Source of the DNA: an uncultured Pelagibacteraceae bacterium
GTDB lineage: Bacteria > Pseudomonadota > Alphaproteobacteria > Pelagibacterales > Pelagibacteraceae
DNA: 64,000 nucleotides
Assembly (NCBI GenBank): GCA_902580275.1
Contig: CACHJZ010000001.1
Location: 62,001 to 126,000 of the forward strand
Reading direction: 5' to 3'
Numbering within the stretch: position 1 is the first letter of the stretch; each line of letters starts with the position of its first letter. The translations under genes were made by a program, and so were the position numbers. The notes below the pieces were generated by a model. The model was not told where the DNA came from and ran no database searches. It worked only from the letters and a program-made list of their open reading frames with translations. Shown here one piece after another: positions 1-64,000 of the stretch.

Positions 1-708
1 TTTTGAGTAAGAATTTAATCCTGGATGAACCCATGGAAGATGATAACTTTCGCAATAGTTTTCAATTGCAAATTTCCAATTGCATTTCGCATTTAATTTG
101 AAATATCCAAAATCATTTGAGTGATGAATTAGTTCTCGGTCTTTTATTGGCCAAAATTTTTCCCACCTATCGCTTAAGGGTTTTATATATTCTTCAAAAG
201 ACATTTCATTTTGATTAATGTTTATCATTATTAAATCTAACCAAATATAAGATCTAATTTCTTTTAGATTACTTTTTGATTTATCAAAACATTCTGCAGA
301 ATGTTTATTCATACCACCAATGTGAGGTGTTGCCATTAATTTTCCATCAAGACTATATGACCAAGAATGATAAGGGCATCGAATAAGGCTATTAATTTTT
401 CCACTTTTAGAAACCAGTTTCACTCCTCTATGACTACAAACATTGTGAAAAACTTTAATTTTATTCTGTTTATTTCTTAAAATTAAAATAGGCATTCCAA
501 GAATATCTATTGGTTTTACATCTCCAATTTCAGGTATAGAGCTTGCAACTCCTGCTACAATCCATTTATCTTCAAAAAGTTTTTTTCTCTCAATTAAAGT
601 ATAATCTTTGCTCGTGTAGCATTCGTTTGGTAATCCATGAGCTTTTTCAATCGAGTTATTTACAACATCTAGTTTTTTTTTGTCTATAATATTATAAATT
701 TCAGACAT
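1..708 (-). CDS. Rieske [2Fe-2S] aromatic-ring-hydroxylating-type oxygenase alpha subunit, C-terminus cut by window edge
   Basis: Own translation of the minus strand from ATG at 708: MSEIYNIIDKKKLDVVNN...HNVCSHRGVKLVSKSGKINSLIRCPYHSWSYSLDGKL; CxH...CxxH Rieske motif. Not in the ORF track because it runs off the edge. Confidence 0.85.
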   Translation of the reverse strand, partial: MSEIYNIIDKKKLDVVNNSIEKAHGLPNECYTSKDYTLIERKKLFEDKWIVAGVASSIPEIGDVKPIDILGMPILILRNKQNKIKVFHNVCSHRGVKLVSKSGKINSLIRCPYHSWSYSLDGKLMATPHIGGMNKHSAECFDKSKSNLKEIRSYIWLDLIMININQNEMSFEEYIKPLSDRWEKFWPIKDRELIHHSNDFGYFKLNAKCNWKFAIENYCESYHLPWVHPGLNSYSK

Positions 709-711
709 AAC

Positions 712-1341
712 TTATTTTATCACTTCATATAACCCAAGCCAAGCATTCACATCTTTGCTTGCAATATAGTCAGATTTAAAAAATTCAATTTCTTTCCATT
801 TATTTTCATTGTTTAATTGTTCAATTTTTTTATCAAAGCCATACTCTTCGTGTATTCCTTCGTTTATTGTAAAACATATATGTCCTTTATTTTTAGTGAT
901 TCTTATAAATTCGTCTAAAGCAGGAGGTTTAACGTGTCCAAATGTAAAAGTCCCAACACACATTACGGCATCAAAAGTATCATTTTCTTCGTCGATAGGT
1001 TTATTTAAATCGACTTGATCAAGTTTTTTGTAAAGTTGGTCAGGTACCAAATCTAAGAGTTTTTTTGAAAGATCTGCACCATAAAAATTATGATACCCAA
1101 ATTTTTTTAATTCAACACCAACTAATCCTGTGCCACATCCAGCATCATAAATTTTAGCATCCTTGTTTTTTTGATATTTAATAAATGTTTCAGTAGTTTC
1201 TTTTGGACCAGTATAGTTCCAATCAAGCATGTCTTTATCATATTTATTTTCTTGTCCCCAATCGTCATAATACTTCATTACCTCATCGGTTTTTTTTAAT
1301 TTATAAATTGGTATTTTGTTTCCTACGTCTTTTTGTGCCAT
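712..1341 (-). CDS. class I SAM-dependent methyltransferase
   Basis: ORF; IYDAGCGTGLVGVELKKFGY SAM-binding motif I; operonic with neighbours. Confidence 0.8.
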   Translation of the reverse strand: MAQKDVGNKIPIYKLKKTDEVMKYYDDWGQENKYDKDMLDWNYTGPKETTETFIKYQKNKDAKIYDAGCGTGLVGVELKKFGYHNFYGADLSKKLLDLVPDQLYKKLDQVDLNKPIDEENDTFDAVMCVGTFTFGHVKPPALDEFIRITKNKGHICFTINEGIHEEYGFDKKIEQLNNENKWKEIEFFKSDYIASKDVNAWLGLYEVIK

Positions 1342-3746
1342 CAGCTTCTCATTTTTTGTCCTGTTGGATCATAAAGCGGTGATTTTATTACTGAAGAGTT
1401 AAACAAATCTCCATTTATTTCCACTTGAATTCCTTTTTCCGAATTTATTTCTCGGCTATCAAGATATGAAAACGCAACACTTTTATTTGTAAAATGTGCA
1501 AAACCTCCAGAAGTTACGTATCCAATAGCTTTTCCATTTTTGAGTACTGCTTCATTATTTGTTACGTCAATATCATTTGTCTCTACAATTAATGGTGTAA
1601 GTTTATTTTTACTTTCATCTTTTTTTGCAAAATTTTTTCCCACAAAATCTTTATCCCAATCAATGAATGTATCTAATCCTGTCTCTTTTGCAGTAAAGTC
1701 TGGTCTATAATCAAGCGTCCAAGCACCCCAATTTTTTTCAAGACGCATAGACATTAAAGCTCTTAAACCAAAGGGTTGAATGTTAAATTCTTTACCAGCT
1801 TCCATTAATTCTTCGTACAATTTAATTTGATAATGTGGCGCTGTATAAATTTCATATCCCAGCTCACCAGTAAAAGATAATCTATTTACAATTGCTGGTA
1901 CTCCACCAACAAACATTTTCCTAGAGTCTCTAAATTTTAAATTTTTATTTGATACATCTTCTCTTACAATTTTTTGAAAAACTTCTCTGGATTTAGGTCC
2001 CGATATTGCTAAACCATGAAAATCATCTGATCGATTTTTATAATTTACTTTAAATTTATTTAAATGACTTTCAAACCACCTTCTATGCATTTCTTGAGCT
2101 GCTCCAGATCCAAAAACCATAAATTTATTTTCATCAATACATGACACGGTAAGGTCGCCATAAAGTTTTCCTCTGTAAGTAAGCATTGGGGTAAGAGAAA
2201 TTCTTCCTGGTTTAGGAATTTTACCAGCCATAATATAGTTTAAAAAATTTCTAGCATCAGGTCCTTCAAATTCGTGTTTTGAAAAATTTGCAAGTTCCAT
2301 CACACCTACATTTTCTCTAACATTTATAACTTCTTTTGATACGTAATTATGAGATCTTGATCTTTTTATAGTTGGCTCTTCAAAGGCATCTTCTTTATTT
2401 TTTGCAAACCATAAAACGCTCTCTAAACCAAATCCATCACCCATAACTGCTCCTTGATTTACAAAACGATCGTATAACGCAGTTGTTTTTTGTTTTCTTC
2501 CCTTGGGTAAAGTTTCATTTGGAAATGTCATTATAAATCGTCTTTCATAATTTTCTGATGATTTAATAGTTCCATACTGTGGAGTGGCATATTCACCAAA
2601 CCTTGCTACATCCATTGCCCAAACATCAATGGACGGTTCTCCATCTATAATCCATTCAGCAATACATTTTCCAACACCGCCGCCCTGACAAAAACCAGCC
2701 ATAACACCAACTGCAACCCAATAATTTTTCATACCAGGAACTGGACCAATAAGTGGACTGCCATCAGGACCAAAAGTGAAAGGTCCATTAACAATGTTTT
2801 TTATTCCAGCTTTTTCTAATGCTGGCATTCTTTCAAATCCTATTGCTAACCTGTCTTGAATATTATCTAGCTTTGGTTCTAACAATTCATGTCCAAAATT
2901 CATTGGAGTTCCATTTATTTTCCATGGAGTTGACTTAGGTTCATAAGTACCAAGCAACATTCCTTTACCTTCTTGTCTAAAATAAATATTTCCCTCAAAG
3001 TCTGTACCAATTGGTAATCTTTGATCTCCCATCGCTTCAATTTCCGGAATACTTTCAGTTATTAAATAATGATGTTCCATTGGTTGAACTGGAAGATCTA
3101 CTCCAGAAAGATTTCCTACTTCTCTAGCCCATAGACCACCTGCATTGATAACAATTTCTGCATTGATATTTCCTTTGTCTGTAAATACATCCCAAGAACC
3201 ATCTGGTTTTTGTTTAGTATCTTTTACGACAGTGTGAGTATAATATTTTCCACCATGAACTTTAGCAGCTTTTGCAAATGCATATGTCACTCCTGAAGGG
3301 TCAACTTCACCATCAATAGGATCCCACAAAGCTAACAAATACCTTTTAGGATCAATTAAAGGATGTTTTTTCTTTACTTCATCAAGAGAAATAAATTCTT
3401 GGTCTAGACCCATATATCTTGCTTTTGATCTTTCCCTCTTTAAATATTCAGCCCAAACCTCATTGGATGCTAAATAAAAACCTCCACTTGGTTTAAAACC
3501 AACAGAATGACCAGACTCTTTTTCTATCTCTTTATAAAGACCAATTGTATAGGCCATCATTCTAGAAATATTTGGATCAGATGAAATTACGTGAACATTG
3601 CCAGCAGCATGCCAAGAAGAACCAGAAGTAAGTTCATTTCTCTCAAGTAAAATACAATCTTTTAAACCAAATTTAGATAAATGATAAAGAATTGAACAAC
3701 CTACTACACCACCACCGATAATGACTACTTTTGCATGATTTTCCAT
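1341..3746 (-). CDS. FAD-dependent dehydrogenase with C-terminal GcvT folate domain (dimethylglycine/sarcosine dehydrogenase family)
   Basis: 801 aa; N-terminal VVIIGGGVVGCSILYHL dinucleotide motif, DAO domain, C-terminal GcvT-like region (SFTGELGYEIYTAPHYQIKLYEELMEAGKEFNIQPFGLRALMSMRLEK). Confidence 0.85.
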   Translation of the reverse strand: MENHAKVVIIGGGVVGCSILYHLSKFGLKDCILLERNELTSGSSWHAAGNVHVISSDPNISRMMAYTIGLYKEIEKESGHSVGFKPSGGFYLASNEVWAEYLKRERSKARYMGLDQEFISLDEVKKKHPLIDPKRYLLALWDPIDGEVDPSGVTYAFAKAAKVHGGKYYTHTVVKDTKQKPDGSWDVFTDKGNINAEIVINAGGLWAREVGNLSGVDLPVQPMEHHYLITESIPEIEAMGDQRLPIGTDFEGNIYFRQEGKGMLLGTYEPKSTPWKINGTPMNFGHELLEPKLDNIQDRLAIGFERMPALEKAGIKNIVNGPFTFGPDGSPLIGPVPGMKNYWVAVGVMAGFCQGGGVGKCIAEWIIDGEPSIDVWAMDVARFGEYATPQYGTIKSSENYERRFIMTFPNETLPKGRKQKTTALYDRFVNQGAVMGDGFGLESVLWFAKNKEDAFEEPTIKRSRSHNYVSKEVINVRENVGVMELANFSKHEFEGPDARNFLNYIMAGKIPKPGRISLTPMLTYRGKLYGDLTVSCIDENKFMVFGSGAAQEMHRRWFESHLNKFKVNYKNRSDDFHGLAISGPKSREVFQKIVREDVSNKNLKFRDSRKMFVGGVPAIVNRLSFTGELGYEIYTAPHYQIKLYEELMEAGKEFNIQPFGLRALMSMRLEKNWGAWTLDYRPDFTAKETGLDTFIDWDKDFVGKNFAKKDESKNKLTPLIVETNDIDVTNNEAVLKNGKAIGYVTSGGFAHFTNKSVAFSYLDSREINSEKGIQVEINGDLFNSSVIKSPLYDPTGQKMRS

Positions 3747-3747
3747 T

Positions 3748-4788
3748 TTAATATTTTATTTCTTTGTTTACTTTCTTCAATGTCTTGTCTGTCCCATGGT
3801 GAAAATGCTTGCTCATATCTGGCATATACTTCATAGCAATCGGTTTTTTTCCAACTGCAACTGCCATCTCTCTAACATGATGAGCTTCTGCTCCACAACA
3901 TATACCAATTAAATTAATTTTTTTCTCAAGACATTCCTTGGCGAATTCTGCCATTTCAAATCTATTACAAAATAAATTATCTAAAGCTACGGGAAACGCA
4001 TTTCCTCCTGGGATACAATCACATCCGTGATCAGTTTGATTTAAAAATCCAGGCTCTTCTTCCGTTGTTCTATATGGAACAGGTAAACCTGCGACATGGC
4101 ATGAAACTTTTTTTCTAACTTCTTTTAAAAGTTTCATTGTCATTTTAGGACCTCTATAACAATTTAAACCAACAACATCTGCACCAAGATCTTCTATTAT
4201 TTTACATGCATCTTCAGCTGTGTAACCGTCTCTTGTTAAATCTCCTCTAGGTATCGCATAATTAGCTACAGCTATTAAACCTTCATCCTTAATTGCTTTT
4301 AATGCTATCTTCATTTCATCTACCCAATTGATAGTTTCCGCAACAATAAAATCAACACCTGCCTCTTTTGCCCAAAGCACTTGTTCCTCATACATCTTTT
4401 GACATTCTTTAAATGAGTTTTTATCCTTTGGATCAAAAATATTTGTATTTGCAACATCTCCACAAACCATCAAATCCAAATCTTTAAATTCATTTGCAGC
4501 ATCTTTTGCGATTTTAAGTGCGTTTTTTTGCATTTGTTCAAGCAGATGTTCTTTTCCAATAATTCTTAATTTTTCTCTATGTCCGTAATAAGTGAAAGCT
4601 TGAACAATATCAGAACCTGCTCTTATAAATTCTCTGTGTAACTGACTCACTACATCAGGATGCTCTAGCACTACTTCAGGTACAAATGGGCCGGCAGATA
4701 AATACCCTCTTCTTTCCATTGCAAATAAATACCCTTCTGCAAATATGACAGGACCTTCATCTAATCTTGATAATAAGTTTTTTTTCAT
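3748..4788 (-). CDS. bhmt: betaine-homocysteine S-methyltransferase (homocysteine S-methyltransferase family)
   Basis: 346 aa; VGLNCYRGP, LIGICCGAEAHHVREMA zinc-site cysteines typical of the family; operonic with the dehydrogenase. Confidence 0.8.
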   Translation of the reverse strand: MKKNLLSRLDEGPVIFAEGYLFAMERRGYLSAGPFVPEVVLEHPDVVSQLHREFIRAGSDIVQAFTYYGHREKLRIIGKEHLLEQMQKNALKIAKDAANEFKDLDLMVCGDVANTNIFDPKDKNSFKECQKMYEEQVLWAKEAGVDFIVAETINWVDEMKIALKAIKDEGLIAVANYAIPRGDLTRDGYTAEDACKIIEDLGADVVGLNCYRGPKMTMKLLKEVRKKVSCHVAGLPVPYRTTEEEPGFLNQTDHGCDCIPGGNAFPVALDNLFCNRFEMAEFAKECLEKKINLIGICCGAEAHHVREMAVAVGKKPIAMKYMPDMSKHFHHGTDKTLKKVNKEIKY

Positions 4789-5057
4789 TTTCTTCCTTTA
4801 AAAGTTAATTTTTTATTTGAGGAAAGTTTTTAATAACTGTCTCTTATAATTGATTGTTGAAAAACAGTTTTGCAATTTAAATTAAATTTAAAACCAAAAA
4901 TATTTTTGTATGAGACAAATTTCATAATTTTAAAAATATCAAAATACAAAATCTAAGTAAAAGCAATTTTTAATTACAACTCATAGTTGTTACTGGTTTG
5001 CTTTTTTTCTTATATATGTTCTAATTACTTTTTAAATTTAAAAAACGGAGATAATAA

Positions 5058-6068
5058 ATGAAAATAAAAAGAATAATTCTTTCTTTACTTGTTGCATTTG
5101 GCTTAACTTCTTTTAGTGGAATAGCTAACGCTGCATGTGGAAAGATTTCTATTGCTAATATGAACTGGGCATCAGCTAATTTTATGGCTGAAGTTGATAA
5201 GATTATATTAGAAGAAGGTTATGGTTGTACTGTGGAACTAGTTCCAGGAGCAACTATGCCAACGTTTACATCAATGCAAGAAAAAGGCGAGCCAGATGTT
5301 GCACCAGAGTTTTGGGCAAACGCTGCGATCATTGCTTTAAATAAAGCTGTTGATGAAGGAAAATTACACTCAATAAATAAAGCGCCTATTACAGGACTTG
5401 GTGAAGGTTGGTGGGTACTTCCACACACTTTGAAAAAACATCCAGAGTTAACAACTGCTGATGCTATTTTAAAAAGACCAGATCTTTTTCCACACCCAGA
5501 AGATCCATCAAAAGGTGGATTTCATATTTGTCCTCCAGGATGGAACTGTGAATTAAGTAACAGAAACCATTTTAGAGCATGGGAAATGGAGAAAAAAGGT
5601 TGGAAGATAGTTGAAACTGGTTCAGCTGCAGGATTAGATGGTTCAATTGCTAAAGCTGCAGAAAGAGGAGAAAACTGGTTTGGTTACTACTGGTCTCCAA
5701 CATCTTTAGTTGGAAAGTATGATCTTCAAGCTGTAGATATGGGTGAGTTTGCCGGTAAAGATAATTGGGATAATTGTCTAGCAAAACCTGAACAAGAATG
5801 TGCTAATCCTAAGAAATCTTCATGGGTAAAATCTGAAGTATTCACAGTCGTTACTGACAACTACAAAAAAACTGCTGGAAAAGATGGTATGAATTATCTT
5901 AAGAAAAGAGTTTATCCAGGTACAGCAATGAATGGTATGTTAGTATGGATGGCAGAAAACCAAGCAGAAGGTGCTGATGCTGCAATTGAATTCCTAAAAA
6001 CACAAGAAAGTGTTTGGACTAAGTGGGTTTCAAGCGGTGCTGCAAAAAAAATCAAAAAAGCACTTTAA
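5058..6068 (+). CDS. glycine betaine/proline-type ABC transporter substrate-binding protein (OpuAC family)
   Basis: 336 aa, signal peptide, OpuAC-type sequence with many Trp residues (NMNWASANFMAEVDKIILEEGYGCTVELVPGATMPTF). Confidence 0.85.
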   Translation: MKIKRIILSLLVAFGLTSFSGIANAACGKISIANMNWASANFMAEVDKIILEEGYGCTVELVPGATMPTFTSMQEKGEPDVAPEFWANAAIIALNKAVDEGKLHSINKAPITGLGEGWWVLPHTLKKHPELTTADAILKRPDLFPHPEDPSKGGFHICPPGWNCELSNRNHFRAWEMEKKGWKIVETGSAAGLDGSIAKAAERGENWFGYYWSPTSLVGKYDLQAVDMGEFAGKDNWDNCLAKPEQECANPKKSSWVKSEVFTVVTDNYKKTAGKDGMNYLKKRVYPGTAMNGMLVWMAENQAEGADAAIEFLKTQESVWTKWVSSGAAKKIKKAL

Positions 6069-6084
6069 TTAATAGTTAAAATTG

Positions 6085-6114
6085 TCTGAACCCGTTATAA
6101 TTAACGGGTTCAGA
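6085..6114 (+). terminator. intercistronic hairpin (attenuator/partial terminator) between binding protein and permease genes
   Basis: Perfect 12-bp stem TCTGAACCCGTT-ataatt-AACGGGTTCAGA 17 nt after the SBP stop; followed by A/T-rich tract. Confidence 0.65.
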
Positions 6115-6129
6115 AATAAAAAAATTTTT

Positions 6130-7014
6130 ATGGATTTCTTTAATAAAATTCCCGAAATGGATAGAGACGCTTTAAGAGAATTAAAGAAGGGAATTGATTT
6201 AAGTTTTAAAGAATTTTCAAGAGAGTATGGTGACTCTATAGAGGGTTTTTTCGATCCTCTTTTACATTTTTTAATATGGTTAGAAAAACTATTAGTAAGT
6301 AGTCCATGGCCATTAGTAATAGGAGTGTTTGGACTTTTAGCCTGGATAGGTTCAAGAAGTATTAAATTAGTAATTGGAACAATGGTTTGTTTCGTGATTA
6401 TTGGTTACTTTGGTATGTGGAAAAATTGTATGGCTACAGTTGCTATAATTTCTGTATCAACTCTAGTTTGTATTGTTGTTGGCATTCCTATAGGTGTTTT
6501 GATGTCAAAATCTAACAGGGCTGAAAAAGCAATTTTACCAGTTTTAGATATGATGCAAACAATTCCAAGCTTTGTTTATTTGATCCCTATTATAATGTTA
6601 CTGGGTATTGGAAAAGTACCTGGTTTATTGGCAGTTTGTATATATGCAATTCCTCCAATAGTAAGACTTACAAATTTAGGTATTCGTGAAGTTGACAAAG
6701 AAACACTTGAGGCCAGTGAAGCTTTTGGTGCTACACCATTCCAAAAACTAAGGTCAGTACAAATCCCATTATCTCTACCTACAATATTTGCAGGCATAAA
6801 CCAGACTATAATGATGGCATTAGCAATGGTTGTTATAGCTTCGATGATAGGTGTTAAAGGGCTAGGAATTCCAATTCTTCAATCAATTTCAAATCAATAT
6901 TTAGCCCTTGGAATGATGAATGGACTTGCAATTGTGGCCTTGGCCATAATTTTTGATAGAGTTACCCAGCAGTACGGTCAGAGGATCCAAAAGCATAGAG
7001 GTCAAAAAAAATAA
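6130..7014 (+). CDS. glycine betaine/proline-type ABC transporter permease (ProW/OpuAB family)
   Basis: ORF track starts at TTG 6082, but ATG 6130 avoids the hairpin. Transmembrane protein with binding-protein-dependent permease motif (EASEAFGATPFQKLRSVQIPLSLPTIFAGINQTIMMAL). Confidence 0.85.
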   Translation: MDFFNKIPEMDRDALRELKKGIDLSFKEFSREYGDSIEGFFDPLLHFLIWLEKLLVSSPWPLVIGVFGLLAWIGSRSIKLVIGTMVCFVIIGYFGMWKNCMATVAIISVSTLVCIVVGIPIGVLMSKSNRAEKAILPVLDMMQTIPSFVYLIPIIMLLGIGKVPGLLAVCIYAIPPIVRLTNLGIREVDKETLEASEAFGATPFQKLRSVQIPLSLPTIFAGINQTIMMALAMVVIASMIGVKGLGIPILQSISNQYLALGMMNGLAIVALAIIFDRVTQQYGQRIQKHRGQKK

Positions 7015-7078
7015 CCTGTTTCAATTTGATCTGAAATTTTTATAGACAGTTTTTCCAAAAATTAATAAATATCTTCTG

Positions 7079-7807
7079 ATGAACTTTTCTTTAGAAATTG
7101 GACCAAAAACAGACCTTTCCACTCTTCCTACCCTTAAGGATGTTTATATCACAATGCTTCCAGGAGGTGATTATAAAGAGACTGCGGAACAAGCTGTTAA
7201 ATTAGTTCAAAATGGTTTTAATCCAATTCCACATTTCCCGGCACGATCTATTGAAAGCGAAACACAACTAAAAGATTATATTTCTATATGTAAAGACGGG
7301 GGTGTGAAACAAGCTCTTATTATTGGAGGAAGCAGAGAACCTGTTGGTAAATTTGATAGCTCGATACAACTTTTGGAGACAGGTTATTTTGAACAAATGA
7401 AGATAGGAATTGCTGGACATCCAGAGGGGAGTCCTGATATATCGGATTCTAAATTGGAAAAAGCAATGGAAGATAAAAAGCCTTACGCTGATTATATAGT
7501 CACCCAATGGTTACTAGATCCTCAGCCTATAATTGACTTTATATCCAAGCAGTCAGTACCAGTTCATGTTGGAATTACTGGACCACTTAAAATCACTAGC
7601 TTAATTAAATTTGCTAATATTGTAGGTGCTAAAAATTCCATTAACTTTCTAAAATCTAATTTTAGTAAGGCATTAGATTTGATGAAACCTAAAGACCCTA
7701 ATGAATTAATTGGGAAATTAAAAATGCATACCGATTTTTTTCACATTTATACATTCGGCGGCTTGAAGGAAACTAACAAGTGGTTGAAGGAGAATGAATA
7801 TGTCTAA
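7079..7807 (+). CDS. methylenetetrahydrofolate reductase-like protein
   Basis: 242 aa; MetF-like pattern FSLEIGPKT, FNPIPHFPARSI, ALIIGGSREPVG, IGIAGHPEGSPD; shorter than canonical MetF. Confidence 0.75.
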   Translation: MNFSLEIGPKTDLSTLPTLKDVYITMLPGGDYKETAEQAVKLVQNGFNPIPHFPARSIESETQLKDYISICKDGGVKQALIIGGSREPVGKFDSSIQLLETGYFEQMKIGIAGHPEGSPDISDSKLEKAMEDKKPYADYIVTQWLLDPQPIIDFISKQSVPVHVGITGPLKITSLIKFANIVGAKNSINFLKSNFSKALDLMKPKDPNELIGKLKMHTDFFHIYTFGGLKETNKWLKENEYV

Positions 7808-9155
7808 AGAGTTTGATTATTCAAAAATGAAACATGTAACGTCTGTGAACCAAACAGACAGACATGTGCCTTATAATTTAAGGCAAAGTGGACCAACAAA
7901 AGTTGAATTGTTAATTTCAACAAGGGTAAGAAAATCACCTTATTGGCATTTATCAATGAGAGCAGGATGCTGGAGAGCAACTGTATACAATCGTATTTAC
8001 CATCCAAGAGGTTATGTTAAAGGCAAAAATGGTGCGATGGTTGAATATAAATCAATTAAAAATGATGTAACGATGTGGAATGTTGCAGTTGAAAGACAAA
8101 TTAGAGTTAAAGGCAAAGACGCTGAAAAATTTGTTAATTATGTAATTACTAGAGATGCAACAAAAATATCACCAATGAGAGCAAGATACGTTATTCTTTG
8201 TAACTATAAAGGTGGTGTTTTAAATGATCCAATATTATTAAGAGTAGCTAAAGATGAATTTTGGTTTAGTTTATCAGACAGTGATATTGGACTTTACTTG
8301 CAAGGGGTAAATGCAAATAAAAAATTTAAATGTGAAATTGATGAAATAGATGCGTGTCCTGTACAAATACAAGGTCCAAAATCTAAAGCACTAATGAAAG
8401 ATTTAATCGGTAAACAAGTTGATTTAGATAATATGCCTTACTATGGCTTAGCAAAAGCTAAGGTTGGTGGAAGAGATTGTGTTATTTCACAATCTGGTTT
8501 TTCAGGTGAGGCTGGATATGAAATTTATTTAAGGAATGCTACAAAATATGCAGATGATATGTGGAATGCAGTTTTGAAAGCAGGAAAAAAACATAAATTA
8601 AGAGTTATTGCTCCTGCTCACCACAGAAGAATACAGGCTGGGATTTTATCTTGGGGTCAAGACTTAGATCACGAACACAATCCGTTTCAATGTAATCTTG
8701 GTTACCAAGTATCATTATCAGGAAAAGGTGAATGGAAGAAAAAAGCTAATTATGTTGGTAAGGCTGCTTTGGAAAAAATGAAAAAACAATTAAAAGCAGG
8801 AAAAAAACCTTACAAACTTCAATTAGTTGGAATGGAAATGGGCGGAAAACCAATAACAGAATATGCTCCTGACTTTTGGTTAATTTCAAAACCAAGTGGC
8901 GGTAAACCTGTAGGATTTATTACTTCGCCTTGGTATCATCCAGAAAAGGGAATGAATATCGCAATGGGATATGTCCCATACGATGGTACAAAAAACCCGA
9001 ATGGTTTTCCAAAAGGTAAAGTTGGAACTAAATATAAAGTTCATTTACCAAGAAAATATTCCACAAAACCTGGTAAACCTGTTGATGCTGTAGTAGTTGA
9101 TATTCCATTTACTGAGTCATACCACGCAAATACAAGAGAAGTGGTAAAAGGTTAA
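7794..9155 (+). CDS. GcvT/DmdA-like tetrahydrofolate-dependent demethylase or aminomethyltransferase family protein
   Basis: 453 aa; folate-binding GcvT pattern (VWNVAVERQI-like N-term, QGPKSKALMKDL, SGFSGEAGYEIYLRNA); overlaps the MetF-like gene by 14 nt. Confidence 0.75.
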   Translation: MNMSKEFDYSKMKHVTSVNQTDRHVPYNLRQSGPTKVELLISTRVRKSPYWHLSMRAGCWRATVYNRIYHPRGYVKGKNGAMVEYKSIKNDVTMWNVAVERQIRVKGKDAEKFVNYVITRDATKISPMRARYVILCNYKGGVLNDPILLRVAKDEFWFSLSDSDIGLYLQGVNANKKFKCEIDEIDACPVQIQGPKSKALMKDLIGKQVDLDNMPYYGLAKAKVGGRDCVISQSGFSGEAGYEIYLRNATKYADDMWNAVLKAGKKHKLRVIAPAHHRRIQAGILSWGQDLDHEHNPFQCNLGYQVSLSGKGEWKKKANYVGKAALEKMKKQLKAGKKPYKLQLVGMEMGGKPITEYAPDFWLISKPSGGKPVGFITSPWYHPEKGMNIAMGYVPYDGTKNPNGFPKGKVGTKYKVHLPRKYSTKPGKPVDAVVVDIPFTESYHANTREVVKG

Positions 9156-9165
9156 TTCAATATTC

Positions 9166-9189
9166 GAGGAGCGGAGTAATTCGCTCCTC
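9166..9189 (+). terminator. hairpin downstream of GcvT-like gene
   Basis: GAGGAGCG-gagtaatt-CGCTCCTC 8-bp stem followed by AT-rich sequence. Confidence 0.55.
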
Positions 9190-9198
9190 ATTATAATT

Positions 9199-9744
9199 AT
9201 GTTTGCTGTATTTTTAGATATTGTTTTTAAATCACTGAAGTTAGATAGATCTCTTTATTCAGATAATAAATATTTTGGGGAAGCTGCTATATACTTTGCT
9301 GGCCTTATAATGATCCTAGAGGGAGTTGCTGGAGCAATTGCTGCCAACAGTATTATTAAAACATCAATAGGATTATCGGGGTTAACTGCAATTTTGACAT
9401 GGTTTATATGGTCAATATTAATTTTTGTAATTGGAGTTAAACTATTTCCAGATAAAAATAGTAAAATACCATTTAAAAAAGTTTTAATTGGTGTTGGTTA
9501 TGCACATGCACCCGGGTTAATTAGATTTTTTGCAGTAACACCAGATTTAGTTCTACCTGTGATATTTTTAACGCAATTTTGGATTTTTGCGTCTCTCATC
9601 ATATCAACGAAACATGTTTTGGGCCTAAAGTCCAATCTTAAATCTTTTGGTATAATTTTTTTAGCTTTCTTGCTAATTGCATTTTTATCAGTATCTTTTG
9701 TGATTAGTAGAATGAATGCATTGCCAATAAGTACAATTAGCTAA
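9199..9744 (+). CDS. Yip1-like multi-pass membrane protein
   Basis: 181 aa with several hydrophobic helices; general Yip1-family appearance. Confidence 0.5.
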   Translation: MFAVFLDIVFKSLKLDRSLYSDNKYFGEAAIYFAGLIMILEGVAGAIAANSIIKTSIGLSGLTAILTWFIWSILIFVIGVKLFPDKNSKIPFKKVLIGVGYAHAPGLIRFFAVTPDLVLPVIFLTQFWIFASLIISTKHVLGLKSNLKSFGIIFLAFLLIAFLSVSFVISRMNALPISTIS

Positions 9745-9897
9745 ACTGGAAATACTGTTTTTGAAACCCTACAAGATTGGCAAATTTTAAAGCCATATAA
9801 AATTAAATTTTCTCTTACACTTTCATCTGTTTTCCCACATTCTTCACATTTATTATCAATTTCTTTAAAATTTAATTTTTTCTCTTCTTTAGTCATT
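9741..9897 (-). pseudogene. small zinc-ribbon-like protein interrupted by a +1 frameshift
   Basis: Minus strand from ATG 9897 reads MTKEEKKLNFKEIDNKCEE then shifts; removing one T in the run at 9840-9842 gives MTKEEKKLNFKEIDNKCEECGKTDESVRENLILYGFKICQSCRVSKTVFPV* with paired CxxC motifs. Confidence 0.55.
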
Positions 9898-10497
9898 ATC
9901 TGTAAGCCCTGCTCCAGCAGCTGAATTTTTCAATTGATCTGTCTCCTCTACAAAAGTTCCCTCTGATAATTTATAAAGTTCTTGCCATTCATTTTCTTCA
10001 AATGTATTTTTGTTTTCTATAAATTTTATTTTAATTTTTTTTGCAGAATCGATTATATCACCACTTAAATAATTAGAATAAATAGATTGATTAAAATTTA
10101 ATAAAAATTCTTTTTTATCAATATTTAAAAAAATACGTTTACCAATAATCTCTGTTGACCGACTGACAAATGGTAAAAATAATAAAGGGTATGCCATGTT
10201 TTCAAAATTTATCTCATCCATCGTCTCTAAATTTATTACCTGATCTAGAAAATTTGTACCTGATATGATTGGGCAATAAGCAATACTAGAAGTATTTATT
10301 TTAGATATTAAACTTATTTTTTGAAACTGTTTTTGATTATAAATTTTAAAATATGAATTTAGATTTTTTAAACCTGCGAGTCCAAACATTTCTAGCAATC
10401 TTATATTTTTTCCTAATTCTTCAGCTACACCCCATTCAAATCCAATGCTTTTTGAAGCTCTTTTAACAGTGGTGTCTATTTCACTAAAACTTTTCAT
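9889..10497 (-). CDS. DUF3726-like protein
   Basis: 202 aa; N-terminus SFSEIDTTVKRASKSIGFEWGVAEELGKNIRLLE resembles the DUF3726 family; 1-nt start/stop overlap with the next gene. Confidence 0.6.
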   Translation of the reverse strand: MKSFSEIDTTVKRASKSIGFEWGVAEELGKNIRLLEMFGLAGLKNLNSYFKIYNQKQFQKISLISKINTSSIAYCPIISGTNFLDQVINLETMDEINFENMAYPLLFLPFVSRSTEIIGKRIFLNIDKKEFLLNFNQSIYSNYLSGDIIDSAKKIKIKFIENKNTFEENEWQELYKLSEGTFVEETDQLKNSAAGAGLTDND

Positions 10498-12158
10498 TAA
10501 TTTATTGAATTATAAACCCAATAGTCATCTGATGTTGTGAGCTCAGTTGGTAATGGAGCTCCTTGAAACATGCAGATCCTTAGCCATTTGTCTGACCGAG
10601 GATCAAATTTTACCGCACCAAAAAAAGAAAGCTTCAATCTTAGCATATCAATTGGCATTAATTTTGAACCTATTGTATTATCTTGAATTTCAGCATACGG
10701 AAATTTTTCTGTTATAAAAGCTCTTCTTACGACATGTCTTAGATCGTTATTATTCATTAAGAAAGTTCCTATTTTTAAACTATTTTTTTCATTTGAAATT
10801 CTTTCATACAATTTACAAATATCTCTTGCTATCGCTAATGGTTGCTCTAAATCTGAACCTTCATCTTGAAATCTGTTGGCAAGCCTGGGTTCTTCCTTAT
10901 TTTTTGAAATAAACCAAAAATTTTGATTATTTTCTTTTTTTTTAAAATCTATTTTAAGAATATCTGAGTATTTTAATTCTAAAACTTTTCTTAAATCTAA
11001 AATCGTTTTCTCTATTGGTATTGTAAAGAATTTCTCTTCATCAGCACTCATAGTTCTTATTAGTGGATTCGTAATTTTTTCATATGGCTCCATTATCACT
11101 GAGACCATAAATTCTAAACATTCTTCCCCTAGATTATTTTTTGCCCAAATATACAAATCGTTATAAGAATATTCTTTTTCGAAATCAAATTTTGTTAAAA
11201 AATATTGTAACAATAAATCTAAATCTTTCTTTAAATTATTGATTTTTAATAGTTGGAATTCACTTTCGGTAGTCCAGTTATCAATATTTTTTTTAGAGTT
11301 TTGCAGGCAACTAATTATTAGATCAACATCTTTTTTTTTTACCTCTTTTATTTCTCTAATTTGTTTTAATGCAGTTTCTCTTGCCATTATCCAATTATTT
11401 AATAACAAAGGATGATTTACAATAAATGGAGCCATTCCTAGACCAGTAGAGTTTCCAATTCCTAGATTTCTAGAGATATTTAGATCTAAAGTAACTGCTT
11501 TTTTAGGATTTTTACTCTTCGCAATGTGGTTAACTTGATCAAAAGTAAATTGTCTTACAAGATATACCAACATCATTTCTAATCTAAATGGTCCATATAT
11601 TTCTTCTCTATTTTTAATTCTAAATCTATCAGCCAGACCAAATTTTCCTGAGCCGTAGACAGCTGTGGTTCTGTAAAGGTACCCAACTTTTGCTAATTTA
11701 TCTTTATCTGGTTGTTTTCCTTTTGAGAGACACTCAACGACATAATCAAAAATTCTCACTGATTTGTTTGCACGAGATAATGTAAGTTCTTTAAATGACA
11801 TTCTACCAACTTCTTGTTTTGGAACATTTTGTTTTAATCTTTCGATATCTTGTTTTGTTGGAACACCATCAAATAGTGTAAAAGCTGCATCCCATTTAGT
11901 AGCAATCACTCTATCTGATCTTTCTTGGTCGCTTATTTTATTAGCAAAACAGATCAAAGAATAAATTCTATTCTTTTTTTTAAAAGAATAAATAACAACT
12001 CCAAAACCATTTTCATCCAAATCTAATAGATCTCTTTTGTATTCCCAATTTTTAAATTCCTGTAAGAAAGATCTCAAAAAAGAAAGTTTCGATTGATGAA
12101 AGGATCCGAGTCTTGATAATTTCATTACTTCTTTTGGATCTCTTAATTGTATTTCCAT
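10497..12158 (-). CDS. conserved-looking protein of unknown function (553 aa)
   Basis: Long ORF on the coding strand of a tightly coupled operon; no family recognised. Confidence 0.75.
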   Translation of the reverse strand: MEIQLRDPKEVMKLSRLGSFHQSKLSFLRSFLQEFKNWEYKRDLLDLDENGFGVVIYSFKKKNRIYSLICFANKISDQERSDRVIATKWDAAFTLFDGVPTKQDIERLKQNVPKQEVGRMSFKELTLSRANKSVRIFDYVVECLSKGKQPDKDKLAKVGYLYRTTAVYGSGKFGLADRFRIKNREEIYGPFRLEMMLVYLVRQFTFDQVNHIAKSKNPKKAVTLDLNISRNLGIGNSTGLGMAPFIVNHPLLLNNWIMARETALKQIREIKEVKKKDVDLIISCLQNSKKNIDNWTTESEFQLLKINNLKKDLDLLLQYFLTKFDFEKEYSYNDLYIWAKNNLGEECLEFMVSVIMEPYEKITNPLIRTMSADEEKFFTIPIEKTILDLRKVLELKYSDILKIDFKKKENNQNFWFISKNKEEPRLANRFQDEGSDLEQPLAIARDICKLYERISNEKNSLKIGTFLMNNNDLRHVVRRAFITEKFPYAEIQDNTIGSKLMPIDMLRLKLSFFGAVKFDPRSDKWLRICMFQGAPLPTELTTSDDYWVYNSIN

Positions 12159-13126
12159 TAATTTATCCCTTTATAAAAATTAAACCAATTATTACCCAAA
12201 ATTTTATTTGTTTCTTCGCCGCTAAAACCAATTTTTTTAAGACCAGTTTCTAAATTTTTAAAACCTCTTGCATCTTCAAACCAATTTGGCTGTTTAGGAA
12301 AGCCAGGTTTTGATTTGCTTCCTTCACCAAAATTTTTTTGTTTAGCCCATGTTCCATTTCTCATCCACTCTACAACAGTATCTGGCTGGAACAGGCATAG
12401 ATCAGAACCTATTCCAACGTTATTTATGCCCATTATTTCTACAGTTTGAGCTGTCATTTCACAAAAACTTTCTAATGTGCAATTAGTACCATTTTTCAAA
12501 TGATGAGGATATAATGATAATCCTAACATCCCTTTGCTGTCAGCAAGAGTTTTTAATAGGTCTTTAGATTTATTTCTTTTTGCACTGTGCCAAAAACTAG
12601 GATTTGCATGAGTGATAGCTATTGGCTTTTCACTTATATCTATTGCGTCAAAAGTACTTTTTTCTGCTGAATGTGACATGTCAACTACTACACCAATCTT
12701 GTTCATTTCTTTTATTGCTTCTCGTCCAAAATTAGTGACACCACTGTCATTTTTTTCATAACATCCAGTAGCAAGGAGAGATTGATTGTTATAAGTTAAT
12801 TGCATAAATCTACATCCATGCTCATGAACTTTTCCTATTAAACCGATATCATCTTCAATAGGAGAGCAATTTTGAAAACCAAAAAAAATTGCTGTTTTTT
12901 TATCTTTTTTAGCTTTCTCAATATCGCTAAAATTTTTTCCTAAAAAAATTAAATCAGAATTGTTTTTAAAATGATCATCCCATTCTTTTAATCTTTCAAG
13001 GAATTCATCATAATCCTCATGGTAAACAACTGTGACATGCACAGCATCTAAACCTGCTTGGTGGTTTATTTCAAATACTTCACGAGACCACTTACAATAT
13101 TGAAGATTATCGATTTTATAATTCAT
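12158..13126 (-). CDS. membrane dipeptidase-like (peptidase M19) protein
   Basis: GVVVDMSHSAEKSTFDAI, PIAITHANPSFWHSAKRNKSKDLLKTLADSKGMLGLSLYP, NVGIGSDLC typical of M19. Start set to ATG 13126 (MNYKIDN); the ORF-track extension overlaps purE. Confidence 0.8.
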   Translation of the reverse strand: MNYKIDNLQYCKWSREVFEINHQAGLDAVHVTVVYHEDYDEFLERLKEWDDHFKNNSDLIFLGKNFSDIEKAKKDKKTAIFFGFQNCSPIEDDIGLIGKVHEHGCRFMQLTYNNQSLLATGCYEKNDSGVTNFGREAIKEMNKIGVVVDMSHSAEKSTFDAIDISEKPIAITHANPSFWHSAKRNKSKDLLKTLADSKGMLGLSLYPHHLKNGTNCTLESFCEMTAQTVEIMGINNVGIGSDLCLFQPDTVVEWMRNGTWAKQKNFGEGSKSKPGFPKQPNWFEDARGFKNLETGLKKIGFSGEETNKILGNNWFNFYKGIN

Positions 13127-13173
13127 ATAATAAATATATATTAGTGTTAGCTTTTTTGATATTAAATATATAA

Positions 13174-13665
13174 ATGCAAAATAAAAAAAATCACAAAGTA
13201 GCAATTGTAATGGGTAGCCAATCAGATTACTCAACTATGAAATATACAGTCAAAGTGCTTAAGATACTCAAAATAAAATTTGAAACTAAGATAGTATCAG
13301 CTCATAGAACTCCAAATAGAATGTATGAATTCGCAAAAAAAGCTGAAAAAAATAGTATTTCTGTAATTATTGCTGGTGCTGGTGGCTCTGCACACCTTCC
13401 TGGAATGATAGCTGCATTAACCAGAATACCTGTAATAGGGGTGCCAATTGAGAGTAAAAAATTAAAAGGCTTAGACAGTCTTCTTTCAATAGCACAGATG
13501 CCAAAAGGAATTCCAGTTGGAACAGTTGCAATCGGTGTCGATGGAGCGATAAATGCTGCTTTGCTCTCCGCATCCATATTATCAGTTAGTGATAAAAAAA
13601 TTAGAAGAAGTCTTGAAAGTTGGCGTGCTAAACAAACTAGATCTGTGAAAAAAAAACCACGTTAA
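13174..13665 (+). CDS. purE: 5-(carboxyamino)imidazole ribonucleotide mutase
   Basis: [42 protein letters not shown] motifs. Confidence 0.95.
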
Positions 13666-14718
13666 ATGAGTAAGATAAATCTTGGAATTTTAGGTGGTGG
13701 TCAATTAGGTAGTATGCTTGCAACAGCAGCAAAAAAATTAAATGTACAAACTATCATTTATTGTGATGATGAAAACGCGCCTGCACAAAAATTTGCTGAT
13801 GATTTCATTCTGGGTGATTATAATGATGAGAACAAAATTACAGAATTTGTAAATAAAGTAAATGTTGTAACTTACGAATTTGAAAATATTCCTTTTAATA
13901 CCCTTGAATTTATTAATAAACATAAGCAAGTTTTGCCTAAACCAAATATTAATCAAGTTATTCAAAATAGATTTTCTGAAAAAAATTTTATAAACAACTT
14001 AGGTATTAAAACTACCGACTACGTAATTATAAAAAACTTAAAAGATTTAAATAATAACTTAAATTTTTTACCGGGTATTTTGAAAACCACTACCCTTGGT
14101 TATGATGGGAAAGGACAATTTAGACTTAACAATAAAAATGAGATAGATAAGCAAAAAATAGATTTTAACAACCAATATATTTTAGAAAAAATTATAAATC
14201 TAAAAAAAGAAATTTCAGTAATTATTACAAGATTTAAAAATCAAACCTATGAGATATATGAACCAATAGAAAATACACACAAAGATCAGATACTTAAATT
14301 TTCAGAAATACCTGCAAAAATTAGTAGTGAAATCTTAAATTTATCAACCGAATGGGCAAAAAAAATTTCAGAAGAGTTAGATTATGTGGGAACACTATGT
14401 GTAGAATATTTTATTGACGAAAACGACAATCTTTATGTAAATGAAATCGCACCGAGGGTACATAACTCTGGTCACTTAACAATAAATTCACATAATGTAA
14501 GTCAATTTGAAAATCATATAAGAGCAGTTTGTGCCTTGGATAAATTGGAAACAAAAAAAATTTACAATGCAAAAATGATAAACTTAATTGGTGAAGATAT
14601 TACTGAGTATCGAAACAAAAAAGTTAAAGAAAACGAGTTTTTTTTTGATTACCAAAAAAAAGAAATAAAACCTAAAAGAAAAATGGGTCATTTCACCACA
14701 ATTATTAAAATTAGATAA
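13666..14718 (+). CDS. purK: 5-(carboxyamino)imidazole ribonucleotide synthase
   Basis: ILGGGQLGSMLATAA, ATP-grasp, NEIAPRVHNSGHLTI; adjacent to purE. Confidence 0.95.
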   Translation: MSKINLGILGGGQLGSMLATAAKKLNVQTIIYCDDENAPAQKFADDFILGDYNDENKITEFVNKVNVVTYEFENIPFNTLEFINKHKQVLPKPNINQVIQNRFSEKNFINNLGIKTTDYVIIKNLKDLNNNLNFLPGILKTTTLGYDGKGQFRLNNKNEIDKQKIDFNNQYILEKIINLKKEISVIITRFKNQTYEIYEPIENTHKDQILKFSEIPAKISSEILNLSTEWAKKISEELDYVGTLCVEYFIDENDNLYVNEIAPRVHNSGHLTINSHNVSQFENHIRAVCALDKLETKKIYNAKMINLIGEDITEYRNKKVKENEFFFDYQKKEIKPKRKMGHFTTIIKIR

Positions 14719-15764
14719 TGAAAAAATTTATAATTTTAATTATTATTTTTTTTCAATATAATTTGGTAACTCTTGCTATGACAAATAAACCATATCATCA
14801 TTTAGATAACGGAAAATTCAGAAACCCTGAGGGATCACCTATTAGAAGTGAAAATGTAAAATGGTCCTATAGTACATTTAATAAAGAGAAAAAAAAATTA
14901 GACATGACTGTTCCTGATGAACATGTAATCAAAAAAAATTTAGTCTTAGATAAATTAAACAGTATTAAAAATAATGATTACATAGGTTGGATAGGGCATG
15001 CTACTTTTTTAATAAAATTAGGTAATACAACTATAATAACTGATCCAGTTTTTTCTAAAAATGCTGGACCATTAATTTTCGGACCTAAAAGATATACTGA
15101 GCCGGCATTAAACTTAAATGAGCTGCCAAAAATTGATTTATTTTTACTGACTCATAATCATTATGATCATCAGGACATGGGTACTATAAGGAAATTTCCG
15201 TACAAGGATACAAAAGTATTTACTGCACTCAAATTAGGTAAATATTTTACAAAACACCATTTTAAAGATGTTCAAGAGCTTGACTGGTATCAAGAAGTAA
15301 AATTTAATGATTTAAAAATTACATTCTTACCTGCGGTTCATTGGTCTAAAAGAAGTTTAACAGATACCAATAAAACTTTATGGGGTAGTTTTTTAATAGA
15401 ATACGATGGAAAAAAAATATTTTTTGCATGTGATACTGGATATGGAAACATCTATAAAAAAATTGGCAAAGAGTTTGGACCAATAGATCTAACAATGATA
15501 AATATTGGTGCATATGACTTTAGACCAATGTTTGAAAAATCAATATATCACACATCGCCTGAAGAGGCTTTGCAAGCTGCTCAAGATCTTAAAAGTAAAA
15601 AAGTTTTAGGTACTCATTGGGGTACATTTGTTTTGTCACTTGAGCCAATAATGGAACCTCCAAAAAGATTCAAAGATAATGCAGAAAAATTTGGTTTTAA
15701 AAGAGACGATGCTTTAATTTTTAAGATTGGAGAATTTAAAAAATTAAACGAGGTATTAGATTAA
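14718..15764 (+). CDS. metallo-beta-lactamase-fold hydrolase (NAPE-PLD/UlaG-like)
   Basis: IGHATFLIKLGNTTIITDPVF, LLTHNHYDHQDM, ACDTGYG, LGTHWGTF motifs; N-terminal signal/TM. Confidence 0.8.
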   Translation: MKKFIILIIIFFQYNLVTLAMTNKPYHHLDNGKFRNPEGSPIRSENVKWSYSTFNKEKKKLDMTVPDEHVIKKNLVLDKLNSIKNNDYIGWIGHATFLIKLGNTTIITDPVFSKNAGPLIFGPKRYTEPALNLNELPKIDLFLLTHNHYDHQDMGTIRKFPYKDTKVFTALKLGKYFTKHHFKDVQELDWYQEVKFNDLKITFLPAVHWSKRSLTDTNKTLWGSFLIEYDGKKIFFACDTGYGNIYKKIGKEFGPIDLTMINIGAYDFRPMFEKSIYHTSPEEALQAAQDLKSKKVLGTHWGTFVLSLEPIMEPPKRFKDNAEKFGFKRDDALIFKIGEFKKLNEVLD

Positions 15765-15765
15765 T

Positions 15766-16221
15766 TTAAATATCTAGATTCATATAACAAGAGTTAGGAT
15801 CCTCTTTGTAGTGAGCAAAAGGTGGGCATTTTTTGAAACCAATTTTCTGAAATAATTCTCTTGCTGGTTTAAAGAAATCTCCTGATCCAGTTTCTATACT
15901 CAATTTTTTTAAATTTAAATTTTTAGCTTTAAATAATAAGTGTTTTAAAATTTTCTCGCCATAGCCTTTTTTTCTAAATTTATTTGACACTCTTATAGAT
16001 TTAAATTCACCATGCTCTTTACTAAGTATTTTTATTGCACCACATCCAACAAGATGAGCCTCCTCCCATATACTCCAAAACTTTATACTTGAGTCTTTTA
16101 ATCCAGGAATATCGAGCACATGAGCGCTACCTTCAGGAGATACGGATCTCAATTCTTTAAAATGATTTAATAAAAGACTATTAACTTCAACGTTATCGAA
16201 ATTTCCCTCAATTGACTCCAT
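15766..16221 (-). CDS. GNAT-family N-acetyltransferase
   Basis: EEAHLVGCGAIKIL...KSIRVSNKFRKKGYGEKILKHLLFKAK acetyl-CoA binding pattern. Start set to internal ATG (MESIEGNF); the ORF-track start overlaps soxG. Confidence 0.75.
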   Translation of the reverse strand: MESIEGNFDNVEVNSLLLNHFKELRSVSPEGSAHVLDIPGLKDSSIKFWSIWEEAHLVGCGAIKILSKEHGEFKSIRVSNKFRKKGYGEKILKHLLFKAKNLNLKKLSIETGSGDFFKPARELFQKIGFKKCPPFAHYKEDPNSCYMNLDI

Positions 16222-16225
16222 AAAA

Positions 16226-16810
16226 TTAAATTGCTTTATAACCAAATTCAAGCGAAGCGTCTGTAATTGAATGATATAAAGACTCTCCAAAACTTCTAAG
16301 GCACATAACTCTTATTTTATCAGGTTTATCATTAATAAAATCTAATGTGATAGCAATTCCATTAAAAATAGAATTTATTGATTCATTTTTATTTATGTCG
16401 TTAAAATTAATTGGGCAACCTTTTTTTAAAACCTCTCTTACACTTTTTCCTGACAGTTCAATTATTGCTTTTGAATGGGACAAATCAGTTATCGCAAACT
16501 CAACGTTAGAAAGATTTTTAGATATTTCTTGAAACAAATTACTTGAGTTTGATATTATGAGCCAATTATTTGGGCCCATCCATAATATTCTTGCATCCTT
16601 ATTTTCAGATACTTTTAGCTTATCAGGAAAATCTAAACCAGATAATTTATAATCATTAATATTTTTCTTATTTTTTTTAAACTTTACGATCTGGAAAATT
16701 TTAAAGTTTTTCAATTCTTTTATATTTATAATTTCATCTGGATTTTTATTTTTGAAATTACCATGATCTCCAACTAAATGAACGTTATTTAATGGTGATA
16801 TGCTTGTCAT
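16226..16810 (-). CDS. soxG: heterotetrameric sarcosine oxidase gamma subunit-like
   Basis: 194 aa; position after soxA, folate-binding YgfZ/SoxG-like features (GPNNWLIIS, ITDLSHSKAIIELSGKSVREVLKKGCPIN). Confidence 0.8.
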   Translation of the reverse strand: MTSISPLNNVHLVGDHGNFKNKNPDEIINIKELKNFKIFQIVKFKKNKKNINDYKLSGLDFPDKLKVSENKDARILWMGPNNWLIISNSSNLFQEISKNLSNVEFAITDLSHSKAIIELSGKSVREVLKKGCPINFNDINKNESINSIFNGIAITLDFINDKPDKIRVMCLRSFGESLYHSITDASLEFGYKAI

Positions 16811-19803
16811 GATCGTACTCTCTCTCCTTTTGGATCTACATAGTGCGACGATACAATTTCAACTGCTATAGTTTTATTTTTTAGTGGAGACATAGCATAT
16901 AGTTTTGAACCAATCATATTTTTTCCATCTTTTAAAATAGCTAGAGAAAATGGATTGTTATGTTCAACACTCCAACAAGAAGCTGATATATGTCCTAGTT
17001 TTGGATTAGGTAACTTTCCTTTAGGATCTTTTACAAGATGTGATCCTTCTGGAATACTTGTCTTTTTATCTAACGGAACTACCCCTACTAATCTTTGTCT
17101 ATCCTTTTCATTATAGGCTTTTTTCAGTAAAGATCTTTTACCTATAAAGTCTTTTTTCTTACTTACTAAACCATCTAAACCTGTATCATAAGGTATAGTT
17201 CTTCCATCTAATTCTGATCCAGCAACGTGGCCCATTTCTATTCTAAGAGTTGATAAAGCTTCAGTTCCATATGGTTGCAAATCAAAATCTTTACCAATTT
17301 CTATAATTTTTTCCCACATAAAGTTTCCATTATCTGACTCAACATTTACTTCGTAAGCAAGCTCACCAGAAAATGAAATTCTGAATATTCTTGCGTTAAC
17401 ACCAAATAAATTTGCCTCTACAAATCCCATAAATGGCAATCCTTCATTAGAAACATCTGTATCTGGAAAAAGTTTTTGCAATAAATCTCTAGACTTTGGT
17501 CCTGCAATAGCAGCGCCAGCCCACTGTTCGGTTGTTGATACAACATTAACATCAAGCTCAGGCCAAACTAGTTGTAAATAGTATTCTAAATGAGACAATA
17601 CATTAGCTGCTTGAGCAGTAGTAGTTGTCATATGGTAATGGTTCTCAGAAATCCTTGTAGTTGTTCCGTCATCCATTACGATACCATCTTCTCTAAGCAT
17701 TACACCATATCTTGCTTTCCCAACTGGTAGTTTAAGCCATGCATTTGTGTAAACTCTATTTAAAAATTCAGCTGCATCGGGACCTTTAATATCTATTTTT
17801 CCAAGGGTTGTTACATCACAAACGCCAACATTCTTTCGAACGTTTTCTGCTTCTCTTTTAGAGGCTTCAAACAATCCCTCATTTCCTCTTTTGTAGTATC
17901 TTGGTCGTAACCAAACACCAGCATCAACAAAAACTGCATTGTTTTTTTCATGCCAATTATGCATTGGAGATTTTCTTGTTGGTTTAGAGTGTTTTCCAAT
18001 TTCTCTTCCTACAATAGCTCCAATAGAAATTGGTGTATAAGGTGGTCTGAATGTTGTGTGTCCTACTGCTGGAACAACTTTATTTTCTATATTTGATACT
18101 AATTGTAATCCATTAAGATTACTTGTTTTACCTTGATCGGTAGCCATACCTAAAGTTGTATAACGTTTTACATGCTCAATAGATCTATAACCCTCTCTAA
18201 TTGCAAGTTCTATATCTGATACAGCAACATCATTTTGAAAATCTAAAAATCTTTTATATTTTTTCCCTTTTGGTAACGGAACACACCAAAACTTATCATG
18301 TTTAGAGTGTTTTTTTTCTGAAACTTTAGGTATTTGCTGGCTATTGTTATTATTAGTAATTTCTTTAGATAATTCAAAACCTTTGTCAAAAGAAGTTTTC
18401 AATGTTTCTTCTAAAGTAAATACTCCATTTGCAGAACCCAAGGTTACTTCTTTTTGTTTCGACTTATCTGGCACAAAAGCATCAATTTCCTCTTTAAACT
18501 TTGTCTTACCTCCTGATTGAGACGCAAGATGAATAGTTGGGGTCCAAAAACCTGAGACACAAATACAATCACATTCAATATTTTTAATTTGATTTAAGTT
18601 TTGTTTATCTTCAGATATTTCTGCAATATCACAAGATTTTACTTTCTTATAACCTTTGGCTGCAACTACAACATGAGAAAATTTAATATCTATACCAAGA
18701 GACTTTGCCTCTTTAATTATTTCTGAGTTACTGTCTTGTCTACTGTCTAATACAATTGGATTAATATTATTTTTTTTAAATTCGATAGCAGTTTCATAAG
18801 CGCTATCATTGTTAGTAAATACAATAGGTTTTTTTCCAACTAAAACTCCATAAACTTTCATGTATTCCTTAGCTGCGGATGCTAAGACTACTCCAGGTGT
18901 ATCATTGTTTCCAAAAACAATTGGTCTTTCTATTGATCCTGAAGAAATTACAACTTGTTTTGCTCTTATATACCAAAGTCTTTGTTTGGGAGTGAATTGT
19001 TCTGATTTTGGTAAATGGTCTGTCACTCTTTCAGACATTACTAGCATATTGTGATCATAGTAACCGAAAATTTGAGCTCTATTTTTAACAGTTACATTTG
19101 TCATTCCTTTAAGTTCTGTAATAATATTATCAGCCCATTCTTTTCCACTTTGATTATTAATACTCACATCTGATGTTAATAAACTTCCACCAAATCGAGG
19201 CTTATCTTCAGCAAGAATAACTCTTGCACCATTTTTTGCTGCAGCATAAGCACTTGCCAATCCAGAGGGTCCAGATCCAGCAATTAATAGATCACAATAC
19301 TCATATTTATGTTCATATCTTTCCTTGTCATGTTCTTTTGATGCAACGCCAAAACCTGCTGCTTTTCTGATAAATGGTTCGTATATTCTGTACCAAAAGC
19401 TTCTCGGCCACATAAATGTTTTGTAATAAAAACCTGCTGGTAAAAATATATTCAAAAAATTATTTATTGCACCAATATCAAAATTAACACTTGGCCAACA
19501 ATTCACACTCTTCGCTTCTAAACCCTCAAATAATTCCTGTTCTGTAGCTCTTACGTTTGGTTCTGTTTCACCATTTCTATATAATTGAACAATTGCATAC
19601 GGCTCGTCGACACCTGCACCAAAAAAACCTCTAGGTCTATGATATTTGAAACTTCTTCCTACTAAATGAACACCATTAGCAATTAAAGCAGATGCCAATG
19701 TATCCCCCTCATACCCAAAATATTTTTTTCCATTAAATTTAAATGAAAGTTTTTTTTCTCTATTTACTAATCCGATTTTATCTAATCTATAATTTTGTCT
19801 CAT
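16807..19803 (-). CDS. soxA: heterotetrameric sarcosine oxidase (or N-methylglutamate dehydrogenase) alpha subunit
   Basis: 998 aa; N-terminal 2Fe-2S-like region (GVHLVGRSFKYHRPRGFFGAG), FAD/NAD domain, C-terminal GcvT domain (SFSGELAYEVNVESDNG). Confidence 0.9.
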   Translation of the reverse strand: MRQNYRLDKIGLVNREKKLSFKFNGKKYFGYEGDTLASALIANGVHLVGRSFKYHRPRGFFGAGVDEPYAIVQLYRNGETEPNVRATEQELFEGLEAKSVNCWPSVNFDIGAINNFLNIFLPAGFYYKTFMWPRSFWYRIYEPFIRKAAGFGVASKEHDKERYEHKYEYCDLLIAGSGPSGLASAYAAAKNGARVILAEDKPRFGGSLLTSDVSINNQSGKEWADNIITELKGMTNVTVKNRAQIFGYYDHNMLVMSERVTDHLPKSEQFTPKQRLWYIRAKQVVISSGSIERPIVFGNNDTPGVVLASAAKEYMKVYGVLVGKKPIVFTNNDSAYETAIEFKKNNINPIVLDSRQDSNSEIIKEAKSLGIDIKFSHVVVAAKGYKKVKSCDIAEISEDKQNLNQIKNIECDCICVSGFWTPTIHLASQSGGKTKFKEEIDAFVPDKSKQKEVTLGSANGVFTLEETLKTSFDKGFELSKEITNNNNSQQIPKVSEKKHSKHDKFWCVPLPKGKKYKRFLDFQNDVAVSDIELAIREGYRSIEHVKRYTTLGMATDQGKTSNLNGLQLVSNIENKVVPAVGHTTFRPPYTPISIGAIVGREIGKHSKPTRKSPMHNWHEKNNAVFVDAGVWLRPRYYKRGNEGLFEASKREAENVRKNVGVCDVTTLGKIDIKGPDAAEFLNRVYTNAWLKLPVGKARYGVMLREDGIVMDDGTTTRISENHYHMTTTTAQAANVLSHLEYYLQLVWPELDVNVVSTTEQWAGAAIAGPKSRDLLQKLFPDTDVSNEGLPFMGFVEANLFGVNARIFRISFSGELAYEVNVESDNGNFMWEKIIEIGKDFDLQPYGTEALSTLRIEMGHVAGSELDGRTIPYDTGLDGLVSKKKDFIGKRSLLKKAYNEKDRQRLVGVVPLDKKTSIPEGSHLVKDPKGKLPNPKLGHISASCWSVEHNNPFSLAILKDGKNMIGSKLYAMSPLKNKTIAVEIVSSHYVDPKGERVRS

Positions 19804-20072
19804 TATCCAACTTTTTCTTCTGATTTATAAGTATTAAATATTTCATGTGTTGAGGTATCTCTTAGAACTTTTATCCATTGTCTACATCCAGATACATGAT
19901 GCCAAAGTTCTAAATGTTTTCCTCTTGGGCTTTTTCTTAGATATACAAACTCATCCCACTCTTGATCTGAAATTTCTTTGTTAAGTTCTGGTCTTTTTAC
20001 AGAAGCATCTCCACCATAAGCAAATTCATTTTGAGATCGTAATCCACAATGTGGGCACTTGATGTAAAGCAT
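19803..20072 (-). CDS. soxD: heterotetrameric sarcosine oxidase delta subunit
   Basis: 89 aa; CPHCG...EFAYGGDA, LWHHVSGCRQW typical of SoxD. Confidence 0.95.
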   Translation of the reverse strand: MLYIKCPHCGLRSQNEFAYGGDASVKRPELNKEISDQEWDEFVYLRKSPRGKHLELWHHVSGCRQWIKVLRDTSTHEIFNTYKSEEKVG

Positions 20073-21329
20073 TTAAGAAATCCAAGTTTTTGTTCCAAGA
20101 CCTTTTTCATCTATGAGATGACCAGTACTAAATCTATCTAATCTAAAACCAGCGTTTAATTCGTGAACTCTATCTTGAGCTATTGTGTGTGCAAAAGTAA
20201 AACCTGATGCTGGTGTTGCTTTAAATCCACCATAACACCATCCACAATTTAAATATAATCCTGCAATATGAGTTTTGTCAATTATTGGTGATCCATCCAT
20301 TGACATATCCATTATACCACCCCAGGTTCTTAACATATTTAATTTACTTAAAAATGGGAACATCGCAATTCCTTCTGTCAATACATGTTGAAGTGTTGGT
20401 AAATTTCCTCTTTGCGCATAACTATTATATCCATCCAAATCTCCACCCATTACCATTTCACCTTTGTCAGATTGACTACAATAAAAATGTCCGGCACCAA
20501 AAGTTACTACATGATCAAGAATTGGCTTGATTGGTTCAGAAACGCAAGCTTGCAATAAATGGGTTTCAATTGGCAATGTCATATTTAACATTTCTGCTAG
20601 AATTGAAGTACTACCAGCAACACATAAGCCAACTTTTTTAGTTTTAATATCTCCTCTTGAGGTTTTAATTCCTTGAATTTTTCCATTACTAACATCAAAC
20701 CCAGTAACTTCGCAATGCTGAATAATATCTACTCCCATAGAGTCAGCTTGTCTTGCGTAACCCCAAGCAACTGCATCGTGTCTAGCAGTTCCTGCACTGG
20801 GCTGCATCAGTGCACCGAATATTGGGAATCTTACATTGTCAGAAAAATCTAAAACTGGAACTTTCTTTTTTACTTCTTCTCTATCGAGCAATACTGCATC
20901 AATACCATTTAATCTCATAGAGTTTCCTCTTCTTGCGTATGCGTTCATTTGTGCATCAGAATGCGCAAGATTAATAATTCCTCTTGGGGAGAACATTATA
21001 TTGAAGTTTAAATCTTGAGACATGCTTCTCCACAAGTCCATCCCTTTCTCATAAAAAAGACCGTTTTCATCGTGCATGTAATTTGATCTGATAATAGTTG
21101 TATTCCTCCCAACGTTTCCACCACCAATCCATCCTTTTTCTATAACGGCAATATTTGTAATTTTGTGCTCTTTAGCTAAATAATATGCTGTGGCTAAGCC
21201 ATGACCTCCACCCCCAATTATGACTACGTCATATTCTTTTTTTGGTGTTGGATCTTTCCAGGCAACTTCCCAACCTTTGTGACCTGAGAATGCATTTTTT
21301 ATTAAGCTTAAAAATGAATATTTTTGCAT
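20073..21329 (-). CDS. soxB: heterotetrameric sarcosine oxidase beta subunit
   Basis: 418 aa; YDVVIIGGGGHGLATAYYLAKEH, GWIGGGNVGRNTTIIRSNY, WGGIMDMSMDGSPIID. Confidence 0.92.
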   Translation of the reverse strand: MQKYSFLSLIKNAFSGHKGWEVAWKDPTPKKEYDVVIIGGGGHGLATAYYLAKEHKITNIAVIEKGWIGGGNVGRNTTIIRSNYMHDENGLFYEKGMDLWRSMSQDLNFNIMFSPRGIINLAHSDAQMNAYARRGNSMRLNGIDAVLLDREEVKKKVPVLDFSDNVRFPIFGALMQPSAGTARHDAVAWGYARQADSMGVDIIQHCEVTGFDVSNGKIQGIKTSRGDIKTKKVGLCVAGSTSILAEMLNMTLPIETHLLQACVSEPIKPILDHVVTFGAGHFYCSQSDKGEMVMGGDLDGYNSYAQRGNLPTLQHVLTEGIAMFPFLSKLNMLRTWGGIMDMSMDGSPIIDKTHIAGLYLNCGWCYGGFKATPASGFTFAHTIAQDRVHELNAGFRLDRFSTGHLIDEKGLGTKTWIS

Positions 21330-21423
21330 AAATTATTATAACTAATTTTAATTTATTTCTTTAAAAATTATATAATAAAGTATAGAAATCTGTTCCATAA
21401 TATAAAGCTTAAAGAAAGCATAT

Positions 21424-23112
21424 ATGGGCGCAGTCAAATCAGACATCGAAATAGCAAGAGCCGCAAAAATGAAGCCTATTAAGGATATTTTAGGCAAGAT
21501 CAAAGTTCCAGATAATAATAGCAGCTTTAGTCCTATGGGTAGGCATATTGCTAAAATAAACCTTGAATACTTGAATAAATTAAAAAATAAAAAAGATGGA
21601 CATCTAATTTTAGTAACCGCTATTACACCTACTCCTGCGGGAGAGGGAAAAACAACTACCTCTGTTGGGTTACATGATGGGCTTAACAAAATTGGTAAAA
21701 AATCAATAGTATGTTTAAGAGAGCCTAGTCTCGGACCATCGTTTGGTATGAAGGGAGGTGCTGCTGGAGGTGGTTATGCTCAAGTAGTACCTATGGAACA
21801 AATTAATTTACATTTTACTGGAGACTTTCATGCCATTACATCAGCTCATAATTTGCTATCTGCTTTAATTGATAATCACATCTATTGGGGTAACAAACTT
21901 AAAATTGATGATAAGAGAGTTGTTTGGAAAAGAGTTATGGATATGAATGACAGAGCTTTAAGGTTCATAAATATTAATACTAAAGGTGTTGCAAAAGAAT
22001 TTCCAAGAGAAGATGGCTTTGATATCACAGTTGCATCAGAGGTTATGGCAATTTTTTGCTTATCAAATGATCTAAAAGATTTGGAAAAGAGAATCGGAAA
22101 TATAACAATCGCATATAATACTGATGGCAAACCTATTTATGCAAAAGATCTAAATGCCCAAGGACCAATGACTGTTCTTTTAAAAGATGCAATAAGACCG
22201 AACGTAACCCAAACTTTAGAAAATAATCCTGCATTAATCCATGGAGGACCTTTTGCTAATATTGCGCATGGATGTAATTCGGTAATTGCAACAAAGTCTG
22301 CTTTAAAACTTGCTGACTATGTTGTTACAGAGGCTGGGTTTGGTGCAGATCTAGGTGCTGAAAAATTTTTAGATATTAAATGTAGAAAATCAAACTTAAA
22401 ACCAAGTTGTGTGGTTATTGTTGCAACAATAAGAGCCTTAAAAATGCATGGAGGTGTTGAAAAAGAAAATTTAAAAATCGAAAATGTTGAGGCACTAAAA
22501 AAAGGATTGGTAAATTTGGAAAGACACATAAATAATATAAAAAAATTTGGATTAACACCAATTGTAGCTGTTAATAGTTTCATTTTAGATACAAAAAAAG
22601 AAATATCCGCTGTAAAGGATTTTTGTAAAAGTCAAAAGGTTGAAGTCAGCGAATCTACACATTGGGCAGATGGTGGAAAAGGTGCAAAAGATTTAGCTAA
22701 AAAAGTTGTTAAAATATGCAAAGTTTCAAAAAAGAAAAATTTTAAGTTTTTATATGAGGATAATCAATCATTGTGGAGCAAAGTGGAAACTATTGCAAAA
22801 GAGATATACAAAGCAAGTTCAATTACTTCAGATGAAAATGTAAAAAAACAGTTAAAAATATTTGAGGATAATGGATATGGAAAATTACCTGTCTGTATAG
22901 CTAAAACTCAGTACAGTTTTTCAGTTGATCCTAAATTAAAAGGGGCTCCTACAGGTCATGAAATTTCTATAAGAGAGGTAAGATTATCATCTGGTGCTGA
23001 GTTTATTGTTGTAGTTTGTGGATCAATTATGACAATGCCTGGTTTACCAAGAGTTCCTGCCGCTGATAAAATAAAACTAAATAAAAAAGGTGATATAGAG
23101 GGATTATTTTAA
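21424..23112 (+). CDS. fhs: formate-tetrahydrofolate ligase
   Basis: 562 aa; [39 protein letters not shown]. Confidence 0.97.
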
Positions 23113-24030
23113 ACCTAAACCGTCCCAAAAATCTTTTGCTAAATTTTTTCCTGTAAGATCTTTAAATTGAGGTAATCCAGTTGGAGATGTAACGTTTATA
23201 TCTCCAATGAGGTAACCATCAATTAAATCTATTCCTGCAAAATAAATTTTATCTTTTATTAAACTTTTGCTGATTAATGAGGAAATTTTTAATTCTTTTT
23301 TACTTAAGCCAGTTTTAAATGCTGTTCCACCTTGTGAAATATTTGATAAGTTAGATCCTGCTCTTGGAACTCTTTTAATTGCGCCTTTTACTTTACCCTT
23401 AATTATAAATACTCTTTTGTCTCCAAATTTTACTTTATTTAAATATTTTTGGACCATCAAATAATTATATTTTTTAATAAACAAAGATACTTTTGGTTTA
23501 GAAAATTTTTTTGTTAAAAAGAGTATATTTTTTCCTGCGTAACCATCTAAAGGTTTTATTACGATTTTCTTATATTTTTTGTAATGTTTGTGAATGTCCT
23601 TAATACTATTTGAAAAAATAGTCGGAGGCATAAATCTTAAAAATCGTGAAGAGTAAAATTTTTCAGATACATTTCTTATCGCAGATGGATTATTAATAAC
23701 TTTTTTTTGATCAATATTATCCAAAAAATATGTAGAATTAATATAATTCATATCAAATGGTGGATTTTGCCTTATTAAAATAAAAGCAGCTTTTGAAATA
23801 TTAAATTTAATTTTTTTATTTATTTTATAAAAATTTTTTTTACCTTCAAAAAAATATACCAGATGACCTTGAGCCTGGAGTTTAGAATTTATTATACTTA
23901 AATTGTCAGCTTCATACCAAAAAACTTTAAAACCTCTTTTTTGAGCCTCAATTGCTAATTGTAAAGACGTATCTGTTAATGGATTAATTGTTTTTAGGTT
24001 GTTAGATTGTATTGCTATAATTTTTTTCAT
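23104..24030 (-). CDS. gshB: glutathione synthetase-like ATP-grasp protein
   Basis: 308 aa; [37 protein letters not shown]; adjacent to GshA-like gene. Confidence 0.8.
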
Positions 24031-25271
24031 TGATTTAGATTTTTAAGTGAATCCTCAGCTTTTGTACTTTTTTTAGTGATCATGCTACTAACATTTTTAA
24101 GATATATTTCTTCATTATTTTTTTTTGAGTTTAATTGATTTCTAAATTTTAATCCCTCTTTTGATAGTTTTAAAAAAATATCCGACCATTCTAAAATACT
24201 TTTCCCATCTATTTCTGTGCCAAAACCTTTTGATGGACTATTAAAATATGCTTCTAAAATGTCTTTTTTTTTCCATTTATTTATAATTTCATATGTTTCA
24301 TTTAAATTTCCATAAAGAAGTCCTATTAAAAATGCTGGACCAGCACAATGACAGTCCCATTCGCACGCATCCAAAGATCTTATTTCTATGTAGCTTTTTA
24401 ATCTTACTTCGGTAAAAATTGTGGATAGATGCAATTCAAGATTACTTTTGTCAGCTTCATCTTGTTTTATTAAATCAGAATATGTTTTACCATCTGGAAA
24501 TAAATATTCGTTATTTTTTTGATAAAATAACAGTGGATAATTTAAAACAAAATCTGCATATTTTTCATAAGACATTTCTTCAAGAAAAATTTCAGGCAAT
24601 CCAGCTCTAGAAGTGTTTTGCCAAACTTTCGAACGATAAGATAAATAACCACTGAATTTGTTTTCTTTGATTGCAGAATTAGAAAATAATGCGATGCTTA
24701 TTGGTGTTAGATAAGATGCAACTTTAAATTTTTTTTTAAAATCTTCTTCATTCTTGTAGTCAATATTTATCTGAGTACCAGCTGTTTGATACATCATTTC
24801 TAAGCTTAGAGAACCATTTTTTGGCATTTCTTTTGTCATTACTCTGTATCTTTTTTTTGGATTATTTGGAATTTTATCAATACTCGAAAATGGATCGAAG
24901 CCTACTGATAAAGTTTTTAAATCAAAATTTTCACATGCTAAATTTAATTTTTCTTGAAATTCATATGACTCGGAACAGACTTCATGAATATTAGATAATT
25001 GACTACCAGATAATTCTATTTGATTTCCTGGTTCTAGAGTAATCATTTTTCCATTTTTTTTTAAACCAATAATATTTTCATCTTCTTTAATAGGTTCCCA
25101 ATTAAATTTTAAGGTAAAAAAATTGAAAATTTTTAATAAATCAGAGTAATCTGCCCTTTCATTACTTTTTTTTTTAAATAGAAATTTTTCATTCTCAACA
25201 CCAATAAATTGATCTGGTTTATTACCTGAAATAAAATGTTCTATTATTTGTTGCTTAGATTTAATTTTCAT
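24027..25271 (-). CDS. gshA: glutamate-cysteine ligase (GCS2/plant-type)
   Basis: 414 aa; FIGVENEKF, TLEPGNQIELSGS, EMMYQTAGTQINIDY, EIRSLDACEWDC. Confidence 0.85.
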   Translation of the reverse strand: MKIKSKQQIIEHFISGNKPDQFIGVENEKFLFKKKSNERADYSDLLKIFNFFTLKFNWEPIKEDENIIGLKKNGKMITLEPGNQIELSGSQLSNIHEVCSESYEFQEKLNLACENFDLKTLSVGFDPFSSIDKIPNNPKKRYRVMTKEMPKNGSLSLEMMYQTAGTQINIDYKNEEDFKKKFKVASYLTPISIALFSNSAIKENKFSGYLSYRSKVWQNTSRAGLPEIFLEEMSYEKYADFVLNYPLLFYQKNNEYLFPDGKTYSDLIKQDEADKSNLELHLSTIFTEVRLKSYIEIRSLDACEWDCHCAGPAFLIGLLYGNLNETYEIINKWKKKDILEAYFNSPSKGFGTEIDGKSILEWSDIFLKLSKEGLKFRNQLNSKKNNEEIYLKNVSSMITKKSTKAEDSLKNLNQ

Positions 25272-26049
25272 TTAAATAATCAATCCAATTTTTCAATTCG
25301 ATCATTCTTAAATCCCTATTTGATATTTGATTTTCTTGCTCTATCATTTGAACATGATTATCAATTTCTTTTTGATCTTCAAAAGCCTTCTTTTCAATTA
25401 ATCTATCAGTTCTAAAATGGATTAATCTTATCATTTTATCGTATGATATCTCTGGGTGATATTGTATACCCCAGATATCACACTCATTAATTTTAAAATT
25501 TAGTCCTTGCACTTTATTAATTTTGTTTGATGATAAAAGTATTGCGTTATCTGGAATTTTTGAAACTTCGTCAAAATTAAATGCAGGGGTGTTAAAATTA
25601 TTTTTTTTATTTTTATAAAGAGGATGTTTTAGCCCGTTATCATTTATTTGTATTTGATGAGCGATTCCCCTATGTGTTCCTTTTTGACATTTCCTTACTT
25701 CTCCACCTGCTGCTGTAACAGCAACTTGCATACCCCAACATATTGCAAGAATTTTTTTTATTTTTTTTTGAGACTCTTTCATAAATTCAATTTGTCTACG
25801 AATTTCAATTGTATCATTATAAATATTTAAGCTACTGCCGCCCCAAATAAGACCATCGTACTCCTCAAGGTTTTTAATATTTTCAAAAACTTTAGGATCT
25901 GATGAAGGATTTGCTACATCAATTTCTAAATTTTTTGTAAAATATGCAATACTATCTTTTAAACTTTCTGTGTGTGTTTGAATGCCAGCATTAGTAAATT
26001 GCTGATTTTCCTCTTTAAGATTACCCTCTACTATTAGTATTTTTTTCAT
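25261..26049 (-). CDS. class I glutamine amidotransferase-like protein
   Basis: 262 aa; AICWGMQVAV nucleophile elbow, IWGIQYHPEIS. Confidence 0.8.
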   Translation of the reverse strand: MKKILIVEGNLKEENQQFTNAGIQTHTESLKDSIAYFTKNLEIDVANPSSDPKVFENIKNLEEYDGLIWGGSSLNIYNDTIEIRRQIEFMKESQKKIKKILAICWGMQVAVTAAGGEVRKCQKGTHRGIAHQIQINDNGLKHPLYKNKKNNFNTPAFNFDEVSKIPDNAILLSSNKINKVQGLNFKINECDIWGIQYHPEISYDKMIRLIHFRTDRLIEKKAFEDQKEIDNHVQMIEQENQISNRDLRMIELKNWIDYLNEN

Positions 26050-27206
26050 GAAAATAAATTACCTTTCATACTGTGGTCATATAATTTTTTCATATCCTCT
26101 AAATTTAACAATCTAGGATTTGTCGCAGTTGAAGGATCTTCAAGAGCCATTTTTGATAACATTTCTAAATCAAATTTATCTTCGCTGATAACTTCTGATA
26201 AAGCATGTGGGATATTTAAATCTTTTCTTAGTTCTAAGATCCAATCCAAAAAACATTTAAAATCTTTTTTTAAACCAAGGAAATCACAAATAGATACTAT
26301 TCTTTTTTCTATAAATTTTTTATTATAAGTGAGTACATAAGGCATAAAAATTGCATTGGATAATCCATGATGTAAATTAAATTGAGCGTTTACTGGGTGA
26401 CTTAATGAATGAATTGCACCAAGGCCTTTTTGGAACGCAGTAGATCCCATGCTTGCTGCGGCCAACATATCTGACCTTGCTTCTAAATTTTTTCCATCTT
26501 TAACAGCAGTCATTAAAGATTTTTTTGTCAATCTTATACCTTCTATCGCTATACCATCGGCCATTGGGTGAAATCCAGGAGCGCAAAAAGCCTCTAAGTT
26601 ATGCGCTAAAGCATCCATTCCTGTTGCAGCAGTTAATCTAGGAGAAAGATCCAAAGTTAAAACCGGATCTAAGATTACAATCGAAGGTAAAAATTTAGGA
26701 TGAAAAATTATTTTTTTTACCCCAGTTTCATTATTAATTATCGCTGATGCTCTTCCAGTTTCTGAGCCTGTACCTGCTGTAGTGGGTACGGCTATTATAG
26801 GTGCGATATTATCGTTGTTCGCTCTTTTCCAATAATCACCTATATCCTCAAAATCCCAAATTGGTCTTGTTTGACCAGACATAAACGCTATTGCTTTTCC
26901 AACATCCAATCCACTTCCACCACCAAAAGCTATTACGCCATCACAGTTATTTTTTTTAAATTCTTTAACACCTTTATCAACATCATCACCATTAGGGTTG
27001 CCAGAAAAATTGGAAAAAATATTTAAGTTTTTGAATTCTTTTTCAATAATTTTAATTATATTTTTTACAAAATCTAAACCTGCTAAATCTTTGTCTGTGA
27101 CAAACAATGGCTTTTTAATTTTAAGACTTTTGCATGCAGAATTAATTTCAATTATTCTATTATTACCGACCCAGACGGTTGTTGGGTAGTTCCAATTAGA
27201 TTTCAT
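26046..27206 (-). CDS. iron-containing alcohol dehydrogenase
   Basis: 386 aa; GVIAFGGGSGLDVGKAIA, VPTTAGTGSE, GMDALAHNLEAF, GAIHSLSHPVNAQFNLHHGLSNAI. Confidence 0.9.
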   Translation of the reverse strand: MKSNWNYPTTVWVGNNRIIEINSACKSLKIKKPLFVTDKDLAGLDFVKNIIKIIEKEFKNLNIFSNFSGNPNGDDVDKGVKEFKKNNCDGVIAFGGGSGLDVGKAIAFMSGQTRPIWDFEDIGDYWKRANNDNIAPIIAVPTTAGTGSETGRASAIINNETGVKKIIFHPKFLPSIVILDPVLTLDLSPRLTAATGMDALAHNLEAFCAPGFHPMADGIAIEGIRLTKKSLMTAVKDGKNLEARSDMLAAASMGSTAFQKGLGAIHSLSHPVNAQFNLHHGLSNAIFMPYVLTYNKKFIEKRIVSICDFLGLKKDFKCFLDWILELRKDLNIPHALSEVISEDKFDLEMLSKMALEDPSTATNPRLLNLEDMKKLYDHSMKGNLFS

Positions 27207-27211
27207 AAAAT

Positions 27212-28177
27212 TTACAATTTTTTTAAATTTAATTTTTTATTTTTTAATAAAGATCTAAGTAAATTGATCATTAAAGGTATTTTTTGTAAATTAATTTTTT
27301 TAAAAATAAACGGTCCAATTTCTCTGGCCAATTGTTCTCCTTCAACTGTATCTTTAAACATAAATTTTTTCTTAGCGGATTTGAATGTAAAACCTTTTCC
27401 TAAATAATCACCCATTTTACTATTTCTTCCCCCAGCAGCGCTTACATATAAATCACCAACACCTGCTAGACTTTCGACTGTGGTTTCTTTACCATTAAAA
27501 TATTTTGTTAGATATTTCATTTCCAACAGAGATTTTTGAAATAAACCTGAAGACATATTTAAAGATTGACCTGCACCTATAACCATAGCATAAATATTTT
27601 TTATTGCCGAACAAACCTCAACACCAATTATATCTGTCGAATATTCAACTAAATAATAATTCGTTGAAATTAATTTTCCAATTTTTTTTGCTATATTAAT
27701 GTTTTTATTTGCGATAATTACTTCGGTCTGATTTTTTTTTGCTAGTTCTTTTGCTAAACATGGGCCTTTTAAGACTGAAATATTTTTATTCTTAGTGTCA
27801 ATTTTAATTTGCTCAGAAATTGTTAAAATTTTATTTCTTTTTTTGTCATATTTTAAACCTTTTGTTAAAATTAATATTGGTGTTTTATTTTTAATATTTT
27901 TTAATTCCTTACTTATGAAATTGATTCCTGGTAAACTAAGTGCAATAACTATCAAATCAAACTTTTCTTTTAAAAGTTCTTTTGAAAATATTCTAAATTT
28001 AAGTTTTTTTGGTAGCTTTATTTTTAATACTGAATGAAATTTATTTTTTGATTTAAGATTATTTATAAATTGTTTGCTATAAGGTTCAGTAATTGTAACA
28101 TTATTTTTATTATCTAAACAAGGAATCGTAAAAGCTGATCCCATTGCACCGCCACCAATTACTAATATTTTTGCCAT
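27212..28177 (-). CDS. gpsA: NAD(P)-dependent glycerol-3-phosphate dehydrogenase
   Basis: 321 aa; ILVIGGGAMGSAF, LKGPCLAKELAKK, VCSAIKNIYAM, AGVGDLYVSAAGGRNSKMG. Confidence 0.85.
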   Translation of the reverse strand: MAKILVIGGGAMGSAFTIPCLDNKNNVTITEPYSKQFINNLKSKNKFHSVLKIKLPKKLKFRIFSKELLKEKFDLIVIALSLPGINFISKELKNIKNKTPILILTKGLKYDKKRNKILTISEQIKIDTKNKNISVLKGPCLAKELAKKNQTEVIIANKNINIAKKIGKLISTNYYLVEYSTDIIGVEVCSAIKNIYAMVIGAGQSLNMSSGLFQKSLLEMKYLTKYFNGKETTVESLAGVGDLYVSAAGGRNSKMGDYLGKGFTFKSAKKKFMFKDTVEGEQLAREIGPFIFKKINLQKIPLMINLLRSLLKNKKLNLKKL

Positions 28178-28184
28178 AACAAAA

Positions 28185-29654
28185 TTATGCTAAAGTTTTT
28201 TTAATTGCTTGTTGCCAACCTTGCAATAACTTATTTCTGTAACTTTTATTGAATTTTGGTTTAAAGTCTCTATCTTTTTTCCAATTTTGTTTAATATCAC
28301 TGATGGATCTATAAATACCAGTTTGATAACCAGCCATATAGGCAGCTCCTAAAGCAGTAGTTTCATTAATTTTTGATCTGGTAATCTTAATTTTTAAAAT
28401 TTCTGATAGAAATTGAACAAACCAATTATTTGAAACCATACCACCATCAACCTTAACACTTTTAGGATTTAAACCATCTTTTCTCATTGATAAGAATAAA
28501 TCAGAAGTTTGATAAGCAACAGACTCAATTGTTGCTCTTACTAAATCTCTCCAATCACTATCCCTTGTAAGACCCGTGATTAAACCTCTTGATTTGGAAT
28601 TCCAGTATGGGGCTCCCAGACCTGTGAAAGCTGGCACAACATAAACACCTTTACTATTTTTTTTTGATTTCACGATCTTTTCAGTCTCATATGCATTATC
28701 TATTAGCCTGATTTTATCTCTAAGCCATTGCACACCAGCACCTGCAATAAATATAGACCCTTCTAAAGCATATGTAGTTTTATTATTTATTCTGTAACAA
28801 ATTGTAGTTATTAATTTATTTTTTGACATGATCTTTTTTTCACCAGTATTCATTAATAAGAAGGCTCCTGTACCATAGGTGCTTTTGACTGATCCTTTTT
28901 CAAAACATGCTTGACCTATTGCTGCTGCTTGCTGGTCGCCCAATACAGCAGAAATTTTTATTTTTTGTCCAACAATTTTCTTGCTTGTAAAACCAAAATC
29001 ATCAGCAGAATTTTTAACAGTTGGAAGAATTTTTTCATTGAGTTTGAATATTTTTAAAATATCTTTATCCCATTTGTTACTTGTAATATTAAAAAGCATT
29101 GTTCTTGAGGCATTTGTAGCATCTGTTGCGTGAATTTTACCATTGGTTAATTTCCAAATCAAAAAGGTATCTATTGTACCAAACAGCAACTCATTTTTTT
29201 TAAATAATTTTTTAGCTTTTGGGACGTTGTCTATTATCCATTTTATTTTTGTTGCAGAAAAGTATGGGTCTAAAAATAAACCAGTTTTTTTTCTAATTAA
29301 CTTTTCTTTTTTTTTAATTTTTTTGCAGTAGTTTTCTGTTCTTCTGTCTTGCCAAACAATTGCATTATAAACTGGTTCACCTGTTCTTTTATCCCAGCAT
29401 ACGGTTGTTTCTCTTTGATTGGTAATTCCTAAGGCTTTAATATTTATTTTTAACTTCTTTGATTTTAACAAAACATTTTTTGTGACTTTGATTGTTGTCG
29501 ACCAAATTTCGTTGGGATTATGTTCTACCCATCCGTTTTTTGGAAAAAATTGCTTAAACTCTATTTGAGATGAAATTAATTTTTTGCCACTTTTTGAAAA
29601 AATAATTGCTCTAGATGATGTGGTTCCTTGATCAATGGCAAGTATTCCATTCAC
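28185..29654 (-). CDS. glpK: glycerol kinase
   Basis: 489 aa; LAIDQGTTSSRAIIF, ITNQRETTVCWDKRTG, VVPAFTGLGAPYWN, ALGAAYMAGYQTG. Confidence 0.95.
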   Translation of the reverse strand: MNGILAIDQGTTSSRAIIFSKSGKKLISSQIEFKQFFPKNGWVEHNPNEIWSTTIKVTKNVLLKSKKLKINIKALGITNQRETTVCWDKRTGEPVYNAIVWQDRRTENYCKKIKKKEKLIRKKTGLFLDPYFSATKIKWIIDNVPKAKKLFKKNELLFGTIDTFLIWKLTNGKIHATDATNASRTMLFNITSNKWDKDILKIFKLNEKILPTVKNSADDFGFTSKKIVGQKIKISAVLGDQQAAAIGQACFEKGSVKSTYGTGAFLLMNTGEKKIMSKNKLITTICYRINNKTTYALEGSIFIAGAGVQWLRDKIRLIDNAYETEKIVKSKKNSKGVYVVPAFTGLGAPYWNSKSRGLITGLTRDSDWRDLVRATIESVAYQTSDLFLSMRKDGLNPKSVKVDGGMVSNNWFVQFLSEILKIKITRSKINETTALGAAYMAGYQTGIYRSISDIKQNWKKDRDFKPKFNKSYRNKLLQGWQQAIKKTLA

Positions 29655-29660
29655 AAAATA

Positions 29661-31784
29661 CTAATCCTGCCCTAACAATTTCTTTTGTTTTTCAGCCCAA
29701 GTACGTATTAAATTATCAACTGCAAGTCCAATAAATGCTACACATAATCCCAACATCAAACCATTGCCGGTTCCTTGTCTGTCAGATAATGCTTTAAGTA
29801 TATATTGTCCAAGATCGGTTGTCCCAATCATTGCTCCAATAATTACCATAAACAATGCAAATACGACTGTTTGATTTATTCCAAGCATCATGTGTGGAAA
29901 GGCTAAGGGTAGTTCTATTCTCATCCATCTTTGAAGTCTATTAACTCCTGACATTGAGCCTGCATCATGTAATGCTGATGGAACACTTCTTAATCCTTCT
30001 ATTGTGTATCTTGTTGCAGGTATTGTTGCATAAATTACAACTGCAATTAAAACAGAAGTGTCTGTTACTCCAAATAACATAATTACAGGTATTAGGTAAA
30101 TAAAAGATGGAAATGTTTGAAGTGTGTCACACACCGCTAATGTAATTTTAGTGCTTGTTTTGCTTTGTGCACTTAAAGTTCCAATTATTATACCTAAAAT
30201 ACCTGAAACAATTACACCGAATGTTGCCATATACATGGTTATTAACGCTCTATCCCACCACTCAGTTAGAGCTATAAATAATGTAAAGCTTCCAACAACA
30301 ATTGCAGATCTTATTCCTCCAATAATATAACCAGCACCCATAAAAAGTACAAAAGTAGCTACAGCTGGCATTCTTAAGAAGGCATTTTTCATAGGAATTA
30401 AAACTTGTGTAATTAACCAAGTATTAAAAACTTTTAGTGGATCAAAAAAGTTATCAAGTATCCAATCTACACCAGAATTCCAAAATGCTTCTGTAGATAT
30501 TCCTTTATTGTGTGGAACAATAAACAGATAATTAAATCCTTCTTTGAAATAGAATGTTCCAATATATGATAAAATGTATCCAGCTATGACCACTCCGACA
30601 AAAATCATAAAATATTTATTTCTTTGAAAGAAAGTTGGATTTTCAAAATAATTTATTTGTTTGTTTGCCCAAGCCAATGACATTTTATCTAATAAAACAG
30701 CGATTAGTGTTATACATATTCCTGCTTCTAAAGCTAAACCTATTCGTAATTGGTTCAAAGCTAATAATAAATTCCAGCCTAGTCCTTTTGCTCCAATAAA
30801 AGATGCAATAACAGCCATTGCTAAACACTGCATGATAACTTGGTTAACACCAATTAAAATATCTCTACGAGCCGTTGGTATTAGTACTTTAAATAAGAGT
30901 TGGAAATTACTACATCCGCTCATCTTTCCAGCCTCTATAACTTCTGGTGAAACTTTTCTGAGTCCTAGCAAAGTCAATCTGACCATAGGAGGTGTAGCAA
31001 AAATAATAGTTGCTATTGCTCCAGCATGGTCACCAATACCAAATAAAACCATTATTGGAACTAAATAGGAATAGTGTGGCATGGTTTGTGCAACGTTAAG
31101 AAGTGGGTTTAAAATATTTTCAACTCTTTTACTTCTGTATGCCCATATTCCAAATCCTAATCCTAATAAGAAAGATATTGGCGCTGCAACCATTACAAAT
31201 GATAAAGTTTGCATTGAAGGTTTCCATTGACCAAATGCTGAAATATAAATCATGGTTAATCCAGCAAAGATAGCAAGATTCCTGCCATTTAATTTATAAC
31301 CTAAAACTACAGCTGCACCAGCAACAATAGTCCAAGGAAGGCCCGGTAATTCTGCCCAAGGATTTTTATCTAACCAATCCCAGCTAGTAAATGCTACAAC
31401 AGTTTCAACACCTCCAATTAAAATTTCTCTTATGAACTCAATCATGAAAAGCATTGATCTAGAAATAATTCTTGTAATATGAAGAACAACTGGACGAGAT
31501 TTTGTCTCCTGAATATCGCTATCAAAATATTCTATAGGTGCCCATTCATTTAATAGAAAAAAAACTGAGTCATTTATCCATCCAGGCATCCATGCTATAA
31601 AAGCAGGTAATCTCCAAAACACACTGTATTTTGTTTGATCTAATTTATCTTTATCAATAAATTCAGTTCCAGCTTTCGCAAATTCATATCCATCAGGAAC
31701 CTCTATTGCAAAACATAATCCAAAGAACACTAATAACAAAAATGACCATTGGACAGCTTTAGGATATTTTTGAAGAAAAGCCAT
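29661..31784 (-). CDS. tmoW: double-domain ABC transporter permease for quaternary amine/TMAO-type substrate (TmoW-like)
   Basis: 707 aa with two permease domains (SGCSNFQLLFKVLIPTARRDILIGVNQVIMQ and SGVNRLQRWMRIELPLAFPHMMLGINQTVVFALF); adjacent to ProV-like ATPase and Tdm-like gene. TMAO specificity is inferred from context. Confidence 0.7.
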   Translation of the reverse strand: MAFLQKYPKAVQWSFLLLVFFGLCFAIEVPDGYEFAKAGTEFIDKDKLDQTKYSVFWRLPAFIAWMPGWINDSVFFLLNEWAPIEYFDSDIQETKSRPVVLHITRIISRSMLFMIEFIREILIGGVETVVAFTSWDWLDKNPWAELPGLPWTIVAGAAVVLGYKLNGRNLAIFAGLTMIYISAFGQWKPSMQTLSFVMVAAPISFLLGLGFGIWAYRSKRVENILNPLLNVAQTMPHYSYLVPIMVLFGIGDHAGAIATIIFATPPMVRLTLLGLRKVSPEVIEAGKMSGCSNFQLLFKVLIPTARRDILIGVNQVIMQCLAMAVIASFIGAKGLGWNLLLALNQLRIGLALEAGICITLIAVLLDKMSLAWANKQINYFENPTFFQRNKYFMIFVGVVIAGYILSYIGTFYFKEGFNYLFIVPHNKGISTEAFWNSGVDWILDNFFDPLKVFNTWLITQVLIPMKNAFLRMPAVATFVLFMGAGYIIGGIRSAIVVGSFTLFIALTEWWDRALITMYMATFGVIVSGILGIIIGTLSAQSKTSTKITLAVCDTLQTFPSFIYLIPVIMLFGVTDTSVLIAVVIYATIPATRYTIEGLRSVPSALHDAGSMSGVNRLQRWMRIELPLAFPHMMLGINQTVVFALFMVIIGAMIGTTDLGQYILKALSDRQGTGNGLMLGLCVAFIGLAVDNLIRTWAEKQKKLLGQD

Positions 31785-31790
31785 AATACT

Positions 31791-32828
31791 TTATTTTTTT
31801 TCTTTACCTTGCCCAAAAACAGTTTGGATTATTTTTGAAGGTTTTACACTTCCAACTACATTATTATTTTTATCTATCACACTCACCGGTTTATCCTGAC
31901 TTAAAATTTTTTCAGCCACAGTTTCAATTATAGCATCTTTTGAAACAGTGATATTGTCAGCATTTTGTCCCCCTGAAGATTTGTCCATTACAGCTTCGAT
32001 CTTTAAAACTTTTTCTCTTGGCACTTCTTGAGTGAATTTTCTAACATATTCAGTTTTTGGATTTAAAACTATGTCTGCTGGAGTATCTAATTGTTCAATT
32101 AAACCATCCTTCATAATTGCTATTCTATCAGCAAGCCTTAGTGCTTCGTCAAAATCATGTGTGATAAATAGAATTGTTTTATTCAAAACTCCTTGAAGTC
32201 TGAGAAATTCATCTTGCATTTCTTTTCTAATTAAAGGGTCGAGGGCAGAAAAAGGTTCATCTAAAAACCAAATATCAGGTTCAACTGCAAGTGAACGAGC
32301 TATACCTACTCTTTGTTGTTGACCTCCAGATAACTCTCTTGGAAAATAATTTTCTCTACCTTTTAAACCAACAAGCTCAACCATTTCTACTGCTTTTTGA
32401 ATACTCTCATTAGTTTTACTTCCTTTTATTTGCAAAGGGAAAGCTATGTTTTCCAAAACTGTTTTGTGGGGAAGTAGGGCAAAACTCTGAAACACCATTC
32501 CCATTTTATTTCTTCGTAATTCAATTAATTGTCTCTCGTTCATTGCGAGAAGATCTTGACCTTCAATAAATATTTTCCCTCCAGTTGCGTCAGTCAAACG
32601 AGATATGCATCTTAACAATGTTGATTTACCCGAACCAGATAAACCCATAACCACAAGCATTTCACCTTTAGAAACCTCAAATGAAGCATTATTAACACCA
32701 ACAATACATCCTGCGTCCTGAAATGATTTTGCATCTACGTTACCATTTGCGTTTTGAAGCATTTTTTTGGCATTAGTTCCAAAAATTTTGTAAACAGACT
32801 CACATTTAATTACTGGTGTAGAAGACAT
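31791..32828 (-). CDS. tmoV: ProV/TmoV-like ABC transporter ATP-binding protein
   Basis: 345 aa; GLSGSGKSTLLR Walker A, LSGGQQQRVGIARSLA signature, WFLDEPFSALDPL, CBS-like C-terminus. Confidence 0.8.
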   Translation of the reverse strand: MSSTPVIKCESVYKIFGTNAKKMLQNANGNVDAKSFQDAGCIVGVNNASFEVSKGEMLVVMGLSGSGKSTLLRCISRLTDATGGKIFIEGQDLLAMNERQLIELRRNKMGMVFQSFALLPHKTVLENIAFPLQIKGSKTNESIQKAVEMVELVGLKGRENYFPRELSGGQQQRVGIARSLAVEPDIWFLDEPFSALDPLIRKEMQDEFLRLQGVLNKTILFITHDFDEALRLADRIAIMKDGLIEQLDTPADIVLNPKTEYVRKFTQEVPREKVLKIEAVMDKSSGGQNADNITVSKDAIIETVAEKILSQDKPVSVIDKNNNVVGSVKPSKIIQTVFGQGKEKK

Positions 32829-32868
32829 ATTTAAATAATTATACTATTATTATTGGTGTATTCTCCAT

Positions 32869-33393
32869 CTAAAAATTTTTAATAAAATAAACCCTAGTAT
32901 CTATACTTGTTCTTAAAAATCCAAGTGCCTCACCCTCAACTGTTACTGAGTCTGAAGTTCCTTCTAAAGGTTTTACCGTAAATTTTGCAAAACATTTATT
33001 TTTACTATCGTTCCAATTAACTGCATATTTTCCGGTAGTGCCCCCATTTGCTGTATATAGATTAAATGCTTTAGCATCTGTAATGTTCGCACCCATAATT
33101 GCTCTTTGTGTAATAATCTTAGTATTATTGCATACGATTTTATATTCTTCTGCTGAAAGCTTTCTTCCTTTATCACTTTCATAAAACGTTAGTACTCCTC
33201 TTGGTAAACTCTCAATAAATTCATTTGCTTGTTCTTGAATTTTTTTTTCTTCAGCAATTTTTTTTTCAGCATTTGGATCTGGTCCAAAAAAAATGTTAAG
33301 TACAAAAAATGTAAAGAAAATTACAATTGTTAAACTAACTAAACCTATTGAATTTTTATAATTTTCAGACAATCTATAGATGTTACTTAACAT
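32869..33393 (-). CDS. single-TM membrane-anchored protein of unknown function
   Basis: 174 aa; N-terminal TM segment, then charged linker and a beta-rich domain; overlaps the MORN gene by 11 nt. Confidence 0.65.
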   Translation of the reverse strand: MLSNIYRLSENYKNSIGLVSLTIVIFFTFFVLNIFFGPDPNAEKKIAEEKKIQEQANEFIESLPRGVLTFYESDKGRKLSAEEYKIVCNNTKIITQRAIMGANITDAKAFNLYTANGGTTGKYAVNWNDSKNKCFAKFTVKPLEGTSDSVTVEGEALGFLRTSIDTRVYFIKNF

Positions 33394-33760
33394 GGTTACC
33401 CTCGTTCCATGTACCTTCCATTACTTTGCCATCAGACCAGGTAAAAACTCCTTTGCCATGCATTTTACTATTTTTCCACTCTCCTTCATAAGTGGAACCA
33501 TCGGGGAATTTTAACTTTCCAATACCATGCCATTTACTGTCATTAAATTCACCTTCATAAACATATCCATTTGGCCATGTTTCAATACCTTTTCCTTTTT
33601 TTGACCCATTAACCCAATCACCAACATAGGTTGTTTTATCAGTGTAAGTCCATGTTCCAAAACCATTATTACAATCTCCATCGGTACATCCTGATTTTTT
33701 TGCAAAACTAATATTGGAAAATATAAAGCTTAAAGTTATATAAATTAAAATCTTTCTCAT
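33383..33760 (-). CDS. secreted MORN-repeat protein
   Basis: 125 aa; signal peptide plus about four MORN repeats (YVGDWVNGSKKGKGIETWPNG, YEGEFNDSKWHGIGKLKFPDG, YEGEWKNSKMHGKGVFTWSDG). Confidence 0.85.
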   Translation of the reverse strand: MRKILIYITLSFIFSNISFAKKSGCTDGDCNNGFGTWTYTDKTTYVGDWVNGSKKGKGIETWPNGYVYEGEFNDSKWHGIGKLKFPDGSTYEGEWKNSKMHGKGVFTWSDGKVMEGTWNEGNHVK

Positions 33761-33792
33761 TGCTTTTATAAACTACACTAAAATAAAAAAAA

Positions 33793-33822
33793 AATCTCCC
33801 CTAGTAAAACTAGGGAAGATTT
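33793..33822 (-). terminator. Rho-independent terminator/attenuator after the TMAO-type binding protein gene
   Basis: Minus strand: AAATCTTCCCTAGTtttACTAGGGGAGATTTTTTTTT; strong stem followed by a T run. Confidence 0.8.
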
Positions 33823-33851
33823 TAATTTGATTTTAAGTTGAAATAAAGTGA

Positions 33852-34790
33852 TTACTTAGTCCAACTTTGCCATACAGACTTATTGTCAGCTAACCATTTT
33901 TTTGCAGCATCTTCATGAGACATCTTATCTTCGTCAACTAAAGCAGCCATTGCTCCAATTTGACTTGTGTTAAAAGATAATTTCTTGAACATTGCTGCAG
34001 CTGCTGGATGAGTTTTTGGAAAGTTCTCGTTAACAGCTTTTTTTAAATAGCCATCAGGAGCTCCACATTTTCCATCACCACCGTCTACAGGTCTACAACC
34101 ATCATAGTATGGTGGAAAATCTATAAAAGTAAAACCAGCACCATCAGTAAAGTTTGGTGTCCAGTTGAAAATTATAGTTCCTCTTCCTTCTTTTTTAGCT
34201 GCTTTAAGTTCTGCCCAAAGTGCATCTGCACCACCAGCAAACTTAACAGTCCATAGATCACCTAATCCAAGAGCTTCAATTCTTTGAGGTATTAGGTCTC
34301 CGTGCCAACTTTGAGGACCTTCAAGCATTCGTCCTTTTCCACCAGAGTCTGGTGTTGCAAAATTTTTAGCACAATCTGGATTCTTTAAAGCGTTCCAATC
34401 TGGTAGACCAGGACAATATTTTACAGCCCAATCAGGATAACCCATATCCTCAATTGTTCTTGCTTCATGATCACCCCAATCTAAAACTCCGCCCTTATCT
34501 CGAGCAGTGTCAAAAGATTTTCCAAATGCAGATTCCCAAACTTCGTGTGATAAAGTTACGTCTCCAATTCTTATAGATTCGTAAACAGCTTGAGAGTCAG
34601 CTGGAACGTATTTAACGTTATTACCCATGCTCTCCATAATTCCACCGATCACATACGCCATAACTACTTGGCTCGACCAGTTGTGTGTTGGTATAACAAT
34701 GGGTTTTTTACTATCTGCTGAGTTTGCAACTCCAACGAAAGAAACCATTGAAATCACTAAAGCAGATATAAGAGATATTATTTTTCTCAT
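33852..34790 (-). CDS. tmoX: OpuAC-family substrate-binding protein (TmoX-like)
   Basis: 312 aa; signal peptide, PIVIPTHNWSSQVVMAYVIGGIMESMGNNVKYVPADSQAVYESIRIGDVTLSHEVWE; divergent from the Tdm-like gene. Confidence 0.75.
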   Translation of the reverse strand: MRKIISLISALVISMVSFVGVANSADSKKPIVIPTHNWSSQVVMAYVIGGIMESMGNNVKYVPADSQAVYESIRIGDVTLSHEVWESAFGKSFDTARDKGGVLDWGDHEARTIEDMGYPDWAVKYCPGLPDWNALKNPDCAKNFATPDSGGKGRMLEGPQSWHGDLIPQRIEALGLGDLWTVKFAGGADALWAELKAAKKEGRGTIIFNWTPNFTDGAGFTFIDFPPYYDGCRPVDGGDGKCGAPDGYLKKAVNENFPKTHPAAAAMFKKLSFNTSQIGAMAALVDEDKMSHEDAAKKWLADNKSVWQSWTK

Positions 34791-34894
34791 TATTTTCCCC
34801 TTTCTTAATATATTAAGTGAGTAATTATGTGCCTAAGAAAATGTATAGTCAACAAGAACATATATATATAATATATAAGTGTTTATGATTGCTT

Positions 34895-37234
34895 ATGAGT
34901 AGTGAATTATTTCAAATAAGAGAACCCGGATTGAACGTGTTGCCACCTGGAGTTGAAAGATATGTGGTTAATGGTGGCGGTTTAACAGGAATACAGTTAT
35001 TTCCTGATGATGAAATTGAAATAGTTAATAATGAGGGAAATCAAATCTGTGAGATAGCAGTATTCAATAAAGATGGCAATTCAGATCTTTCACTGCTTAG
35101 CTTAAAAGAGATTAAAGACAGTGCAGAAATAAAAAAAATTTTATCATCAAAAGATGAGACTTCTAGAGTTGCAGCTTATCAATTAAAAAAAAGAAACCTA
35201 AACATAAAGAACTCAAAGTCAGCAATAGTTTTTGATAAAGATGCATCGTGGGGTGAGAAATTAAAATTTAAATCAAAAGACAAGTGTTACAGTATTTTTG
35301 CAGCACCAGGACCTGCAATGCTCGTACATGAACAAAACCCACCTACTGATTTAACAATTTTCATTAAAAGAGCAAATATAGTTAATGATAAAGAGCATTC
35401 CATAATTCCTGATCCTGTTTTTGATCCATTAAATGAAACTAACATCGATAAACAAACTGCAATCTCATTTGAAGTTAAAGAGGGAGACTATATTCAAATT
35501 ATATGTCCAACAGGTAGACAGTGTTCTGACTTTGTAGCTTTTGATACAGCAAAGCTTGAAAAGGGTGTTGAGAAAGGGCTTGACTGGCAAACAACAAGAA
35601 CTTTTATGGGTAATACTTTTCCTGGCCCTGGTTTATACTCAAAGTTTTACGACACAGATCATGAGCCTTTAGTTGAGGTAATAAGAGACACTGTTGGTAG
35701 ACATGATACTTTTAATCTTGCATGCACATCAAAATATTATGAAGATGCTGGATATTTTGGTCATCCAAACTGCTCAGATAATTTAACAGGTGCAATGCAA
35801 AAATATGGCGTACAAAAACAAAAAGGCTGGCATGCGATTAATCTTTTTTTCAACACCTCAGCTGGAGGGCAAAATACAGTTCTATCTGATGAATCTTTTG
35901 CTCGCCCAGGAGATTATGTAATAATGAAGGCTCTAAAAAATTTAACATGTGGTACATCAGCATGTCCAAGTGATATTGATCCATGTAATTCGTGGAATCC
36001 GACTGATATTTTTGTTAGAACTTATGATAAAAATAAAGAATTTACAAAATCATTTGCTTTTAGAATGAAAACAGACGCAGAACCAAAATTAACAAAAAAT
36101 ACAGGTTTTTACGAAAGAACATCAAAACTAACAAGAAACTTTGTTGATGCAAGAGGTTATTGGTTACCAAATGATTACACTAAGCATGGTGTGATAAATG
36201 AATATACAGCGTGTAGGGAAAAAGCTGTTGTTATTGACTTATCTGCTTTAAGAAAATTTGAAATTCTTGGACCTGATGCTGAAGAATTAATGAATTACAC
36301 TTTAACAAGAAATGTAAAAAAATTATCGATTGGTCAAGTTGTTTATTCATCAATGTGTTATGATAATGGATTTATGTTTGACGATGGTACGCTTTTAAAA
36401 ATGAGCGATCATGGATTTAGATGGATTTGTGGTGATGAATATGCGGGCGAATGGTTAAAAGAACAAGCTAAGAAAAAGAATTATAAAGTAAGAATAAAAA
36501 ATTCAAGCGATCAAATAAGCAATATTTCGTTGCAAGGTCCAAATAGTAGAAAAATATTAGAAAAATTTATTTGGACACCACCAACTCAGCCAAAAATATC
36601 AGAATTACAATGGTTTAGATTTACAATTTGTAGAATAAAAGAATTAAGTGGAATACCTCTTCTTGTATCAAGAACAGGATATACTGGAGAATTGGGTTAT
36701 GAAATTTGGTGCCATCCATCTGATGCTCCAAAGGTCTGGGACGTTGTAATGGATGCTGGTAAGGACGAAGGATTGATACCTGCTGGTTTTGGAGCACTTG
36801 ATCTTCTTCGAATTGAAGCTGGGCTGATATTGTTTGGAAATGAATTTGATGGACAAGTTGATCCATTTGAAGCTGGTGTTGGATTTACAGTTCCTCTTAA
36901 AACTAAAAACGAAGATTTTATTGGAAAAGATATTTTGATTAAAAGGAAAGAAAATCCTCAAAAAAAAATGGTTGGTTTAGAACTTGCAGGAAAAGAAAAA
37001 GCTAATCACGGTGATTGTGTTCATATTGGAAGATCACAAGTTGGTATTATTACAAGTGGGTGTATCTCTCCAACTTTAAATAAAAATATAGCACTTTGTA
37101 GAATAGATGTCGGACATTCGGAATTAGATACAGAAGTTGAGGTTGGAAAAATAGATGGTCATCAAAAAAGGATACCAGCAAAAATAGTTCCTTTTCCACA
37201 CTACGATCCAAAAAAATTAAAAGTAAGATCATAA
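34895..37234 (+). CDS. tdm: DUF1989-GcvT fusion protein, probable trimethylamine-N-oxide demethylase (Tdm)
   Basis: About 779 aa; N-terminal DUF1989-like region (GDYIQIICPTGRQCSDFVAFD, GYFGHPNCSDN, NLTCGTSACPSDIDPCNSW) and C-terminal GcvT (SRTGYTGELGYEIWCHPSDAPKVWDVVMDAG). ATG 34895 preferred over TTG 34889. Confidence 0.8.
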   Translation: MSSELFQIREPGLNVLPPGVERYVVNGGGLTGIQLFPDDEIEIVNNEGNQICEIAVFNKDGNSDLSLLSLKEIKDSAEIKKILSSKDETSRVAAYQLKKRNLNIKNSKSAIVFDKDASWGEKLKFKSKDKCYSIFAAPGPAMLVHEQNPPTDLTIFIKRANIVNDKEHSIIPDPVFDPLNETNIDKQTAISFEVKEGDYIQIICPTGRQCSDFVAFDTAKLEKGVEKGLDWQTTRTFMGNTFPGPGLYSKFYDTDHEPLVEVIRDTVGRHDTFNLACTSKYYEDAGYFGHPNCSDNLTGAMQKYGVQKQKGWHAINLFFNTSAGGQNTVLSDESFARPGDYVIMKALKNLTCGTSACPSDIDPCNSWNPTDIFVRTYDKNKEFTKSFAFRMKTDAEPKLTKNTGFYERTSKLTRNFVDARGYWLPNDYTKHGVINEYTACREKAVVIDLSALRKFEILGPDAEELMNYTLTRNVKKLSIGQVVYSSMCYDNGFMFDDGTLLKMSDHGFRWICGDEYAGEWLKEQAKKKNYKVRIKNSSDQISNISLQGPNSRKILEKFIWTPPTQPKISELQWFRFTICRIKELSGIPLLVSRTGYTGELGYEIWCHPSDAPKVWDVVMDAGKDEGLIPAGFGALDLLRIEAGLILFGNEFDGQVDPFEAGVGFTVPLKTKNEDFIGKDILIKRKENPQKKMVGLELAGKEKANHGDCVHIGRSQVGIITSGCISPTLNKNIALCRIDVGHSELDTEVEVGKIDGHQKRIPAKIVPFPHYDPKKLKVRS

Positions 37235-37584
37235 TGAGTAAAACTACTAAGGATCTTCTTGAATTTTGGGAAGATCAAATGAAGGAGTCTCACACGTCAA
37301 GCAACTATTTTTTTAGAAAATCACCATCTCATTATCATATGATGCTACTTGTAATGAGTGCGTATAAACTTAAACAAAATTTATCAGTAGAGGAATTAAA
37401 AACAAAGCTATTTAAAACCTCACGACCTAAATCGGCATTAATAATTAATGAGGCATGTGAAAAAGGTTTTTTCTATTTAGAGAAAACTTCTAATGATCAA
37501 AGAAAAAAGTTTATTAGACCTAGCAAATCTTTTGTAAACGAATTTAATGATTATCTAAATACCTTAAAAAATTTAAGCTTTTAG
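37234..37584 (+). CDS. small winged-helix-like protein, possible transcriptional regulator
   Basis: 116 aa; 1-nt coupled to tdm; ALIINEACEKGFFYLEKTSNDQRKKFIRPSKSFVNEFNDYL resembles recognition helix plus wing of MarR-like proteins. Confidence 0.6.
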   Translation: MSKTTKDLLEFWEDQMKESHTSSNYFFRKSPSHYHMMLLVMSAYKLKQNLSVEELKTKLFKTSRPKSALIINEACEKGFFYLEKTSNDQRKKFIRPSKSFVNEFNDYLNTLKNLSF

Positions 37585-37674
37585 TGGTTAAACTCTTAGT
37601 TGTAAAACTACTTATAAATTTTATATATAAAAAAAAATATATACTTCTGTCGCAGGAAAAATAAAAATTGAGAT

Positions 37675-39000
37675 ATGTCATTACCGACAAAAGCAAAAGT
37701 AGTTATCATAGGTGGTGGAATTCACGGTCTAAGTACTGCCTGGAAATTATCTCAAAAATATAAAAATCCAAACGACGTAGTAGTTTTGGAAAAGAAAGAT
37801 ACCGCAGCAGGAGCGAGTGGAATTGCATGTGGTGTTGTAAGAAATAATTATTTTCAGCCAGCCATGAGAGAATTAATGGCACACTCTGTTAGCGTTTGGG
37901 AAAGCGATCCTAAAGCATTTAAATATAATCCAGTAGGATATTTGCAGATTTCACCTGAAGTGATGCATAAAGATGTTGCAAGCATTTATGAACAACAAAA
38001 AGCTATTGGCTATGAGTCAGATTTTATTGAGGGAGAAAAAGATTGTTTAAAATACATGAAAACAATCTTTGATGATTGGCAAGCAAAAGGAATTACATCT
38101 GTTCTTCATGAGAAAAAAGGTGGATATGCATTTAACAAAGACTCTATTAAAGCATTAGAAGTAAAAGCAAATAATAACGGAACTAATATTGTTAAAGGAG
38201 TTAAAGTTACTGGGTTTAAAAGGGGAAGTAACAGTAATGCAGTTACTGGTGTTGTAACAGATAAAGGGACTATCGACTGTGAACAGGTTGTTATTGGAGC
38301 AGGACCATGGGTAAGAGATTTTTGGAACATGTTAGAGCTTCCAAAGACAACTGACATAAAAGGCAAAGACGGAAAAATGCACGAAGTTGAAATGTGGAAG
38401 TATTGGTTTTTACAAGAAGGTGTTTTGGGAGTTGATAAAGATTACTTAAAAACAAATGACGGAAAGTTGCCTCCTGTAACGCATGTAGATACTGATGCAC
38501 CTTTATATTCTGATAAAGATGGCAAATTAATTACAGATAAATTGTGGGGAATATATTACAAACCTGATATTGAGGGGCTAGGAGTTCAAGGTGGAACATC
38601 GCCTTATATTGTTGAGAAACATTTTGATAAAGTAAATGTCGACCCGTATGGAATAGAGTCTCCTGAGTATCAAACTACTGATAAATTTTCTGATATGTGG
38701 ACTTCGGCTTTAGCTCATTGTCAAAAAAGATTTGAAGGGAAATCTCATCTATACAGAAAAGGACCATCAGGTGGTTTGGGATGCTTAACTCCAGACTCTT
38801 TTCCTATTTTTGATCGTTTTTTTGAAAATGTTTATATGATTGCTGATGCAAATCATGGTTATAAAATGATTGGTGTTGGACAACTTGTTGCTGAAGAAAT
38901 TATGGGCCACGAAAGCGAATTATTGAAACCATTTAGATTCAATCGTTACGCGAAAGGAGAATTACACCCTACTTCGAACAGTCCTTTTCCATGGAGTTAG
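37675..39000 (+). CDS. SoxB/MgdA-like FAD-dependent amine oxidoreductase
   Basis: 441 aa; KVVIIGGGIHGLSTAWKLSQKY, GASGIACGVVRNNYFQPAM; sits between tdm and gmaS-like genes. Confidence 0.8.
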   Translation: MSLPTKAKVVIIGGGIHGLSTAWKLSQKYKNPNDVVVLEKKDTAAGASGIACGVVRNNYFQPAMRELMAHSVSVWESDPKAFKYNPVGYLQISPEVMHKDVASIYEQQKAIGYESDFIEGEKDCLKYMKTIFDDWQAKGITSVLHEKKGGYAFNKDSIKALEVKANNNGTNIVKGVKVTGFKRGSNSNAVTGVVTDKGTIDCEQVVIGAGPWVRDFWNMLELPKTTDIKGKDGKMHEVEMWKYWFLQEGVLGVDKDYLKTNDGKLPPVTHVDTDAPLYSDKDGKLITDKLWGIYYKPDIEGLGVQGGTSPYIVEKHFDKVNVDPYGIESPEYQTTDKFSDMWTSALAHCQKRFEGKSHLYRKGPSGGLGCLTPDSFPIFDRFFENVYMIADANHGYKMIGVGQLVAEEIMGHESELLKPFRFNRYAKGELHPTSNSPFPWS

Positions 39001-39069
39001 ACTTACATTATGGACACTAAACTAAATATCCGATACTTTTGTTAAATAAAAATTCTTTAAGGGGGAAAA

Positions 39070-40539
39070 ATGACTGATCTAGAAAAACACGTAAATCAAC
39101 CTGGCAGAGCAAAATTAATCAAAAATGTTAGAGAAAAAATTAACGAATTAGGTATTACATATATTTATTTTCAATTCATTTCAGTAACTGGAAGAGTTGT
39201 AGGTAAAGGAATACCGGCAGATCATTGGGAAAGAACTGCAGAAAAAGGATTTCAATTAGTTTACGGAGCGACAGCAAACTTATTTCTAGATAGACACAAT
39301 AATTACATTGGTTATGGGCCTGAGGCTATGGAACTTGTGGGTATACCTGACCCAGAAACATTTGTTCAGTTACCTTGGGATAAAAGAGTTGGAAGAGTTT
39401 TTTGTACTTGTTTTAGAAATAGAGAAGAAAGAAATAACCCAGGTGGCCACCTAACATCAGATTGTAGAGGAAACCTAAGAATTTTCATGGATGAATTCCA
39501 AAAGAAACATGGGTTAGAATTAAGAGTTGGAACAGAGCCAGAAATGATGTGGCTTACTAAAAACGAGGATGGAACACCAACTGGAAAAGGTTTCTCCAAA
39601 CCTTTCTGTTATCACATAGATCAATTTGAATCTTTGAGACCAGTTTTCATGAAAGTAATTGAATATTCAAAAGCGATGGGTCTTGATATGATTCAAGGAG
39701 ATCATGAAGATGCTCCTGGGCAATTAGAGTTAAATTGGACTTACGATAACGTACTTAGAAATGCAGATAGACTATCTACCTATAGACAAATTTGTGCTCA
39801 AGTCGCTAGAGAACATGGTCTAATTGCATGTTTCATGACTAAACCTTTTATGGGTGTTTCAGCTAGTGGATGTCACACAAACATGTCTTTATGGAAGGGT
39901 GGAAAAATTTCTGTAAATAAATTAGGTAATAAAAAATTACCTGGTGTTGAAGAAGTATTTAGTTATGTCTCAGGTGGAACTAACACGTTTATGCCTGACA
40001 CAAAGGATATGCAATTACCAGGAAAAATTGGATTACAATCAATAGCTGGAATAATGAAACATCTTCCGGCACTTACTGCGTTAGGTTCATCTACTGTTAA
40101 CTCTTATAGAAGATTATGGGACCAAGGTTTTTGGGCTCCAGTTTACGCTGATTGGGGTTATCAAAATAGAACATGCGGTTTAAGAGTTTCAGCGCCTGGA
40201 AGATTTGAATATAGATCAGTTGACTCAATGCATAACCCATACCTTTTAGGGGCAGCTTTATTAAAAGCATGTGACGATGGTATTAGTAATAAAATGAAAC
40301 CTGCGGCTCCAGAGTCTAGAAATATTTACGAAGCACAAAAAGCAGGAAAAGATGTTAAAAAACTTCCATTGAGTTTAGGTGAAGCTTTAGAGAGACTAGC
40401 TGAAGATGATGTAATCAAATCAGCATTACCTGATGAAATGTATAAAGTATTTCACTGGTATAAAAATGATGAATGGGAAAAATTTTTAGGTGCTACGACA
40501 CAATGGGATCTAGATACTTATTTAGATTGTTTACCGTAG
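39070..40539 (+). CDS. gmaS: type III glutamine synthetase-like, probable gamma-glutamylmethylamide synthetase
   Basis: 489 aa; GS fold motifs (GDHEDAPGQLELNW, GCHTNMSLWKGG, APGRFEYRSVDSMHNPYL); immediately upstream of mgs/glx genes. Confidence 0.75.
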   Translation: MTDLEKHVNQPGRAKLIKNVREKINELGITYIYFQFISVTGRVVGKGIPADHWERTAEKGFQLVYGATANLFLDRHNNYIGYGPEAMELVGIPDPETFVQLPWDKRVGRVFCTCFRNREERNNPGGHLTSDCRGNLRIFMDEFQKKHGLELRVGTEPEMMWLTKNEDGTPTGKGFSKPFCYHIDQFESLRPVFMKVIEYSKAMGLDMIQGDHEDAPGQLELNWTYDNVLRNADRLSTYRQICAQVAREHGLIACFMTKPFMGVSASGCHTNMSLWKGGKISVNKLGNKKLPGVEEVFSYVSGGTNTFMPDTKDMQLPGKIGLQSIAGIMKHLPALTALGSSTVNSYRRLWDQGFWAPVYADWGYQNRTCGLRVSAPGRFEYRSVDSMHNPYLLGAALLKACDDGISNKMKPAAPESRNIYEAQKAGKDVKKLPLSLGEALERLAEDDVIKSALPDEMYKVFHWYKNDEWEKFLGATTQWDLDTYLDCLP

Positions 40540-40557
40540 TACAAAAAGGAAAAAAAT

Positions 40558-41499
40558 ATGTGTGGAATTGCAGGATTAATTCATAGAGGAAAATCTTCAA
40601 ACGTAGGTTCCGAGCTTCAGCTAATGTTGCAAGCATTAAAGCACAGAGGTCCAGATTCAACTGGATACGCCCTATATGCTGAAAATGATGGTAAAAATTT
40701 CATAATGAGATTTAAAGTTGGAGAAAATGTTGGAGAAGGAAGCACATCTGTAAATGAAGATGCAAGTGTTTATGATAAAAGAAAAAAATTAGTTGATAAT
40801 ATGCTTAGTGAGTTGGGAGCAAAAGTAATTAAAGAAGATAGATTAACACCTTATTCTTTCAGATATGAAATGGAATTTAATGATGATCTTATGGAATTTT
40901 CAAAAAAGATCGAGAGCATTGAAAGTGTTGAGATATTGTCTATAGGAAAATCTTTAGAATTAATTAAAGATTTAGGTGATGCAGCAGCAGTTTCTGAAAG
41001 ATATGGTTTAGGAGAAGTTAAAGGTACTCATGCAATAGGTCATGCTAGAATGGCAACAGAGTCAGGTGTAGATATTAAATCAGCTCACCCTTTCTGGGGA
41101 TATCCTTTTAGTGATGTTTCAGTTGTTCATAACGGACAATTAACGAATTATTGGAACAATAGAAGAGTGTTAGAAAATAAAGGAATGAGATTTATGTCAG
41201 AATGTGACTCAGAACTTATAGCCGTTTATTTAGCAGAAAAAATGAGAAACGGAGCAACCTTAGAGGAAGGAATGAAAGACTCATTGACTGGTTTAGATGG
41301 AGTGTTTACTTATTTTGTTGCAACAAAAGACTCATTAGGTATGGCAAAAGATACAATGGCTGCAAAACCATTAGTGCTTTATGAATCTGACGACTTAGTT
41401 GCAATGGGATCAGAAGAAATAGCAATAAGATCAATATTACCACAAGAGATAGATACCTATGATCCTTTTGATGGAGAAGTAAAAGTATGGCAAATTTAA
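40558..41499 (+). CDS. mgsA: GlxB/MgsA-like class II glutamine amidotransferase domain protein
   Basis: MCGIAGLIHRGKSSNVG N-terminal Cys nucleophile, KHRGPDSTGYALY, VVHNGQLTNYW. Confidence 0.85.
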   Translation: MCGIAGLIHRGKSSNVGSELQLMLQALKHRGPDSTGYALYAENDGKNFIMRFKVGENVGEGSTSVNEDASVYDKRKKLVDNMLSELGAKVIKEDRLTPYSFRYEMEFNDDLMEFSKKIESIESVEILSIGKSLELIKDLGDAAAVSERYGLGEVKGTHAIGHARMATESGVDIKSAHPFWGYPFSDVSVVHNGQLTNYWNNRRVLENKGMRFMSECDSELIAVYLAEKMRNGATLEEGMKDSLTGLDGVFTYFVATKDSLGMAKDTMAAKPLVLYESDDLVAMGSEEIAIRSILPQEIDTYDPFDGEVKVWQI

Positions 41500-42341
41500 A
41501 AACTGCAGAGAAAAAAACAAAAGCCCAATCAATGGGTCTTCATACAGAGGTATTAACTGGAAAAACACAACAGAAATTCTTTAATCCAGATGAGGCAGAA
41601 AACTTTTTTTATTGGGGTGCATATGATGTTGATTTCAACAAAAGAACAGACCTTGATGTAAAAGATATGGATTGTAAGGAAGCAAATAGACGAATAGATG
41701 AATTAATGAGTCAAGGATATGGAACTATCGTAATTAAAAATCCACAAGGAAAGCATAGCTTAGGTGTCGGGATTTTAAATAAATTAAATCTAATTTTCGA
41801 AGGAAGCTTAGGTTATTTTGGTGTCGGTTCAATTGATGGACCAATGGTAAGGGTAAATGGAAGAGTCGGCTGGTCTTGTGCAGAAAACATGATGGCGGGT
41901 AAAGTTGTTATTGAGAAAAATGCTGGATCGTGTTTTGGTGCTGCTATAAGAGGAGGAGATTTAATCTGCAAAGGAAGCGTTGGTGCTAGAACTGGAATTG
42001 ACCAAAAAGGTGGAACAATTATTGTTGGTGGAGATGCTGGTGCTTTTACAGGTTTTATGATGCAAAGAGGTAGAATCATCATTATGGGAGATGTTGGTAT
42101 TAATTTAGGAGACTCTATGTACGACGGCACAATATATGTAGGTGGAAAAATTGGCTCATATGGTAGTGATGCGATTGAGTCACCTATGACAAAAAGTGAT
42201 ATAGATTGGTTAAAAAGAAAACTTAAAGTAGCTGAATTAGGCGAAAATTTTGATGTTTCAAAAATGACAAAAGTCGTAGCGGGTAAGAAACTTTGGAATT
42301 ACGATGCATTAGAACCAACTGAGAAAAAAGGAGCTATATAA
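41487..42341 (+). CDS. mgsB: GlxC/MgsB-like glutamate synthase gamma-type beta-helix protein
   Basis: 284 aa; glycine-rich GXGXG repeats (GGDLICKGSVGARTGIDQKGGTIIVGGDAGAFTGFMMQRGRIIIMGDVG). Confidence 0.85.
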   Translation: MANLKTAEKKTKAQSMGLHTEVLTGKTQQKFFNPDEAENFFYWGAYDVDFNKRTDLDVKDMDCKEANRRIDELMSQGYGTIVIKNPQGKHSLGVGILNKLNLIFEGSLGYFGVGSIDGPMVRVNGRVGWSCAENMMAGKVVIEKNAGSCFGAAIRGGDLICKGSVGARTGIDQKGGTIIVGGDAGAFTGFMMQRGRIIIMGDVGINLGDSMYDGTIYVGGKIGSYGSDAIESPMTKSDIDWLKRKLKVAELGENFDVSKMTKVVAGKKLWNYDALEPTEKKGAI

Positions 42342-43732
42342 TGGCAAAGAAAAAAAATGGTAAAAACGGTCATTCAAATGGTAATGGCAAAAGCGAATTC
42401 GCAAAAAGAAACAAAAGTTTATTAGGTTATAATTCAATTTTTACACCTGAAGTTATTGACGATATTCATATAAAAGCACAGTTGGGAAGATACAGAATGC
42501 GTGGGATGGCATTAATGAAAAAAATTCCAACTTTTGATGATTTGGTATTTCTACCAGGAACTTTAACAAGATTTGTAATAGAAGGTTATAGAGAAAAATG
42601 TGAGACTAAAACAGTAATTGGACCTAGATGTGAGAACCCAATTGAATTAGATATACCTGTATATATTACTGGTATGAGTTTTGGTGCACTTTCTTACGAA
42701 GCTAAAACTGCATTAGCAAGAGGTGCAACAATGGCTGGAAGCGCAACGTGCTCTGGAGAAGGTGGAATGATACCAGATGAAAGAAGGTATTCTGAAAAAT
42801 GGTACTATCAATGTATTCAATCAAGATATGGATTTAATCCACATCATGCTCAACTTGCAGATGGAATTGAAGTTTTCATTGGTCAAGGACAAAAAGTTGG
42901 TATGGGTGGTCATTTAATGGGTCAAAAAGTTACTGATCAGGTAGCTGAAATGAGATCACTACCAGCAGGTATCGATCAAAGATCGCCTGCAAGACACCCT
43001 GATTGGCTAGGTCCAGATGATTTAGCATTAAAAGTTCAAGAGTTAAGAGAACTGACAAAAAATAAAGTTCCAATACAATTAAAACTTGGAGCAGCAAAAG
43101 TTTATGATGACGTTCGTATGGCAGCTAAGTGTGACCCTGACTCTATATATTTAGACGGGATGGAAGGTTCAACTGGTGCTGGTCCTCACATTGCAGCAGC
43201 AAATACCGGTATTCCAGGTATTGCAGCTATAAGAGAAGCGAGAAGAGCTATTGATGACGTAGGTAAAACTGGAAAAGTTACTTTAATATATGCTGGTGGT
43301 GTTAGAGATGGAGCTGATATGGCTAAAGCATTAGCGCTCGGAGCTGATGCAATTGCAATAGGTACTGGTGCTATGATTGCATTAAATTGTAATAAAGAAA
43401 TTCCAGAGTCAAACTTTGAAAAAGAAATGGGTGTGCCAGCTGGTCATTGTTACCACTGTCATACAGGCCGTTGTCCAGTTGGAGTAGCAACACAGGATCC
43501 TAAACTTAGAAAAAGATTAAATCCTGATGAAGCAGCACTAAGAGTTTACAATTATTTGCACACAATGACTTTGGAAGCGCAATTATTAGCAAGAGCGTGT
43601 GGTAAAACTAATATTCATTCTTTGGAGCCAGAAGATATGGCAGCTTTAACAATGGAAGCTTCAGCTTTAGCCAAAGTTCCATTATCAGGTACAAACCATA
43701 CTGTAGGAGTTGACGATTTCCACAAAATTTAA
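42341..43732 (+). CDS. mgsC: GlxD/MgsC-like FMN-binding glutamate synthase large-subunit domain protein
   Basis: 463 aa; VYITGMSFGALSYEAKTALARGA, QLKLGAAKVYDDVRMA, DGMEGSTGAGP, HCYHCHTGRCPVGVATQDP Fe-S cysteines. Confidence 0.88.
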   Translation: MAKKKNGKNGHSNGNGKSEFAKRNKSLLGYNSIFTPEVIDDIHIKAQLGRYRMRGMALMKKIPTFDDLVFLPGTLTRFVIEGYREKCETKTVIGPRCENPIELDIPVYITGMSFGALSYEAKTALARGATMAGSATCSGEGGMIPDERRYSEKWYYQCIQSRYGFNPHHAQLADGIEVFIGQGQKVGMGGHLMGQKVTDQVAEMRSLPAGIDQRSPARHPDWLGPDDLALKVQELRELTKNKVPIQLKLGAAKVYDDVRMAAKCDPDSIYLDGMEGSTGAGPHIAAANTGIPGIAAIREARRAIDDVGKTGKVTLIYAGGVRDGADMAKALALGADAIAIGTGAMIALNCNKEIPESNFEKEMGVPAGHCYHCHTGRCPVGVATQDPKLRKRLNPDEAALRVYNYLHTMTLEAQLLARACGKTNIHSLEPEDMAALTMEASALAKVPLSGTNHTVGVDDFHKI

Positions 43733-43733
43733 A

Positions 43734-44141
43734 ATGGCAAAAAAAAAGAAAAATAAAAAAAAAGTTAAAGAAGTAAAAGGTCAACTAGGTAAAAAAAAAG
43801 AGACCGCTAGAGAAAAAATGATCGGTCAAACAATTGGTTACAGATATGATGTAAACCTTTTACCTGACTACTCTAGATTAACTCCATTTTTAAAAAAATA
43901 TATCGATGCAATGGGTTGGGATGATTTAAATTGGCTTGAAGATGTACATATGGGTTATGAAGAAGATAGACCAGCAGTATTTGATAGAAATGCAAATGGT
44001 TGGGTTACTATACCTAAAAAAATTAAACTTCCTAATAATCAACAAGATAGAGACATGATAGCAAGAGAACTACTTGTAAAATTTCAAATGTCTCCAAATC
44101 ATCCTTTAGTCGATCTTAAAAAAGCTTATAGAAAGTTTTAA
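43734..44141 (+). CDS. small basic protein of unknown function in the mgs-like operon
   Basis: ATG 43734 (MAKKKKNKKK...) directly after mgsC stop; conserved-looking C-terminus LPDYSRLTPFLKKYIDAMGWDDLNWLEDVHMGYEEDRPAVF. ORF-track TTG start gives 143 aa. Confidence 0.7.
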   Translation: MAKKKKNKKKVKEVKGQLGKKKETAREKMIGQTIGYRYDVNLLPDYSRLTPFLKKYIDAMGWDDLNWLEDVHMGYEEDRPAVFDRNANGWVTIPKKIKLPNNQQDRDMIARELLVKFQMSPNHPLVDLKKAYRKF

Positions 44142-44278
44142 GAATCTATCTCAATTTTCATCTACTGCAGGTTGTTTTTAATTTTATTATTTGCGTTCGA
44201 TCTAGGTTTTTAAGCATTGTACTAACTTAACCATCAAATAATATATTCTAAATTTGTTATAACAAATGGAGGTTTGAA

Positions 44279-45679
44279 ATGACTGACGAACTAGGTGCAT
44301 TGACGACCATATTTACAGAGTTTTACTATTGGATAACAGTAGTGCTCATGTTTTTAATTCACGTGGGTTTCTGTATGTATGAAGTTGGAGCTTCCCGATA
44401 CAAACATCATCAACATACTTTAATGAAAAACACAATGCTGATACCTTTGGTAACAGTTACGTGGTTTTTATTTGGTTGGTGGATTTATTGGGCATTTCCA
44501 ACAGGACCAGGTCTTGCACCATCAATAATGAATGGAAGCGATGCTTTAATAACTGACGACTCTGCTTTTAGTGCTAAATTTTATGTCGCTACAAGTCAGC
44601 TAATGGCTGTAAACTTGGGTGATCATATTAGTGGAGTTTTCTGGGCAGCGTTTCTACTTTTCTCATGGACGGCCGCTTCAATTGTATCCGGTGCAGTTAT
44701 AGAAAGAATAACGACATTTGCTTTTGGAATACTTGCAATTGCAATTGGATCTGTTTTCTGGACAATAGATGCTGCATGGGGATGGCACTTTGACGGTTGG
44801 ATGCTTAAACTACTTGGATATCATGATGCATATGCATCTGGAGTAATTCACGCAATAGCTGGTGGATTTGCTTTGGGTATTTTAGTCGTTTTAGGTCCAA
44901 GAATAGGTAAATTTACATCAAGCGGAGAACCTAGAAATATAGGACCAAGAAATCCTTGGTTAGTAACAATCGGATTATTTTTAATTTATACCGGTTTCTG
45001 GGGTTTCTATGCTGCATGTAATATTCCTATTTTCAATTTAGGTCCAGAGTATGGAATGGAAGGTGTGACTTACTTTACCGCAACAAATATATATGTAACT
45101 CCTACTACACTAAGTGGTATTACTTTTAACTTTTTAATGTCGCTTTCTGGAGGGTTGCTAGCTGGATATGTAGTTTCTAGAGGAGATCCTTTCTGGACAT
45201 ATTCATCTGGTTTAGCTGGAGTTATCTGTGCATCTGCAGGTAATGATTTGTATCACCCAATTCAATCAATGATAATTGGTATGATCGGAGTTGTTATTGC
45301 ATACAGAATGCATTACTGGGTTGAACGTAAGTTCAAGATAGATGATGCAGTCGGTGCGGTCGCAGTTCATGGTTATGCTGGATTTGTAGGTTTAGTGATT
45401 TGTGGGTTTGTTTTAAATGGTTATCCATCATCAGGTTACAGTGTTGGAGCTATGTGGGACGGATCAACTTATGCATCAATAAATCCATTAGGTATGTTTA
45501 TCGGAGCAATAATAATGTTTTTTGTTTTGGGAATGATACCAGGATATATAATTGCTAAAGTTCTCAATGGAGTTGGAAGATTAAGAATTCCAAGAGAAGC
45601 GGAAATTGCTGGATTAGACTACGAAATAATGGAGGCTGCAAAAGACGATGAAAAATCGGTAGCCTCAGCAACTAGATGA
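44279..45679 (+). CDS. amt: ammonium transporter (Amt family)
   Basis: 466 aa polytopic; FLIHVGFCMYEVGASR, DHISGVFWAAFLLFSWTAASIVSGAVIER, VIHAIAGGFALGILVVLGPR, AVAVHGYAGFVGLVI. Confidence 0.88.
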   Translation: MTDELGALTTIFTEFYYWITVVLMFLIHVGFCMYEVGASRYKHHQHTLMKNTMLIPLVTVTWFLFGWWIYWAFPTGPGLAPSIMNGSDALITDDSAFSAKFYVATSQLMAVNLGDHISGVFWAAFLLFSWTAASIVSGAVIERITTFAFGILAIAIGSVFWTIDAAWGWHFDGWMLKLLGYHDAYASGVIHAIAGGFALGILVVLGPRIGKFTSSGEPRNIGPRNPWLVTIGLFLIYTGFWGFYAACNIPIFNLGPEYGMEGVTYFTATNIYVTPTTLSGITFNFLMSLSGGLLAGYVVSRGDPFWTYSSGLAGVICASAGNDLYHPIQSMIIGMIGVVIAYRMHYWVERKFKIDDAVGAVAVHGYAGFVGLVICGFVLNGYPSSGYSVGAMWDGSTYASINPLGMFIGAIIMFFVLGMIPGYIIAKVLNGVGRLRIPREAEIAGLDYEIMEAAKDDEKSVASATR

Positions 45680-45691
45680 GGAGGATAATAT

Positions 45692-45913
45692 ATGGCAACA
45701 GTAACAAACTGGATAGATCATTTAAGCGCCTCTGAAGTCCAAGGTGCAATTTATCCAGGTGTGGGGTCAGAAGGAATATTAGTAATTCTTGGTCTCATAA
45801 TTTGGATTGGATGGCATGTCATTACTGCCAAGCAAGAAAAAGAAGAACTTGAAAAACTTGCAAGGCAAAGACGTGGTCCAAATGATTGGAAAAGCAATAT
45901 TACCGACGGGTAA
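45692..45913 (+). CDS. small single-TM protein co-transcribed with amt
   Basis: 73 aa; one hydrophobic helix (EGILVILGLIIWIGWHVITA) and charged tail; 12 nt from amt with a strong GAGGAGG RBS; terminator follows. Confidence 0.75.
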   Translation: MATVTNWIDHLSASEVQGAIYPGVGSEGILVILGLIIWIGWHVITAKQEKEELEKLARQRRGPNDWKSNITDG

Positions 45914-45922
45914 TTAAAAATT

Positions 45923-45956
45923 AAGGGCACACATCTATTGGTGTGTGCCCTTTTTT
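45923..45956 (+). terminator. Rho-independent terminator
   Basis: GGGCACACA-tctattgg-TGTGTGCCC followed by TTTTTT. Confidence 0.92.
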
Positions 45957-45962
45957 AAAATC

Positions 45963-46124
45963 ATGGACGAAAATAATAATCAAGAAAATTTAAATAAAAC
46001 TCCTAGTAAAATGTCTAGGCTTGCATGGCCTAAAGCTATATATGGTGTGGTTTTAGCAATAATAATTATTATTGTAATAAATTTCATTTATTACAAAGAT
46101 TTCTTTTTATCTCTATTTAAATAA
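45963..46124 (+). CDS. 53-aa single-TM small protein
   Basis: Own translation: MDENNNQENLNKTPSKMSRLAWPKAIYGVVLAIIIIIVINFIYYKDFFLSLFK*; fills the gap between terminator and next gene; below ORF-track size cutoff. Confidence 0.5.
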   Translation: MDENNNQENLNKTPSKMSRLAWPKAIYGVVLAIIIIIVINFIYYKDFFLSLFK

Positions 46125-46143
46125 TATTGTGCTACAATAATTT

Positions 46144-47469
46144 ATGTCAAAAAACCTTTCTACAATAGCGAAGACAAAAAAAATAAAATATTTTTTAATA
46201 AGTTTTGTTGATCTTTTCGGAGTATTAAGATCAAAACTTGTACCTGCAAATGCAATTTCTGGAATGCAAAAAGATGGTGCGGGTTTTGCTGGTTTTGCAA
46301 CTTGGCTAGATATGACACCGGCAGACTCTGATATGTTTGCAATTCCTGATCCTGACAGTTTAATTCAACTTCCATGGAATAAAGAGGTTGGTTGGCTTGC
46401 ATCAGACTTATGGATGGATGGAAAACAAGTAGAGGCTTCACCAAGAGTAATGCTAAAAAAGCAAATAGGTATTTTATCTAGAGATAAATTAACTATGAAA
46501 TCTGGTGTAGAATGCGAATATTTTTTAGTTTCAGAAGATGGAGCATCAATCGCAGATCAAAGAGATGTGCAATCAAAACCTTGTTATGATCAATCCGCGT
46601 TGATGAGACGTTATGATTTGATAAAAGAAATTTGTGATTGTATGATTGAACTAGGTTGGGGTCCTTATCAAAATGATCATGAAGATGCCAATGGTCAGTT
46701 TGAAATGAATTGGGACTACTCTGATTGTCTTACAACAGCAGACAGGCATGTTTTTTTCAAATTTATGGTAAAAAGTTTATCTGAAAAGCATGGATTAAGA
46801 GCTACATTTATGCCCAAACCATTTGAAAATCTCACTGGTAATGGTTGTCATGCTCATATTTCTTTATGGAATGAAAAAAATAACAAGTTTTTAGAAAGTG
46901 GAGACAGGTACGGACTAAGCAAATTAGCTTACAATTTTTTAGGTGGTTTAATGAAAAACGCAGCATCACTATCTGCTTTTTTCAATCCAACCATTAATAG
47001 TTTTAGACGTATAAATGCACCTCCAACAAAATCTGGTGCTTCTTGGTCGCCATCAAGCATCTCTTACACAGGGAATAATAGAACTCATATGATTAGAATT
47101 CCAGATCCAGGTAGATTTGAACTTAGACTTATGGATGGATCCTCAAATCCATATCTTTTACAAGCGGGAATACTTGCTGCAGGTATACACGGAATGAATA
47201 TGAAACTCGACCCTGGTGAGCCATTGACATGTAATATGTACACTGATTATAAAAATTATCCAGATCTTGATAAACTACCAGATGATCTTGAAGAGGCTTT
47301 AGAAAAATTAGAGGAAAATAAAATTATTAAAGACGCTTTTGGTGAAACAGTTATAAATAGCTATATTAAACTAAAAAAAGAGGAAATAAGAAGTTTCTTC
47401 CAAAATGAAAATTTTGATAAAAAAGGCCCGATAACAGATTGGGAAAAATTAAATACTTTAGATTGTTAA
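46144..47469 (+). CDS. second type III glutamine synthetase-like / gamma-glutamyl-amide ligase
   Basis: 441 aa; NDHEDANGQFEMNWDYSDC, GNGCHAHISLWNE, PDPGRFELRLMDGSSNPYL. Confidence 0.8.
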   Translation: MSKNLSTIAKTKKIKYFLISFVDLFGVLRSKLVPANAISGMQKDGAGFAGFATWLDMTPADSDMFAIPDPDSLIQLPWNKEVGWLASDLWMDGKQVEASPRVMLKKQIGILSRDKLTMKSGVECEYFLVSEDGASIADQRDVQSKPCYDQSALMRRYDLIKEICDCMIELGWGPYQNDHEDANGQFEMNWDYSDCLTTADRHVFFKFMVKSLSEKHGLRATFMPKPFENLTGNGCHAHISLWNEKNNKFLESGDRYGLSKLAYNFLGGLMKNAASLSAFFNPTINSFRRINAPPTKSGASWSPSSISYTGNNRTHMIRIPDPGRFELRLMDGSSNPYLLQAGILAAGIHGMNMKLDPGEPLTCNMYTDYKNYPDLDKLPDDLEEALEKLEENKIIKDAFGETVINSYIKLKKEEIRSFFQNENFDKKGPITDWEKLNTLDC

Positions 47470-48612
47470 ATGCAATCAGAAAACGTATTTAATAGCTGGT
47501 CACATAGTAAATTCATATCAAATCAAAAATATAATTTTAGTCGTGAAGAAATTTTAAAAGTTTTACCAAAAAGTTTTATTGATGATGCTTACACATCAAT
47601 ATCAAGTTGGGAGGGATATAAAACTACTCCACTTATTGATTTAAATAAATTGTCTAAAAATTATAATTTAAATAAAATTTTTTATAAAGATGAATCTAAA
47701 AGATTCAAATTAAAATCTTTCAAAGCTCTTGGGGGAGCATATGCTGTAGAAAAAATTTCTGCTGGAAATAAAGATATTATTGTTTCAACTGCAACAGCTG
47801 GTAATCATGGAAAATCAGTAGCTTGGGGAGCTCAAAGACTAGGATTGAAAAGTAAAATATTTATAAGTGAAAATGTAAGTGAAAGTAGAGCAAAAGATAT
47901 TGCAAGCTTTGGTGCTGAAATTATCAGAGTTAAAGGAAATTATGACGACTCTCTTAAAGCTTGCATAAAACAATCAACTGAAAATAATTGGGAAATTATT
48001 CAAGATGTTGCCTGGCAAGATTATGAGCTTGTTCCAAAATTAACAATGTCAGGATATTCAGTGATGATTAAAGAGATATCCGAACAAACTAACCATTATA
48101 TAACACATATTTTTTTACAAGCAGGTGTTGGAGGTATGGCTTCAGCAGTTATTGCTGGTGTTGCAAGATATTTTAAAAGAATACCAAGGATAATTATTAT
48201 CGAACCTGAAAGTGCAGATTGTGTACTTGCAAGCATTGACAATTCTAAGCTCACAAAAGTGGAAATAAAAAAAGAAAGTATAATGGGTGGTATGTCCTGC
48301 GGGGAGGTATCTTTGGTCCCATGGCAAATAATTAAAAATTCTGTAAATAATTGTCTCAGTTTGTCAGATGATAATATAGCAACAACAGTGGCAATGTTAG
48401 CAAAAGGTGAATTTAGTAATGATAAAATAATTGGTGGGGAATGTTCTGCACCAGGTATTATGAGTTTGATAATGAGCTGTAATAACAAAAAAATTAAGCA
48501 ATCGTTAGACTTAAATGAGAAATCAAATGTTCTTTTAATTGGTTGTGAGGGAGACACAGATACAACACTTTACAAACGAATGATTTCATTGGGCAACGAA
48601 ACACTTAAATAA
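47470..48612 (+). CDS. PLP-dependent diaminopropionate ammonia-lyase-like enzyme
   Basis: 380 aa; FKLKSFKALGGAYAV PLP-lysine region, STATAGNHGKSVAWGAQRLG, GVGGMASAVIAG. Confidence 0.75.
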   Translation: MQSENVFNSWSHSKFISNQKYNFSREEILKVLPKSFIDDAYTSISSWEGYKTTPLIDLNKLSKNYNLNKIFYKDESKRFKLKSFKALGGAYAVEKISAGNKDIIVSTATAGNHGKSVAWGAQRLGLKSKIFISENVSESRAKDIASFGAEIIRVKGNYDDSLKACIKQSTENNWEIIQDVAWQDYELVPKLTMSGYSVMIKEISEQTNHYITHIFLQAGVGGMASAVIAGVARYFKRIPRIIIIEPESADCVLASIDNSKLTKVEIKKESIMGGMSCGEVSLVPWQIIKNSVNNCLSLSDDNIATTVAMLAKGEFSNDKIIGGECSAPGIMSLIMSCNNKKIKQSLDLNEKSNVLLIGCEGDTDTTLYKRMISLGNETLK

Positions 48613-48613
48613 A

Positions 48614-50035
48614 ATGAGTAAACACGCAGTATTTTGGATTAGAGACGATTTTAGAATAAAAAATAATCCAGCATTGTCATATGCAACAAATAATCATGAG
48701 TCTGTATCTGCAATCTATATATACAATAACTTAAAATTTGATCAAAAAAGAGAGGCACAAAAGTGGTGGATAAGCAAATCGCTTAAGGAATTTAGTAAAG
48801 ATTTACAAAAATTTAATATTAATCTAGAGATTTTTAATTCAGAGGAAATAAAATTTTTTTCTAAAATCAAAAAAGAAAAAGGATTAAGTGTTTACTGGAA
48901 TAAAATTTATGAACCAGATGAGCTAGATATAGACAAAAAATTAATTTCATATTTTGAAAAAGAAAAAATAAATTTTAAATTCTTTAAAGGAAATGTTCTT
49001 AACGAATTTAATAAAGTAAATAAAAGCGATGGGACACCTTTTAAAGTTTATAGTCCATTTTGGAGAAATGCTGAAAGAATTTACCTAGAAAAAGTTCCTG
49101 AAAAAAGTTCAAATGTAAAAAAAATAAAAAAAGCTAAAAATTTTTTTAATGGAGGTATTAATTCAGATAAAATACTTCCCAAAAAAAACTGGTACAAAAA
49201 GTTTGAAAATTACTGGACCACATCAGAAACCCAAGCTGAAAATATTTTGAACGAATTTATTAAAAAAGATATAGGTGATTATGGAATTGATAGAGATTTT
49301 CCGTCAAAAAAAGGTACTTCAAAGCTTTCACCATTTATACGTAATGGTCAAATTAGTGTACAAAATATTTTTGAAAAATGTTCAAAAATTAAACAAAAAA
49401 ATATTAGTATAAAAAAATATATAAACGAAATTGGATGGAGAGAGTTTTCTCATAGCCTAATTAATAATTTTCCACAAATGTTAAGTGGTAATCTTAGAAA
49501 AGAATTTGATCGATTTCCATGGGTTAAAAATAATAATTTTTTAAAAGCATGGAAAAGAGGGATGACTGGATACCCAATAGTTGATGCTGGAATGAGAGAA
49601 CTTTATGAAACCGGATGGATGCACAACAGAATTAGAATGGTTGTTGGATCCTTTTTAGTAAAACATTTGAGAATTAACTGGCAAGACGGAGAAAAACATT
49701 TTAGAAATTGTTTATTAGATTTTAATGCTGCAAACAATGTTGCACAATGGCAGTGGGTTGCTGGATGCGGAGCAGATGCAGCACCATATTTTAGAATTTT
49801 TAATCCCATTCTTCAGGGTGAAAAATTTGATAAAGACGGCGACTATGTTAAGAAGTGGGTACCTGAATTAACAAAAGTTCCAAAAAAATTTATTCATAAA
49901 CCATGGGAAATGGAAAAAAAATATCAAGAAGCAATTAAAACTATAATAGGTAAAGACTACCCTGCTCCCTTAGTAAAACATGAAGTTGCAAGACAGGAAG
50001 CTTTAAAGGCATTTCAAAGTCTTAAAAAAAATTAA
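48614..50035 (+). CDS. phrB: deoxyribodipyrimidine photolyase/cryptochrome family
   Basis: 473 aa; AVFWIRDDFRIKNNPAL, GMTGYPIVDAGMRELYETGWMHNRIRMVVGSFLVKHLRINWQDGEKHF. Confidence 0.95.
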   Translation: MSKHAVFWIRDDFRIKNNPALSYATNNHESVSAIYIYNNLKFDQKREAQKWWISKSLKEFSKDLQKFNINLEIFNSEEIKFFSKIKKEKGLSVYWNKIYEPDELDIDKKLISYFEKEKINFKFFKGNVLNEFNKVNKSDGTPFKVYSPFWRNAERIYLEKVPEKSSNVKKIKKAKNFFNGGINSDKILPKKNWYKKFENYWTTSETQAENILNEFIKKDIGDYGIDRDFPSKKGTSKLSPFIRNGQISVQNIFEKCSKIKQKNISIKKYINEIGWREFSHSLINNFPQMLSGNLRKEFDRFPWVKNNNFLKAWKRGMTGYPIVDAGMRELYETGWMHNRIRMVVGSFLVKHLRINWQDGEKHFRNCLLDFNAANNVAQWQWVAGCGADAAPYFRIFNPILQGEKFDKDGDYVKKWVPELTKVPKKFIHKPWEMEKKYQEAIKTIIGKDYPAPLVKHEVARQEALKAFQSLKKN

Positions 50036-50451
50036 TCTCCAATAAAATGATGTATAAGTTTTCTTTTATGTGGCTCTAATCTGTGTTCAAAAAGATATAT
50101 TCCTTGCCAAGTTCCTAATAATAAATTTCCACTTTTAACACTTAGAGATATTTGATTATTTGTTAAAGCTGATTTGATATGAGCTGGCATATCATCTTTT
50201 CCCTCAACGGTATGCACGTATAACTTATTATTCATTGGAACTAATTTATCAAAATAATTTATTAAATCAGTTTGCACATCTGGGTCTGCGTTTTCTTGAA
50301 CAATTAGAGATGCACTGGTATGTTGAATGCTTATATTTAAAATCCCATTTTTAAATCCATTAGCTTTGATCCAATCATTAGTTTTTTCTGTGAAATCGTA
50401 AAGTTTTTGTCCGTTCGTAGAAATTTCCAAATTGAAAAACTTTTGGATCAT
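50032..50451 (-). CDS. YjbQ family protein
   Basis: 139 aa; ILNISIQHTSASLIVQENADPDVQTDL, LLLGTWQGIYLFEHR. Confidence 0.9.
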   Translation of the reverse strand: MIQKFFNLEISTNGQKLYDFTEKTNDWIKANGFKNGILNISIQHTSASLIVQENADPDVQTDLINYFDKLVPMNNKLYVHTVEGKDDMPAHIKSALTNNQISLSVKSGNLLLGTWQGIYLFEHRLEPHKRKLIHHFIGD

Positions 50452-50876
50452 TTGTTTTTTTTGAAATCAATCCCGTATTCTGATCGTGGACCCTTTCTTA
50501 ATCCAAATGGTCCGGAAATAAAAATTGTCATTGGTTTTGTGCCAGGTTTTAAATCTACTCTGTGATAGTTATTAGCAGATCGGAAACCAATGTAACCAGG
50601 TGGCCTCCAAAATTTTCCTGTTTTTAAAGTTTCATAATATCCATCTCTTAGAATGATAGTTATATATGGAAATAAGTGGTTATGAACTCCATCACCATGG
50701 TCATCGTCTAGCATTTCATGAATTAAAATGTTGAATGGAAACCATTTTGGTCGATTTCTAAAAAGTAAATAATATCTATTCATCCATGGTTTAGCTTCAT
50801 TATACTTTGGGTGAGATGGACCCCTATCTAAGACAACTTTTTTTCTACCCAATTTTTCAAGTAATTTTAAAAACAT
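50448..50876 (-). CDS. cupin-like protein of unknown function
   Basis: 142 aa; DDDHGDGVHNHLFPYITIILRDGYYETL, HRVDLKPGTKPMTIFISGP. Confidence 0.65.
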   Translation of the reverse strand: MFLKLLEKLGRKKVVLDRGPSHPKYNEAKPWMNRYYLLFRNRPKWFPFNILIHEMLDDDHGDGVHNHLFPYITIILRDGYYETLKTGKFWRPPGYIGFRSANNYHRVDLKPGTKPMTIFISGPFGLRKGPRSEYGIDFKKNK

Positions 50877-52181
50877 TTAATTTAATTTAATAATAGAATT
50901 ATTCTTTGCAACATATAAATTTTGTCCCTGTACGACTGGCGAAGAAATCTTTTCTTTGTCAATTTTTAATACTGTATTTACAGATCCAGTTTTTATATCC
51001 ACAACGAGAAGTTTTCCATTATTTAAAGTTAAGTAAATATTAATTTGTCCCACTATAAATCCAACAGGTTTGATTTTTTTTCTTTTTTTCTTTTTGAAAT
51101 TACCTAATAAATAATTACTTCTAATCAAATTTCCACTTTCACTATCTATTACTACTAAATAACTCTCATTGGTAACAGTGAAGATTAAATTGTTAAAAAA
51201 AACAGGTCTTACATTTGAATTAATTTTTTGTTTCCAATTTACAAGCCCACTATCAGCATCTAAGGAAAAAAAACCATTGTTGTTATTCGAAAATAATATT
51301 GAGTTTTTTGCAGATATTAAATCAGAATTTTTAAAAAACATTGATTCATCGTATATCTTTTTCGATTGCGTTGGAGCTTGCCAAACTAATTCACCAGTAT
51401 CTGAATTAACTGCCGTGATATCACCAACACTATTATTAAAAATTATATTGTTTTTTTTTATAATTAAAGAATTTTTCTTTTGAGATTTAATTAACGGTTT
51501 ATCAGTTTTGAAATTCCAAATTTCTTGTCCATTTTTTAAGGAATAACAGCGCAATACATTATTTGCATCAACAACAAAAAATTTATTTTTAAATATTTTA
51601 ATTTGAGAATTAAATGGCGAGTCATTGTATTTAGTCCATAATAAATCACCAGTTTTCATATCAATAGCAAAATATTTGGCAATTGTGTCTACTACAATAA
51701 GTGTATCTTGGTTTGCTGATAAAAATAAAATAGGTTTTAATTTTTTTTCAATTTTTGTGTAATAATTTTTTTTCCAAAGAAGTTTTGAACTTTCATCAAA
51801 TTTAAGAATGGTTCCTTTGTTATCAAAAAAGATAATATTATTTTGGTTAATTATTATTTCTGGCTCATACTCATCAAATTTTTCGATTTTTGAAAATTTA
51901 TATTTTGATATACTTTTCAAATTTCCATTATAATTTGTTCTCCCGTTATTATTATCAAAGTAACTTAGTGGGTAATTTTCTTTTTTTAAATTGGATAAAT
52001 TTATTTCTAAACTTTTATTAACTTCTTTAAGTAGTATTTCTTCTTTTTTTGTAATTTGCTTAATATTTACTATTTTTTGGCCTTCGCTAATATTTCTCTT
52101 AGTCCAAAATGAAGAGTCTGAATTAAGTGAGCATGAAACCAAAAATAAAGATAATAATATAATTTTAATTATTTTATTCAC
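50877..52181 (-). CDS. bamB: PQQ-like beta-propeller lipoprotein, BamB-like
   Basis: 434 aa; lipobox LFLVSCSLN, repeated blades (GQEIWNFKTDKP, GELVWQAPTQS, GLVNWKQKINS). Confidence 0.75.
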   Translation of the reverse strand: MNKIIKIILLSLFLVSCSLNSDSSFWTKRNISEGQKIVNIKQITKKEEILLKEVNKSLEINLSNLKKENYPLSYFDNNNGRTNYNGNLKSISKYKFSKIEKFDEYEPEIIINQNNIIFFDNKGTILKFDESSKLLWKKNYYTKIEKKLKPILFLSANQDTLIVVDTIAKYFAIDMKTGDLLWTKYNDSPFNSQIKIFKNKFFVVDANNVLRCYSLKNGQEIWNFKTDKPLIKSQKKNSLIIKKNNIIFNNSVGDITAVNSDTGELVWQAPTQSKKIYDESMFFKNSDLISAKNSILFSNNNNGFFSLDADSGLVNWKQKINSNVRPVFFNNLIFTVTNESYLVVIDSESGNLIRSNYLLGNFKKKKRKKIKPVGFIVGQINIYLTLNNGKLLVVDIKTGSVNTVLKIDKEKISSPVVQGQNLYVAKNNSIIKLN

Positions 52182-52821
52182 TAAAGTCTCTGGTTAGTTT
52201 TTTTTGTGCTTCTAATTTTATCTCTTGATTGCCATCTTCATCATTTATAATTTCATTTAATAATTTTTTTGATTCTGCTTTATTATTTTTGAAATAAAAA
52301 AACTCTGCAAGTAAAAATAATGAATGTGACTTCCAAATACTATCAGAGTTTGTTACTGGTCTCAAAATTTCCACTAGCTCTGTTTCGTCCACAAAATCAG
52401 AATTATAAATTGCTTTTTTGTAAATATTTAAGTTTTTAATTTCTTTTTCTAAAGAATTTATATTAATAATAATATCAAAGTACTTATTTATTTCATCATT
52501 TTCACTTACTAGATCATTATCTAAAATAAAATATAGAGATAAAGGTGAGTAAGTTAAGTTTTTTTTCTCAATAATTCTAATTAACTCTTTAGTTGATTGT
52601 TCTGTATTTTTTAAATTATTAAAATTATTTACGATATTATTATAATTTTCAGCAATTTTGTTATGGTTTCTTGATTTTATTTCCACATAAACTAAATAAG
52701 CTAGTATTAAAATTATTACAGCTGCTATCGAAAAAATTAAATATTTACTGTTTTTTGAAAAAAAATTTTTTAGTTTTTCTTTTCTTGTGTTTTCATTAAT
52801 AATTTGGATTTCTTCTTCCAT
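52174..52821 (-). CDS. TM-anchored TPR/YfgM-like protein
   Basis: 215 aa; N-terminal TM helix, helical C-terminus; coupled to bamB-like gene. Confidence 0.65.
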   Translation of the reverse strand: MEEEIQIINENTRKEKLKNFFSKNSKYLIFSIAAVIILILAYLVYVEIKSRNHNKIAENYNNIVNNFNNLKNTEQSTKELIRIIEKKNLTYSPLSLYFILDNDLVSENDEINKYFDIIININSLEKEIKNLNIYKKAIYNSDFVDETELVEILRPVTNSDSIWKSHSLFLLAEFFYFKNNKAESKKLLNEIINDEDGNQEIKLEAQKKLTRDFSE

Positions 52822-52824
52822 GGT

Positions 52825-55494
52825 TTACATCATATTCCTCAAAACAAATTGTAGGATTCCTCCATTTTTATAATACTCAAGTTCATTCTGTGTATCTATT
52901 CTACATAATGTTTTGATTATCTTTATATCACCTGATTGATATTTTATTTGTATTTCAATTTTATCTGATGGATTTATTCCATTTTCAATTTTTAGAATAG
53001 AAATTAACTCTGAACCATTTAGTTTTAGTTTTTTTCTATCGACCCCTTCCATAAATTGTAAAGGAAGTATACCCATACCAATTAGATTGGATCTATGGAT
53101 CCTTTCAAAACTTTCAGCAATCACGGCTTTAATACCTAAAAGTTTTGTTCCTTTTGCTGCCCAATCTCTTGATGAGCCTGTACCATATTCTTTACCTCCA
53201 ATTACAATTAAATCTGTACCTCTTTTTTTATACTCCACGACCGCATCATATACGGGCATGACCTTGCCCTCAGGATATAGTTTTGTAAAACCGCCTTCAG
53301 TCCCTGGAGCAATCTCATTTCTAATTCGTATGTTTGCAAATGTTCCTCTCATCATTACTTCATGGTTTCCTCTTCTTGAGCCGTATGAGTTATAATCTTT
53401 TGGTAAAACCTGATGCTTCATGAAATATTCTCCAGTTGGACTATCTTTCTGAATAGATCCAGCTGGTGAAATGTGGTCTGTTGTAACCATGTCTCCTAAA
53501 ATTAGCAATGGTCTCGCATCTTTAATTTCTTTGAATCCCTCAGGCTTGTCTGAAAGAGAGTCGAAGAAAGGTGGTCTTTTAACATATGTAGAACTTTCAT
53601 CCCAATTATAAATACTCGTTTTATCTGTTTTAATTTTTTGCCATTGTGTAGGTCCTAATGATACATTTGAATATCTTTTAATAAACATATCAGGATTTAA
53701 AGATTTATTTAAAGTGTCCTCAATTTCTTTATTTGTAGGCCAAATATCTTTGAGAAAAATATCTTTTCCATTTTTGCTTTTACCTAAAGAATCTTTGTAT
53801 AGATCAACTTCCATATGTCCAGCTAAAGCGTAAGCAACAACTAAAGGGGGTGATGCTAAATAATTAGCTTTTATATGTGGTGATATTCTTCCTTCGAAGT
53901 TTCTATTACCTGATAAAACAGAAACTGCATATAAATTTTTACTTTCTATCGCTTTAACAATATTATCATTTAGAGGGCCAGAGTTTCCAATGCATGTTGT
54001 GCAACCATATCCAACTAAGTTAAAACCAAGTATATCCAAGTATTTGTTTAATCCAGCTTTTTCTAAGTAATCTGTTACAACTTGTGAACCAGGAGCTAGA
54101 GAAGTTTTGACCCATGGTTTTGTTTGGAGACCAAGTTCAACAGCTTTTTTTGCAAGTAATCCTGCACCAATTAAAACATTTGGATTGGATGTATTAGTAC
54201 ATGATGTAATTGCAGCGATTAATATTGATCCATCTTCGATTTCAAAATCTGTATTTTCAACTTTTGAATTAATTTTTTCATTTCTACCTGTTGCGTCTTT
54301 AAAAACTTTTTTAAAACTTTCTGAGGCTTCATTTAATAAAACTTTGTCTTGTGGTCTTTTTGGTCCAGAAATAGTTGGAACAACTTTTGACATATCTAAT
54401 GATATTGTATCAGTAAATTCTATATCTTCACTCGCCCAGAGACCTTGGACTTTTGCATATTCTTCAACTATTTTAACTTCATTTTCGTCTCTTCCTGAAA
54501 ATTTTAAATATTTCAAGGTTTCGTTATCAACTGGAAAAAATCCACAAGTGGCTCCATATTCTGGTGCCATATTAGCTATGGTTGCACGGTCTGCGAGTGA
54601 TAAATTTTTTAATCCGTCACCAAAAAACTCAACAAATTTTCCAACTACTCCTTTATCTCTTAACATCTTAACAACTGTCAAAACTAGGTCAGTTGCTGTG
54701 GTTCCCTCTGGTAATTTATTTTTCACCTCAAACCCAATCACCTCTGGTATTAACATTGAAATTGGTTGACCAAGCATTCCTGCCTCTGCTTCAATACCTC
54801 CGACACCCCATCCAAGAACTGATAAACCATTAACCATTGTTGTATGACTATCTGTTCCAACCAGAGTATCTGGAAATAAGTATTCATCATCTTTGTAAGA
54901 TTCTTTCCAAACAACTTTTGATAGATATTCTAGGTTCACTTGATGGCAAATGCCTGTTCCAGGAGGAACTATTCTAAAATTATTGAATGCTTGCTGTCCC
55001 CATTTTAAAAAGGAATATCTTTCACCATTTCTTTCAAATTCAATATCTACATTTTTTTCAAAAGAATCTGATTTAGCCGATTGATCTACTTGAACTGAAT
55101 GGTCTATAACTAAATCGACTGAGGATAGTGGATTTATTTTTTTAGGATCTTTATTTTTTTCTTTAACAGCCTCTCTCATTGCAGCTAAATCTGCAACTGC
55201 AGGTATACCTGTGTAGTCTTGTAATAAAACTCTTGCAGGTCTATATGCTATTTCTGTATTAGATTTTTTTTCTTTAAGCCAATTTTTGACTGAATCAATT
55301 TGTTTTCTAGTTACTGTTAAATCATCCTCGTACCTTAATAAATTTTCTAGAAGTACCTTTAATGACTTCGGAAGTCTGGATATACCTGATAATCCATTTT
55401 TTTCAGCCTCAGCAAGCGAATAATATTTATAATCTTTAGAATTAATATTTATTGTATTTAAAGATTTATAAGAATTTTTATTACCTGGTTTCAT
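52825..55494 (-). CDS. acnA: aconitate hydratase
   Basis: 889 aa; PDTLVGTDSHTTMVNGLSVLGWGVGGIEAEA, AITSCTNTSNPNV, YGCTTCIGNSGPL, KEYGTGSSRDWAAKGT. Confidence 0.97.
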   Translation of the reverse strand: MKPGNKNSYKSLNTININSKDYKYYSLAEAEKNGLSGISRLPKSLKVLLENLLRYEDDLTVTRKQIDSVKNWLKEKKSNTEIAYRPARVLLQDYTGIPAVADLAAMREAVKEKNKDPKKINPLSSVDLVIDHSVQVDQSAKSDSFEKNVDIEFERNGERYSFLKWGQQAFNNFRIVPPGTGICHQVNLEYLSKVVWKESYKDDEYLFPDTLVGTDSHTTMVNGLSVLGWGVGGIEAEAGMLGQPISMLIPEVIGFEVKNKLPEGTTATDLVLTVVKMLRDKGVVGKFVEFFGDGLKNLSLADRATIANMAPEYGATCGFFPVDNETLKYLKFSGRDENEVKIVEEYAKVQGLWASEDIEFTDTISLDMSKVVPTISGPKRPQDKVLLNEASESFKKVFKDATGRNEKINSKVENTDFEIEDGSILIAAITSCTNTSNPNVLIGAGLLAKKAVELGLQTKPWVKTSLAPGSQVVTDYLEKAGLNKYLDILGFNLVGYGCTTCIGNSGPLNDNIVKAIESKNLYAVSVLSGNRNFEGRISPHIKANYLASPPLVVAYALAGHMEVDLYKDSLGKSKNGKDIFLKDIWPTNKEIEDTLNKSLNPDMFIKRYSNVSLGPTQWQKIKTDKTSIYNWDESSTYVKRPPFFDSLSDKPEGFKEIKDARPLLILGDMVTTDHISPAGSIQKDSPTGEYFMKHQVLPKDYNSYGSRRGNHEVMMRGTFANIRIRNEIAPGTEGGFTKLYPEGKVMPVYDAVVEYKKRGTDLIVIGGKEYGTGSSRDWAAKGTKLLGIKAVIAESFERIHRSNLIGMGILPLQFMEGVDRKKLKLNGSELISILKIENGINPSDKIEIQIKYQSGDIKIIKTLCRIDTQNELEYYKNGGILQFVLRNMM

Positions 55495-55537
55495 AATTTA
55501 TATCTTATAGATTATTAAGTCCTAATTATGTATTAAA

Positions 55538-56128
55538 TTATAGATAAAATGTTCCAATACAAGCCAATAAAAGAGAAGCCATAGCATAGTTAAAGATTTT
55601 AATAAATTTCTCATTTGTCGCAAATCTTCTGAAAAATTTGCCTACAAATGTCCAAAAAGTAATACTGATTAATGCACAAGTAAATGATACGAGGATGACC
55701 CAAAATGAATAATTAATAAAATTATTTCCACTCTCGACATATGTAGATACTATTATAATTCCTACAATTACTCCCTTAGGGTTCAAAAACTGAAAAAAAA
55801 ATGTATCAAAAAACTTTACAGGATTCTCTTTTTTATTTTCTGTTTGATTTTTTGAAAACGCTATTTTGTAAGCTAAATAAACAAGGAAGAGTGATCCGGA
55901 GACTTTAAGTATTTCTTGTAATAAGGGATAGATTTTGAATACATTTATTAAACCAAAATTAAGTACACACACCATTGCAGTAAAACCAAAAATCACACCA
56001 AGCATATGTGGAAAAGTTTTAACTACCCCAAAATTAAAACCTGAATATGACGCAACTATATTATTCGGTCCTGGTGAACAACTAGTACCAAGCATAAATA
56101 ATGACAATGACAGTAATTCCGGGTGCAT
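55538..56128 (-). CDS. LysE-family translocator
   Basis: 196 aa; LGTSCSPGPNNIVASYSG and multi-TM pattern. Confidence 0.8.
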   Translation of the reverse strand: MHPELLSLSLFMLGTSCSPGPNNIVASYSGFNFGVVKTFPHMLGVIFGFTAMVCVLNFGLINVFKIYPLLQEILKVSGSLFLVYLAYKIAFSKNQTENKKENPVKFFDTFFFQFLNPKGVIVGIIIVSTYVESGNNFINYSFWVILVSFTCALISITFWTFVGKFFRRFATNEKFIKIFNYAMASLLLACIGTFYL

Positions 56129-56131
56129 ATT

Positions 56132-56473
56132 TTATGCTATTGGCAGTCCGTTTTCAGCTTTTTGAGATGGGTGAACTAATGTTACTTTTCCCTCTTTATC
56201 AATAGATCCCAAAATTAATACTTGTGAAATTACTCCTGCAATATTTTTTTCTGGAAAATTACATACTCCTATTACCTGTTTTCCAATTAGATTATCTTTG
56301 TTATAAAAATGTGTTATTTGTGCTGAAGACTGTTTAATTCCAATCTCACTTCCAAAATCAACTTTTAGAACTAATGAAGGTTTTCTTGCTTTTTCATTTT
56401 TTTCAACTGATATTACTGTCCCTAAACGAATGTCTATCTTTTGAAAATCATCATAGGTTATTTGTTCTTTCAT
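56132..56473 (-). CDS. csaA: tRNA-binding domain protein CsaA-like
   Basis: 113 aa; FQKIDIRLGTVISVEK, QVIGVCNFPEKNIAGVISQVLILG. Confidence 0.85.
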   Translation of the reverse strand: MKEQITYDDFQKIDIRLGTVISVEKNEKARKPSLVLKVDFGSEIGIKQSSAQITHFYNKDNLIGKQVIGVCNFPEKNIAGVISQVLILGSIDKEGKVTLVHPSQKAENGLPIA

Positions 56474-56497
56474 AATAATAATATATAATTAGTTGTA

Positions 56498-57676
56498 ATG
56501 AAAATAGATAACATATTATTTGAAAAATCAATAAAGATTCTTAAAGATTTAATATCTTTTAAAACAATTTCAGGTGAAAATAATTCTTCTTTAATTAATT
56601 ATTGTGAAGATATACTTACAAAATGTGGTGCTTCATCTTTTAAGGTTTTTGATGATGAAAAAAAAAGGGTAAATCTTTTTGCTACATTAAAAGCAAAAAA
56701 ACCAAATGGAAAAGAGCCTATAATTCTTTCGGGTCACACAGATGTAGTGCCAGTATCTAAAGGTTGGTCCACAGACCCTTTTATTGCAGAGATAAAAGAT
56801 GAAAAATTATATGGTAGAGGTTCTTGCGACATGAAGGGATTTTTAGCTTGTTCGTTGGCTTTTGCAGAAATATTTTCAAAATCAAATCTTTCAAGAGATA
56901 TACACTTTTCTCTAACGTTTGATGAGGAAACTGCATGTATTGGAGCTCCCTTATTGATTAAAGAACTAAAAAAAAGAAAAATAACAAATGGAATTTGTAT
57001 CGTAGGCGAACCAACAGAAATGAAAATTATAGACTCTCACAAAGCATGTTATGAGTATACAACTTTTTTTGAGGGTTTAGCTGGTCATAGTTCCAAACCA
57101 GATGAAGGAGTGAATGCAGCTGAATATGCATCGAAATATGTTAATAAATTAATGTCATTAAGAAATGATTTGATGAATAGGAAACCAAAAAACTCCATAT
57201 TTACTCCTGCCTATTCAACTTTATCGATTGGTGGAATATTTGGAGGAATTGCTCACAATGTTATAGCTGACAAATGTCATGTCAATTGGGAAACCAGACC
57301 TGTGAATAAAGAGGATGGTATATTTTTAAATAGTGAAATCGATAAATATGCAGATGGTCTTTTATTAGAAATGAAAAAAAAATATCCAAATGCATCTATT
57401 AAAAAAAAAATAATTGGAGAAATAATTGGATTTCATAGAGTAAATGACTCCAAAGCTTGCGAATTTGTATCTAGTATTACAGGAGATAATTCTAGAGAAG
57501 TCGTATCTTTTGGAACAGAGGCAGGATTATTTCAAGAAATTGGAATAAGCACTGTAGTTTGTGGACCTGGATCGATAGAACAAGCTCATAAAATTGACGA
57601 ATTTATTGAACTAAGTGAAATTAAAAAATGTTTGGCTTTTTTAGAAGGTGTAAAAGAAAAATCGGTGATAAATTAA
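56498..57676 (+). CDS. argE: acetylornithine deacetylase-like M20 peptidase
   Basis: 392 aa; ILSGHTDVVPV, YGRGSCDMKGFLAC, TFDEETACIGA, FGTEAGLFQEIGISTVVCGPGSIEQAH. Confidence 0.8.
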   Translation: MKIDNILFEKSIKILKDLISFKTISGENNSSLINYCEDILTKCGASSFKVFDDEKKRVNLFATLKAKKPNGKEPIILSGHTDVVPVSKGWSTDPFIAEIKDEKLYGRGSCDMKGFLACSLAFAEIFSKSNLSRDIHFSLTFDEETACIGAPLLIKELKKRKITNGICIVGEPTEMKIIDSHKACYEYTTFFEGLAGHSSKPDEGVNAAEYASKYVNKLMSLRNDLMNRKPKNSIFTPAYSTLSIGGIFGGIAHNVIADKCHVNWETRPVNKEDGIFLNSEIDKYADGLLLEMKKKYPNASIKKKIIGEIIGFHRVNDSKACEFVSSITGDNSREVVSFGTEAGLFQEIGISTVVCGPGSIEQAHKIDEFIELSEIKKCLAFLEGVKEKSVIN

Positions 57677-59106
57677 CTCCACCCACCAATAGATTTTACT
57701 TCCAAGAATTCTAGTAGACCATCTTTTCCAGCTTCTCTTCCAATACCTGAATGTTTAAATCCACCAAATGGTGCATCAACCGCAATACCTGCGCCGTTTA
57801 CATCAACCATTCCTGATCTAAGTTTTCTTGCTACCCTATGTACTTTATTTTGATCTTGAGTTTGGATGTAGTTTGTTAATCCGTATGTCGTATCATTTGC
57901 AATCTTAATTGCCTCCTCTTCGCTCTCAAAAGGAATAACAGATAAAACAGGTCCAAAAATTTCTGTTTGTGCTATTTCCATTTGATTATTCACGTCCGCA
58001 AAAACTGTTGGCTTTACATAATAGCCTTTTGTTAAACCATCAGGTTTACCAAGTCCTCCCGCAACTAATTTTGCTCCTTCATCTATACCCTTCTTAATCA
58101 ATCCTTGTATCTTGTTATATTGGGTTTCAGATATTACAGGACCAATATGGTCTCCTTCTTTATTAGGGTTATCTACTTTGAAATCATTTGCAAATTTAAT
58201 TAGTCTATCTACTGTTTCTTTATAGATTGATTTTTCGACTAACATTCTGGTTGGAGCATTACATGATTGACCAGAATTTCTAAAACATCTTGTGGCTCCT
58301 CTTTCTACAGCTTCAGGATCCGCATCTTTGAAAACAATATTTGCACCCTTACCACCCAATTCTAGGCTAACTCTTTTAAAATCATTTGCTGCATTTTTTG
58401 ATATTAAAGCACCTGCTCTAGTTGATCCGGTAAAAGAAACCATGTTAACGTCTGGATGACTAGTTAATGCATTTCCAGTTGTTTCACCATCGCCATTAAC
58501 TAAATTAAATACACCTGCTGGAAATTTAGTTTCATCAATAATTTCTGCCAGTATCATTGACGATAAAGGAGCTAATTCTGATGGCTTTAAAATCATTGTA
58601 CATCCAGTGGCTAATGCTGGCATAACCTTTAAGCAAACTTGGTTCATGGGCCAATTCCATGGAGTTATTAATGCACAAACTCCTTTTGGTTCATAAATTA
58701 ATCTTTGATTAGGCGCATGATCACCCAATGGTTTTTCAAATTCAAATTCTTTTAAATATCTTATAAAAGATTTCATATGACTTGCTCCAGTACCGGCTTG
58801 AAGTTTGGTTGCAAAATCTTTTGGAGCACCCATTTCAACAGTTATAGCGTTTGCAAAATCTGCCCATCTTTTTTTATAATTAGCGTAAAGTGTTTCTAGA
58901 AGTTTTAATCTTTCTTCTTTTGATGTAAATGCCCAGCTTTCAAAAGCATTTTTTGCTGCTTGAACTGCTGCATCAATGTCTGCTTTACTACCTATAGATA
59001 TTACAGCACAATTTTCTTCTGTTGATGGATCAATAACGTAACAATCTTTTTCTTTTATAGGATCGGTCCACTTTCCATTAATATAGAATTTTTTCTTATT
59101 TAGCAT
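57673..59106 (-). CDS. aldehyde dehydrogenase family protein
   Basis: 477 aa; TPWNWPMNQV, SFTGSTRAGALIS, ELGGKGANIVF, NSGQSCNAPTR. Confidence 0.95.
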   Translation of the reverse strand: MLNKKKFYINGKWTDPIKEKDCYVIDPSTEENCAVISIGSKADIDAAVQAAKNAFESWAFTSKEERLKLLETLYANYKKRWADFANAITVEMGAPKDFATKLQAGTGASHMKSFIRYLKEFEFEKPLGDHAPNQRLIYEPKGVCALITPWNWPMNQVCLKVMPALATGCTMILKPSELAPLSSMILAEIIDETKFPAGVFNLVNGDGETTGNALTSHPDVNMVSFTGSTRAGALISKNAANDFKRVSLELGGKGANIVFKDADPEAVERGATRCFRNSGQSCNAPTRMLVEKSIYKETVDRLIKFANDFKVDNPNKEGDHIGPVISETQYNKIQGLIKKGIDEGAKLVAGGLGKPDGLTKGYYVKPTVFADVNNQMEIAQTEIFGPVLSVIPFESEEEAIKIANDTTYGLTNYIQTQDQNKVHRVARKLRSGMVDVNGAGIAVDAPFGGFKHSGIGREAGKDGLLEFLEVKSIGGWS

Positions 59107-59120
59107 CCTTAAAAATTAAC

Positions 59121-60080
59121 CTATCTTTTTGCTTTTGCAAACAAGTTTGTAAGTTCATATACAATCGTTGCTGCGGCTAATGATGTAACTTCTGCATGAT
59201 CATACGCCGGTGCAACTTCTACTACATCTGCCGATATAATTTTCATTCCAGATAATCCTCTAATAACATTAACCATTTCTCTAGAAGTCATTCCTGCAAT
59301 TTCTGGAGTACCTGTTCCCGGTGCATGAGCCGGGTCTAAAACATCAATATCAATTGATAAATACAAAGGATTATTGCCAACTCTATTTCTGATTCTTTCG
59401 ACAATTTTATCAACACCTTGTGACTGAAATTCATCACAATGAATTATTTTAAAACCAAAGCTTTCATCATTTTTCAAATCCTCCCTGCTATAAAGCGGTC
59501 CCCGAATACCAACATGCATTGATGAATCATCTAAAAATAAATTTTCCTCTCTTGCTCTTCTAAAAGGTGTTCCGTGTGTATAAGGAGCACCAAAATATGT
59601 ATCCCAAGTATCTAAATGTGCATCAAAATGCACTAGAGCAACAGGTCCATTGTTAAATTTATTCATTGCTCTTAATAAAGGAAATGCAATTGTATGATCT
59701 CCACCCAAACTTATTATACCTTTGGTTTTTTTTAATAAATCTAAAGCCCCAGCTTCAATTTGTTTTATAGCTTCATCAATATTAAAGGGATTGCAAGTGA
59801 TATCTCCTGCGTCCGCAACTTGTTGAACTTTAAATGGTTCGACATCATAATTTGGATGATAATTTGTTCTCAAATGTCTTGATGCCTGTCGTATACTTTG
59901 TGGACCAAATCTTGCACCAGGTCTGTAGCTAGTTCCAGCATCAAAAGGAATACCGACTATTGCAACATCGCAACTTCCTACATCCCTTAATTCTGGTAAT
60001 CTTGCAAAAGTACTTGGACCTGCAAATCGAGGAACTTTTGTTCCACTAATCGGTTGTACTGGTTCTTTTTTTTTTGTCAT
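59121..60080 (-). CDS. speB: agmatinase-like ureohydrolase
   Basis: 319 aa; ISLGGDHTIAFPLL, HFDAHLDTWD, SIDIDVLDPAHAPGTGTPE. Confidence 0.85.
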   Translation of the reverse strand: MTKKKEPVQPISGTKVPRFAGPSTFARLPELRDVGSCDVAIVGIPFDAGTSYRPGARFGPQSIRQASRHLRTNYHPNYDVEPFKVQQVADAGDITCNPFNIDEAIKQIEAGALDLLKKTKGIISLGGDHTIAFPLLRAMNKFNNGPVALVHFDAHLDTWDTYFGAPYTHGTPFRRAREENLFLDDSSMHVGIRGPLYSREDLKNDESFGFKIIHCDEFQSQGVDKIVERIRNRVGNNPLYLSIDIDVLDPAHAPGTGTPEIAGMTSREMVNVIRGLSGMKIISADVVEVAPAYDHAEVTSLAAATIVYELTNLFAKAKR

Positions 60081-60146
60081 TAATTTTATTTATAAAATTA
60101 AATGTACCACAACTAAATTAAATGGAATATCATTTATGTTTTCAAA

Positions 60147-60878
60147 ATGAGAATTCTTATAATTATTTTTATATTTTTTTCCTATTATTCCTCACTAAAT
60201 GCAAATGAAATATTTAATCTTATTAAAATTCCAAATTTAGAAGTTTTTAATCTAGATAGCGAAAATAAAATCAAATATTTAAGTTTAAAAAAAAGTTTTA
60301 CAATCGGAACAACTAAAAATATTACTTGTGATAAAGCAAATGAAAGCAATCTCAAAAAAAAATATGAAATAATTAAAAAAAACTTGGATATTTATAATTA
60401 TCAATTTTTAAAAAAAAATAATGTCCGATTTGTTGTACTATGTGAAAATTTATCTATATCAGGTATTGGTGCAGCAGGTATACCTGATATACAAAAAAGA
60501 ACTTTAATATTAAATATAAACTTTAATCCAAAATATTTTGAAAGAGTTATACACCACGAAGTTTTTCATATGATATATGATAGCCATCCTATTTTATTTG
60601 ATGATAATTTATGGAAAAAGTTTAATGACAAATCGTTTCAGTACGCAGGATGTTCTATATGTTCTGATAGTATTGGTTTAGATGAATATAAAAAAACCGA
60701 TGGATTTATTACTGAATATTCAAAAACAATTCCCTCTGAAGATATGGCTGAAATATATAGTTTTATTATCAAAAAGGAAAATATTTTAACAAAACTTTCT
60801 GAAAAAGATGAAAAACTAAAAAAAAAAATAGATTTTATTAAAAATTCTATAAATAAAATAGATAGTCAAACATTTTAA
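60147..60878 (+). CDS. secreted putative zinc metallopeptidase-like protein
   Basis: 243 aa; signal peptide, HHEVFHMIYDSHP (HExxH), PSEDMAEIYSFII downstream acidic motif. Confidence 0.6.
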   Translation: MRILIIIFIFFSYYSSLNANEIFNLIKIPNLEVFNLDSENKIKYLSLKKSFTIGTTKNITCDKANESNLKKKYEIIKKNLDIYNYQFLKKNNVRFVVLCENLSISGIGAAGIPDIQKRTLILNINFNPKYFERVIHHEVFHMIYDSHPILFDDNLWKKFNDKSFQYAGCSICSDSIGLDEYKKTDGFITEYSKTIPSEDMAEIYSFIIKKENILTKLSEKDEKLKKKIDFIKNSINKIDSQTF

Positions 60879-61523
60879 ATGATTAAAAAAATTAAAGCAT
60901 CTAGATCAGAAAAGATATTATTATCATTTTTAATTTTACTAGGCATTTTTTCTTTTGGTTTTTTTTATAGTATAAAAAATAAATGTCTGTTTGTTGATGA
61001 TGTGAATTTAGAAAACCAAAATTTTATCGATAAAGAGAATATTATTTTAATGGAAGTAGAATGTGGTTTGGTCGTTATTAGATTAATTCCTAAAACCTCA
61101 CCAAATTCAGTAAAAAGATTTAAATTATTAACTAGAAAGGGTTTATATAATAATTCAGCTTTTTACAAAGTTATAGAAAACACATTAATTCAAGCAGGAG
61201 ATATTGAGTATGGAAATATTGAAAGTATAAATTATGTAAAGGTTGGTAGTGGAAAATCGGGCTTAGGGAATTTAAAATCCGAAATAAATGAAGATTTTAA
61301 ATTTACTGCTGGTTCTGTTGCTATGGCTCGAGGTGATGATTTTGATACCGAGGACAGTGAATTTTTTATTATATTAAAAGATATTCCAATTTATAATGGT
61401 GAATATACTCCAATAGGTAAAGTAATTCTTGGCTTAGATGCTCTTAAAAAAATAAAAAAAGGGAACAAATCAAACTACGTTTTAAGACCTGATTACATTA
61501 AATCACTAAAATTAATTGATTAA
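60879..61523 (+). CDS. cyclophilin-type peptidyl-prolyl isomerase, membrane anchored
   Basis: 214 aa; N-terminal TM; PKTSPNSVKRFKLLTRKGLYNNSAFYKVIENTLIQAGD, GSVAMARGDDFDTEDSEFFIIL. Confidence 0.8.
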   Translation: MIKKIKASRSEKILLSFLILLGIFSFGFFYSIKNKCLFVDDVNLENQNFIDKENIILMEVECGLVVIRLIPKTSPNSVKRFKLLTRKGLYNNSAFYKVIENTLIQAGDIEYGNIESINYVKVGSGKSGLGNLKSEINEDFKFTAGSVAMARGDDFDTEDSEFFIILKDIPIYNGEYTPIGKVILGLDALKKIKKGNKSNYVLRPDYIKSLKLID

Positions 61524-63734
61524 TGGTTTTCCAGTTGCAAGTGTGTGTTTAATTCTTTGTTGTGTTTTTTCAGTTTGTATAAGTCTCATAAAAGCTTCAA
61601 GTTCAAGATTATAAAGATCATCTTCACTAAGCTGTTTATCTATTGTTGTGTCTCCTCCGCTTAAGACATTTGCTAATTCTTCTCCAACTTTAAATCCGTG
61701 ATCCAAAATAATTTTATCATTATAAAGCTTCTCTAAGGATTTTATCATTTTATCTTTTAAAGGTTTGCCTGAAAGTTTAAACGTACATTCTTTTGGCGGT
61801 TGGAAATTTTTATTTTCCTCTAATAGTTTTTTTGCTTCTTCAAAAAGACTATTTCTATTCATAACTTTTTTATCCTCAGGTCTTAAGAATTTTAATGGCA
61901 AAGCCTCTACAGTTGAAGTTGCTGTTTTAGCATAACCAATAATATTAAAAACTTGAAGAGGAGCATAATCTGGGTCTTTCTTTGCTTCTTCTGTTTGCGA
62001 CCATCTCCATAAAACTTCCTTACATCCGCCGCCAGCTGGTACTACTCCAACTCCAGTTTCGACTAGTCCCATTACTATATTTGTATGTGAAACTACAAAA
62101 TTAGATTGAATTGCTACCTCTTCTCCTCCACCTAAAACTAAACCAGATGGAGCAGATATTACTGGATATTTAGAATACTTTAAATGCTTACAAGTTTGCT
62201 GAAAATATTTTATAAACTTTTCTATAGATTTAAAGTCTCCTTTTTCCACAAATTCCATTGTGTATTTTAAATTAACTCCTGCTGAAAATTGCATGCTCTC
62301 ATTAATTATAATTAAAGGTTTATCAGTAGCGTTTTTTAATGCATCCATTGAGTCATAATCTAAAGCACAAGCTTTAGTGGTAAATTCAACAATATTGAAA
62401 TCCTTAAATCTAAATATATCAGCCGATTTGTTTTTATCGATTTTAATTGCTTTTGGTTTAATTTTACCCAGAGTTTCAATATCTGTATAAAGCTGTCTTT
62501 GACCATAAAAATTTTCGTCTTTTGTTTTTGATAAATCTTCTAGGAAAGAGTTTCCTTTAACATCTCCTACTCTATCAAAAAAGTTTTTAACCCCAATCGA
62601 TTTTAACATTTCAAATGGTCCCATTGACCAGTTAAAACCAAGCCTCATAGCTTCATCGATATCATTAAATTTATCTGTAATACCAGGAACTAAAGAAGAT
62701 GAGTATTTTATGATTTGTGAAATTACTGACCAGGCATACTCACCAAATTTATCTTTCCTGTTTATTAACAAATTTAAATCTACTTTTTCTATTCCTAATT
62801 CAATTTTTTTAGATGTTGAGTATTCTCCTGTTTGCAAATTTATAGCCTCTAATATTTTTTTATTTTCTTGTTTGTTCATTCTATAGAAACCACCTTTGCC
62901 TTTTCTCCCAGTGTATCCATCTTTAATTAGTTTTGTGATTAATGGAATTTCTTTTGCAACTTTCTGAAATGGATCATTTTCAGGTAATTCCTTTATAAAA
63001 CTTTTTAAAACGTCCGACATTAAATCAATACCAATTAAATCATAAAGTCCAAATACACCTGTTTTTGGAATACCCATCGGTCTACCGAAAATTGCATCTG
63101 CTTCCTCAATAGATAAATTCATTTTAAATGCTTCTGTCATTGCTACTTGCATAGCAAATACACCAATTCTATTTCCCAAAAATCCAGGTGTGTCGTTACA
63201 AATAATAGCTCCTTTACCAAGCTCATGTTCACAAAACTTTTTGAGATAATTTATTTTTTCTAAATCCGAACTTTTACTTTTAACAATCTCTAAGAGACCC
63301 ATGTATCTCACAGGATTAAAAAAATGTGTAATACAAAAGTCTTTTTTATCTTCTTCGGATAATTTTTCAGATAAAACGCTAATGGGTATAGAGGATGTAT
63401 TTGAGGATACGATGGTATTTTTTTTTCTTGTATCAAATATTTTTTTATAAATATTGTGTTTAATATCAATTCTTTCTACAACAGCCTCGACAATCCAGTC
63501 TGCATCGGCCACTTCTTTAAAATCATCATTAATATTTCCAACATTGATACCATCAATTTTTGATTTATCAATTAGCAGGGGTGGTCTTGATTTTTGAATT
63601 CTTTCTTTTGCTTTTTGACTGATTTCTGTTGTCAGATCTAATAAGGTAACAGGAACATTGGCATTACAAAGATGTGCAGCGATACCACTTCCCATCGTTC
63701 CAGAGCCAATAACAACAACTTTATTTATTTTCAT
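61512..63734 (-). CDS. 3-hydroxyacyl-CoA dehydrogenase / enoyl-CoA hydratase family protein (FadB-like)
   Basis: 740 aa; VVVIGSGTMGSGIAAHLCNANVPVTLLD, ITHFFNPVRYMGLLEIV, crotonase-like region GLVLGGGEEVAIQSNFVVSH. Confidence 0.9.
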   Translation of the reverse strand: MKINKVVVIGSGTMGSGIAAHLCNANVPVTLLDLTTEISQKAKERIQKSRPPLLIDKSKIDGINVGNINDDFKEVADADWIVEAVVERIDIKHNIYKKIFDTRKKNTIVSSNTSSIPISVLSEKLSEEDKKDFCITHFFNPVRYMGLLEIVKSKSSDLEKINYLKKFCEHELGKGAIICNDTPGFLGNRIGVFAMQVAMTEAFKMNLSIEEADAIFGRPMGIPKTGVFGLYDLIGIDLMSDVLKSFIKELPENDPFQKVAKEIPLITKLIKDGYTGRKGKGGFYRMNKQENKKILEAINLQTGEYSTSKKIELGIEKVDLNLLINRKDKFGEYAWSVISQIIKYSSSLVPGITDKFNDIDEAMRLGFNWSMGPFEMLKSIGVKNFFDRVGDVKGNSFLEDLSKTKDENFYGQRQLYTDIETLGKIKPKAIKIDKNKSADIFRFKDFNIVEFTTKACALDYDSMDALKNATDKPLIIINESMQFSAGVNLKYTMEFVEKGDFKSIEKFIKYFQQTCKHLKYSKYPVISAPSGLVLGGGEEVAIQSNFVVSHTNIVMGLVETGVGVVPAGGGCKEVLWRWSQTEEAKKDPDYAPLQVFNIIGYAKTATSTVEALPLKFLRPEDKKVMNRNSLFEEAKKLLEENKNFQPPKECTFKLSGKPLKDKMIKSLEKLYNDKIILDHGFKVGEELANVLSGGDTTIDKQLSEDDLYNLELEAFMRLIQTEKTQQRIKHTLATGKPLIN

Positions 63735-63784
63735 GTGTCAATTTTATATTAAATTTAATTGTTTCATGAAATAAAAAAATTGTA

Positions 63785-64000
63785 TCAATTTGACATTTGC
63801 TGATTTTTTAAATCATTAATTTTTATATGGCACCGGATTGCATTTCCATTTTCATCTATTTGCCATGGTGGAACATCTGTTTTACAAATTTGACCTAATA
63901 ATCTTGGACATCTTCCTTGGAATGAGCATCCTTTTTCGGGTGGCTTTTCTTCTACAATGTCTTCTGCGACTAATTTCGGTTTAATATCTGGGTCTGGTTC
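63785..64000 (-). CDS. oligopeptide/dipeptide ABC transporter ATP-binding protein, C-terminal fragment
   Basis: Own translation from window edge: PEKGCSFQGRCPRLLGQICKTDVPPWQIDENGNAIRCHIKINDLKNQQMSN*; Cys pattern typical of the oligo_HPY C-terminal region. Confidence 0.75.
   Translation of the reverse strand, partial: EPDPDIKPKLVAEDIVEEKPPEKGCSFQGRCPRLLGQICKTDVPPWQIDENGNAIRCHIKINDLKNQQMSN

Follow-up and report, generated by a model that had tools for sequence, protein, structure and literature searches.

Which compound might AMT, the GcvT-family protein encoded beside metF in SAR11 bacteria, demethylate, and would that compound be supplied by the importer whose genes lie upstream? Both questions were raised by a window of 64,000 nucleotides (the whole stretch of DNA analysed) from a SAR11/Pelagibacterales genome, in which a first-pass annotation of four genes had proposed a self-contained module that imports an unknown methylated osmolyte, demethylates it and oxidizes the methyl group. 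For the AMT ortholog of HTCC1062, SAR11_1265, located beside metF, a 2011 study (Sun et al., PMC3160333) gave the description of a core aminomethyltransferase and assigned no substrate.

Gene content and conservation of the metF-AMT locus

Open reading frame calls and the Pfam families OpuAC, BPD_transp_1, MTHFR and GCV_T confirmed that the four genes are real and co-directional (+ strand). They encode a binding protein (SBP) of the OpuAC/DmpX type (5058..6068; 336 aa; OpuAC, 2e-45), a permease of a ProW/ChoW/DmpW-type importer (6082..7014; 310 aa, TTG start as called; BPD_transp_1, 2.1e-26; ProW-like, 268 bits), the short MTHFR MetF (7079..7807; 242 aa; ortholog of SAR11_1264) and AMT, a protein of the GcvT/DmdA fold (7794..9155; 453 aa; ortholog of SAR11_1265). 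Gaps of 13 nt and 64 nt separate SBP from permease and permease from metF, respectively, and the overlap between metF and AMT is exactly 14 nt, as first annotated; none of the four genes encodes an ATPase, again as annotated. The genes, however, did not hold together as one group and are better described as two units, metF-AMT (7079-9155) and SBP-permease. The neighbourhood also reaches beyond the SBP gene, with a divergent group at 712-4788 on the - strand comprising a BHMT-like homocysteine S-methyltransferase (3748..4788; PF02574, 1.1e-41), a flavoprotein of the dimethylglycine/sarcosine-dehydrogenase (DMGDH) family with a C-terminal GcvT domain (1341..3746; DAO, FAO_M, GCV_T and GCV_T_C) and, at its end, a SAM-dependent methyltransferase-like protein (712..1341; Methyltransf_11, 1.8e-10). 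A riboswitch was sought in the BHMT/SBP intergenic region, and no Rfam match reached the gathering threshold across the window; a weak chance match was seen at 4796-4847 in this region. Downstream of AMT lies a membrane-type protein of 181 aa (9199..9744, + strand) that gave no match in Pfam and NCBIfam profile searches; its position after AMT is usual in SAR11, and whether it is part of the metF-AMT unit is uncertain.

AMT matches were found in 176 of 197 Pelagibacterales genomes (E<=1e-40), a minority of these through paralogs only, and identity over the length of the protein was 81-87% in most Pelagibacterales. The pairing of metF with AMT is maintained from one SAR11 family to another and is seen again in other orders and among gammaproteobacteria. 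HTCC1062 has the same two genes in the same order (SAR11_1264 and SAR11_1265; 83% and 86% identical), which were likewise predicted to encode a THF methyltransferase and methyl-THF oxidation (PMC3160333), but lacks the adjoining importer of the window. The mRNAs of metF and AMT drop together in HTCC1062 (PMC5069961).

Family placement of AMT and MetF

AMT is a member of the GcvT-fold folate-binding superfamily by its match to PF01571 (1.2e-40), its fold and its folate-site residues D145, E243, Y245 and R279, which are invariant in the family alignment. The best PDB match was DmdA (3tfh; 5.6e-44; 28% identity), and the score of 233 bits against the DmdA profile was below the NCBIfam equivalog cut-off of 410 bits. 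A GcvT identity was rejected, as AMT scored 155 bits against a subfamily cut-off of 300 bits and fell outside GcvT in the tree, with a separate gcvT present in the genome. Aromatic demethylation of the LigM/DesA type was also rejected (29.5 and 42.3 bits against cut-offs of 580 and 800). In the phylogeny, from which two wrong-frame ORFs (L145 and L156) were left out, AMT formed a separate clade (support 100/99) outside both DmdA and GcvT, and this clade was sister to that of DmdA (100/97) at a join where long branches meet. The position of W197, the DMSP tryptophan of DmdA (a criterion taken from PMC7487153), is occupied by Phe in 20 of the 21 aligned AMTs; Phe236 of AMT corresponds to it. As annotated, AMT is longer than DmdA; the stretch that had been called an extra N-terminal MRAGCWRATVYNRIYHPRGYVKGK region, however, aligns with the DmdA N-terminus (about residues 22-45). 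The truly extra parts are AMT residues 1-40, which carry the family motif VDQSDRxVPxNLRQSG, along with a short insertion and an extended C-terminal portion. The AF2 model (pLDDT 63, pTM 0.59) was too weak for pocket modelling and was therefore used for the fold only. AMT has in common with DmdA the fold, the folate-site residues and probably a direct transfer of the methyl group to THF, and differs from it by its separate clade, its Phe at W197 and its residues 1-40.

MetF matched the Pfam MTHFR family at 2e-4 (21.4 bits compared to a gathering score of 24 bits), and a sequence search of the PDB identified the solved MTHFR of Sphingobium (7xg9; 6.2e-33) as its nearest relative, in agreement with its description as a short MetF-like protein. 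The AF2 model (pLDDT 83) gave 7xlf/7xg9 as top Foldseek matches, and all top matches were MTHFRs. These structures are of the MetF of Sphingobium SYK-6, the partner of LigM/DesA demethylation. The MetF of the window is about 45 residues shorter and its partner is not of the LigM/DesA type, but the proposed role, oxidation of the 5-methyl-THF derived from a demethylase, is the same. From a non-DmdA enzyme of the GcvT fold encoded beside an MTHFR we infer, as the first reading did, that the methyl group would pass to THF and then be oxidized by MetF.

The SBP-permease unit and its probable distant ATPase

The sole PDB match of the SBP was RnDmpX (7yle; 3.5e-62), and seven of the eight published DMSP-pocket residues of DmpX are identical, the exception being A153 (Asn in the window), a position that is variable in relatives too. 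With the same type of permease, the pair resembles the DMSP importer DmpXWV (PMC10030565), although the window cluster has no ATPase gene and DMSP is a candidate ligand. The DMSP binding measured for DmpX of HTCC7211 is not extended to the SBP of the window. The permease and SBP were paired at every locus where both were seen. A candidate ATPase is encoded at C1:33277-34215, about 33 kb upstream of the cluster, and likely serves the SBP-permease of the window. Two other ATPases were rejected as partners: the ProV-type protein at 31791-32828, since it lies with an SBP and a fused permease beside a Tdm-like gene, and a third ProV (C1:45279-46211), which is served by a separate SBP and fused permease.

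Co-directional order, the short gaps and the gene overlap are what would be expected if the four genes formed a single functional module whose importer supplies the specific substrate of AMT, and the four-gene order was indeed present at 12 of the 24 scorable SAR11 metF-AMT loci. At the other 12 loci, among them those of HTCC1062 and of a single-cell genome with an AMT almost identical to that of the window, the importer was absent upstream of metF-AMT, and in AMT-bearing genomes SBP-permease-ATPase triples were found at other places. We therefore consider a single module rather unlikely, and the absence of the importer from half of the loci, together with the ATPase about 33 kb away, removes the claim that the module is self-contained; metF and AMT regularly co-occur, whereas importer and enzyme do not. 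With AMT lying outside DmdA and GcvT, the refuting outcome that the first-pass annotation had named is thus borne out by half. The importer beside metF-AMT appears to be a movable addition. Of the 12 importer-bearing loci, 11 retain a BHMT-like gene upstream, and in this lineage SBP-permease appears to have been relocated next to metF, with the ATPase left at its former locus.

Genomic context and the substrate of AMT

Gene context now points to glycine betaine as the osmolyte that had been left unnamed. A DMGDH-family protein was encoded in all 33 AMT-bearing genomes tested. Outside SAR11, this family was present in 16 of 16 alphaproteobacteria with AMT compared to 120 of 364 without it (Fisher p 4e-8), and AMT lay <=10 kb from a DMGDH-family gene in 9 of these 16 genomes (0.31 expected), counts to which no correction for common descent was applied, and the nine genomes with linkage belong to five families. 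One alphaproteobacterial genus has an operon soxDAG-DMGDH-metF-AMT, and in gammaproteobacteria AMT-metF-fhs occurs with GbdR (over the equivalog cut-off), the serine dehydratase SdaA and a DMGDH-family protein. Other known betaine demethylases were few or absent in AMT-bearing genomes: MTTB was present in 3 of 33 (and in none of three more) and GbcA exceeded its cut-off in none of 27; the gammaproteobacterial genus with GbdR has neither MTTB nor a GbcA above its cut-off. On these grounds, and on the divergent BHMT and DMGDH genes of the window, the Phe at DmdA W197, the joint drop of metF and AMT mRNAs and the oxidation of 14C-methyl glycine betaine to CO2 by HTCC1062 (PMC3160333), we propose that AMT is a THF-dependent glycine betaine demethylase, which we regard as somewhat probable. 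Several observations count against this explanation: one AMT-bearing genome (G494) carries MTTB in three copies along with a near-GbcA protein, metF-AMT lies beside genes for a DmdA-like protein and an acyl-CoA ligase at two loci (L069 and L191), BHMT in SAR11 already covers the first betaine step, and metF is not next to AMT in one family (f142).

Several N-methyl amines fall within the range of the DMGDH family, and an amine other than glycine betaine could therefore be involved. The same context evidence would fit another quaternary amine (e.g., choline, carnitine, proline betaine, homarine or trigonelline), several of which were on the earlier list of candidates, with the product passing to DMGDH-family enzymes; HTCC1062 has a Rieske oxygenase beside metF whose nearest PDB match is the carnitine monooxygenase CntA. 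We consider this unlikely, as the recurring DMGDH family, SoxBDAG, SdaA and GbdR make up a glycine betaine breakdown set and, in the window, the adjoining divergent gene encodes BHMT. A second demethylation in the DMSP route, from MMPA to mercaptopropionate with the methyl group passed to THF, was the guess made for SAR11_1265 in 2011 (PMC3160333), and it agrees with the sister position of DmdA, the DmpX-like SBP nearby and the neighbours at L069 and L191. It fits poorly with the DMGDH and sarcosine-oxidase neighbours and the gammaproteobacterial GbdR, and six AMT-bearing genomes lack DmdA, which also removes DmdA as an obligatory partner. MMPA is moreover a thioether, and thioethers are much poorer methyl donors than sulfoniums, which leaves this reading improbable. 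Least credible, and in our judgement very improbable, is that AMT binds folate and, like YgfZ/Iba57, has no demethylase activity; the fold family is common to both, but AMT resembles DmdA much more closely than it does YgfZ, its folate-site residues are invariant and its pairing with metF and fhs is long-range.

Under the glycine betaine proposal, AMT would bind THF and take one methyl group from the quaternary (onium) osmolyte, most likely converting glycine betaine and THF into dimethylglycine and 5-methyl-THF. The co-translated MetF would oxidize 5-methyl-THF to 5,10-methylene-THF, the further steps to CO2 would fall to FolD, Fhs and formate dehydrogenase, and DMGDH-family and sarcosine-oxidase (SoxBDAG) enzymes would take dimethylglycine to glycine. 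The upstream SBP and permease would act as a DmpX/W-type osmolyte importer, moved next to metF and using the ATPase at its former locus. Ruegeria likewise transfers the methyl group of glycine betaine to THF for oxidation by a dedicated MetF (MtgBCD and MetF2; PMC12478193), but requires a cobalamin protein and the MTTB-family MtgB, whereas AMT would be one cobalamin-free enzyme of the GcvT fold. No GcvT-type glycine betaine demethylase was found in the literature searched. To our knowledge no GcvT-fold enzyme has been shown to demethylate a quaternary ammonium, which also counts against the proposal; AMT would be one that does so directly. More tentatively, and with slightly less than even confidence, we suggest that this widespread single-polypeptide enzyme, sister to DmdA, is a main point at which glycine betaine methyl groups enter C1 oxidation, both in SAR11 and in a number of further lineages of alpha- and gammaproteobacteria. 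The proposal is testable, as AMT is also present in gammaproteobacteria, which may be easier to work with.

SAR11 are among the most abundant ocean bacteria and oxidize the methyl groups of glycine betaine to CO2, and AMT is a core SAR11 enzyme whose substrate has been unassigned since 2011. If the proposal is true, SAR11 would have a betaine route that needs no cobalamin (MtgBCD), no homocysteine (BHMT) and no oxygenase (GbcAB), in which AMT competes with BHMT for glycine betaine and energy use is separated from methionine synthesis, and AMT would be a new metagenomic marker for glycine betaine turnover.

The metF-AMT pair and its neighbours

The source genome of the window (Pelagibacterales, SAR11; 1.18 Mb) carries four same-strand ORFs at 5058-9155, as the first-pass annotation had described: a binding protein (SBP; 5058-6068, +), a permease (6082-7014, +), metF (7079-7807, +) and the 453-aa GcvT-like protein AMT (7794-9155, +), with the claimed 14-nt overlap between metF and AMT. 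Pfam matches across the four were OpuAC, BPD_transp_1, MTHFR (weak), and GCV_T with a borderline GCV_T_C. Three minus-strand genes diverge from this group: the product of one (3748-4788) is BHMT-like, that of another (1341-3746) belongs to the DMGDH/sarcosine-dehydrogenase family, and that of the third (712-1341) is SAM-methyltransferase-like. A 181-aa membrane-type protein without any family (9199-9744) lies 3' of AMT, as in most SAR11 loci seen. A sarcosine-oxidase-type cluster (16226-23112, ~7-14 kb from AMT) comprises SoxA (16807-19803) and SoxB-like (20073-21329) genes on the minus strand and a divergent fhs-like gene (21424-23112). The stretch 29661-37234 holds the minus-strand genes of a TMAO-type importer, with its SBP at 33852-34790, its ATPase at 31791-32828 and a fused permease of 707 aa at 29661-31784; the gene of a Tdm-like TMAO demethylase (34889-37234) diverges from them.

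The best PDB relative of AMT was DmdA (3tfh, 5.6e-44), also the best fold match of a weak AF2 model. AMT scored below four NCBIfam cut-offs (in brackets): DmdA 233 bits (410), GcvT 155 (300), DesA 42 (800) and LigM 30 (580). In the tree, 23 AMTs formed one clade (100/99) and nine DmdA-type rows another (100/99), which, with the DmdA score, supports the earlier claim that this protein is distinct from canonical DmdA. The two clades join at 100/97, and the Tdm, GcvT, SoxA and DMGDH domains fall outside them; long branches meet at this join, which leaves the precise sister relationship less certain than either clade. A further GcvT-family protein of the window's genome (L190:3366-4592, 408 aa), encoded ~4 kb away from a gene resembling DmdA (L190:8505-9701), was a long branch outside both. 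D145, E243, Y245 and R279 are invariant across the AMT family; the T. maritima GcvT residue aligned with D145 is D96, and E243 and Y245 correspond to DmdA E204 and Y206. At the position of DmdA W197, which PMC7487153 reports to be key for DMSP, every aligned AMT has Phe except the most distant (L153). AMT is very probably a THF-dependent demethylase of some kind.

MetF (242 aa) fell below the Pfam cut-off and matched 7xg9 (Sphingobium SYK-6 MTHFR) at 6e-33; its predicted model was good, with 7xlf (CH3-THF complex of that MTHFR) as top Foldseek match. E6, invariant in ten homologs, is presumably equivalent to the catalytic Glu28 of E. coli MetF. The pair in G011, taken as HTCC1062, has 86% (AMT) and 83% (MetF) identity to that of the window and, from its position adjoining metF, is SAR11_1264/SAR11_1265. 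Sun et al. 2011 (PMC3160333) described SAR11_1265 as a core aminomethyltransferase next to metF and guessed at the second demethylation of the DMSP route as its role. It was named only in PMC3160333 and PMC5069961 among the literature searched; the two mRNAs drop jointly 5- to 10-fold in stationary phase with nearly constant protein levels (PMC5069961).

Gene order of the importer

The first-pass annotation grouped SBP and permease with the enzyme pair as one module, a grouping that gene order does not sustain. Among genome_contigs loci where the sequence extends 2.9 kb or more upstream of AMT, metF lies directly before AMT in 24; SBP and permease precede metF in 12 (11 also with BHMT) and not in the other 12. 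metF-AMT and SBP-permease are two units, and the importer appears movable. In HTCC1062 and HTCC9565 a Rieske oxygenase stands upstream of metF-AMT and the importer is absent; the HTCC1062 oxygenase (L119:6050-7243) is nearest in the PDB to carnitine monooxygenase CntA and scores below the GbcA cut-off. In genome G020, methyltransferase, DMGDH, BHMT and Rieske genes are divergent from SBP-permease-metF-AMT. In a very close relative, the single-cell genome AG-404-B06 (L040), AMT matches that of the window at 100% identity over its best segment and metF at only 86%, and the genes upstream of metF (L040:1-6373) are replaced by a DNA methyltransferase/restriction-like module (judged by eye), which points to a recombination junction within metF or close to it.

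SBP and permease of these types occur together with an ATPase in eight other genomes, ordered SBP-permease-ATPase (L177, L179, L181, L183, L184, L188, L192) or with the ATPase before SBP (L182), and in all eight this ATPase was most like ProV at G000:C1:33277-34215 in the genome of the window. Genome G013 has the order 313-aa protein, SBP, permease, GDPD-like, GBBH-like dioxygenase (opposite strand), ProV. The equivalent locus in the genome of the window reads 313-aa protein, GDPD-like, dioxygenase, ProV; SBP and permease are missing there and lie beside metF, ~33 kb away. The simplest reading of this gene order is that SBP and permease relocated and the ATPase stayed behind. The remaining two ProV-type ATPases that exceed the family cut-off in this genome were rejected as partners, each having its own permease and SBP genes. 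L185:7046-13030 and L189:1331-5228 show the same locus with and without SBP-permease, adjoining the GBBH-like dioxygenase and ProV ATPase.

The sole PDB match of SBP was DMSP-binding RnDmpX (7yle). Of the eight pocket residues published, seven are identical and Ala153 is Asn; 13 relatives retain the same seven. In family f32, homologs are found a few kb away from DmdA, and in genome G002 the SBP-permease-ATPase triple is convergent with BHMT-DMGDH. DMSP or glycine betaine is a plausible ligand.

Substrate of AMT

AMT (E<=1e-90) was present in 19 of 385 sampled alphaproteobacteria, 16 of them outside SAR11. FAO_M, the domain of the DMGDH/sarcosine-dehydrogenase family, was present in 139 of the sample and in all 16 non-SAR11 AMT-positive genomes (Fisher p = 4e-8), as well as in 17/17 AMT-positive genomes tested in the SAR11 order. 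It was absent from 14 of 16 AMT-lacking genomes in genera g2-g5 of family f1; four genomes of the window's own genus without AMT still carry it. AMT and FAO_M lay within 10 kb of each other in 9/16 non-SAR11 AMT-positive genomes (0.31 expected), counts that overstate independence because the nine come from five families. Operons included soxDAG-DMGDH-metF-AMT (L140/L141), soxBDA divergent from AMT-metF-fhs-DMGDH (L151), and AMT then DMGDH and, judged by eye, EtfB, EtfA and ETF-QO genes (family f142). Most telling of the operon evidence were three gammaproteobacterial genomes of one genus, where AMT, metF and fhs have as neighbours GbdR, at 500.8 bits against an equivalog cut-off of 480, L-serine ammonia-lyase, at 682 bits, and a DMGDH-family protein (family scans on L198). 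GbdR is known to respond to both glycine betaine and dimethylglycine. Among known betaine demethylase types, MTTB was found in none of these three and in just 3/33 other AMT-positive genomes, and GbcA exceeded its cut-off in 0/27.

A DMSP-linked role for AMT draws on L069 and L191, where a DmdA-like gene and an acyl-CoA ligase adjoin metF-AMT, but these loci also hold fhs and a DMGDH-family gene. DmdA is missing from six AMT-positive genomes (G271, G441, G480, G505 [79% complete], G557 and G559), which argues against DMSP as an obligate role. Counted against betaine demethylation are the L069/L191 neighbours, the presence of BHMT in SAR11, and the AMT of family f142 without adjacent metF. Glycine betaine catabolism fits the divergent BHMT-like and DMGDH-family genes of the window. 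The enzyme pair noticed by the first-pass annotation stands as real and interesting, separate from the apparently movable importer, and its best reading, by a modest balance of probability, is a THF-dependent glycine betaine demethylase (AMT) acting with MetF.
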